Shown: positions 1 to 38,844, numbered from the stretch's first letter. The stretch is DNA of 38,844 bases from an uncultured bacterium (GCA_949291445.1 CASEVT010000094.1:1-38844); one strand, 5' to 3'. Notes: generated from the sequence alone by a model not told the origin. A program made the numbers and translations.

Positions 1-167
1 CCTGTTTTTTCATCTTTCACTACCTTTACTTCACTCACTACCTCCTCTACTACCTTACCAAATTCATTTCGTGCTTCTCTTATTTCCTCCAACATCACCT
101 CCCAGTTTACTCGTAGATTGCTCGGAGCATCTTCGTATTTGACAAATTTATCTTTTTTGTTTTGCAT
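1..167 (-). CDS. Hypothetical protein, C-terminus cut by window edge
   Basis: An open frame starts at ATG 167-165 behind a perfect AAGGAGG Shine-Dalgarno and runs off the left edge after about 55 residues (start M-Q-N-K-K-D-K-F-V). The visible part is highly charged and from about residue 22 is Glu/Val/Lys-rich with a coiled-coil look. I do not recognise the family. It follows the secreted gene at 239-769 after a long hairpin and is probably part of the same phage or cargo segment. The strong ribosome site and continuous frame support a real gene; the function is unknown. Confidence 0.6.
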   Translation of the reverse strand, partial: MQNKKDKFVKYEDAPSNLRVNWEVMLEEIREARNEFGKVVEEVVSEVKVVKDEKT

Positions 168-178
168 AAAACCTCCTT

Positions 179-222
179 AAATACAAAAACAAGAACTTTT
201 TTAAGTTCTTGTTTTTGTATTT
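179..222 (-). terminator. Perfect 20-bp hairpin between the secreted gene and the partial gene
   Basis: Arms 179-198 and 203-222 are perfectly complementary around a TTTT/AAAA loop. The hairpin lies just after the stop of the 239-769 gene on the minus strand and just before the SD of the 1-167 gene. No separate U-run follows, but the distal arm is T-rich. It may be a terminator or attenuator for the secreted gene. The symmetry means it could act on either strand. Confidence 0.55.
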
Positions 223-238
223 TAATTTTCTAATTCTA

Positions 239-769
239 CTAAAATTTATAATAAGAACGCTTAATTACCAATTTCCCAGTCTTGTCATAGCCATTATCCT
301 TAATCCAATGTGAAATAAGTTCTCCGTTTAAATCATATGAAAAAAGTTCATTTTTAGATACCCATAATGCAACACTAAATAATTGCCCATTTAATTTATA
401 CACCTTACTTAAAAAAGGAAACTTTCCAGTTTCTCTTCTAACTTCTATACCCTCCAACTCCCCATTATTGCTATATATATATATATATTCCCAATTAGTA
501 TAATACCTAACCCCATATGAACCATCCGAAAAATGATTAACATACCGACCTTTTTTACTTATCTTTGGCTTATTTCCTCCTTCGCCAGGAGTAAAGCCTG
601 GGTCTTTTAAATACTTCTTGTGCGGCTCCATTGATATTTCGTATTCTATATTCCTGAACGCTTCTTCTCGAGCGCTTTCTACCGTATACTTCACTCCACC
701 TTTCAACGTCAATCCATACACGGGATTTACCATTATTAGCATTATCAGAAATATTATTACTCTTTTCAT
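239..769 (-). CDS. Secreted protein with Y-x-x-N-G-x-L (MORN-variant-like) repeats
   Basis: This 176-residue protein begins with a clear signal peptide (M-K-R, then a hydrophobic stretch to about residue 19). The C-terminal half carries short strands ending in N-G-E-L, N-G-Q-L and N-G-E-L-I-S-H-W, and ends with a T-G-K-L strand. This is the beta-hairpin pattern of MORN-variant or toxin-antitoxin-type repeats. Similar small secreted proteins are, from my recollection, common in Gastranaerophilales genomes. It lies beyond the terminator of the phage tail genes and has its own hairpin downstream, so it looks like an independently expressed cargo (moron-like) gene rather than a virion part. An SD-like GAGGA lies unusually close to the ATG. 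Its function is unknown. Confidence 0.75.
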   Translation of the reverse strand: MKRVIIFLIMLIMVNPVYGLTLKGGVKYTVESAREEAFRNIEYEISMEPHKKYLKDPGFTPGEGGNKPKISKKGRYVNHFSDGSYGVRYYTNWEYIYIYSNNGELEGIEVRRETGKFPFLSKVYKLNGQLFSVALWVSKNELFSYDLNGELISHWIKDNGYDKTGKLVIKRSYYKF

Positions 770-821
770 ATCCTCAATATACCATATCTGAGTGAATTAA
801 AACACATTCCCCCAAAAGATT

Positions 822-853
822 ACAAACAAAAAAGGCCAGAAGTATTCTGGCCT
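822..853 (-). terminator. Intrinsic terminator closing the phage head-tail operon
   Basis: A 9-bp perfect stem (833-841 with 845-853, 3-nt loop) is followed on the minus strand by a run of U (832 down to about 821, broken by G). It overlaps the stop codon of the frameshifted tail-chaperone extension, which marks that extension as the end of the transcription unit. Confidence 0.85.
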
Positions 854-1085
854 AGCTAATGTGTCCGGCTATTTGTTTAAGGCAGTTAATTGCATCATTT
901 CCCTTAAGCGGGGTAGGTTTTGCCCTAAAGAATCCATAATCACGGTATTTTAAGTAATAATAAAAGTAGTTAAAATATTTTCTTGGAGTAGAATGCCAAA
1001 ATTCATCTTCAGACCACCCTAAAAAATAGTGGGCAGTAGAAGCAATCTGAGCCCAATTAAAGAAGTCTAGGTTTTCTTCACCTTC
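852..1085 (-). CDS. -1 frameshift extension of the tail assembly chaperone (GT-type)
   Basis: In the -1 frame relative to the chaperone at 1067-1456, an open frame of 77 codons runs from the slippery site to a stop at 854-852. It contains no ATG, GTG or TTG codon, so it has no ordinary start of its own. The encoded part begins E-G-E-E-N-L-D-F-F-N-W and contains L-G-W-S-E-D-E-F-W-H-S-T-P-R-K-Y-F. That W...(E)FW..TP pattern is typical of the second tail-chaperone segment in GTA-like and siphovirus tails. I infer it is made only as a fusion with the upstream chaperone by programmed -1 frameshifting, as with lambda G/GT. It is rich in Tyr, Phe and Trp. Confidence 0.8.
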   Translation of the reverse strand, partial: EGEENLDFFNWAQIASTAHYFLGWSEDEFWHSTPRKYFNYFYYYLKYRDYGFFRAKPTPLKGNDAINCLKQIAGHIS

Positions 1086-1456
1086 TTTTTTTTTAATTGT
1101 GCTTTTTTGACATTTTCAGACTTCAAAGCAATCTCCGGCAAAAAAAGTTGGCGAAGAAAGGCAGCCTGTATTGTATATGCTCTGGAGATTAATACCCCCA
1201 TACCCGAATCTTTTATTAAATTTCTGACTTCACCAATTTCTTGGGCCGTATGATGTTTCATCAGACCTATGCAAAAAATTTCCAAAAGTTCGTTATATTT
1301 AAGATTATTTTCTTTAATAATAACATCCATAATTTTACACAAGCCCATATTCAACACAATTTCGATTTGCGCATAAGCCTTATTATCATATTCAAGTTTG
1401 TATTTTTTTTCGCCGATAGAAATCTCTACCGGTGCATTAAAAACATCTTCAAGCAT
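1067..1456 (-). CDS. Phage tail assembly chaperone
   Basis: This 129-residue protein starts M-L-E-D-V-F with the beta-strand pattern V-E-I-S-I-G-E-K-K-Y-K-L-E-Y, then becomes helical and ends in a Lys-rich tail. ATG 1456 is chosen because it has a GGAGGA Shine-Dalgarno at the right distance; the longer open frame up to 1561 overlaps the preceding gene and lacks one. Length, fold pattern and position match the first tail assembly chaperone (GTA TAC-1 / gpG-like), which binds the tape measure protein during tail assembly. The Lys codons near the end contain the slippery heptamer that gives the longer GT product. The tape measure gene expected next is not in the window. Confidence 0.75.
   Translation of the reverse strand: MLEDVFNAPVEISIGEKKYKLEYDNKAYAQIEIVLNMGLCKIMDVIIKENNLKYNELLEIFCIGLMKHHTAQEIGEVRNLIKDSGMGVLISRAYTIQAAFLRQLFLPEIALKSENVKKAQLKKKKVKKT
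1085..1091 (-). promoter_or_regulatory. Programmed -1 ribosomal frameshift site A_AAA_AAG
   Basis: On the minus strand the in-frame codons read TTA AAA AAA AAG AAG GTG, giving the classical heptamer A_AAA_AAG at 1091-1085, one of the most efficient bacterial -1 slippery sequences. Slipping here enters the start-less open frame at 852-1085. The zero frame ends only six codons downstream (stop 1069-1067). No strong downstream stem was found by eye. Confidence 0.8.
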
Positions 1457-1478
1457 AAATCCTCCAAATAAAATTCGA

Positions 1479-2012
1479 CTAGAGTTGATTATAATCAATT
1501 TGAATTGCATTAACTTCATCAACAGTTTGAGCATCGTCAATGGCATTAAGATACTGAACATTTAGCCCGTCCTCGCCCCAGATATTTGAAGTCAAGGTTA
1601 CCAAAAGAGCCCCCAATTCAATAAGCTCCTGTTTAGTAAGTTGAACAGTAATATTATCCATTGAGTTCCACCCGATAGTGCCAATATCATCAGGCAATAA
1701 AGAAACGGCGCCCATAATATTAACCTTAGAATCAGTGTCGGAATCAAATCTGACACCTTTATACTCAACTCCGGCTCTTAGCCGTTCGTCACGTTTTTGA
1801 AAGTTCTCAAATATTTTCAAATCTTTAGCTTTTTGTAATTGCGCATTTTGGTACTCAGTTGTATCAGATATATCGGTAAAGACACCATCAACAAGAGCGT
1901 ATTTATCAGGATTTTTTTCGTATTCAAAAAAATCAACAGGAACCTCAACGGATCCTTCATATTCAAATGAAGACGCTGAAGTAATTTTTCCGTCATCAAT
2001 AGTTATATACAT
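1479..2012 (-). CDS. Phage DUF4376-type tail-associated protein
   Basis: 177 residues. The N-terminus (I-T-I-D-D-G-K-I-T) looks like the start of phage tail-fibre assembly proteins. The C-terminal half (G-V-R-F-D-S-D-T-D-S-K-V-N-I-M-G-A-V, then W-N-S-M-D-N and L-T-K-Q-E-L) matches the DUF4376 pattern often found at the end of phage tail operons. The start ATG overlaps the stop of the preceding gene as TAATG, behind an AAGGAG SD, so the two are translationally coupled. The exact role is unknown; tail or fibre assembly is inferred from position. Confidence 0.7.
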   Translation of the reverse strand: MYITIDDGKITSASSFEYEGSVEVPVDFFEYEKNPDKYALVDGVFTDISDTTEYQNAQLQKAKDLKIFENFQKRDERLRAGVEYKGVRFDSDTDSKVNIMGAVSLLPDDIGTIGWNSMDNITVQLTKQELIELGALLVTLTSNIWGEDGLNVQYLNAIDDAQTVDEVNAIQIDYNQL

Positions 2013-2536
2013 TACAATACTCCTTCAAAAGGTACAAAATAAACAGTAATACTAGAATTTGTCGGCCTATTAAACTCATCAACCTGAAGAATTGTATTTT
2101 TCTTAAGAAAGACCCAATTAGCAACACCAGCATTAGTGCTCATCTGCCAGGAATATAAAAGAGGTCGTTGAATAACTTCTGAATTTTCATCAACAATAGC
2201 AATAGAAATAGAGCTTGTAGTCCCGCGATTTGAATGCCAAAAATGAATAATACCATCTTTAGGCACAGTATACTTCATACCCTGCGATAGATTTAGCAAA
2301 GCTTTATTACTCCAGTTAGGGAGCCCATTTTCAATCAGGCTTTGAACCCCAACAGAAGTAAAATTGTCGGCATTAATATTAGCTTTATCAACCTTCAGAT
2401 CTTCAACGTCTTGAATCAACTCAATTGGCTGATTTTCATATTTTAAATGCATCAGACAATCGTTTAAAACATCCGTATCACATTTTGCAATACCGGATTC
2501 AGTAGGATTGTCAGTCCATAAATATTGATCAGTCAT
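2012..2536 (-). CDS. Putative phage tail fibre / receptor-binding protein
   Basis: About 174 residues. The start (W-T-D-N-P-T-E-S-G-I-A-K-C-D-T-D-V-L-N-D) resembles an adaptor segment of fibre-like proteins in related phages. The rest is predicted beta-rich, ending with S-I-T-V-Y-F-V-P-F. Two ATGs are adjacent; the second (2536) is preferred because GGAGG is only one base from the first. It sits directly after the tail-tip protein, where fibres are often encoded. No enzymatic motif is visible. The fibre role is inferred from position and composition. Confidence 0.55.
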   Translation of the reverse strand: MTDQYLWTDNPTESGIAKCDTDVLNDCLMHLKYENQPIELIQDVEDLKVDKANINADNFTSVGVQSLIENGLPNWSNKALLNLSQGMKYTVPKDGIIHFWHSNRGTTSSISIAIVDENSEVIQRPLLYSWQMSTNAGVANWVFLKKNTILQVDEFNRPTNSSITVYFVPFEGVL

Positions 2537-2544
2537 CATACCTC

Positions 2545-3876
2545 CTAAACTTTAATAACCAATTCATTGTACATTTGCGGAAAGCCACGGTAATTCGCTT
2601 GATTGCCAAGTTCCTTACATCTGCTCAAAGTCCGATCGCAAGAAGTTTCTTCACCGCTATACCCACATCTGCAATCTTTAAACCTTCTAACCTGACAACC
2701 CGTTCGATACTTCATAATTGGAGCCATAATTTCAAACCCGCCCAATTCAGTTTCAATATCCATAGTTGCAGTTTCATAATCAAGTTTTAAATTATTACAT
2801 CTGCCAAAATACAAAATCTGCTTCACATCAGGTACAATCTCGTGAGTATTAACATTCAAAAACACCAATGTCAAAATTGCAGGCGCATTAGTAATAACAT
2901 CACCGCGTTGTCCAATTATCCCTGATATAGAGAGAGCAACATTAGATAACTCTATATTTAACTTAGAAACACTGGAATTATCATCACGTTTAATTTCATC
3001 ATGCGACAACGGAGCCCCCAAATAAGTTTCCCCGTTATAAGTAAGCATATCAAGCGTTTCATTGTCCAGAATAAATATAGAACCGCCTTCAATGTCTATT
3101 TTCAATAATTTTCTCGGAATAATCTCATCCTTTTCAACCTCAGATAATGGGTTAGTATTAGGAAAAACCTCACGGATCCGAACAGTCATCTCTCCATAAC
3201 CGTAATCAGAAATCGAAGATTCCAAGGTATCTTCATCAAAACGGACAGTATAAGTTTTACCGTCACCGCCACGGGATTTGTCCCAAGTCCACTCAAAAGC
3301 CCTAAATCTACCTCGTTTGGCAATAAAAAACTCCTCAAGCTTTTTACGGTTGACAGCATTCTTTTTAAAAGTTAAAGTCCAAGAATGTTTAGGTTTGTCC
3401 CACCAGCTTTTGCGGTTATCCTGAGCAGTAAAAATCTTATCTATAATCGTATAAAAATCAAGACTGCAGTCGCAATCAGCTTCGTAATAAAAATCCAAAG
3501 ATCCAACTTGCGAAACCTCTCTGTCATCAATAGCATAAATACTCAACTCAGATTCAGAATATCCCATATGAGTAATATTTTGTTTAAACGAATCTGAGTC
3601 AAAAGAACAAAGATATTCTTTTCCGTCACCGCCTTTATCAACATCCCAAACAAATCGAAATTTATTTGCCTGACCCATAACTTGAATAAAGAAATCCTCA
3701 AGCTTTTTACGCCCGCTAAAATTCTTATCAAATTGCAGCGTAAAAGTTCGCTTAGGATAAGTCCAAATCGGATAACGTTGTTCATGACCTTTCATTTTTT
3801 CATTAATTTGTGTTTTAAACTCGATAGAGCTCGTATACGCAGTTTTATAAGGCACATCAAACAATGGATACTCCAT
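2545..3876 (-). CDS. Phage tail-tip protein: two DUF2460-like repeats fused to a gpL/DUF2163-like Cys-rich domain
   Basis: A 443-residue fusion. Residues about 31-117 and 155-236 are two copies of one module: each has Lys-Lys-Leu-Glu-x-Phe-Phe, then a Trp-Asp with G-G-D-G-K, then a short strand-rich end (S-E-S-E-L-S-I-Y, G-E-M-T-V-R-I). They resemble the DUF2460 family (GTA gp12). The third part, about 255-443, resembles DUF2163/BR0599 and lambda gpL and ends with C394, C402, C404, C413 and C420 plus Y-R-G-F-P. In lambda gpL such cysteines hold an Fe-S cluster. The usual GTA arrangement has these functions in separate genes. The SD is GGGAGG. It probably forms the distal tail and hub. Confidence 0.75.
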   Translation of the reverse strand: MEYPLFDVPYKTAYTSSIEFKTQINEKMKGHEQRYPIWTYPKRTFTLQFDKNFSGRKKLEDFFIQVMGQANKFRFVWDVDKGGDGKEYLCSFDSDSFKQNITHMGYSESELSIYAIDDREVSQVGSLDFYYEADCDCSLDFYTIIDKIFTAQDNRKSWWDKPKHSWTLTFKKNAVNRKKLEEFFIAKRGRFRAFEWTWDKSRGGDGKTYTVRFDEDTLESSISDYGYGEMTVRIREVFPNTNPLSEVEKDEIIPRKLLKIDIEGGSIFILDNETLDMLTYNGETYLGAPLSHDEIKRDDNSSVSKLNIELSNVALSISGIIGQRGDVITNAPAILTLVFLNVNTHEIVPDVKQILYFGRCNNLKLDYETATMDIETELGGFEIMAPIMKYRTGCQVRRFKDCRCGYSGEETSCDRTLSRCKELGNQANYRGFPQMYNELVIKV

Positions 3877-3904
3877 AGTCCTCCCTTCTATCCAAGCATC
3901 TTAG

Positions 3905-3934
3905 AAAAAACCGCAGATAAAAGATTACCTGCGG
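3905..3934 (-). terminator. Intrinsic terminator after the major tail protein gene
   Basis: The minus strand reads a 10-bp stem (C-C-G-C-A-G outer part, one G-U pair) with a four-base loop over 3911-3934, followed by six U (3910-3905). It separates the tail-tube gene from the tail-tip gene and probably lowers transcription of the tip genes relative to the abundant tube protein. Confidence 0.8.
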
Positions 3935-3962
3935 ATTAACTAACAATTGCCAACATAAAAAC

Positions 3963-4559
3963 TTAAGCAGCGTTATCAACAGTAGCACTCAAAGGTGTAG
4001 CCTTTGAGTGAAGTTCAATATCTAACAATTTTGTTTGTTTAGTTTGACCTTCCCCAAATTCATGTTCTGTATAAACGCCTCTTCCGTCAAAAGTAAAGGT
4101 TGCAAAATCATTTTGTGTACCATTAATAGGAATGGCAGTTGCTTTAGCTTTATATATGCAAAAATGCACATCCCCCCCTTCGTTATTAGTATCCAAAATT
4201 TGTGCCTTAAGTTGAAAATAATTTGGTAAATCACCACCGCCAAAGGTAAACTTAGCAGTTTCAGTATCAGCTTCACCTGAAGTAGAATAAGTACCACCGG
4301 TTAGTTGAGCCAGAACTTCAAGACTTAATTTTGCATATTCCATATTAAAAGTTATAGACTTAATCTTATTTGAAACATCGAGAACCTTTTCATCACCGGT
4401 TAAACTCTTCTCCTCAATTTCATAAGTCAGAGAAATTTGTCTCACACCGGGCAAATCTATTCCGGTACCACAAGTAAATTCATCTTCAGTATCAGTTAAG
4501 ACAGGAAAAAGCTTGGCATCATCAACGCCAAATAATTTAGTAACAGTCTTAAGCGCCAT
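3963..4559 (-). CDS. Phage major tail (tube) protein
   Basis: 198 residues, beta-rich, with an AAGGAG SD. It has the tube-protein layout: an N-terminal arm (K-T-V-T-K-L-F-G-V-D-D-A-K-L), a central sheet region with long polar strands (residues about 40-150, including F-T-F-G-G-G-D-L-P-N-Y-F) and a late D-F-A-T-F-T-F-D-G-R-G-V-Y strand typical of Clostridia-type siphovirus tube proteins. It lies between the connector genes and the tail-tip gene, which is the canonical place. It should polymerise into the non-contractile tail tube. No sheath gene follows, supporting a siphovirus-type tail. Confidence 0.75.
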   Translation of the reverse strand: MALKTVTKLFGVDDAKLFPVLTDTEDEFTCGTGIDLPGVRQISLTYEIEEKSLTGDEKVLDVSNKIKSITFNMEYAKLSLEVLAQLTGGTYSTSGEADTETAKFTFGGGDLPNYFQLKAQILDTNNEGGDVHFCIYKAKATAIPINGTQNDFATFTFDGRGVYTEHEFGEGQTKQTKLLDIELHSKATPLSATVDNAA

Positions 4560-4606
4560 TTTTATCTCCTTTTCATTAAGTAATAAACAATATAGCCAAA
4601 GGCTAT

Positions 4607-4981
4607 TTAAGAATTTTCATAGATCAAAGCAATATTAAACACATAACAATGCCGTCCACTGGTATCTTTTTGCAGATAATAAGGTGTTTTAAGGGCACGT
4701 ACATGCATAATCTTGCTATTAATCGTGACAGCTTTTTGAAAGATCTCATCCGGATAAATCAACTTAAATATTTCCTCACAGACCAAGCGAGAAACATCCA
4801 GATCCAAATTTTTGACTGTTACCTGAACAGTCGAATAGCGAGCCAAATCACAGGGTTCACTGCCATTCAACCAAAGAACAACGACATTTTCACCATTAGT
4901 ACTGTCATAGTCATATTTAACAGCCGATTCATCAACGATACCGGCATCACAAATAAAAGCTTTTAAATCGTCTAATATCAC
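4607..4981 (-). CDS. Phage tail terminator / minor capsid-like protein
   Basis: 124 residues starting at GTG 4981 with an AAAGGA SD seven bases upstream. The pattern V-Q-V-T-V-K-N-L-D-L-D-V-S-R-L, followed by a helix and by a final H-C-Y-V-F-N-I-A-L-I-Y-E strand, matches small tail-completion (tail terminator) proteins. Position between stopper and tube protein supports this. The role would be capping the tail and joining it to the head. Assignment rests mainly on order, length and fold pattern. Confidence 0.6.
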   Translation of the reverse strand: MILDDLKAFICDAGIVDESAVKYDYDSTNGENVVVLWLNGSEPCDLARYSTVQVTVKNLDLDVSRLVCEEIFKLIYPDEIFQKAVTINSKIMHVRALKTPYYLQKDTSGRHCYVFNIALIYENS

Positions 4982-4999
4982 AATATAATCCTTTCAAGC

Positions 5000-5305
5000 T
5001 CACTGAAAATAGACTTCATTCAAAACGTGAATGCCATCAAAAGAAAAAGAGGGGTTAATTTTGATAACGGAAAAAACTCGCCCCCCTATCCCCAATAAAT
5101 CTCCGCATTTCATATCCGCTTCGCAGAAAATTTTTCCGGACGAAGCGAACTCTTCTCCTTGCGGACCAATAACAATAGCATCATTATATTCAATACGGCA
5201 ATCAATTTCTTTCTCATCCACAACAACAGGTTTTCCGTTAGAATCAGAACCACTGGTAGTCTTTAGCAAAGCTTTTTGAATAAACAAATCAGTAAAATAT
5301 CCCAT
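5000..5305 (-). CDS. Phage head-tail joining (stopper) protein
   Basis: 101 residues, beta-rich: K-E-I-D-C-R-I-E-Y, then G-K-I-F-C-E-A-D, then G-D-L-L-G-I-G-G-R-V-F-S-V-I-K-I. This 'damage-test' layout (a value becoming part of a residue barrel with G-D before a strand) is common to head-tail joining and stopper proteins. It lies between the gp6-type adaptor and the tail terminator. The Shine-Dalgarno is weak (AAAGG about ten bases from the ATG), suggesting coupling to the upstream gene, which ends 21 bases away. Confidence 0.6.
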   Translation of the reverse strand: MGYFTDLFIQKALLKTTSGSDSNGKPVVVDEKEIDCRIEYNDAIVIGPQGEEFASSGKIFCEADMKCGDLLGIGGRVFSVIKINPSFSFDGIHVLNEVYFQ

Positions 5306-5325
5306 CTAAATCCGGCCTTTCTTAA

Positions 5326-5763
5326 TTAACCCAAAAACTTAAATCCTTTTTTAACCCATTTATCAATGAGATAAGAAGCCTCAAGTGAAAGCAGTTCATT
5401 GGAATTAGTATTATCGCCATAAGAAATAGAACCCGAACCCAGACCAATAGACTTAATGTTATTTTGTTGATTTTTATAATGTACAGAATCACATAAAGAA
5501 ACCATGGTCAACGCCTCCTCACAAACAGCATCTTTAATATCCTGAGGCATATCAAAATTTCTGGGGAATTCCATAGGCTGAGACTCATCAAGTTTTTGAC
5601 CGATAAAATCGGCTTTGTTAATCTTCTTACTGGCAGTAATCAACAATTTTTCTTGCAGCTCGACATCCAACTCAAACCACTTATCTGAGTCAAATCTTTC
5701 TTGAAAGTAGGAATTAGCTTCATCAAGAGTAACAAAAGAATTTTTATATAACTCAATACTCAT
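5326..5763 (-). CDS. Phage head-tail connector (gp6-type adaptor)
   Basis: 145 residues, mostly helical, with an AAGGAG SD. The opening F-V-T-L-D-E-A-N-S-Y-F and the later S-K-K-I-N-K-A-D-F-I-G, with M-E-F-P-R-N and an alternating helix D-A-V-C-E-E-A-L, are typical of the connector proteins placed directly after the capsid gene. Some databases label the family 'DnaT-like ssDNA-binding', but the location in a head-tail operon argues for a head completion role, binding under the portal. Confidence 0.7.
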   Translation of the reverse strand: MSIELYKNSFVTLDEANSYFQERFDSDKWFELDVELQEKLLITASKKINKADFIGQKLDESQPMEFPRNFDMPQDIKDAVCEEALTMVSLCDSVHYKNQQNNIKSIGLGSGSISYGDNTNSNELLSLEASYLIDKWVKKGFKFLG

Positions 5764-5777
5764 AAATTCTCCTTAAT

Positions 5778-5807
5778 AAGAAAAATCGGCGGTGAAAAAC
5801 CGCCGAT
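5778..5807 (-). terminator. Intrinsic terminator after the major capsid gene
   Basis: A perfect 9-bp GC-rich stem (5785-5793 with 5799-5807, 5-nt loop) is followed on the minus strand by UUUUUCUU. It lies 29 bases after the capsid stop codon. Partial termination here would give more capsid than connector message. Confidence 0.85.
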
Positions 5808-5836
5808 AGTAATAGAAAGTTCATCAAAAACAGATA

Positions 5837-6802
5837 TTAAGCACCCAACTCATCGGCACTCGGAACAAGTACGGCAAACGGATAACGATTTGCAGACGAA
5901 CCTTTTCTGCTGACCGGATTTGCAACTTGAATACCGATACGCATAACACAACGTAAAGCGCACATATCTTGTTGAGCAAGGTTGTAAGCAATAGTACCAT
6001 CAGAATTTTGTATAATAGCCTGATCCAACAGTTTGTAAGTGATATCCTGACGAATAGAATAAACAGCCTTACTAAAGTCACCTGCAACTAAAAGAGCCTG
6101 AGAAGTATCAAAAACACCACCGATTTGATCATACAATAACGGACGTCCAACGAGACTTACCGGAACCTCAGAAGTAAGACCGGGAGTGTAAAGAAGTTGA
6201 TTATTTTTATCACGAAGATTTCTAAACTTAGCTTCCAAAGTGCTATCAGCATAGAATCCGGTAACGCGATAGCCAGCAGCCTCAACTTTTGCCATAACCC
6301 CATTTTCACCAATAATATCGCCTGCAATATCAACATCAGTACCGACTTCAACAGTATTACCTTTAGAGATAGCTTCAGTAACGATAGCATTAGGATAAGA
6401 AGCAGGTTTGTTAACCCCGAAGAATATTGCTTCATCAATAGCAAGCCCGAATGCCTCAACAATTTGAGGTTTTAACTCATCCCAAATAGGATAAGCAGCA
6501 TCATCTAAAACAGCTTCGGGAATAGGAATAATAACAGCAATTTCCTCTGCGGTAAGAGTTAATTTATCCCATTCAGCATTAGTAGTTTGCTTGGTAGCAG
6601 TATCACCGTTCAGAAAATATGCACTTGGTAATGCGGAAGCAACAGGCAAAGTTCTTTGCTTAGCACTCATATTAGGTAATTGTTTAAAAAGTTGCAAAGC
6701 AGCGGAAGCACCCGGAACATTTTTAATAATTTCGGAAGAAGTCTCAACAGGAATCATAACTTCCACATTGCTACGAGTAATCATTTTAGCATCAGTTGTC
6801 AT
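5837..6802 (-). CDS. Phage major capsid protein (HK97 fold)
   Basis: 321 residues. The sequence has the familiar HK97-type layout: an N-terminal arm with I-T-R-S-N-V-E-V-M-I-P and V-E-T-S-S-E-I-I, then M-S-A-K-Q-R-T-L-P-V, then A-E-E-I-A-V-I-I-P-I-P-E-A-V-L-D-D, then a spine-like helix (W-D-E-L-K-P-Q-I-V-E-A-F) and F-F-G-V-N-K-P. I recognise this set from siphovirus capsids of Clostridia-type phages. There is no N-terminal delta-like domain and no prohead protease gene in the module; a separate scaffold gene precedes it. A terminator follows directly. It forms the icosahedral shell. Confidence 0.9.
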   Translation of the reverse strand: MTTDAKMITRSNVEVMIPVETSSEIIKNVPGASAALQLFKQLPNMSAKQRTLPVASALPSAYFLNGDTATKQTTNAEWDKLTLTAEEIAVIIPIPEAVLDDAAYPIWDELKPQIVEAFGLAIDEAIFFGVNKPASYPNAIVTEAISKGNTVEVGTDVDIAGDIIGENGVMAKVEAAGYRVTGFYADSTLEAKFRNLRDKNNQLLYTPGLTSEVPVSLVGRPLLYDQIGGVFDTSQALLVAGDFSKAVYSIRQDITYKLLDQAIIQNSDGTIAYNLAQQDMCALRCVMRIGIQVANPVSRKGSSANRYPFAVLVPSADELGA

Positions 6803-6833
6803 TTTATTTTCCTTTCTGTATTAAATAAACCGA

Positions 6834-7382
6834 TTATCTGCCCAACGCCGAGCGAATTATTTTGTCAATTTTTTGAGACGAAGTCAGATTAAGATTTTTG
6901 GACGGTTTAAACATACCGCCAATATTTTGTTTTTTGGATGAAAAGAGAAAAGGATTTTCTTTTTTGTAATCAGTAATGAAAGAATCGACATCCTCACAAT
7001 CAGAAGGAATATCTTTCACAACGAGTTCACTTTTAATACATCCGGCCTTATCCAGTTTTCTGATAAGAGTCAACGAGTTATGAGACGCTTTCAAAGCGTT
7101 CAATTCATTTTGAATCTCATCGGCCTTAGCTTGAATTTGGAGTCTAATAGCGGACTCTTCTCTTGAAGAAGTACGATAACGAGCGGCTTCTTTGCGCAAT
7201 CTTTCAATTTCTTTTTTCATCGATTTAGAAGAAGAAGCTCTAATAAGCAAGTCCATTTTTTGACTTGCAGAGAGTTCTTCTTTTTCGTTCAGATTGTTGT
7301 TTGCACCCGGCAAACTTTGAGTATCATCGTCCATATTAGGCGAATTCAGCTCATCAAAATTTTTGTCCTCTGTACCTGACAT
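6834..7382 (-). CDS. Phage scaffolding protein
   Basis: 182 residues, strongly charged. It starts with an acidic disordered stretch (to about residue 35) followed by a long coiled coil (about 50-105, e.g. M-K-K-E-I-E-R-L-R-K-E-A-A-R-Y-R and I-Q-A-K-A-D-E-I-Q-N-E-L). The C-terminus is basic (S-Q-K-I-D-K-I-I-R-S-A-L-G-R), as expected of a scaffold tail that binds capsid. It sits directly before the capsid gene with a good AAAGGAG SD. It should template prohead assembly and then leave the shell. Confidence 0.75.
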   Translation of the reverse strand: MSGTEDKNFDELNSPNMDDDTQSLPGANNNLNEKEELSASQKMDLLIRASSSKSMKKEIERLRKEAARYRTSSREESAIRLQIQAKADEIQNELNALKASHNSLTLIRKLDKAGCIKSELVVKDIPSDCEDVDSFITDYKKENPFLFSSKKQNIGGMFKPSKNLNLTSSQKIDKIIRSALGR

Positions 7383-7421
7383 AGGAACTCCTTTCTTTTT
7401 GTGACAGTGATTTAGAAAAAG

Positions 7422-8507
7422 CTAAATAGAAGAAGGTCTGGCACGATAGTAACTTTTCACCTTTACACCATCGCTACGTGTATAATCTTTCACAAAGACC
7501 ATACCGCCTTTTTCAACAGCTTTATCTGCTTGTTCTTTGGTTGGAACACCTATTGTTTTTCTTTGATAGTTAATTGCATCCAATTTTTCGTCATATTCAT
7601 CATCAGACATATTGTCAATATCTTCTACTGTATAGATTTTGTTCTCACCCGTAACTTCATTCTTATAACCGGACAGATCAATACTTTCATCAAAAACTTT
7701 ATCATCTTCACCGGCTTCAAACTTAGGATTGTCAGAGTTTAAATTTTCAATCTTGTTGTCATCAGTAGTTTTAGCACGATTCAAAAGGGATTCTTGCTGT
7801 TCAAACAATTTTTCTTTCTGAGCCACAAGCATTTCTTTTAGCCCAAGTGAGGGACTTTCAGGGCGTTTCATAGAATCAAGTTTTTCTTTTTCTTGAACAA
7901 GATAAGACTCAATACCGTCTAAGAAAGACACTGAACTCTTATTCTTATTAGATAATTCATTTTTAGTATCGGCATAACTTTTGAGATCACTGATTACATT
8001 TTTAGAAACCGAACCCTGATAAACTCTTTTATCATCAACACTTGAAACCATTTCACCACTTTTAAGAGCATTGTACACTTTTATGGCAATCATATCTTCT
8101 ATATGCTCATCGCTAAAATCATTTTCAAACCCTTTAAGCTCATCAGCAACCTTGAGACCGATTTCTCTGCCGACACGATTATTCCACAAGTCCATTTCTT
8201 TAGCTTGTGCAGTATCGGGATTATTATTGGAATACTCATACATATTGCCAATTATGTTAGCAGTAAAATTCCCGTATTTTCTGGCCAATGAAGCCATTAA
8301 AAAAGCATGTCGAAACGCATCAGTTTCATTGTCAGCCGAAATCATAGGATGTGAATCCGGATCCAAACCAAACAAAGATCTGTAATGTTCAGCTTTGTCA
8401 ATGTAATAATCTGCAACAGGCTTATATTTTGAATTTGAATTATTTTTTAAACTATCATTTAAATTAGCAAATAAATCATAAGCGCTATATTTTTTTTTGT
8501 CAGCCAT
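7422..8507 (-). CDS. DUF6973-like phage protein, possibly virion-associated or an ejected effector
   Basis: 361 residues from ATG 8507, which has a GGGAGAG Shine-Dalgarno; the open frame continues upstream into a terminator, so the longer start is unlikely. Residues about 59-120 carry E-T-D-A-F-R-H-A-F-L-M-A-S-L-A, N-M-Y-E-Y-S and M-D-L-W-N-N-R-V-G-R-E-I-G. This Asp-Arg-His / Glu / Asp-x-x-Asn-Asn-x-x-Gly-Arg set is the DUF6973 pattern seen in toxins and phage proteins. A Glu/Lys-rich middle follows, then a basic end (D-Y-T-R-S-D-G-V-K-V-K-S-Y-Y-R). It occupies the slot of the minor head (MuF-like) protein between portal and scaffold. A structural or ejected enzymatic role is inferred, not shown. 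Confidence 0.6.
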   Translation of the reverse strand: MADKKKYSAYDLFANLNDSLKNNSNSKYKPVADYYIDKAEHYRSLFGLDPDSHPMISADNETDAFRHAFLMASLARKYGNFTANIIGNMYEYSNNNPDTAQAKEMDLWNNRVGREIGLKVADELKGFENDFSDEHIEDMIAIKVYNALKSGEMVSSVDDKRVYQGSVSKNVISDLKSYADTKNELSNKNKSSVSFLDGIESYLVQEKEKLDSMKRPESPSLGLKEMLVAQKEKLFEQQESLLNRAKTTDDNKIENLNSDNPKFEAGEDDKVFDESIDLSGYKNEVTGENKIYTVEDIDNMSDDEYDEKLDAINYQRKTIGVPTKEQADKAVEKGGMVFVKDYTRSDGVKVKSYYRARPSSI

Positions 8508-8522
8508 AATACTCTCTCCCAT

Positions 8523-8550
8523 AAAAAAGAAAGAGTCCGAAGACTCTTTC
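8523..8550 (-). terminator. Intrinsic terminator/attenuator with UUCG tetraloop
   Basis: A perfect 9-bp stem (8529-8537 with 8542-8550) closes a UUCG tetraloop on the minus strand and is followed by six U (8528-8523). It lies between the membrane-protein pair and the DUF6973 gene, whose SD starts a few bases later. UUCG loops are unusually stable, so a large share of transcripts may end here. Confidence 0.85.
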
Positions 8551-8587
8551 ATTAAAATTAACACCAATTAAGAATTTTTATGAATAA

Positions 8588-9151
8588 TTACCATGTTCCA
8601 ATGAGAATTTCAGTCTTATCAGCTGAATTATAATCGATAGATAGAGTTATTTTATCCAGACGAAGAAAAGATGTTCTTTGGTCCGTAATTTTTTTTCTAA
8701 CCTCCGGCGTAATATTCAATCGCACCTTCTCATAAGGAAAATAAACAGGAATAATTGCATGTTTATCTTGACAGACCAATAAAAGCATACCGGTCGTATC
8801 AAGTAAACCTGCCGAAAAATAATCCAATTCATTATTTGGATATATATAAATTTTAGCTAAACGTAAGGCAGACTGAGGCAACATTCTGCGCAGATACGGA
8901 ATAAGAACAATACCCTCCATATTATCAAATTTATAGACAGCATTAAGCCTATCCACATTTTCAATTTCAGGAAGAACAGCTGTCCTTACCATAACTGCAT
9001 CCTTTTTCATATAATCAGTCAGATAAAATCCTTCATATACACGATAAAAAGTCATACAATCATCAAAATAGAACCTGAAAATGATAAACGCAGCGAATAT
9101 CAAAATCAGCATAAATACAATTTTCAGAAATTTCCAAAAATACAAAAACAT
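8588..9151 (-). CDS. Membrane-anchored protein of unknown function (paralogue pair, member 2)
   Basis: 187 residues with one strong N-terminal transmembrane helix (about 8-28) and a roughly 155-residue domain that follows. Near residue 130 it has L-L-L-V-C-Q-D-K-H and I-I-P-V-Y-F-P-Y-E-K, matching the spacing of L-L-L-I-N-N-D-D-S and V-I-P-V-F-F-D-K-K in its neighbour at 9160-9708; the two are probably diverged paralogues. They stand nine bases apart inside the phage structural operon between portal and DUF6973 genes, an unusual site for membrane proteins. Superinfection exclusion, a virion membrane role or a lysogenic conversion function are all possible; I cannot choose. Confidence 0.65.
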   Translation of the reverse strand: MFLYFWKFLKIVFMLILIFAAFIIFRFYFDDCMTFYRVYEGFYLTDYMKKDAVMVRTAVLPEIENVDRLNAVYKFDNMEGIVLIPYLRRMLPQSALRLAKIYIYPNNELDYFSAGLLDTTGMLLLVCQDKHAIIPVYFPYEKVRLNITPEVRKKITDQRTSFLRLDKITLSIDYNSADKTEILIGTW

Positions 9152-9159
9152 AAAACTAC

Positions 9160-9708
9160 CTACTCGACCTGTCTTATAAAGACATTTACATTTTTAGAGT
9201 TAACCTGCTGTCTAAAGCTCATTTCAAAGTTTTTAGTACTGAAACAATTTATGTCAGGTTCTATACGATTTTTCAAAAGTGCCACAGAAAATTGAAAATC
9301 AGCATTTTTCTTATCAAAAAAGACAGGAATAACAGAATCATCATTATTAATCAACAAAAGATAATCCTTATCCCTGTTAAATTTTGAAAAATACTTATCC
9401 ATTCTATCGACCTTGAAGGAATTGATATGAAACAAATCGCTCAAATCAGACGGCATTGTATCATCGGAATTGTAACAAAATCCTCTCATATTAATAAAAG
9501 AAATTTGCAACTTTGAATCCGAGAGATTTTTTATATCGTTATTCAAGAAAGTTGCAACCATATCGGAGAGATTTTTGTCATACACAGACTCAAATACACC
9601 CTCCAAAGAGAGATACTCATGAACAAATATATAAGCGCGTTTTGTCAAAAACAACGATAATATAGCCAGAACAAGAACCAAGAAAATAATATTTAAGAAT
9701 TTCAACAA
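9160..9708 (-). CDS. Membrane-anchored protein of unknown function (paralogue pair, member 1)
   Basis: 182 residues with one N-terminal transmembrane helix (about 5-23), lacking a cleavage-like site, then a soluble domain. The start is TTG 9708, with GGAGGT at the correct spacing and no better ATG. It shares with the next gene the order: TM helix, short helix, strand-rich core, L-L-L-(I/V)-x-x-D, then (V/I)-I-P-V-(F/Y)-F. The family is not recognised. Gap to the portal gene upstream is 111 bases, with nothing recognisable in it. Confidence 0.65.
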   Translation of the reverse strand: MLKFLNIIFLVLVLAILSLFLTKRAYIFVHEYLSLEGVFESVYDKNLSDMVATFLNNDIKNLSDSKLQISFINMRGFCYNSDDTMPSDLSDLFHINSFKVDRMDKYFSKFNRDKDYLLLINNDDSVIPVFFDKKNADFQFSVALLKNRIEPDINCFSTKNFEMSFRQQVNSKNVNVFIRQVE

Positions 9709-9819
9709 TTCAAACCTCCATAAAAGTATTTTGACAGAAATGAATCACAATACACTTATGTATTTACCGTTTAATAAATTTTAAGAAGGCACAAAAGCTT
9801 TCACAAGCGAAATTTGGGA

Positions 9820-11238
9820 CTATATTTGTGAATCATCAGATAAAACATTTTCCTCAATATCAGAATCAATATTAAGTTGCTGATCCATCAATTTATTTTC
9901 AAGGGCAATCCGTTCCAGCTCAATTCTGGCATCAGCTTCGCAGACATCATCAAGAGTCATAATAGTAGTCAAACGGCTTTGAGTACCGGCAGCGACCCTG
10001 CTATTTTCGACGGAGACCTTTTCGCTATAGTCAGAAGGGATAGGTTCGCCCCAGGCAATTTGAACATTTTCTGCAGGAGTATAATTAAAAGCCATAGCAC
10101 ATTTAACAACGTTTTGAATAGTAGAATTAAATGAGACCTGTTTAATGTCGTCGACCTTTGCAAGAGCGGCAATAAATATCTTTCTCAAGCTTTCACCGGA
10201 CAAAGTACCGGACAGATTAATCCCATAAGCTTGAGGCGGAGTTTTAGTCAAAATATAGAAAAATTGCAAGAGCATATTAATATGTCGTTCTATAGCGTCA
10301 GCCTGCAAATCAGCGGTAATATACTCAGGCTTAATACCGTCAGTTCCGACCTTCAAAAAGTCGGTATTAGGCAAGCGTCTTTCATTAGTAACGGGATCGT
10401 GTTCAAGATTTTGTTCACTACCCGCCAATTTAGGATTAGCATGCCTGTTTATTATTTTAGAATTTTGACTAACAGTCAACATAATTTCTTCAACAATAGA
10501 CTTACAGCGCAAGTAGTCACTTTCACCGAAATACTTATCACTTTCAGTACTATTTTTCGTAGGAAAGATCAAAAAATCATCCCATATTTCGGAGAAGTCC
10601 TCAATTTCTTGTATACCGAGAGCAGCAAGCTCATCAGAATCCAATTTTTTACCCAAAGCACCCTCCAATGAAGTCCAGACCTCATTTTCGACATAGCCCT
10701 TATGATGTTTTTCAACTTTTTTATATTCTTTTTTAACACCGTTCTCGACATTATAAAGTGAATAAATCAGAATATGCCCGTCAATATCATTCAAATTGCC
10801 ATTGCGAAAAACAGGAATCCAGCAATCCGGAGAGATGGAAAAAATCTTAACTTCATCCTCAACAACAGCGACCTTAAAAAGACCGTTGCCATAGCGAGAA
10901 TTATCAATATACACTTCTTTAAGCACAGAAATAAAATTGTTTTTAGTCGAAATTTCATTCCAATTTTGCTGAACGGCATCATCAACGTTAACATCAATTC
11001 CCTGATTAGTAATAAACCCCTTAAAAAAGTCAGTCAAAGCCCAGAAGAGGTTGATATTAATAAGCGACTGAGAAGTAGTATTATCGAGCGGATAGCGTTT
11101 TCGAATTTTAGCGATTGTAGAGCTAAACGCCTTGGAGAAATCACCTTCATACAAATTTCTATAATACTCATAATCAGAAAATCTTTCGACAGTATCATTG
11201 TCATATTTAATATTTTGGACATCAAAAGTAGTAAACAT
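9820..11238 (-). CDS. Phage portal protein
   Basis: 472 residues, predicted mixed helix and strand. It has the position (directly after TerL), length and layout of siphovirus portal proteins: an early helix with Y-E-Y-Y-R-N-L-Y-E-G-D-F, a central strand region (S-P-D-C-W-I-P-V-F-R-N-G with H-I-L-I-Y-S-L), a later long helical part including P-P-Q-A-Y-G-I-N-L-S-G-T-L-S-G-E-S-L, and an acidic C-terminus. The S-G-x-S-L motif before a helix is usual in this family. It forms the dodecameric ring through which DNA is packaged and ejected. Confidence 0.85.
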   Translation of the reverse strand: MFTTFDVQNIKYDNDTVERFSDYEYYRNLYEGDFSKAFSSTIAKIRKRYPLDNTTSQSLININLFWALTDFFKGFITNQGIDVNVDDAVQQNWNEISTKNNFISVLKEVYIDNSRYGNGLFKVAVVEDEVKIFSISPDCWIPVFRNGNLNDIDGHILIYSLYNVENGVKKEYKKVEKHHKGYVENEVWTSLEGALGKKLDSDELAALGIQEIEDFSEIWDDFLIFPTKNSTESDKYFGESDYLRCKSIVEEIMLTVSQNSKIINRHANPKLAGSEQNLEHDPVTNERRLPNTDFLKVGTDGIKPEYITADLQADAIERHINMLLQFFYILTKTPPQAYGINLSGTLSGESLRKIFIAALAKVDDIKQVSFNSTIQNVVKCAMAFNYTPAENVQIAWGEPIPSDYSEKVSVENSRVAAGTQSRLTTIMTLDDVCEADARIELERIALENKLMDQQLNIDSDIEENVLSDDSQI

Positions 11239-11307
11239 AAATCCCCCTTATCAGATAAATACGCAAACAGAATAAAAATAAATCAGATTAACAAAAGTAA
11301 AATAAAC

Positions 11308-12579
11308 TCAAATGAATCTTTTTTCATAAAAAGTCAAAGCATATCTTGTTTCATCCATAGCATCGTCATTTTCTTTGACCGGCATATCAGGGTCAAGCAT
11401 AGAGTCATCTTCAGAAGGATACCGATAGGTTTCAAATTCCCGAAGAGTATTCTTGCAGCGATCACGATTGACGATCAATCTGTCATAATTGATAATGCTT
11501 CGCAAAACGCCGATACTATCGATAACACGAGGTTTTTCCTCATAAACAATAATCCCACCTAAGGACTCACGGAGCTTATGATTTTGCTCTGGACGGGCAT
11601 TGTCAGCATTAATAAATCGAAAATACCGACCATATTCTTTTTGACGGGCAAGAACCCATTGAATTACATCATCCTCATTCATTTTAGCGCCATAGAGCTC
11701 ATCAATTTTGTAATATACCTTATCAAAAGTAACACCATACAAACCGCAACATAAAGGGTGATTCCATCCCCAATCCAACCCCAGAAAGTACTCCCGAAAT
11801 TCCATATTAGCAATTTTTTTGAGAATATCATCATGAGCGCAAGTATGCTTAGAGGAGCTAAAAGTATCATAAACAAGCCCGTCCGCAACAACCCATAAAC
11901 CCTTAATTTTTCTTGCTTCAAAGGGACCGGAGTACAATTTTTTTTGATTGTCAATAAATTTTTTTGACAGATTGGCATTATCCTCCATAGTGAAATGCCA
12001 ATAATCAAAAACGCTTCGGACTTTAGCATCACCCTCGAGAAAAGGTTTAATTTTTTGTTTATACAACCAGTGATTGCAGCTTTCTGGGTTACTATCGGCG
12101 ATAGCTCTGGCATTAGCAGGGGTAAGCCTGGATAAAGCCATATTAAAAAACTGGTAATGATGTTTCGGAAGCTCATTAGCATACCAAAAGTCCCAAGTAC
12201 CACCCTGAATAGTGGCATCCGAATCAGCCTTACCACCGCCTACGACCAGACAATTATAAGTTTTACCCCAAAGCTTAATATCCAATTCACCACTGGAAGA
12301 ATTATATCTAACATCAGCACCGTGGTAGTTTTTTAAAAAAGGCAGCAATTCAATCAAAACATTATTTCTGACGGTTTGTTTAGTATAACCGGAAAAAACT
12401 TTCAAATATTGATTGCCGACGAACTGAAGCATCCTTGGGATTTTATAAATAACAGAAAGAGTCTTAGCCGAGCGAGTAGCCCCATCCAAAAGCGTAAAAA
12501 ATTTCATATTCTCCGGAGCAAGGCTCAAAAACTTCTTATGTTTTTTACTATACTTAGACTTAGTCCAATCAATCGGCAT
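11308..12579 (-). CDS. terL: Phage terminase large subunit
   Basis: 423 residues. The N-terminal ATPase has a Walker-A-type loop G-A-T-R-S-A-K-T at residues 33-40 and a probable Walker-B/catalytic Glu region around F-W-Y-A-N-E-L-P-K-H. The C-terminal nuclease half begins with F-L-G-L-D-W-G-W-N-H-P, the first metal-binding Asp of the RNase H-like fold, and continues to N-A-D-N-A-R-P-E. The gene overlaps the end of terS by 11 bases, so the subunits are coupled. The SD is AAAGGA. It is the motor and nuclease that packages DNA. Confidence 0.9.
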   Translation of the reverse strand: MPIDWTKSKYSKKHKKFLSLAPENMKFFTLLDGATRSAKTLSVIYKIPRMLQFVGNQYLKVFSGYTKQTVRNNVLIELLPFLKNYHGADVRYNSSSGELDIKLWGKTYNCLVVGGGKADSDATIQGGTWDFWYANELPKHHYQFFNMALSRLTPANARAIADSNPESCNHWLYKQKIKPFLEGDAKVRSVFDYWHFTMEDNANLSKKFIDNQKKLYSGPFEARKIKGLWVVADGLVYDTFSSSKHTCAHDDILKKIANMEFREYFLGLDWGWNHPLCCGLYGVTFDKVYYKIDELYGAKMNEDDVIQWVLARQKEYGRYFRFINADNARPEQNHKLRESLGGIIVYEEKPRVIDSIGVLRSIINYDRLIVNRDRCKNTLREFETYRYPSEDDSMLDPDMPVKENDDAMDETRYALTFYEKRFI

Positions 12580-12958
12580 CCAGATCCTTTCCCATTTCTT
12601 CCAAACTTCTTAAATAAGCTTCCTGAGTATTCAAAGAATCCTTAGACGCATCATCTTTTTTAGAACTGGTCATAACCTTTCTTTCTTCATCAGAAGCAAG
12701 CAGCTTAAACAAAGCAATCTGACAAGTAGGAGAAGCATTAGGTTTCAACCATTGGATCATTAACTGTTGCTTAGTAGCAAACCTATTTTCACTGATAGCA
12801 TCCAGAAGGATTTTCGACTCATCAAGCTTGTAGTCATAAAATTTTTCAAGCGAAAACGGCAAAAAAGCCGCAATTCCTTCAACAGTAAGAACATTTTGTT
12901 CTTTAATAATATCCAAACACTGCTCTTCGAGCATCTTGTAATCTTTTTTTCTGCGCAT
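12569..12958 (-). CDS. terS: Probable phage terminase small subunit
   Basis: 129 residues from ATG 12958 (M-R-R-K-K-D-Y-K-M-L). An open frame continues upstream to 13015 but enters the structured element at 12988-13072, so the shorter start is preferred; its ribosome site is weak. The N-terminal half is helical with a helix-turn-helix-like pattern (Q-N-V-L-T-V-E-G-I-A-A-F-L-P-F) and the C-terminus is acidic and helical. It overlaps the TerL gene, the normal partner arrangement. It should recognise the packaging site. Identification is by order and helical content. Confidence 0.65.
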   Translation of the reverse strand: MRRKKDYKMLEEQCLDIIKEQNVLTVEGIAAFLPFSLEKFYDYKLDESKILLDAISENRFATKQQLMIQWLKPNASPTCQIALFKLLASDEERKVMTSSKKDDASKDSLNTQEAYLRSLEEMGKDLDAD

Positions 12959-12987
12959 AATCCATATATTTACAACTAATCTACAAA

Positions 12988-13072
12988 CAAAAAAAAGCAT
13001 ATAGCGTGCTTTCAAAAAGAAAGCTGAGGCATTTTGAAGTAGTTGAGAGTGAGAAGAGATAACGCTATATGC
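12988..13072 (-). ncRNA. Structured element / intrinsic terminator upstream of terS
   Basis: An 11-bp perfect outer stem (12997-13007 with 13062-13072) encloses 54 bases that contain a second perfect 6-bp hairpin (13008-13013 with 13019-13024) stacked directly on one side. On the minus strand the outer stem ends in a run of eight U (12996-12989). It lies between the gene at 13087-13548 and terS. It may be a terminator with an elaborate stem, a small phage RNA or part of the packaging-site region. The pairing is seen directly; the function is inferred. Confidence 0.6.
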
Positions 13073-13086
13073 ATAGATGGTTAGAT

Positions 13087-13548
13087 TTAAAAATTAAAAT
13101 CTTCAATAAAATAGCTCCTAACGGGAGAATAAAAAGTTCCGCGGCTGTCCCAGCCATCCTCACTCATATACCTGCCGCGTTGATTGTATGAATCAATAGC
13201 TTTGCCATACACGAAAGGAATTCTGCGAGCGTGCGGAATAATTTTCAAAGGGCAAGATTGAGGAACAGCCTTTCTGATATCAGAAGTCTTATTAAGAAAT
13301 TTTATAGCTTTTTGACCGGAGTAGACCTCTTTCTCCAACAACCCTTTTTTCTCATCGGAAGCATATCTGTGGAGTTCAAGCTTTGTACATCCGTTTTTCT
13401 TGCAAATCAAAACATAAATAACTTCCTTTGCAACCGAAACACCATTAACAATTTTTTTAATAAGCTTGGTAACAACATATTTTTGTATACACCAGTAGGT
13501 TTGCGGATCATTGGTACTATAGACCAACCCGCAGCAATACATTTTCAA
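13087..13548 (-). CDS. Hypothetical phage protein with Cys pairs, first gene of the module
   Basis: 153 residues. The start is read as TTG 13548 because GGGAG lies ten bases upstream; the ATG two codons later would be too far from it. It has a C-C-G near the start and a C-K-K-N-G-C pair near residue 50, followed by K-L-E-L-H-R-Y, so metal binding is possible. The C-terminal half is basic, then aromatic (Y-M-S-E-D-G-W-D-S-R-G-T-F-Y). It is the first gene of the phage strand, ahead of terS, where HNH or regulatory proteins are often found, but I see no HNH motif. The function is unknown. Confidence 0.6.
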   Translation of the reverse strand: MKMYCCGLVYSTNDPQTYWCIQKYVVTKLIKKIVNGVSVAKEVIYVLICKKNGCTKLELHRYASDEKKGLLEKEVYSGQKAIKFLNKTSDIRKAVPQSCPLKIIPHARRIPFVYGKAIDSYNQRGRYMSEDGWDSRGTFYSPVRSYFIEDFNF

Positions 13549-13579
13549 ATCAAATCATCTCCCGATATTTAATAACAGA

Positions 13580-13620
13580 TAAAAAAGCCACACCGGCGGA
13601 GCCTTGGCGCGAGGTGGGCT
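13580..13620 (-). terminator. Intrinsic terminator ending the nuo operon
   Basis: On the minus strand an 8-bp stem with a single bulge (13613-13620 with 13586-13594) and a GC-rich interior is followed by six U (13586-13581). It lies about 150 bases after the nuoN stop and before the phage module, so it insulates the phage genes from nuo transcription. Confidence 0.75.
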
Positions 13621-13772
13621 TCATAAAATAAAATTCAATCGACCTCTCGCAATGTAAGTAATATAGCATATATTCTTGAGCCCGGAGGCTCAAATTTAAA
13701 GATAGAAAAACACACGAAGAGATAATTGATTTAAGAGAGCAAAATAAGAATCAATATTGAAACTTACAGGCA
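13621..13772. other. Junction between phage module and nuoN, no gene seen
   Basis: AT-rich spacer of about 150 bases. It holds a short 7-bp hairpin at 13676-13693 without a U-run. No tRNA, integrase gene or obvious attachment-site repeat could be recognised. If the phage module is an integrated prophage, one attachment site would be expected near here, but the other end is outside the window so this cannot be tested. Confidence 0.5.
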
Positions 13773-15203
13773 CTACATATAATAAGAAACCAACTGGCAC
13801 AGCTGAATTATTTTATCAGCAAAGATACAACAAAAGATAGACGCAAAGGCACAAGCATACAAAATAAACTTTGATGACATAACACTTGTGTCAATTAGAG
13901 CAGTATTTTCAACCCTTCTAAACATGGCACGAATAAGTTTCCAATAGGCAAAAATCATAACAACCGAACCGAGCATAGCGACAACAAGATAAGGTAAAAA
14001 CAAGAAACCTGAGCGAGCAACAGCCGAGAACAAATAAAGTTTAGCAACAAACCCGCAAGTAGGAGCAATACCTGCGAGAGAAATTAAAACCAGAGTAAAA
14101 GCAATAACATAATAAGGTCTGTGGTATATTAACCCCCTAAAATCGTCAACATCTTCCAAACCGGAGGAATTAAAAAAGAGGATTAAAGCAGCCCAAGCGC
14201 CGATATTTGCAAAGATGTAGCAAAAAATATAAAACAACACACTGGACAGACTATAGACAGAAAAAACACACAATCCCAAAAGCATAATTCCGGATTGTAC
14301 ACTCATACTGTAAGCCATAAGACGTTTAATATTATTCTGCCTAATAGCACACAGAGAGGCACAAACCACGGTAACAACGGCTAAAAATGCGAAAGTAAGT
14401 CGCAAACCGCTGGTAAAAGGTAACATGATCATCAAAAGTCTGGCAAGAACGCCAAAACATGCCAAAGGCGGAATAGAAGAAATATAAGCGGCAATAGGAT
14501 AACCCGCACCCGCAAAAGTATCAGGCAGCCAACTTGAAAACGGAACAATACCGAGTTTAAACCATATTGCAGAAATAATAAGAATTAAAGAAAAAGTTAA
14601 TAAAACCTGAGGCGGATTAGCGGAGAAATAATCACTCACCTGCCAAAACCCGAACTCCCCGCACAACCCGTATAAATAAGAAAGCCCGAGCAAAAATAAA
14701 GCAGCAGCAACAGAGCTTATAACAAGATATCCAAAACTCAACTGAGTTGCATTGGCACTTTTAGTGTAAGTCAAAAGCAAATAAGAACAAATACTCAAAG
14801 AAGCTAACGAAACAAACATACTGATAAAATCAGTAACACTAACGGCACACATAGCAAACAGAACGCCTGCCAAAAATACTGTAAAATACTCAAAGGCTCT
14901 ATCACGTTTAGCTTTCAAAAGGTTTCGAGAAAGCAAAGTAAGAAAAAAAGCACTTATCAAGATCAAAATCTTAAAAAACAAAGTATAAATATTAGAAACG
15001 AACTCACCCCTAAAAGCAAAAATATTATCAGTAGAAATTTCAAGAAAAAGAGTTGAAGAGAGAGCAAAAACAATCCCACATAAAGTCACACCCTTAGAAA
15101 ACTTATAATGATTTTTCTTAGCAAAAAATGCCGCAGACATATTAAACAAAGTAAACAAAATAATTATAAATTCCGGAAGATAAACATTAAAAAGATCTTT
15201 CAT
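13773..15203 (-). CDS. nuoN: Complex I membrane subunit N homologue with altered proton-path residues
   Basis: 476 residues with about 14 transmembrane helices. ATG 15203 is preferred because GGGAG lies five bases upstream; another ATG lies four codons earlier. W-F-K-L-G-I-V-P-F-S-S-W-L-P-D matches the NuoN TM7-8 region. By eye against remembered E. coli NuoN, K216 matches the essential K217 and K388 matches K395. The equivalent of K247 is P246, of H224 is S223, of K158 is G158, and the TM5 Glu position (E133) lies in M-F-V-S-L-A-S-L with no acid. The Y-H-R-P and A-G-I-A-P-T-C-G-F-V-A-K motifs are kept. It is last in the operon and lies in the cytoplasmic membrane; proton pumping is doubtful. 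Confidence 0.85.
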   Translation of the reverse strand: MKDLFNVYLPEFIIILFTLFNMSAAFFAKKNHYKFSKGVTLCGIVFALSSTLFLEISTDNIFAFRGEFVSNIYTLFFKILILISAFFLTLLSRNLLKAKRDRAFEYFTVFLAGVLFAMCAVSVTDFISMFVSLASLSICSYLLLTYTKSANATQLSFGYLVISSVAAALFLLGLSYLYGLCGEFGFWQVSDYFSANPPQVLLTFSLILIISAIWFKLGIVPFSSWLPDTFAGAGYPIAAYISSIPPLACFGVLARLLMIMLPFTSGLRLTFAFLAVVTVVCASLCAIRQNNIKRLMAYSMSVQSGIMLLGLCVFSVYSLSSVLFYIFCYIFANIGAWAALILFFNSSGLEDVDDFRGLIYHRPYYVIAFTLVLISLAGIAPTCGFVAKLYLFSAVARSGFLFLPYLVVAMLGSVVMIFAYWKLIRAMFRRVENTALIDTSVMSSKFILYACAFASIFCCIFADKIIQLCQLVSYYM

Positions 15204-15224
15204 CACAACTCCCATAAAATCTTC

Positions 15225-16748
15225 TCACACTTGCAAAATATCTAACATAATACTGGAAACGGACTGATAAATTTGAACCACACTCATAGGACAAATACCG
15301 AAATAGAGAATAACAGCGGTAAAAGTAGTCAGAACGCTAATTTCGTGCGGACTCAAATCCTTAACCCTTCTAAACTGTTCCAACAAAACTGAACAAAATA
15401 CCTTATAAAAGAAATACATAACATATCCCGCAGAAAGAATAATAGCAGCAAGCCCGATAATAGCAAGAATTTTAACCAACAATTCTTCTTCGAGATTAGA
15501 AATCATAGCACCGGTTAAAATCATAGCCTTAGGAGCAAACATAATGAGAAAAGGAACGCCGATAGCACCAAAAGCAATAATCAAAGCAAAATACATGCAT
15601 CTGGGCATAACAGTCCCCAAACCACCCAAAGAAGTTATATAAGTAGTTTTTGTCCGAAACTGAATAGCCGCAACAATAGCAAAAAGTGCAGAAAAAACAA
15701 TCGCAGAAGAAACCGCCATCAAAACAGCGCCATTGAACCCAATCTGGTTGAGAGACCCCAACCCGAGCATAATAAAGCCTTGAACAGAAATATTTGCATA
15801 AGAAAGCGTTTTTTTAATATCAGGTTGAACCATAGCCAAAACGCCGCAATAAACGATGTTAATAATCCCCCAACACATTAAAATCGGGGCAAACAACTTA
15901 AAAATCTCCGGAAATACAAGCATATTAAAGCGAATAATCCCGTATATTCCTGTATTCAAAATCACACCAGAGAGCAAAATATTAACCGGAGCCGCAGATT
16001 TAGACTGGATATCGGCATACCAATTATGAAAGAATGCAAACGGAACCCTAAACAGAAATCCGATCATAAAATTTGCAAATACAAAAATTTGAAACCAAAG
16101 CGGATAAATTTTTTCATCCATACTCAACGATTCAATATTTGCAGTCATAACATTACTTACCGCGAAATTATAATAATAAAGAATAAGCATCCCTAAAAAT
16201 AAAAACACATTAGCAACAAACGAAATGAGAATAAAACGCATAGCGGAACGTCTGGCATCCTTACTACCCCACTGAGAGACCAAAAAATAGACAGGAATAA
16301 GCGACAACTCCCAAAAAACAAAGAACAAAAACATATCCTTAGCACAAAAAATCCCCAAAACAGCGGACTCCAAAAGAAAAACCATAGAATAATAGAGTTT
16401 ATGCTTAGAACGTATATGAATTTTGCTCAAAACGAGAGTTAAAAGTACAATAAAAGTTGTAAGCACAACCATCAGAACAGCGACACCGTCAATGGCGAAC
16501 TTAGCACTGATACCGAGACTTTTAAGCCAGGTCATATTTAAAAAAGTCAATTCTTTTTCATAAGACATACCGTACAGACTTGAATCAAAAAACACCAGAA
16601 ACAGTAATGAATAGATAAAATGGAGACCGGCAAAAAACTTTGCAAACCGTCTTACCATAACCTGATGATTAGGAAATTTAGGAAAAAGTATAATACCGGC
16701 GACAATAATCGGAGCAAATATCAAAACCAATAAAGACAAATAATTCAT
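15225..16748 (-). CDS. nuoM: Complex I membrane subunit M homologue lacking key Lys/Glu residues
   Basis: 507 residues, about 14 transmembrane helices. ATG 16748 is chosen because GGAG is six bases upstream; with it the residue numbers nearly equal E. coli NuoM. The TM5 Glu is kept (E147 in F-W-E-L-S-L-I-P-V-Y-F-L). The K234 position is Arg (F-L-F-R-V-P), K265 is Asn (V-I-L-N-T-G-I-Y-G), E407 is Lys (M-F-A-P-K-A-M-I-L), H322 is Val and H348 is Ser. The usual W-L-P-D-A motif is W-Y-A-D-I. These alignments were made by eye without gaps in each block. The frame is intact. It is a membrane protein that probably keeps the fold but not the usual proton path. Confidence 0.85.
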   Translation of the reverse strand: MNYLSLLVLIFAPIIVAGIILFPKFPNHQVMVRRFAKFFAGLHFIYSLLFLVFFDSSLYGMSYEKELTFLNMTWLKSLGISAKFAIDGVAVLMVVLTTFIVLLTLVLSKIHIRSKHKLYYSMVFLLESAVLGIFCAKDMFLFFVFWELSLIPVYFLVSQWGSKDARRSAMRFILISFVANVFLFLGMLILYYYNFAVSNVMTANIESLSMDEKIYPLWFQIFVFANFMIGFLFRVPFAFFHNWYADIQSKSAAPVNILLSGVILNTGIYGIIRFNMLVFPEIFKLFAPILMCWGIINIVYCGVLAMVQPDIKKTLSYANISVQGFIMLGLGSLNQIGFNGAVLMAVSSAIVFSALFAIVAAIQFRTKTTYITSLGGLGTVMPRCMYFALIIAFGAIGVPFLIMFAPKAMILTGAMISNLEEELLVKILAIIGLAAIILSAGYVMYFFYKVFCSVLLEQFRRVKDLSPHEISVLTTFTAVILYFGICPMSVVQIYQSVSSIMLDILQV

Positions 16749-16757
16749 CACAATCTC

Positions 16758-17915
16758 CTAAATTTTCATAATAGTCAAGTAGAATACAAAAATAAAAAGG
16801 AATACGACCGACAGACCGATAAAAGAATAGATCAAATAAGACTGAAAAGTACCGGTCTGAAACCGGCAACAAAGATAAGAAGCGCAACGGACGGCCAATT
16901 CAATAAAATGAGCAATAGTCTCAATAACATATTTTTCAATCCAATCGGCAACTTTACAAACAAAGAAAAAGAATTTATTAGCAAATCCGATAAAAACGAA
17001 AATAAAAGCGATTATAAAAATTGCCCACACCCAGTTTTGTCCGAGGTTAACGAAAAACACATCAAATCTAAAGAACAAATACAAACCCAAAAGAACAATC
17101 AAACTATTTTGAAACAAAATGATTTTAGATAAACTACTGCCAAGTTTAGACTCAAAAGTCAAATATATAAAAGCCTGCATAAATTTCATAAGAATTACAA
17201 AGATCAAAACAGAGCAGAAACCGACAAATAAAGGTCCGCTCATGAGAGAATTAATACATTCAGCAATTCCGGACATATTGGAAAAAGCAAGTGAAGAACT
17301 TCCGACAAGCTGGTTATAAGTCACCGAGAAGTACAAAATAGTAATAACACAGAAAAACAAAGTTAAATCCCCAATCCGATTAAAGATATACGACTTAATC
17401 GCGGCTTTTGATTCAGAGCGATTTGAAAAATCGAAATTTATTAAAAGATAAGAAGCCACCCCGACAATCTCACAGAGCATATAAGCCTGCAATATATTAG
17501 GTGCAAGAAAAGCCCCGAACAGCCCGACAGAAAAGAGATTAAGATAGACAATCAACCTGCCGGAATCCTGAATTTGACGCAGCTTAATCCAAGCAAAGAG
17601 CTGTGCTGCAAATGAAAAAATTGCAGCGAAGAACAAAAAGCTGACAGAAATTTTATCAACAAGAGTACCTATGTAAAAATTAACGCTTTCAGAAGCAAGC
17701 CACAAAAAAGAATTTTCGATAAAGTTATTACTGAAAACAGCAGAGAAAAAAGCCCCGCCGGAAATCGCCACACACAGGAAAGAGAAGAGCAAACTCAAAC
17801 CCATAATAAATTTAGAATCCAAGCGATTAATGATTAAGCTGTTTGCAAAAACCAAAAAACAAACAAAAAGAGGCAGAAAAATAACCAAATTAATATTAAA
17901 AATACAAAGATCCAT
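16758..17915 (-). CDS. nuoL: Complex I subunit L homologue, internally shortened (385 aa)
   Basis: 385 residues against about 610 usual. The N-terminal 310 residues align with NuoL: S-F-A-A-Q-L-F-A-W, the TM5 Glu (E149 in C-E-I-V-G-V-A-S-Y-L-L), R-I-G-D, and K244 at the K229 position. From there 36 residues align without gaps to the TM7-8 segment and end G-L-Y-L-F-F-R, but W-L-P-D-A and the conserved His (Q269 here) are lost. The sequence then jumps to the NuoL C-terminal part (residues about 312-385, ending R-F-Q-T-G-T-F-Q-S-Y-L plus a last helix). Helices about TM9-14, with K342 and K399, are missing. It is one continuous frame with a good GAGGGG SD, so this is not a sequencing frameshift. 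Confidence 0.85.
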   Translation of the reverse strand: MDLCIFNINLVIFLPLFVCFLVFANSLIINRLDSKFIMGLSLLFSFLCVAISGGAFFSAVFSNNFIENSFLWLASESVNFYIGTLVDKISVSFLFFAAIFSFAAQLFAWIKLRQIQDSGRLIVYLNLFSVGLFGAFLAPNILQAYMLCEIVGVASYLLINFDFSNRSESKAAIKSYIFNRIGDLTLFFCVITILYFSVTYNQLVGSSSLAFSNMSGIAECINSLMSGPLFVGFCSVLIFVILMKFMQAFIYLTFESKLGSSLSKIILFQNSLIVLLGLYLFFRFDVFFVNLGQNWVWAIFIIAFIFVFIGFANKFFFFVCKVADWIEKYVIETIAHFIELAVRCASYLCCRFQTGTFQSYLIYSFIGLSVVFLFIFVFYLTIMKI

Positions 17916-17918
17916 TAC

Positions 17919-18245
17919 TTACCCCTCACTGTCTTTAATTTTTTCTATATCCAAATATTCATTAGAGCGATAAATTTTGTAAAAAACGGCAAGCCCGATT
18001 GAAACCTGAACAAACGCCAACAGAATTACGAACACACACACGAGGTTAGAATTAGCAAGTGTATCATCACAATAAGTACCAAAAGCAGCGAAATTTAAAA
18101 TAATAGATAAAGAAACAACAAGCATAGACATAACAATCCTTAAAAGATTTCTGGAAATCATTATACCCGCAATGCCCAAAATAAACATTAGCAAAGCCAA
18201 TATCAAATAGTGTAACAATCCAATATCAAATATAAGATCAAGCAT
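17919..18245 (-). CDS. nuoK: Complex I subunit K homologue without the two essential glutamates
   Basis: 108 residues, three transmembrane helices. ATG 18245 has an excellent AGGAGTAA SD and overlaps the nuoJ end by eight bases; a longer frame to 18353 lies inside nuoJ. Homology to NuoK is plain: H-Y-L-I-L-A-L-L-M-F-I-L-G-I-A-G, R-N-L-L, L-N-F-A-A-F, S-I-G-L-A and the C-terminal L-D-I-E-K-I-K. The E36 position is L42 and the E72 position is Q80. In E. coli both glutamates matter for proton translocation. NuoK sits at the head of the antiporter chain, so the loss affects the first link of the path. Confidence 0.85.
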   Translation of the reverse strand: MLDLIFDIGLLHYLILALLMFILGIAGIMISRNLLRIVMSMLVVSLSIILNFAAFGTYCDDTLANSNLVCVFVILLAFVQVSIGLAVFYKIYRSNEYLDIEKIKDSEG

Positions 18246-18813
18246 CGAAATTACTCCTATCAACACCGCCGTTGAGCTCGCGAGATAAAGAATCATTTTG
18301 ACTCTCCTGACTATTTTCGGAATCGATCGGGAAAACCAAAGCCCTAACGACAATCAACGTTGTAACAGTAAGGATAATAACGAGATGAAGAGGAAAAATA
18401 TACTCACTAAAGTTAAATCCCTCAGCAGATTTCATATTCACAAAATTGAATATATTAATCAAAGAACGGCTAAACTCTTCTCTCACAAAAACAATAGTCA
18501 AAGCAAAAAACAAAAATAGCGAAAAGACGGAAAAAACAATTTTTGCTGGATGAACCAGTTTCAAAGGCAAATTCCACCTTGAAATCGAATTCATTAAAAC
18601 GCAAATAGCAGGACAAATCAGAATACCAAAGACAAAAAACATAGACAAAGCAATAAATTTAGCCTTCAAAACCCAGCATAGCAGCGCAGTGAACAAAACA
18701 CTAAAGATTAAAGCGATAGAAGCCAAAAACATTCTTGAAGCAAAAATAACAAAAGACAAAGCTCCAAGCAAAAGCCCTGCCAAACCGTAAAAGCTAACTG
18801 ACTCAGTAAACAC
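18238..18813 (-). CDS. nuoJ: Complex I subunit J homologue, first gene of the nuoJKLMN operon
   Basis: 191 residues with about five transmembrane helices, starting at GTG 18813 behind a G-rich SD (AGGGGGT). The S-R-M-F-L-A-S-I-A-L-I-F-S-V-L-F-T-A-L-L segment corresponds to the NuoJ N-P-V-x-S-A-L helix region; the usual V-Y-x-G-A-V-M-V-L-F-L-F segment of TM3 is strongly changed (F-V-F-G-I-L-I-C-P-A-I). The polar C-terminus overlaps nuoK. No nuoA-I gene lies upstream: the next gene is divergent. The peripheral arm must therefore be encoded elsewhere or be absent. Confidence 0.75.
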   Translation of the reverse strand: MFTESVSFYGLAGLLLGALSFVIFASRMFLASIALIFSVLFTALLCWVLKAKFIALSMFFVFGILICPAICVLMNSISRWNLPLKLVHPAKIVFSVFSLFLFFALTIVFVREEFSRSLINIFNFVNMKSAEGFNFSEYIFPLHLVIILTVTTLIVVRALVFPIDSENSQESQNDSLSRELNGGVDRSNFDA

Positions 18814-18866
18814 CCTACCCCCTGCAAAATTAACTTAAACCATGAAAGCATGTACACCGACATACA

Positions 18867-18895
18867 TTCATATCAAATTTTATAACACAATACAA
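18867..18895 (-). promoter_or_regulatory. Possible nuo operon promoter
   Basis: On the minus strand TTGTAT (18895-18890) and TATGAA (18872-18867) are 17 bases apart, and TGA precedes the -10 as in an extended -10. The hexamers match sigma-70 moderately. The 5' leader would be about 50 bases. It is adjacent to the divergent promoter of the TPR gene, so the two may be co-regulated. Confidence 0.35.
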
Positions 18896-18898
18896 AGG

Positions 18899-18907
18899 TG
18901 ATATAAT
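18899..18907 (+). promoter_or_regulatory. Extended -10 promoter of the TPR gene
   Basis: TGATATAAT gives a consensus TATAAT (18902-18907) with TG one base upstream. No good -35 is seen, as expected for an extended -10 promoter. The leader to the ATG at 18955 would be about 40 bases. Confidence 0.6.
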
Positions 18908-18954
18908 ATTATTTGTTGTGAATTATTAAGAAGAAATTTAAGAATAGCGTAAAA

Positions 18955-19653
18955 ATGAAAAAGTTTATAATACGCCTGCTAACACTAATCCTGCTCTACG
19001 CAAGTATGGCACAACTCCAGACATATGCGTCAATAATAAAAGACACACCGGATGATACTGCAGCGGCATACGCAGCAAAAGGGGATAAAATACTCAACTA
19101 CTATGAGAATTTGGAGGACAAAACCGGAAAAGAACGATTTTTAATAGCCGCCAAATATTTTTATTACCAAGCAAACAGACTGGACATCTCCAATGAAAAT
19201 GCATACGTGGGACGAGCGCGAGTAGCACTTGCACAAAACAAAGTACGAGAAGCGAAAAACAATCTTTTTCTCGCACTAAACTTTGACGAAAACAACCCGA
19301 AAGTAAATTTCTATCTTGCGGAAGCTTTTTTTCAAGACGGAGAATTTACAGAAGCGATAAAATATTACACAGAAGCATACATGCACGGATACAGAACGAA
19401 TTACAAAACCAATCTAAAACTAGGGATCTGCTACGAAAAATTAGATGACGAGCAAAGAGCAAAATACTACTACACCAATGCAATAAAAATCGACTCCACA
19501 AATCAAGAAGCCCAAAACAGACTTAAAAATTTAACAGTAAATAACGCAAAGACAAATGAACTTGATATTTTACCAGACACACAAAAACAAGAAGAAAAAG
19601 AAGAAGAAATAAAGCTCGAACAAGAAGAGAAAAACAGCTTACCCAAGGAATAA
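18955..19653 (+). CDS. Secreted/periplasmic TPR-repeat protein
   Basis: 232 residues. It has a signal peptide (M-K-K, hydrophobic to about 21, then Q-T-Y-A-S), followed by helical repeats with TPR signatures: A-Y-V-G-R-A-R-V-A-L-A-Q-N, P-K-V-N-F-Y-L-A-E-A-F-F-Q-D-G and N-L-K-L-G-I-C-Y-E-K-L-D-D, at 34-residue-like spacing. The last 30 residues are Glu/Lys-rich and probably disordered. TPR proteins bind partner proteins; no partner is indicated here. It is divergent from nuoJ, but a link with it is not supported beyond the shared promoter region. Confidence 0.85.
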   Translation: MKKFIIRLLTLILLYASMAQLQTYASIIKDTPDDTAAAYAAKGDKILNYYENLEDKTGKERFLIAAKYFYYQANRLDISNENAYVGRARVALAQNKVREAKNNLFLALNFDENNPKVNFYLAEAFFQDGEFTEAIKYYTEAYMHGYRTNYKTNLKLGICYEKLDDEQRAKYYYTNAIKIDSTNQEAQNRLKNLTVNNAKTNELDILPDTQKQEEKEEEIKLEQEEKNSLPKE

Positions 19654-19658
19654 TATAT

Positions 19659-19808
19659 TCAACGATATTTAAAATAAGCGGACTCAGGTCTGTTAGAATT
19701 GGACAGAACAATTTCTCTGTACTCATTCTTATCAATATCAATCCCCATATTTTTAACTTTAATTTCGGGAACTTTTTTCTTTTTAAGATCAATTTTTTTA
19801 AGATTCAT
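19659..19808 (-). CDS. Possible small ORF, 49 aa, Lys-rich
   Basis: In the 305-base space between two plus-strand genes, the minus strand has an ATG frame of 49 codons (M-N-L-K-K-I-D-L-K-K-K-K-V-P-E, ending S-A-Y-F-K-Y-R). Its stop lies six bases from the TPR gene stop, in convergent orientation. No Shine-Dalgarno is visible, but a TATACT lies about seven bases before the ATG, which would suit a leaderless message. Amphipathic strand pattern and codon use look plausible, yet the frame is short. The rest of this interval (19809-19958) is T/A-rich and contains only the ribosome site of the next gene. Confidence 0.35.
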   Translation of the reverse strand: MNLKKIDLKKKKVPEIKVKNMGIDIDKNEYREIVLSNSNRPESAYFKYR

Positions 19809-19958
19809 AAAAGTAGTATAAAATAAACACGAGATAAATCAGCAGATCAAAAATTTAATTAAGATTTTGTAACAAAAATTGAAAAAATTAATAGTGACTA
19901 GCAAAATTTTTTTAGTTCTTCTTTAATAATAATAGAAAACGTTTTAAAGGGGTAAGGC

Positions 19959-22900
19959 ATGCTTATAACAGGAGATAAACCAAAAGTCCATTATACTGTT
20001 GTTACGGATCCTATATTGAAGAAGAATAAGAGCACACAGCCATCATTTAAAGGTCATACGTTAACAGAAGACGAACACGGACGTCTGAGTTATATATTTA
20101 ATTTGCCGAATGCACCGGCAAATACCAAGATACAATTTGCAATTTTACAGAGAAAGCCTGATGGGACCTTTGAACTACTTACCAATGACCCCAAGAAATT
20201 CGATACAAGAAACTTACCCAAAAGCGGCTTAAAGATTGATGCGAAGACATTGTTGAATGATCCTGACAAGATACTCGGATACAGATTTTTACTTGACGGG
20301 AAACACATATATCACGACTACACGAAAAAGAACATATACGACAACGACAAAAAAGACATAATGTTCAATATCGCAATGCCGATAAACAGACCCGGTCACA
20401 CCCTTGCGCGTCATATGGTGCATCTTTATCCCGACTCGGTAGTATTAGATTTATCGGAAGAGAAAAGGAATCATTTCAACCATCTGGGCGGAAGTATATC
20501 ATCAATAATAAGCAAACTTGATTACTACAAAGAATTGGGAATAAAGAGAATACTGGCCACACCGATATTCGGACAAGGTACAGTAGGCAGCCACGGATAC
20601 TGGACAGAAAATCCATATCAAATAACAGCGACATTAGGTGATATTGAAGACTTCAAAAAGCTGCAGAAAGAACTATTCAAAAGAGGAATGGGCTGGGTAG
20701 CAGACGGTGCATTTGTAAACGAAGGACTACAGGGTATTCATATAAAAGATATTTTAAACTTAGGAGAAGATTCTCCATTTATAAACTGGTTTGACACAAC
20801 CGACATAAAAAATAGCGGAGCAAAATTAGGAGTATTTTCAAAGCAGCCCCAGACAAACAAACACAGTCATATAAAATTAATAAATGCGCCCTATAGAATA
20901 GACTACGAAAAGACAGATGACGGATACAAAGAAAAAGCCATTTTTCAAGTTCCGGTAAATCCCAATAAATCCACCTACATACAAGTTTTTGACGATAGAT
21001 TGGTAACAGAAGAACAAGTAAAGCAGCAAAAAGTATTCAAAGAGTACGGAAGAAAGAATGCACCTGACAAACATGAAATAAACAATTACAAAGACGCAGT
21101 ACAGCCCTATGCATTCAGAGTAAGCCCGAAAGATATAAGAAGGAACTTTGAAAAATATAAAGAGTTACAAAAACACAACCCTCAAATAGAATTTAAAGAT
21201 ACCTTAAGACGCTGGTCGAATTTTGAACTGACAGAAACAAATGAAGATGCCGGTATTTCATTGTGGGTAGGAAACAGTGACATAGCGAAGAAAAGATTTA
21301 TGATAGCACCCGAAAAATTCAAAGACCTTTCAGCACAAGAAAGAAAGTTGCTGGAATCAGCGCAATATCAGGTACAAGATGATACGGTACAAGTTGGAAA
21401 ATTCTGGACATCAGAAGTATCAAGAATTTTATTAACATACACATCAGAGGAAATAGGAAAGAAGTTAGAAGAAGGCAACACGTACGAAGAAGCGATAAAA
21501 CAATTAATAAAAGAAGAGAAATTGCCAAAAACAACAGAATTAATTTTTGAGAAGACAAACGGAGAATCCCCCTTAGATAATATACTTACAATAAGAAGAA
21601 ACGGAGAAAGGAATTATCAACTCACAAAGGTAGAAAGACCTGAAAGCATAACAGACGGACTAATGTCATATCCGTTAGAGGGGATAGAGTTTTCAGCAGA
21701 TTTAACATCCATACTCGCATACCCGTACATAAAAAACTATGCAGTAAGCGATGAGACCATAGGTAAATCAAGATATGAAATGTACAAGGACAGAAACACC
21801 TTCTACAAAGAGCTTCCATCAAGGTATGTGGAAACATACAAAAAGATGGATGATTTTATTGCACACGATATGACAGACAAAGCGATATCGATATTGAAGA
21901 GTGCAGGAGAAAGAGCAGAATTCGAAATAGTCAATGAAAACGGAGAATTAACGGAAGACGGCAAAGAATTTTATGCATTAATAGCACCGGATCTGGCAAA
22001 GTTCTTATACATATCATCAATCGCCCCCAATGTACATCCTAAGTTTTATAAGGACAACGACAACAACCTGCAATTCGGATACGATACAAAAGAATTAGAA
22101 GAGATCACACCGGAATTGTTGGGATTGCAATTTGGAATATCACCGGAAGACACCTCACAAAAATTTATAGAAATAATAAAAAATGGAATTAATCAAATAG
22201 ACGAAAAAGACAGAGCCAGATTTATCAAATATATAGCAGAAAAAGCCAGAAACGTTGATGCAGACACGATCAGTGTTGCGCGATTAATCTTGGAAAAGAC
22301 GGAATCAGGCTTAGATTGGAGAATAGACGCATCGAAAGATGTTGGAGATTGGGACGGAGCAGAAGCAGGGATTTTTGATGAACAAGATTGTTACGAGAGA
22401 TTTTCGAGATTCTGGGTTCACTTCAATAAAAATGTAAGAAAGTTTAATCCCAAATCATATACCATAGGCGAAATGGTATTAGATATGAATGAAAAATTTG
22501 TAGACGGCAACTTGAAAGGCAAATTCAAACAAGATTTTATAAGCCGAACAAATTTCTCGACAACAACGGACTACAATTATATGTATGGAAGACCGCTTTC
22601 AGCATACGGAACAAGCTCAGAAAGTCAACATCATGAAGACAATATGGGATACATAACACCTGCAATATTAAATGACAGCCTATTCCAAGGATTTTTGGAC
22701 GATGTAAATTTTGCGCACACATTTTCAGGTAACCATGACAAACCAAGAATCCTGCACACACTAGCGGTAAAGATGTATGGAGATGAAGAAGGTCAAGGTT
22801 TTCTAATAAACAAATCTCAAGCAGTAAAAAATGTAATGCTAAAAGCGTTTGATAATTCAAAGACGTTCAATGAGCAATTTAAACCATACAAAACAAGGAT

Positions 22901-23903
22901 CTACCAGATGATAGGAGACTTATCAGAAGGAAGATACTCATACAACAATACAGAAAAATTCTTCCCGGGAGAAGAATTTGGTTCAAGACCTTATGATCAA
23001 ACGATAGACGACGTCTTTCAACAAGCAACGTTGAAAAGTCTGAAGCTTGAAAAATTCCTGAGTGACAATCCTGACATATATAAAAAAGTAAAAGCTGAAA
23101 TATTGGAATATATGTTAAGACCCGCTCTAACGAAATACGCATCGGCACTTTTCTATATGGTGGGAATGCCCGGCAATCCGACGTTATATGCCGGAGACGA
23201 GCTTGGAGAGACAGGCTGGGAGAGCATAGCGAAGAATGCAACACAAAATAACAGAAACAGACTGCATTATGAACGATTAGAAGATAAAGATTATGGATTT
23301 ATAAAGAAATACGCAGATGACATAAAGAGCATATTAAATATAAGGAGTCAAAAAGGCGCATCAGCACTGGTAAACGGTTCAGCAATACCATTGGCATCAC
23401 AAAGACTGAACAATGTGGAGATGACAGAATGGCCCGAAGGTAAACCGGTAAAAGTATATAAATCTCCCGGAGAAGCCGGAGTAGTATACAGATATAACGA
23501 CAAAACCGACGCAATATGCGTATTTCATAATGCCGGCTACGGAGCAGACAGAATCAATACGGGAATGGATTGTTCAATACCTGCAATCTACCTTGACGGA
23601 TACAACGGAAATGCAGGATTACCAAACGGACTTGAACCCGAGACACTATACTATGACGCACAAAACCCCAACAACAAATACAAAGTGGTAAAAGAAGGCA
23701 ATACATACAAAATAGTAAACACAGCAGGCGGAGATATTCCACTAGGAAACAGGGGAATAATTTTGTTAAGGGAATACAGCTTCACGGGAGAGCACTACCT
23801 GCAAAACAAAAATGGTGCATTTATTCCAAATTTCAGAGGACGAAATACTAACCCGCATATAAAACTTGCCAACACGAAATACAATATAGCAAGCCACAAT
23901 TAG
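19959..23903 (+). CDS. Large GH13-type (alpha-amylase family) protein, 1314 aa
   Basis: An alpha-glucan-active TIM-barrel enzyme of unusual length (GH13 enzymes are often 450-750 residues). The four GH13 regions are present: G-W-V-A-D-G-A-F-V-N near 245-254, R788-I-D790-A-S-K (nucleophile D790), T-I-G-E838-M (acid/base) and S-G-N-H926-D927. An early barrel segment H-L-G-G-S-I-S-S-I-I with G-S-H-G-Y-W-T-E-N-P-Y lies near 170-230, after a probable beta-sandwich domain (34-150). About 540 residues separate regions I and II, far more than usual, so the barrel holds a large insert. No signal peptide is present; residues 28-32 are P-S-F-K-G. SD is AGGGGTAAGG. The substrate (glycogen, maltodextrin or transglycosylation) cannot be told. 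Confidence 0.85.
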   Translation: MLITGDKPKVHYTVVTDPILKKNKSTQPSFKGHTLTEDEHGRLSYIFNLPNAPANTKIQFAILQRKPDGTFELLTNDPKKFDTRNLPKSGLKIDAKTLLNDPDKILGYRFLLDGKHIYHDYTKKNIYDNDKKDIMFNIAMPINRPGHTLARHMVHLYPDSVVLDLSEEKRNHFNHLGGSISSIISKLDYYKELGIKRILATPIFGQGTVGSHGYWTENPYQITATLGDIEDFKKLQKELFKRGMGWVADGAFVNEGLQGIHIKDILNLGEDSPFINWFDTTDIKNSGAKLGVFSKQPQTNKHSHIKLINAPYRIDYEKTDDGYKEKAIFQVPVNPNKSTYIQVFDDRLVTEEQVKQQKVFKEYGRKNAPDKHEINNYKDAVQPYAFRVSPKDIRRNFEKYKELQKHNPQIEFKDTLRRWSNFELTETNEDAGISLWVGNSDIAKKRFMIAPEKFKDLSAQERKLLESAQYQVQDDTVQVGKFWTSEVSRILLTYTSEEIGKKLEEGNTYEEAIKQLIKEEKLPKTTELIFEKTNGESPLDNILTIRRNGERNYQLTKVERPESITDGLMSYPLEGIEFSADLTSILAYPYIKNYAVSDETIGKSRYEMYKDRNTFYKELPSRYVETYKKMDDFIAHDMTDKAISILKSAGERAEFEIVNENGELTEDGKEFYALIAPDLAKFLYISSIAPNVHPKFYKDNDNNLQFGYDTKELEEITPELLGLQFGISPEDTSQKFIEIIKNGINQIDEKDRARFIKYIAEKARNVDADTISVARLILEKTESGLDWRIDASKDVGDWDGAEAGIFDEQDCYERFSRFWVHFNKNVRKFNPKSYTIGEMVLDMNEKFVDGNLKGKFKQDFISRTNFSTTTDYNYMYGRPLSAYGTSSESQHHEDNMGYITPAILNDSLFQGFLDDVNFAHTFSGNHDKPRILHTLAVKMYGDEEGQGFLINKSQAVKNVMLKAFDNSKTFNEQFKPYKTRIYQMIGDLSEGRYSYNNTEKFFPGEEFGSRPYDQTIDDVFQQATLKSLKLEKFLSDNPDIYKKVKAEILEYMLRPALTKYASALFYMVGMPGNPTLYAGDELGETGWESIAKNATQNNRNRLHYERLEDKDYGFIKKYADDIKSILNIRSQKGASALVNGSAIPLASQRLNNVEMTEWPEGKPVKVYKSPGEAGVVYRYNDKTDAICVFHNAGYGADRINTGMDCSIPAIYLDGYNGNAGLPNGLEPETLYYDAQNPNNKYKVVKEGNTYKIVNTAGGDIPLGNRGIILLREYSFTGEHYLQNKNGAFIPNFRGRNTNPHIKLANTKYNIASHN

Positions 23904-23957
23904 AAGAAAATAAAACAGTGTCAAAATAAACACAAATTGACGATTGCCTTACAAGAT

Positions 23958-25262
23958 TCAATTAGCGGAATCCAAAGAATCAGAAGCGGCAATTTGATGT
24001 TTTTCGCTAATGGTCAACGCATTTGATATGGGAATGCCGCCGGACTGAGCAGGGTTGTTTACGACTCTGCCATTGACATACATAACAGAAGAGCCGCCGC
24101 CGTCAAGATTCATCGCATTAACACATCCAAGTTCTTGCATAAATTTTGCCAGCTGAGTCAAAGTCATCCCGACCGAAGATTGCTCACGTCCATCAACAGT
24201 AACCATGATAAATTCATTATCTTTAGTATAACCGATGGCAGTTCTGGGGTTTTTGCCGGTAATAGAACCCAACTTTTGGGCAGTAACATCTATATAAATT
24301 TGACCGTCTTTAATAAGATAAGGTCCGCCGCTAATAATATGCTCAACATCATCCCATATTTGATTCATTTTCATATTTAATTTCATATTTGAAGCATTCA
24401 AAAAAGGTTGAAGCTTCTTAACAGGCCCCGAAATAACATATCCATTTTCCGGAATATTGGCAGCGGCATAGGTTTTAGAAACAATTTTACCGTCGGAATT
24501 AACGGCGATATTAACTCCATACTTAGGCGGTACAGGGGAAGTATTACCCCAATCACGGGTATACAAAAGAACGTAAGTTGAAAGCATTCTCGGCTGGTTT
24601 ATATTATCGATATTAAGCTTGTAATTTTTAGTTTGTACATAAGAATCAATACCGAGCTGAGACATTTTAAAACCGTTCTTTCCGATACCCATAGCAACAC
24701 GATTATAAATAGGACCGGTATAGATTTTTTTATCTATCATCAAAGTACCTAAAGGAACTCCTGTTTGGGGCTTAAAATAAGTGCCATTGATAGCGGCGAT
24801 AGAATTATTCTTTTGAGCAATAGTTCTAATAGAAGCCCTGCGTTTTAAATTTGTTGATGCCAATTGTGGTGATATTTCTAAATTAGGATTAATTTTCTGA
24901 TTAACTTCAATAACATTTATCTTAACAGGTCGAGAATTGATATACCTCACCAATTGAACGTGTTTAACGCCCTCTGAAACTGAAACAATGCGAGCCCCCT
25001 TATATCGCTGTCGAAGCATAGCATCCCATCTTTGTTTTTCTTCGGTAAGACTCATAGGTTGAGAAGTAACAAGAGGCTCAGAAGACGGGATTGGTTTTGC
25101 ATTAACATAAGCGGTTTTAACTATTTCAGTTCCCAAAGCCGCCAAAGGATTATGTATCATCAAATTAGGTGCACAGAACACAGTTACAAGTATAGTAAAA
25201 TACAATGAATTATTAACGATTTTACTTATACTATTTTGATTTTCATAAATCACTGTGCTCAT
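23958..25262 (-). CDS. Membrane-anchored phosphodiester glycosidase (NAGPA/DUF2233) domain protein
   Basis: 434 residues. An N-terminal hydrophobic segment (about 20-36) acts as signal or anchor. The C-terminal 290 residues show the NAGPA family pattern: S-I-A-A-I-N-G-T-Y-F, V-P-L-G-T-L-M-I-D, H-I-I-S-G-G-P-Y-L, N-P-R-T-A-I-G-Y-T, V-T-V-D-G-R-E, A-M-N-L-D-G-G-G-S-S-V-M-Y and P-I-S-N-A-L. The family cleaves sugar-phosphodiester or related bonds and in bacteria is mostly extracellular and linked to cell-wall or exopolysaccharide processing. A promoter is visible upstream; the SD (AAAGGA) is rather distant, about 18 bases. Confidence 0.9.
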   Translation of the reverse strand: MSTVIYENQNSISKIVNNSLYFTILVTVFCAPNLMIHNPLAALGTEIVKTAYVNAKPIPSSEPLVTSQPMSLTEEKQRWDAMLRQRYKGARIVSVSEGVKHVQLVRYINSRPVKINVIEVNQKINPNLEISPQLASTNLKRRASIRTIAQKNNSIAAINGTYFKPQTGVPLGTLMIDKKIYTGPIYNRVAMGIGKNGFKMSQLGIDSYVQTKNYKLNIDNINQPRMLSTYVLLYTRDWGNTSPVPPKYGVNIAVNSDGKIVSKTYAAANIPENGYVISGPVKKLQPFLNASNMKLNMKMNQIWDDVEHIISGGPYLIKDGQIYIDVTAQKLGSITGKNPRTAIGYTKDNEFIMVTVDGREQSSVGMTLTQLAKFMQELGCVNAMNLDGGGSSVMYVNGRVVNNPAQSGGIPISNALTISEKHQIAASDSLDSAN

Positions 25263-25294
25263 GGTGATGATTAATTTTAATCCTTTCTACTACT

Positions 25295-25324
25295 ATTGTA
25301 GCATATTAATATATACACTTTCAA
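25295..25324 (-). promoter_or_regulatory. Promoter of the phosphodiester glycosidase gene
   Basis: On the minus strand TTGAAA (25324-25319) and TACAAT (25300-25295) are 18 bases apart with TGC before the -10, matching sigma-70 with an extended -10. The leader is about 25 bases long. Confidence 0.65.
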
Positions 25325-25449
25325 TACGGATTGTAACTTATTTTTAAAAAGACAAGTACGGCAATCAAAAAGGCATTCACAAAACTTAACAATAAAAGTA
25401 ATAAATAAATTATTTAAACACCGCTAAAAAGTATAGAGCTAAAAAGCGA

Positions 25450-26178
25450 TTATGAATTAAGAGCAGAGCGTAAACGCTCTTTATAAAAAGCGACAATTTC
25501 TACCATAGCGTGCAAAAGCAGAGCAGTAATTTCGACCTCGTCCTTCCACGGGCGAAAAGCACAAACTGGAGGAAAAACGACAAGCGGATTATTCGGAAAA
25601 TCTCTGCAAATCTGAGGTCTGTTATCATAATCAGAGCAAAGATTGTCAGAACCAATCTTGGGACAATGAAAGAAATGTATTCCCTTATCGTCGGCAAACT
25701 GTTTTTCAACAAGAGAGACATAATCAGGATATATATCACGAGCCTCATCAACCGAATCATAGGGAATAAAAATTTGAGTAAATTCTTCAGCGAACTTATC
25801 ACCATTTTGCGCTTTTTCGAGAAGTTCATCCCAAGAGAACTCGGAGCTGGCGAGATTACAACAAGACCCACAACAAGCACAAGAACATTCATTGCGTTTA
25901 GAATTTATCTCTTGAATTTTTAGAAAAATATCTCTGGAAATATTTTGTTCCAACTCATTGAGAGCAGCTTCTTGCCAGAATCTAAAATTACAAGTTTTAG
26001 GAAAAGTTTGCAGGAAAGTAATTGAATTAAAATCAATCTCACAATTTTGAGTACAATGATTACACAAAGATGTTTTTTTTAGCGCATACAATTTGAAATC
26101 GATAGCTTCTTGAGCCTTAACAAAAAGTTCTCTATAGATCTTGCGAGTTTTGTGGATATCGAATTGTAAAGTATTCAT
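25450..26178 (-). CDS. YkgJ-family Cys-cluster protein (zinc/iron-chelating domain)
   Basis: 242 residues. The core has C-S-C-A-C-C-G-S-C-C at about 98-107, then a C-P-K-I, a S-D-Y-D-N-R-P-Q-I-C-R-D-F-P and a V-C-A-F motif, which is the CxxCxxxCC family pattern (YkgJ). It was named for possible Fe-S or zinc binding; the true role is unknown. An extra C-N-H-C-T-Q-N-C lies in the N-terminal half. No clear SD precedes the ATG, and the gene is divergent from mutL with only 45 bases between starts, so promoters overlap there. Confidence 0.8.
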   Translation of the reverse strand: MNTLQFDIHKTRKIYRELFVKAQEAIDFKLYALKKTSLCNHCTQNCEIDFNSITFLQTFPKTCNFRFWQEAALNELEQNISRDIFLKIQEINSKRNECSCACCGSCCNLASSEFSWDELLEKAQNGDKFAEEFTQIFIPYDSVDEARDIYPDYVSLVEKQFADDKGIHFFHCPKIGSDNLCSDYDNRPQICRDFPNNPLVVFPPVCAFRPWKDEVEITALLLHAMVEIVAFYKERLRSALNS

Positions 26179-26223
26179 AAGGATATGATAGCATAATCAA
26201 AAAAGTTGTAATAACATAATATT

Positions 26224-28068
26224 GTGAAGAGAATAGCAGAAGCAAAGAGAATAAAACAACTTTCAAGGCATCTGATAAACCAGATAGCAGCAGGGGAAGT
26301 AATAGAAAGACCGGCATCAGTGGTTAAAGAACTGGTAGAGAACTCAATTGACGCCGGAGCGAGTGCCGTAGAAATAGAGGTATCAAACGGATGCTTGAAT
26401 ATAAGGGTTTCAGACAACGGAACAGGTATAAATCCGGAAGATATAGAACTTGCATTTACAAAACATGCAACAAGCAAACTTGCAACGAGTGAAGATTTGT
26501 TTGATATAAACACACTCGGATTCAGAGGTGAAGCACTGGCAAGTATAATATCAATATCAAAATTAGTTTGTACGACAAGGACAAAAGAGAATACAACAGG
26601 AATAAAAGTTGAATGTGAAGAATCGCAGGTAAAGAAGCAAGAAACGGGTTGCGCAATAGGCACGACAATGGAAGTAAAAGAGCTTTTTTACAATACCCCT
26701 GTAAGAGCAAAATTTTTAAAATCAGAGCGAGCAGAGTTTTCGAATATAGCGGAAACACTGCAAAGTCTGGCAATAGCCCGACCGGATGTAGCATTAACCT
26801 TGATAAATAAAGGCAGCACCCCCATTCACACATCCGGCAGCGGAGATTTACTGTGCACACTGACAGAAATATACTCAAATTCAATTGCATCCGAATTAAA
26901 AGAAATAAATAAAACAGACGAACTGTCAAAGCTGCACGTATACGGATACTGTTCAACCCCCAATTTCACACGATCATCAAAGAAATCAATATACGTGTTT
27001 GTAAATAACAGAGTAGTAAAATGCCCTGTGCTGTTGAAAGCGATAGATATGGCATATAAAAACATGCTGGCAACCGGAAAATATCCGTTTGTTGTGTTAA
27101 ATCTGGAACTAAAGAATTCAGATGTTGACGTAAATGTACACCCGACAAAAAAAGAAGTCCGATACAGAAATCCCAATCAGATTTTCAATTTTGTAATGAC
27201 AGCAATCAATGAAGCATTATCGACATACAAACCCCAACAAGAAGAAAGATTCACAGACAATTCAGAAAACAGATTTGAACAAGAAAGTAAGGATTACGAA
27301 AAAAGAGAAGAAAATGTAACCCGGATTAAACCGACCTCGTTTTTGAATGCCCCAAAAGAAGATGACGCAGTCTATGTAACGAGAGAAAATATTGATGAGC
27401 TAACCGTCAAAAACTCAAATATATTTAGCAAAGTAACCAAGCAGACCCCACACCAAAACACTTCCGCGCAAATAAATTTTGAAATACACGAACAGCCTGT
27501 TGCAGAGCCAAACTTCAACATAATAGGTCAATACAGAAACACATATATAATATTTGAAGAAGATAAAGAACTAAAAATAGTAGATCAGCACATAGCTGAT
27601 GAAAGGTACATATTTGAGAAGTTAACAGAAGAGCTTGATAAAAATATATCATCACAGTTGTTGTTAATATCGGATGTAATAAAGCTTGAACCAGCTGATG
27701 CAAGCTTGCTGGAAGAAAATAAAGATAAGCTTGAGAAATTCGGATACGAAATACAGGCAATATCGGACACAGAAATAGTATTCAAGAAAGTACCGCAGGT
27801 AATATCACACATAAAAACCAAAGAGATTCTCTCAGACATATTAGAAAATCTAACCGGAGATATAAACAAACTAGAGGAAAAAATGCTGGTAACAATCTCT
27901 TGTAAAGCAGCAGTAAAAGCAGGTCAAGAATTAAATTTGTGGCAGATGGAAGAGCTAATCAAGAAATGGAAAACGACAAAACACCCATACACCTGCCCGC
28001 ATGGACGTCCGATTATAAAAACATTTAAAGAGCAAGAGATAGCAGGATTTTTCGATAGAAATGTATAA
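26224..28068 (+). CDS. mutL: DNA mismatch repair protein MutL (endonuclease type)
   Basis: 614 residues from GTG 26224; the conserved start (I-K-Q-L-S-R-H-L-I-N-Q-I-A-A-G-E-V) begins at residue 10 and there is no better start. The GHKL ATPase has E39-N40-S-I-D-A-G, D-N-G-T-G-I, T-K-H-A-T-S-K and G-F-R-G-E-A-L. After a variable linker, the C-terminal domain has D454-Q-H-I-A-D-E460-R-Y-I-F-E465, close to the DQHAxxExxxxE endonuclease motif (Ala to Ile at one place), S-C-K-A-A-V-K-A-G and C591-P-H-G-R-P. It therefore should nick DNA in methyl-independent mismatch repair. mutS is not in the window. Confidence 0.95.
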   Translation: MKRIAEAKRIKQLSRHLINQIAAGEVIERPASVVKELVENSIDAGASAVEIEVSNGCLNIRVSDNGTGINPEDIELAFTKHATSKLATSEDLFDINTLGFRGEALASIISISKLVCTTRTKENTTGIKVECEESQVKKQETGCAIGTTMEVKELFYNTPVRAKFLKSERAEFSNIAETLQSLAIARPDVALTLINKGSTPIHTSGSGDLLCTLTEIYSNSIASELKEINKTDELSKLHVYGYCSTPNFTRSSKKSIYVFVNNRVVKCPVLLKAIDMAYKNMLATGKYPFVVLNLELKNSDVDVNVHPTKKEVRYRNPNQIFNFVMTAINEALSTYKPQQEERFTDNSENRFEQESKDYEKREENVTRIKPTSFLNAPKEDDAVYVTRENIDELTVKNSNIFSKVTKQTPHQNTSAQINFEIHEQPVAEPNFNIIGQYRNTYIIFEEDKELKIVDQHIADERYIFEKLTEELDKNISSQLLLISDVIKLEPADASLLEENKDKLEKFGYEIQAISDTEIVFKKVPQVISHIKTKEILSDILENLTGDINKLEEKMLVTISCKAAVKAGQELNLWQMEELIKKWKTTKHPYTCPHGRPIIKTFKEQEIAGFFDRNV

Positions 28069-28078
28069 AATATTTTCG

Positions 28079-28107
28079 ATGACAGAAAATATTTTGAATG
28101 CTATAAT
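28079..28107 (+). promoter_or_regulatory. Near-consensus promoter of the hydrogenase operon
   Basis: ATGACA (28079-28084, 5 of 6 match to TTGACA) and TATAAT (28102-28107) are 17 bases apart, and TGC precedes the -10. It is the best sigma-70 promoter seen in the window. Transcription would start near 28114, giving a leader of about 30 bases. Five genes follow without a visible terminator until 33132. Confidence 0.8.
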
Positions 28108-28143
28108 AAGTAGTGATATGGAGTTATGAACGAAAGGTAAGTT

Positions 28144-28389
28144 ATGTCTGAAGAAAAGATCACAATCAAGGTGTGTATGGGTAGTTCTTGTTTTGCAAGG
28201 GGCAATGCGGCAAATTTAGACTATATTGAGAATTTCGTCAAAGAGCACGGATTGGATGCAAAAGTAGAAGTAATAGGAAGCAGATGTGAAAACAAATGTG
28301 CAACCGGTCCCAACGTAATTATAAACGGAGAATGTATTTCTAGCGCAAGCACAATTAATCTTGAAACAGCACTAAAGAAATACTTGTAA
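28144..28389 (+). CDS. [2Fe-2S] thioredoxin-fold ferredoxin, partner of sensory hydrogenase
   Basis: 81 residues. The fold is that of small [2Fe-2S] thioredoxin-like proteins (as in the NuoE/HydC C-terminal domain): I-K-V-C-M-G-S-S-C-F with C-x4-C, and later S-R-C-E-N-K-C-A with C-x3-C, which are the four cluster ligands. SD is AAAGGT. It is the first gene of the operon, 23 bases before the PAS-containing hydrogenase, and should pass electrons to or from it. A second such gene (31378-31632) precedes the second hydrogenase, so each enzyme has its own small partner. Confidence 0.85.
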   Translation: MSEEKITIKVCMGSSCFARGNAANLDYIENFVKEHGLDAKVEVIGSRCENKCATGPNVIINGECISSASTINLETALKKYL

Positions 28390-28412
28390 TAAATACAAAA
28401 GGTAATTAAAGA

Positions 28413-30131
28413 ATGAATAATCTGTATCCGATATACACACTAAAAAACGAGTGTGTGGATTGTTATAAATGTGTAAGACAGTGCACGGTAAAAGCCATCC
28501 GAATAGAAAACGGTCACGCTTCAGTAATACCTGAGAAATGTATAGCTTGCGGACATTGCGTAACAGTATGCCCATCAAAAGCCAAGTGCGTAAGAAATGA
28601 TCTGAACAAAGCACGAGCAATACTAACCGCAAAGCGAGAAGTATATGTATCAGTAGCACCGAGTTGGGCGGGATTTTTCAATTTTAGTGAAGAGCAGCTC
28701 ATAACAGCATTAAAAAGATTAGGTTTTGCAGGTGTATCGGAAACAGCATTAGGTGCACAAGAGGTATCAATAGAAGTAAAAAACCTGTTGATGAAACGAG
28801 ATAAGCAAATACATATATCAAGTGCTTGTCCGGCAGTAGTAGATTTCATAAGAATACACATGCCTGAATACGCAAAATACATAACACCTGTAGCCTCACC
28901 TGCGTTAACACATGCTAAATTATTAAGAAAAACATATGGAGAAGACATAGGAGTTGTATTCATAGGACCATGCATAGCGAAGAAGAACGAATCAGACACG
29001 AATCCGGATTTAATAGATGTATCAATGACCTTTATAGAGATGATGGAGTGGCTTGAATCAGAGGGAATAAATCCGGAAGAAATAGAACCAGAGAAGCCTG
29101 CAAGATTTGTACCATATGATGCGTACGAAGGGGCATATTATCCAATAGAAGGAGGAATGAACAAGACATTACGTCTAAGCGGAGCGGAAAAAGATATACA
29201 ACTGGTAAGTGTAAGCGGGATAGCATCATTCAGGGAATCATTACAAAACCTTGATACAGATAAAGTAGACAGGACAATATTCATAGAAGCACTGGCATGC
29301 GACGGAGGATGTGCAAACGGTCCTTGCAAAGTATTGAAAAAGCCGGGTGTACTTACGATGTCAGACATAATGAGAAATATCAAATTCCGTCCCGAAATCC
29401 CGCAAGAAGCGGAAGTTGTAGTTGAAAAAGAATATAAAGAAAGACCAATTAAGAAGCAAACACACACACCGGAAGAAATAATGGAAGCAATGGCAAGTAT
29501 AGGGAAGCACAGTCCGGAAGATGAACTTAATTGTGGAGGATGTGGATATGACACTTGCAGACAACTGGCAGAAGCGTTATTGAATGGTGATGCAGAGCCA
29601 TCAATGTGTACATCTTATATGAGAAAGCTGGCGATAAGAAAAGCAAGCGCAATGCTAAGGTGTATGCCATCAGCAATTGTCATGGCAGATACAAATTTAA
29701 ATATAATAGAAGCCAATGAAGCATTTGTAAGGATGTTTGCACCGGAGCTTTTAGAGATATTCAACAGTCGGCCGGAAGGGCTTGCCGGCGGAGCATTAGA
29801 GCGTATAATACCATTTGGAGACTTTTTCAAAAGTACACTTTCATCAGGAAAAGATATTCACAAAGAGCGCTACGCTATAGGCAAGAACTTGTATGACATA
29901 ACGGTTTTTGAGATAGAAAGAAACAAGATAGTTGGAGCAGTAATAACAGACGTAACCCAAACAGAAATGAAGCGGGATCAAATTGCCAAAAAAGCGCACG
30001 AAGTAATTGAAAAAAATATAGCAACGGTTCAAAATATAGCTTGCTTGTTAGGGGAACACATGGTGGACACTGAACTACTGCTAAGCCAAATTGCTGAAGG
30101 TTACGAAGAGAAACCGGAGGATAAAGATTGA
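28413..30131 (+). CDS. Putative sensory [FeFe] hydrogenase (group C/HydS-type) with PAS domain
   Basis: 572 residues. Domain order: two [4Fe-4S] motifs (C-V-D-C-Y-K-C-V-R-Q-C and C-I-A-C-G-H-C-V-T-V-C), H-cluster domain (about 75-320), a CODH/ACS-type [4Fe-4S] domain (C-G-G-C-G-Y-D-T-C, about 372-400) and a PAS domain (about 415-530). H-cluster motifs: L1 S137-A138-C139-P140, L2 G-P-C187-I-A-K-K-N-E, L3 A-C296-D-G-G-C300. Thus the H-cluster cysteines are kept, but the proton-transfer Cys of T-S-C-C-P enzymes is Ala138, as reported for group C HydS. With the PAS domain and the adjacent phosphatase this suggests a redox or H2 sensor. It ends overlapping the phosphatase start. Confidence 0.9.
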   Translation: MNNLYPIYTLKNECVDCYKCVRQCTVKAIRIENGHASVIPEKCIACGHCVTVCPSKAKCVRNDLNKARAILTAKREVYVSVAPSWAGFFNFSEEQLITALKRLGFAGVSETALGAQEVSIEVKNLLMKRDKQIHISSACPAVVDFIRIHMPEYAKYITPVASPALTHAKLLRKTYGEDIGVVFIGPCIAKKNESDTNPDLIDVSMTFIEMMEWLESEGINPEEIEPEKPARFVPYDAYEGAYYPIEGGMNKTLRLSGAEKDIQLVSVSGIASFRESLQNLDTDKVDRTIFIEALACDGGCANGPCKVLKKPGVLTMSDIMRNIKFRPEIPQEAEVVVEKEYKERPIKKQTHTPEEIMEAMASIGKHSPEDELNCGGCGYDTCRQLAEALLNGDAEPSMCTSYMRKLAIRKASAMLRCMPSAIVMADTNLNIIEANEAFVRMFAPELLEIFNSRPEGLAGGALERIIPFGDFFKSTLSSGKDIHKERYAIGKNLYDITVFEIERNKIVGAVITDVTQTEMKRDQIAKKAHEVIEKNIATVQNIACLLGEHMVDTELLLSQIAEGYEEKPEDKD

Positions 30132-31300
30132 CAGAATCCTTTTTCATAGACATAGACTGCGTACAAGAGAAAAAGAACGGACAAAATACGTTCGGTGATT
30201 GTTTCATGTCAAAGAGATATCCGGATGAAGGTCGAGTAATAGCAGTACTATCAGACGGATTGGGAAGTGGCATAAAAGCAAACATTCTTGCAAATATGAC
30301 GGCGACAATGATCTTAAAGTTTATAGCAGAAGGAGCAGATGTATTAAAGGCAACCGAAGTAATAATGAACTCGTTGCCGGTATGTCAGGTAAGAAAAATC
30401 AGTTACGCAACATTTTCAGTAGCAGATTGTAATGAAAACGGTCAGGTGAGAATTGTAGAAGAAGGTAATCCGGACTTCATCCACATAAGGAACGGACAAG
30501 TATTAGAGAATACGGCAAAGATAGTAACCTCAAAGAAATTCACAAACCGGCATATGCACCTATATAAAATCCAACTTGAACCGGAAGACAGATTAATATT
30601 TTGCTCAGACGGAGTCACACAAGCAGGTATGGGCTCACCGGAATACAAATTGGGCTGGAGACGAGAGGGTTTGATAGATTTCTTGTTAAAGGAAATAGAG
30701 CACAACAAAACCATCTCGAGCACACATCTTGCCCAGGCAGTAGTGAGAGAAGCAGAACTCAAAGAACCTGAACATAAGGCGAAAGATGATATTTCTTGCT
30801 CGGTTTTGTATTTTAGAAAGCCAAGAAAAATGTTGTTATTTACAGGTCCGCCATATTATGCAGAACGGGATGCAGAATATGCAAAAATATTTAAAGACTT
30901 TTCAGGCAAAAAAGCAATAGCCGGCGGAACAACAGCGAATTTATTAGCAAGAGAGCTTGGAAAAACAGTTACAACTGAGAAATTTTCAGGTGGAGCGTTG
31001 CCGGCTTGTTCCCATATGGATGGGGTTGATCTAATAACAGAAGGCATACTGACACTCACGAAAACAGCAGAATACCTGCAAGAAGAACGTACCCCGATGC
31101 CGGATGATGCAGCCGGAAAACTTGCAAACATGTTTTTAGACTCAGATTGCATAGAATTTATGGTCGGAACCAAATTAAATCAGGCCCATTATGATCCTGA
31201 TTTACCGGTGGAGCTGGCAATTCGTAAAAATGTTGTAAAACAACTGGAAAAAATTCTTTTAGAGCGTTATATTAAAAAGGTACACGTCCAGTTTATCTAA
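30128..31300 (+). CDS. SpoIIE/PP2C-type serine phosphatase linked to sensory hydrogenase
   Basis: 390 residues from TTG 30128, with GGAGG at correct spacing; the start overlaps the hydrogenase stop by four bases, so translation is coupled. PP2C metal-binding motifs: L-S-D43-G-L-G-S-G, C-S-D161-G-V-T-Q-A-G and K-D220-D221-I-S-C. About 150 more residues follow, with L-L-F-T-G-P-P-Y-Y and A-I-A-G-G-T-T-A-N-L-L-A, perhaps a second domain. Such phosphatases act on phosphorylated anti-sigma antagonists or other Ser/Thr-phosphorylated proteins. No anti-sigma, kinase or STAS gene lies in the window, so the target is elsewhere. Genes for group C hydrogenases are commonly paired with such a phosphatase. 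Confidence 0.9.
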   Translation: MTESFFIDIDCVQEKKNGQNTFGDCFMSKRYPDEGRVIAVLSDGLGSGIKANILANMTATMILKFIAEGADVLKATEVIMNSLPVCQVRKISYATFSVADCNENGQVRIVEEGNPDFIHIRNGQVLENTAKIVTSKKFTNRHMHLYKIQLEPEDRLIFCSDGVTQAGMGSPEYKLGWRREGLIDFLLKEIEHNKTISSTHLAQAVVREAELKEPEHKAKDDISCSVLYFRKPRKMLLFTGPPYYAERDAEYAKIFKDFSGKKAIAGGTTANLLARELGKTVTTEKFSGGALPACSHMDGVDLITEGILTLTKTAEYLQEERTPMPDDAAGKLANMFLDSDCIEFMVGTKLNQAHYDPDLPVELAIRKNVVKQLEKILLERYIKKVHVQFI

Positions 31301-31377
31301 AACAAACGACGAACGTATTTATGAGAATCAGAAAAAGGCACAAGCCGCTCTTGAAAACCACAAGACAAAGGAGAAAT

Positions 31378-31632
31378 ATGGAAAAAATAAGCATAGAAAT
31401 TTGCCTGGGAACAACTTGCTTTGTAATGGGAGCATCAAAGTTACAGGAACTGGAAACACTTATACCAGCGAAATACAAAGAACTTGTGGACATAAAAGCA
31501 GCAACTTGCTTGGATTTGTGCAAAAATACTGCATATATGAAAGCACCGTTTGTAAAAGTAGATGGAGAAGTTGTATCAGAAGCAACAGTTGAAAAGATAT
31601 TGAAAATAATAGAAAGTAAAATAAATGGATAA
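31378..31632 (+). CDS. Second [2Fe-2S] thioredoxin-fold ferredoxin
   Basis: 84 residues from ATG 31378, with AGGAG six bases upstream; an ATG at 31321 lacks a good ribosome site. It has C9-x4-C14 and A-T-C-L-D-L-C-K with C-x3-C, the four [2Fe-2S] ligands. It is similar in length and fold to the first gene of the operon, but the sequence differs greatly. The stop overlaps the start of the group B hydrogenase (31625), so it is coupled to it and should be its electron carrier. Confidence 0.85.
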   Translation: MEKISIEICLGTTCFVMGASKLQELETLIPAKYKELVDIKAATCLDLCKNTAYMKAPFVKVDGEVVSEATVEKILKIIESKING

Positions 31633-33094
31633 TCAGAGTAATACAACGCACCTAAAACGAGAAGTATTAGTAAGATTAGTAAAAGCCTACTTGAAAAACG
31701 ATCTAGGCAAAGCAGTAGATAAAATACCGTTTGAGATGAGACCTAAGAATGCGGAAGTTCCATTCAGATGTTGTATACATAAGGAGCGTGCAATCCTGAG
31801 ACAAAGAGCAATTGCAAGCTTAGGACACAGCGTTGAGAATGACGATGAAATAACGATGTTATCGGAATACGCACAAAAAGCGGCAGAGCGAGAAAAGCCG
31901 GATGAAGATATCCTGACGGTAGTAGAAACAGCGTGCAAAGGTTGCGTACCGAGCAGGGTTTATGTAACAGATTTATGTCAAGGTTGCGTAGCCCGTCCTT
32001 GCGTGTCAGCTTGCAGCTTTGGAGCAATAGAAATAAAAAATGGCAAATCAGTTATAGATGGAGAAAAATGTAGAAATTGCGGAAAATGTATGCAAGTGTG
32101 CCCGTATAGCGCAATAGTAAAACTTAAGGTACCTTGCGAAGATGCTTGTCCGGTGAATGCAATAACGAAAAATGAAGCAGGTCATGCAGAAATAGATTTC
32201 GATAAATGCATAAGTTGCGGAGCATGTGTAGGAGCATGTCCGTTTGCGGCAGTACACGAAAAGAGTCAGGTATTTGACATATTAAAACAAATCCACGCAA
32301 ACAAAAAAGTTATAGCAATGGTAGCACCTGCAATAGTAGGACAGCTGCCGGTGTCAGTAAATAAAATAGCCCAAGGACTAATAAAGATCGGTTTTAGCGA
32401 AGTTTATGAGGTAGCCCAAGGCGCAGATGTTACGGCGAGAACGGAAGCGAAAGATTTTCAAGAGCGAATGGAGCGCGGAGATGAATTTATGACAACATCC
32501 TGCTGCGCGGCATATAATGAACTGGTCGAAAAACATGTTACCGGCTTAAAGCCATTTCGTTCCGAGACAAGAACACCAATGCATTACACGGCAAAGATTG
32601 TTAAAGAAGAACATCCTGACGCAATAACGGTTTTCGTAGGTCCTTGCGTAGCAAAAAGAAAAGAAGCACAAAAGGATGAATATACGGATTTTGTTATAAA
32701 TTTTGAAGAAATGGGCGCATTGTTTGTAGCGTTTGACGTAGAACTTGCAGAGCTAGAGGATTATCAGTTTGCAAACGAGGCGTCAAAAGAAGGCAGAAAT
32801 TTTGCAATAACAGGCGGTGTAGCGGAATCCGTAAAAGTAGCCAGCAAAGATTTTACCGAGATCTTCCCGACCTGCGTAGACGGCTTAAACCCAAAATCTG
32901 TAAGAGAAATGAAAACATGGGCAAAGAACGGACAATGTCCACTTGGAAATCTTGTTGAGGTAATGGCTTGTCCCGGTGGCTGCGTAGGAGGTTCAGCCTG
33001 CCTTAATAATAAGAGAATAACAACGAAAAAAATCCATGAATACGCAGACGCAAGCCAAAACATAAATGATCTTGAGACAACGAACAATAAATAA
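31625..33094 (+). CDS. [FeFe] hydrogenase, group B type
   Basis: 489 residues. The N-terminal 100 residues are a helical extension with C-C-I-H-K-E-R-A-I-L-R-Q-R, known from monomeric group B hydrogenases. Several [4Fe-4S] motifs follow (C-R-N-C-G-K-C-M-Q-V-C and C-I-S-C-G-A-C-V-G-A-C, plus a Cys-rich part C-V-A-R-P-C-V-S-A-C). H-cluster motifs: L1 T-T-S-C293-C294-A-A-Y, L2 G-P-C341-V-A-K-R-K-E, L3 M-A-C449-P-G-G-C453-V-G-G. The Pro of T-S-C-C-P is Ala, as in group B. Unlike the sensory enzyme it keeps the Cys pair at L1, so it is likely the catalytic H2-producing or H2-consuming partner with ferredoxin. Maturation genes hydE, hydF and hydG are not in the window. Confidence 0.9.
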   Translation: MDNQSNTTHLKREVLVRLVKAYLKNDLGKAVDKIPFEMRPKNAEVPFRCCIHKERAILRQRAIASLGHSVENDDEITMLSEYAQKAAEREKPDEDILTVVETACKGCVPSRVYVTDLCQGCVARPCVSACSFGAIEIKNGKSVIDGEKCRNCGKCMQVCPYSAIVKLKVPCEDACPVNAITKNEAGHAEIDFDKCISCGACVGACPFAAVHEKSQVFDILKQIHANKKVIAMVAPAIVGQLPVSVNKIAQGLIKIGFSEVYEVAQGADVTARTEAKDFQERMERGDEFMTTSCCAAYNELVEKHVTGLKPFRSETRTPMHYTAKIVKEEHPDAITVFVGPCVAKRKEAQKDEYTDFVINFEEMGALFVAFDVELAELEDYQFANEASKEGRNFAITGGVAESVKVASKDFTEIFPTCVDGLNPKSVREMKTWAKNGQCPLGNLVEVMACPGGCVGGSACLNNKRITTKKIHEYADASQNINDLETTNNK

Positions 33095-33131
33095 GTTCTC
33101 AAATTTAAATCATAATAATAGATGATTACAG

Positions 33132-33184
33132 AAAATAATATCCCCCCTATACTTAGTGTATAGAGAATTAGGGGATATTATTTT
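33132..33184 (+). terminator. Long hairpin ending the hydrogenase operon and covering the methyltransferase ribosome site
   Basis: A perfect 14-bp outer stem (33132-33145 with 33171-33184) encloses a 6-bp inner stem (33147-33152 with 33158-33163). The C/G part is followed by a T-rich arm (A-T-T-A-T-T-T-T). It may end the hydrogenase transcript. The descending arm also holds the GGGG that would serve as SD for the TTG start at 33183, so it could instead control translation. Confidence 0.6.
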
Positions 33185-34064
33185 GGTTGTTAATGCGAGA
33201 AACTTAAAAAGAAAAGAAAAGGTAACAAAGCCTGATTTAAAAGTTGTAGAGAAATCAAAGGTTCTGACAAAGCCGTATAATGATATAGATTTAAACAGAT
33301 GGAAAGAATACTCACATATAAAAACAGATACCTTATGGGAATTTCCGACAAGATTAAAAGAAAACGGACATAAGTATGACTACCACGGAAATTACATCCC
33401 TCAAATAGCACAACAACTATATGAACGATTTACAAAAAAGAATGATGTAGTACTGGATTTGTTTTTTGGTTCCGGCACATCGGGAATAGAAGCGCTAAAC
33501 ATGAAACGGCGCTGTATAGGTGTGGAATTAAAGCAGAATTTGGTTGACTACGTAAGTGAAAAATTCACAAAAAAAGAACTTGTGACAGATGTAAACATAA
33601 TATGCGAAGACAGTGCATCAGAAATTGTAAATGAAAAAATACAAGCACGTCTGGATATTATGGGCAAAGAGAAAGCACAATTTTTAGTTCTGCATCCGCC
33701 ATATGACGACATAATAAAATTTTCGGACAAAAAAGAAGATTTATCCAACTGTGCAACAACAGAGGAATTTTATGATTTGTTTGAAAAAGTGGCAAAGAAC
33801 GGATTTGAGAATTTAGAGAAAGGTCGTTTTGCAGCACTGATAATAGGCGATAAGTACGCAAAAGGGACTTATTATCCGCTAAGCTTTGGTTGCATGGAGA
33901 GAATGAACAAAGTCGGATTCAAAACAAAAGCAATAATAGTAAAAGACATACAAGGTAATGAAAAAGCAAAAGGCAAAGATGCACAATTGTGGAGATACAG
34001 AGCCTTATACGGAGGCTTTTATATATTCAAACACGAATATATAATGGTTTTTCAAAAGCCTTAA
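33183..34064 (+). CDS. DNA methyltransferase (N4/N6 type), no restriction partner seen
   Basis: 293 residues if the start is TTG 33183 (AGGGG eight bases upstream). The frame opens from GTG 33156, but that lies in the hairpin loop. The SAM-binding motif V-L-D-L-F-F-G-S-G-T-S-G-I-E and the catalytic motif L-H-P-P-Y (a variant of D/N/S-P-P-Y) are clear, as are Y-S-H-I-K-T-D-T-L-W-E-F-P and Y-H-G-N-Y-I-P-Q-I before motif I. This order (target region, motif I, motif IV) is seen in N6_N4 methylases (PF01555). No endonuclease gene adjoins it, so it may be an orphan methylase. The stop overlaps the csaB stop on the other strand. Confidence 0.8.
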   Translation: MVVNARNLKRKEKVTKPDLKVVEKSKVLTKPYNDIDLNRWKEYSHIKTDTLWEFPTRLKENGHKYDYHGNYIPQIAQQLYERFTKKNDVVLDLFFGSGTSGIEALNMKRRCIGVELKQNLVDYVSEKFTKKELVTDVNIICEDSASEIVNEKIQARLDIMGKEKAQFLVLHPPYDDIIKFSDKKEDLSNCATTEEFYDLFEKVAKNGFENLEKGRFAALIIGDKYAKGTYYPLSFGCMERMNKVGFKTKAIIVKDIQGNEKAKGKDAQLWRYRALYGGFYIFKHEYIMVFQKP

Positions 34065-35092
34065 TTCAACTCTAAACTTTTCAATATGCCTGAAAAATCG
34101 AAACAGATAGAATCAGCTCGTTCTAAAATAGATTTAGAATTGAGTTTCTTAAGCTTGTCAAATTTTTCATCGAGCTCATCCCCCACAGACAAATCAGAAT
34201 ACGGGATATCAAAGCGTTTAGCGAGTTTTTCGACCTTCTCATCATAACTCAAACCGAGAGTTTTAATGCCATATTTCAAAGCTAAAAGACAAGCGTGGTA
34301 GCGCATTCCGATAAGATAGTCGAGATGAGAAAAACTTTCAACAATCTCATCAATAGAAGCCTCAGAAACGATCTTTGTAGAGATAGCAGGATTAGCTAAC
34401 TTGAGGTTACTTTCAAAACGTTTACACACCTCAAGATCCAAAGAATCCTGAAAAGAATAAATATAAATCTCCTTATCAGAAAAATTAGAAGCAACGCAAC
34501 GAGCGAGGGAGAACAAAAATTTAGGAGATAAAGAACGCCAAGCACGAAGCTGAACTCCTACACGCCCAACAGGAGAATAATCAGGCAATTTAATAGACCA
34601 AACTGGGTCATTGACCAGATCAGCCTTAGCCCCCCACCCACGGACACGAAAAAGGCTTTTTTCATCACGCACTGTAATATAAGAACAATTTCTTATAATA
34701 AATTTAGTCAAAAACCGACCCAGAAAGTTATTTATAGGTCCAATACCCTGAGCGAAAATAACGACTTTTTTTCTAAAGAACAAAGCAACCAAAATAACCC
34801 CCAAATAATAAAAGAGGCTTTTCAAACTGGTAGAATCTTGTAAAAGGCTCCCACCACCACTAATAAGTACGTCAACGCTTTTTAAAGTTCTAAAAATATT
34901 GAAAAAATCAAAAGTATAAACAGCAGAAACCCCGAGTCTGGAAGAAGTTAAAGCCGGACTTTTTGAGAAAACAGTGATTTCAGTGGAATACAATTTTAAT
35001 TCCTGAACAAGAGTTTTCAAAATAGCCTCATCGCCAAAATTATTAAATCCGTAATAACCGGAAACAGCAATTTTCAAAGGAGAATTAACCAT
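34061..35092 (-). CDS. csaB: Polysaccharide pyruvyl transferase, CsaB family
   Basis: 343 residues from ATG 35092 (M-V-N-S-P-L-K-I-A-V-S-G-Y-Y-G); a frame further upstream lies inside the kinase gene. G-Y-Y-G-F-N-N-F-G-D-E-A-I-L near the start, G-G-G-S-L-L-Q-D, F-A-Q-G-I-G-P-I, V-R-D-E-K-S and I-G-M-R-Y-H-A-C-L-L-A are the CsaB signature blocks. CsaB adds pyruvate ketal to a wall polysaccharide that binds SLH-domain proteins. The start overlaps the kinase stop, so both are in one operon. It is a soluble enzyme of the envelope pathway. Confidence 0.9.
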   Translation of the reverse strand: MVNSPLKIAVSGYYGFNNFGDEAILKTLVQELKLYSTEITVFSKSPALTSSRLGVSAVYTFDFFNIFRTLKSVDVLISGGGSLLQDSTSLKSLFYYLGVILVALFFRKKVVIFAQGIGPINNFLGRFLTKFIIRNCSYITVRDEKSLFRVRGWGAKADLVNDPVWSIKLPDYSPVGRVGVQLRAWRSLSPKFLFSLARCVASNFSDKEIYIYSFQDSLDLEVCKRFESNLKLANPAISTKIVSEASIDEIVESFSHLDYLIGMRYHACLLALKYGIKTLGLSYDEKVEKLAKRFDIPYSDLSVGDELDEKFDKLKKLNSKSILERADSICFDFSGILKSLELN

Positions 35093-36020
35093 AAAAAGCT
35101 GAATACACCTCGTCTTTTTTAGGGATAGACTTAATAGCGCCAATTCCCTTACACTGCATGCCCGCAACGATAGAAGCGAGACGCGTAGACTCAAACGCAT
35201 CCATCCCGGAGCACATGCCGTGCAAAAATGCACCATTAAAAGCATCGCCGGCACCGGTAGTATCTACGGGAGAATCAGCCCAAAAATCAACGAAAGCCAC
35301 GTCACCGGCATAACCGACATTATAACCTTTTTTCTCGGTAGACTTAACAATGACAGTACCAACCCCCTTATCCCAGAAATATTTAATAATTTTTTCAGGA
35401 GATTCAACATCATAAACAGTTTCAGAATCATATTTAATATTCAAAAAGAGAATATCAACATACTCAATAACATCCTCAAGAGCATCCTTAGCTTCCTCAC
35501 TACTCCACAATTTAGGGTAATAGTTAGGATCATAAGCAGTAAACAAATTATTGTCCTTAGCGAGCATAAAGGCATGTTTAACAGCCTCCTTAGCAGAAAG
35601 AGACAATGCCTGAGTGACACCGGTAGAATAAACGATATTAGCAGACTTTATGTACTCTTCATCAATATCATCAATGGAGATTTTAGAAGCGGCAGTTTTT
35701 TTACGATAAAAAGAATACTCCTTTGAACCATCATCAGAGCGAGCAATAAAATAAAGCCCGTTAAACCCGTCAACTAGCTTAACTTGAGAGATATCAAGCC
35801 CCTCAAGCTGCCAACTTTCCATTAAGAACTCTTTGAAATAATCATTACCGACACGAGTAATATACCCGACACCGGAGCCGAGTCGAGAAGCAGCAACAGC
35901 GGAACACAGAGTATCCCCGCCATAGTATTTATCAAGCGAATCAGCATAAGTAAGGCTCTTATCACTGGATAATTCAATAAGCCCTTCACCAATAGTAACG
36001 ATGTCCAAATTTTGACCCAT
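35085..36020 (-). CDS. PfkB-family sugar kinase, perhaps 2-keto-3-deoxygluconate kinase
   Basis: 311 residues. Y-Y-G-G-D-T-L-C-S-A-V near the start binds sugar, D-P-N-Y-Y-P-K-L-W is typical of KDG-kinase-like members, and T-T-G-A-G-D259-A-F-N-G-A-F has the catalytic Asp and anion hole. It phosphorylates a sugar or sugar acid with ATP in the cytoplasm. The substrate cannot be fixed from sequence; KDG is favoured by the D-P-N-Y motif. No SD is seen before the ATG. Coupled to csaB by an eight-base overlap. Confidence 0.85.
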   Translation of the reverse strand: MGQNLDIVTIGEGLIELSSDKSLTYADSLDKYYGGDTLCSAVAASRLGSGVGYITRVGNDYFKEFLMESWQLEGLDISQVKLVDGFNGLYFIARSDDGSKEYSFYRKKTAASKISIDDIDEEYIKSANIVYSTGVTQALSLSAKEAVKHAFMLAKDNNLFTAYDPNYYPKLWSSEEAKDALEDVIEYVDILFLNIKYDSETVYDVESPEKIIKYFWDKGVGTVIVKSTEKKGYNVGYAGDVAFVDFWADSPVDTTGAGDAFNGAFLHGMCSGMDAFESTRLASIVAGMQCKGIGAIKSIPKKDEVYSAFYG

Positions 36021-36132
36021 AATTGGAATTTAGCACAAATTACATTTTTTATCAACGAGAACAACTTTGTAAACAAAACGGTTAAAAATAGCAAAAAATC
36101 CCTGTTTATAGTAGAATAATGGTATGGATTAA

Positions 36133-38592
<2,460 letters not shown>

Positions 38593-38618
38593 ACCAAATA
38601 AACAATTTAATATCAACA

Positions 38619-38647
38619 AAAATACACCGAACAGGGTGTATTTTTTT
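38619..38647 (+). terminator. Bidirectional terminator between gyrB and the transporter gene
   Basis: An 8-bp stem (38621-38628 with 38635-38642, 6-nt loop) is followed on the plus strand by seven T (38641-38647, overlapping the stem end), and on the minus strand by UUUUUGUUG. It serves both convergent genes. Confidence 0.85.
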
Positions 38648-38655
38648 ATAATAAT

Positions 38656-38844
38656 TTAAAAAATAAAAAGCCCGACAACCCCTGCAATAAAAATAACAAG
38701 GATCATATTCAATTTAAATTTACGCAAACACAATATACAAAGAAAGAAAAGCAGGAGTGCAAAATAATTCAATTGCGAAAAAGAGACAACATCACCTTTA
38801 AAAAATGCAAGAATAATTACCATAGAACAAGCAGAAGCAATCAA
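38656..38844 (-). CDS. C-terminus of a membrane transporter, probably chromate-transporter family (partial)
   Basis: 62 residues enter from the right edge; the start is outside the window. The segment has two to three hydrophobic helices and ends L-R-K-F-K-L-N-M-I-L-V-I-F-I-A-G-V-V-G-L. That closing pattern, a basic loop then N-x-I-L-V-I, is typical of the last helix of chromate transporter (CHR) half-proteins. AzlD-like and other small permeases end in a related way, so the assignment is moderate. It converges on gyrB. Confidence 0.5.
   Translation of the reverse strand: MIASACSMVIILAFFKGDVVSFSQLNYFALLLFFLCILCLRKFKLNMILVIFIAGVVGLFIF

Follow-up and report, generated by a model that had tools for sequence, protein, structure and literature searches.

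We analysed a stretch of 38,844 nucleotides, here called the window, from a Gastranaerophilales ('Melainabacteria') MAG of 1.78 Mb that is 95% complete in 134 contigs. As listed in Table 1, the window carries only nuoJ, K, L, M and N, densely packed and all on the minus strand; the locus has lost nuoA, B, C, D, H and I. Relatives found by scanning contigs were labelled Candidatus Gastranaerophilales ('Melainabacteria') or uncultured bacteria.

Family models recognised the five genes unequally. NuoL and NuoN are recognisable, each scoring under its own family cut-off. Recognition of NuoJ by Pfam is weak and its sequence is very divergent; the assignment rests on its position and on orthologues in relatives.

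A prophage adjoins nuoN and occupies positions 1-13000 of the window on the minus strand. On the other side, a very large protein (19959-23903) has a short N-terminal "FKG" motif in common with another very large protein (L032 1042-7539). This motif is possibly a family signature of these bacteria.

Table 1. Features of the window, with positions counted from its first nucleotide.
Feature	Position	Strand	Evidence
Prophage protein, glycoside hydrolase and tail-assembly matches	2545-3876	-	
Prophage major tail protein	3963-4559	-	
Prophage major head protein	5837-6802	-	
Prophage portal	9820-11238	-	
Prophage terminase large subunit	11308-12579	-	
nuoN, 480 aa	13773..15215	-	TIGR01770 E 1e-81, 275 bits, under cut-off 332.6
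nuoM, 508 aa	15225..16751	-	TIGR01972 339 bits, above cut-off 263.8
nuoL with internal deletion, 385 aa	16758..17915	-	Alignment and structure model
NuoL deletion junction (approximate), residues 312/313 of the window protein	16977..16982	-	Alignment
nuoK, 108 aa, ATG at 18245, overlapping the nuoJ stop	17919..18245	-	PF00420 E 3.7e-17
nuoJ-like, 191 aa, first gene of the operon	18238..18813	-	PF00499 17.6 bits, E 0.0032, cut-off 33.2 not reached
Junction with the divergent starts of operon and TPR gene; relatives have nuoA, B, C, D, H and I here	18814..18954	.	
Divergent TPR-repeat gene, syntenic marker, also adjoining many complete operons	18955..19653	+	Pfam TPR families

Absence of the redox arm

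Complete relatives have the TPR gene followed by nuoA to nuoN. We found 25 distinct orphan operons of the window type (the window and 24 relatives), and in 25/25 the TPR gene is followed directly by nuoJ, each time on a single contig. The orphan alignments contain 27 rows, two of them repeats (L067 of L020 and L069 of L009). Because the TPR gene adjoins nuoJ in every orphan, the six genes were deleted at the locus and not lost in assembly. What remains in the window derives from an 11-subunit complex I (NDH-1-type) operon, from which nuoB, C, D and I were lost together with nuoA and nuoH. Sequence, gene order and synteny all point to J, K, L, M and N as complex I membrane-arm subunits by descent. 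An artefact, with the missing genes on unassembled contigs and the residues discussed below misplaced by gaps, could be suspected from the incompleteness and fragmentation of the window's MAG. However, the junction of TPR gene and nuoJ is contiguous on 25 distinct contigs, genomes up to 99% complete are without the genes, and the residues stand where expected when complete relatives are aligned. We give an artefact almost no credence.

Using the proteins of a complete relative as queries, we found no complex-I NuoB, NuoD or NuoH in the window's genome. Complex-I NuoB and NuoD were not found in the other headless genomes (those with a complex-I-type NuoM and without a complex-I NuoD) either, and a locus-level survey showed NuoC and NuoI to be absent at the headless loci. 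Complex-I NuoH gave no match in g1, g14 and g24, is absent from the window's clade and is degenerate in g17, g27 and L028. The parts that mark a complex I/NDH-1 enzyme, namely NuoB, C, D and I, NuoH and the proton-wire residues in K, L, M and N, thus appear to be missing here, as far as the sequences tell.

The window's genome (G000) has two PF00346 matches, both of one Ehr/Hyf-like complex that is split over contigs C36, C44 and C102 (L031, L002, L032). This complex possesses its own antiporter-type and HyfC-like subunits. Two of the five PF00361 proteins of the genome belong to it, and the other three are NuoL, M and N. The C-terminus of its large subunit seems to be without the NiFe cysteine pair, a loss that has been reported for gut Melainabacteria (PMC3787301).

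The earlier note had proposed that the membrane module might anchor a ferredoxin- or hydrogenase-linked arm. Redox coupling of this kind could draw on the Ehr-like complex, which the window's genome and nine other headless genomes encode, or on another ferredoxin-linked arm. However, 14/24 headless genomes yielded neither a NuoB-like nor a NuoD-like protein, whether of the complex I, Ech or Ehr type, so a hydrogenase-linked arm is unlikely as a general answer. In addition, the window's clade has no NuoH, the docking and quinone-site subunit, and the Ehr-like complex would bring antiporter-type and HyfC-like subunits of its own. Anchoring to an Ehr or hydrogenase complex was rejected as a general explanation on the NuoB/NuoD and NuoH absences, and redox coupling of the orphan arm in any form is improbable. 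Although the Ehr/Hyf-like (group 4 hydrogenase-related) complexes occur in the same genome and have the antiporter fold in common with the arm, they lie at a separate locus with their own subunits and are undetected in most headless genomes. Hydrogenase-like large and small subunits were found neither at the locus nor in the same 14/24 headless genomes, and the orphan proteins do not appear to form the membrane arm of a group 4 hydrogenase or Ehr complex.

We sampled 192 genomes from the order. Complex-I-type NuoM was present in 68, accompanied by complex-I NuoD in 44 and without it in 24. All 24 headless genomes fall in the window's family, where 25 genomes have both; the headless share is 24/49 of the sampled species of the family that carry complex-I NuoM. 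In other orders of the class, nearly all genomes with NuoM also carry NuoD. Two genomes from those orders (G194 and G205) have NuoM without NuoD; their assemblies are fragmented and these may be gaps.

Not all headless loci are of the window type. G087, G112, L028, G149 and G151 have A-H-J-K-L-M-N, exactly the seven membrane subunits, with B, C, D and I absent at the locus; nuoH and nuoA of these operons were checked by Pfam. In G091, G156, G157 and G167 the K-L-M-N cluster has diverged strongly, and nuoJ was recognised in two of the four. By eye, NuoH of the A-H-J-K-L-M-N operons (L034 1206-2282, L035 2639-3754) has lost the acidic loop motif, which reads HEAESEL in the complete L027.

We built a tree from K, M and N (1098 columns), on which the headless state requires four changes. 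L028 pairs with the complete L027 (support 100), the sister of the window's clade is G087/G112 (support 96), and g27 and g19 stand apart. A single headless clade was rejected by the AU test when L028 was included (p 2e-33) and not rejected without L028 (p 0.13). A single origin of all headless operons is thus ruled out with L028 included. These two results make two or more losses of the redox arm firm; the count of four belongs to the best tree only.

Erosion of the proton path

Residues were numbered by the E. coli MG1655 subunits, with relatives aligned alongside. In the window, NuoK has E36 replaced by Leu and E72 by Gln. NuoM has K234R (R235), K265N (N266), H322V, H348S and E407K (K408), and keeps E144. 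NuoN has E133A, K158G and K247P, and keeps K217 and K395. The NuoK replacements, those at NuoM 234, 265 and 407, the absence of His at NuoM 322 and 348, and in NuoN the absence of the TM5 Glu with Gly at 158 and Pro at 247 had been read by eye in the earlier note, and all of them hold in these alignments. Shifting of gaps did not rescue the lost Lys and Glu residues; misalignment is ruled out by the complete relatives, which align with residues and spacing intact.

Across all 25 distinct orphan operons, NuoM K234R, NuoM E407K, NuoK E72Q and NuoN K158G are constant and both NuoK glutamates are gone. The "middle" lysines of TM8, NuoM K265 and NuoN K247, are never Lys, and NuoN 247 is Val or Pro. 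By comparison, complete-operon relatives keep NuoM K234, K265 and E407 in 22/23 each, NuoN K158 in 23/23 and NuoK E36 in 22/22. With duplicates removed, NuoN 247 is Lys in 22/23 complete operons versus 0/34 headless ones, and NuoM 407 is Glu in 22/23 versus 0/35; both residues are gone in every headless lineage. Losses of NuoM H322 and NuoK E72 are weak evidence because both sites vary in complete relatives too, where they are kept in 10/23 and 15/22 respectively.

The buried ion-pair residues are mostly kept in the orphan operons. The TM5 Glu of NuoM, E144, is present in all of them and its partner at 234 changes only from Lys to Arg. In NuoN, every orphan keeps K395, a single one lacks K217, and just three (the window, L008 and L013) have lost E133. 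Every orphan also retains the quartet E144/R175/D178/K229 of NuoL. Residue losses differ between headless lineages, and several ion pairs are lost in g27, g19 and L028. L048 (G153, genus g28) has a complete ABCDHIJKLMN set and nevertheless shows NuoM E144M, K234R, K265N and E407A and NuoN K247Q. Loss of the wire does not strictly need loss of the head, because this gene-complete genome is already without these residues.

The earlier account had covered neither the absence of nuoABCDHI nor an internal deletion in NuoL. NuoL of the window has 385 aa compared with 613 in E. coli, and all orphans carry the deleted form of about 388 aa. The first 312 or so residues of the window protein align with NuoL/NdhF, and the roughly 70 at its C-terminus correspond to the final part of the lateral helix plus the last TM helix. 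The missing stretch of about 240 aa is therefore internal, and the C-terminal end is retained. K305, H334, H338, K342, K399 and D400 were removed with the deleted part and are gone in the orphans. In an AlphaFold model of fair quality (pLDDT 80, pTM 0.76), the last retained helix runs directly into the lateral helix (295-353), which is followed by a helix at 358-384. The model best matches NdhF and NuoL, with about 300 of 385 residues aligned. The NuoM model was poor (pLDDT 65) and served solely to confirm the fold. In a separate headless lineage NuoL has about 485 aa (L028 7527-8984, L030 1304-2749). Because NuoL was shortened there separately, its erosion seems to have arisen more than once.

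Purifying selection on the remaining genes

The J-K-L-M-N genes are under purifying selection in many species. With IQ-TREE codon models, omega in the orphan clade was 0.049 for J, 0.044 for K, 0.012 for L, 0.019 for M and 0.016 for N, compared with 0.034-0.043 in complete operons and 0.07-0.14 in g19; these values are approximate because synonymous sites are near saturation in most pairs, and the least saturated pairs agree with them. The least saturated pair, L038/L041 of g19, had dS of 0.26-0.49 and omega of 0.07-0.15. For the pair of the window and L008, omega was 0.046 for M and 0.033 for N.

No broken headless operon was seen among those examined. The impression that the genes are maintained, formed at first from intact frames, is borne out with omega at about 0.01-0.14, and a check of dN/dS and stop codons, which could have exposed decay, went against it. 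Ordinary decay is ruled out by omega and the open frames.

A neutral relic in slow decay, functionless and yet unbroken, would be consistent with the loss of different residues in different headless lineages, with the divergence of NuoJ and with the separate shortening of NuoL in L028/L030. However, omega in the orphan clade is about as low as in complete operons or lower, and the headless lineages form long branches without gene loss. Moreover, replacements have been fixed in the orphans at formerly conserved sites and are often frozen (9 in NuoM, 9 in NuoL and 5 in NuoN), and NuoM has 26 polar or special residues that are invariant in orphans and rare in complete operons. Because of these frozen replacements and new polar invariants, the orphan genes are not unconstrained relics. 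We hold slow neutral decay to be very doubtful.

Possible role of the headless arm

By the usual understanding, complex I is a pump, and its membrane arm has no purpose unless the redox arm drives it. The explanation that we favour, with somewhat more confidence than doubt, is that the locus encodes a headless complex I arm, sealed to protons and no longer a pump, which is maintained for a role outside redox chemistry, probably as a structural element or as the holder of a partner. The redox arm would have been lost first and the wires cut later. Nqo13 K235, K204, E123 and E377 are presumably the counterparts of E. coli NuoM K265, K234, E144 and E407. Nqo13 and Nqo12, when isolated as modules, let protons across liposome membranes; Nqo13 stops conducting when its middle lysine (K235M) or its terminal glutamate (E377Q) is replaced, and conducts faster when the Glu-Lys ion pair is broken (E123Q) (PMC11496545). 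Because the isolated modules conduct, a headless arm with intact wires would be a leak: without the redox arm, an antiporter-type arm would let protons pass passively. Such a leak would cost these bacteria, as H+-PPase was found in all 11 genomes tested and ATP synthase subunit a in ten of them. The exception is the window's own MAG, where the failure to detect subunit a probably reflects a gap; the ten related genomes have it.

Under the sealing explanation, the wires would have been cut by replacement of the middle lysines of NuoM and NuoN, deletion of half of the NuoL channel, loss of the NuoK carboxylates and change of the terminal glutamate of NuoM, with the buried Glu-Lys/Arg ion pairs kept. 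By analogy with the engineered Thermus mutants, the orphan pattern of cut wires and kept ion pairs fits sealing against protons. The change at NuoM 407 is weak evidence by itself, because E. coli complex I with NuoM E407K continues to pump, at 1.5 H+/e- (PMC9271201). The end product would be an assembled, proton-sealed membrane complex, a "headless complex I". It may serve as a scaffold or hold a partner. Beside the orphan loci no new conserved partner gene was seen other than the ancestral TPR gene, and the downstream neighbours vary; no partner or positive function of the arm was found in the loci and genomes searched. A purely structural role is the default reading. The absence of the redox arm, the loss of the central lysines, the deletion of half of NuoL and purifying selection together lend strong support to the core of the earlier proposal, a non-pumping or re-purposed module.

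Alternatively, the arm may have been converted to a transporter or channel for another ion or solute, using the kept ion pairs and new polar residues, as in Mrp and DAB. The homology of the subunits to Mrp subunits, the 26 invariant NuoM residues and the strong selection would all suit such a conversion. The Mrp cation/proton antiporter is likewise a redox-free membrane complex of NuoL/M/N/K-like subunits. However, the orphan subunits score best as Nuo families, NuoM and NuoN have lost their central lysines and NuoL its second half. An Mrp antiporter would be marked by a best match to MrpA or MrpD with MrpE/F/G partners; with Nuo families as the best match, and with the two proteins of the Ehr-like complex as the genome's only other PF00361 members, the orphan set does not appear to be an Mrp antiporter. 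The DAB and NDH-1MS CO2-concentrating modules likewise have a NuoL-type subunit with a non-canonical partner. DabA (PF10070) was found in 0/16 genomes tested, so DAB/CO2 transport is ruled out, and no new transporter partner was seen at the locus. We think conversion to a transporter unlikely.

The closest known system is the 11-subunit complex I (NuoABCDHIJKLMN, without NuoEFG) described for gut Melainabacteria (PMC3787301), together with the cyanobacterial NDH-1 type. Complete relatives have their operon at the corresponding locus, flanked by the TPR gene, with the genes in the same order and with J-N subunits orthologous to those of the window. Unlike the 11-subunit complex, the window's clade is without A, B, C, D, H and I, its NuoL is internally deleted and its wire residues are lost. 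The engineered Nqo12dTH and Nqo13 are likewise antiporter-type subunits freed from the redox arm, and the K235M block resembles the natural loss of K265 (PMC11496545). Compared with these modules, the headless arm is natural, multi-subunit and evolutionarily maintained, and is known from sequence alone. Partial complex I without NuoEFG has been reported in other Melainabacteria (PMC6349859), a phylogeny of Melainabacteria complex I left out MAGs whose annotation gave fewer than seven genes (PMC8235220), and a survey tallies "incomplete" complexes (PMC12361115). In the open-access literature searched, a search whose coverage did not extend to most subscription papers, we found no earlier account of a headless arm that is maintained.

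By descent, the five proteins are complex I membrane-arm subunits; by function they are not complex I. There is an even chance, in our judgement, that a redox-free membrane machine evolved repeatedly from the complex I arm in these gut bacteria, which are related to cyanobacteria, its wire sealed, with JKLMN having a new selected function and conserved residues of its own. Evolution appears to have produced the "headless" construct that biophysicists engineered (PMC11496545) and to have kept it under selection. The orphan operons can be read as natural mutagenesis: residues kept without pumping are the ion pairs and the terminal Lys of NuoN, and residues that apparently serve pumping only are the middle lysines, the NuoK glutamates, NuoM E407 and the deleted part of NuoL. 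Metabolic models of this family should be drawn with caution, as MAGs annotated with nuoL, M and N may have no complex I activity. Because the redox half has been discarded, the proton path is cut and strong selection remains, the once-respiratory machine probably now serves another purpose.
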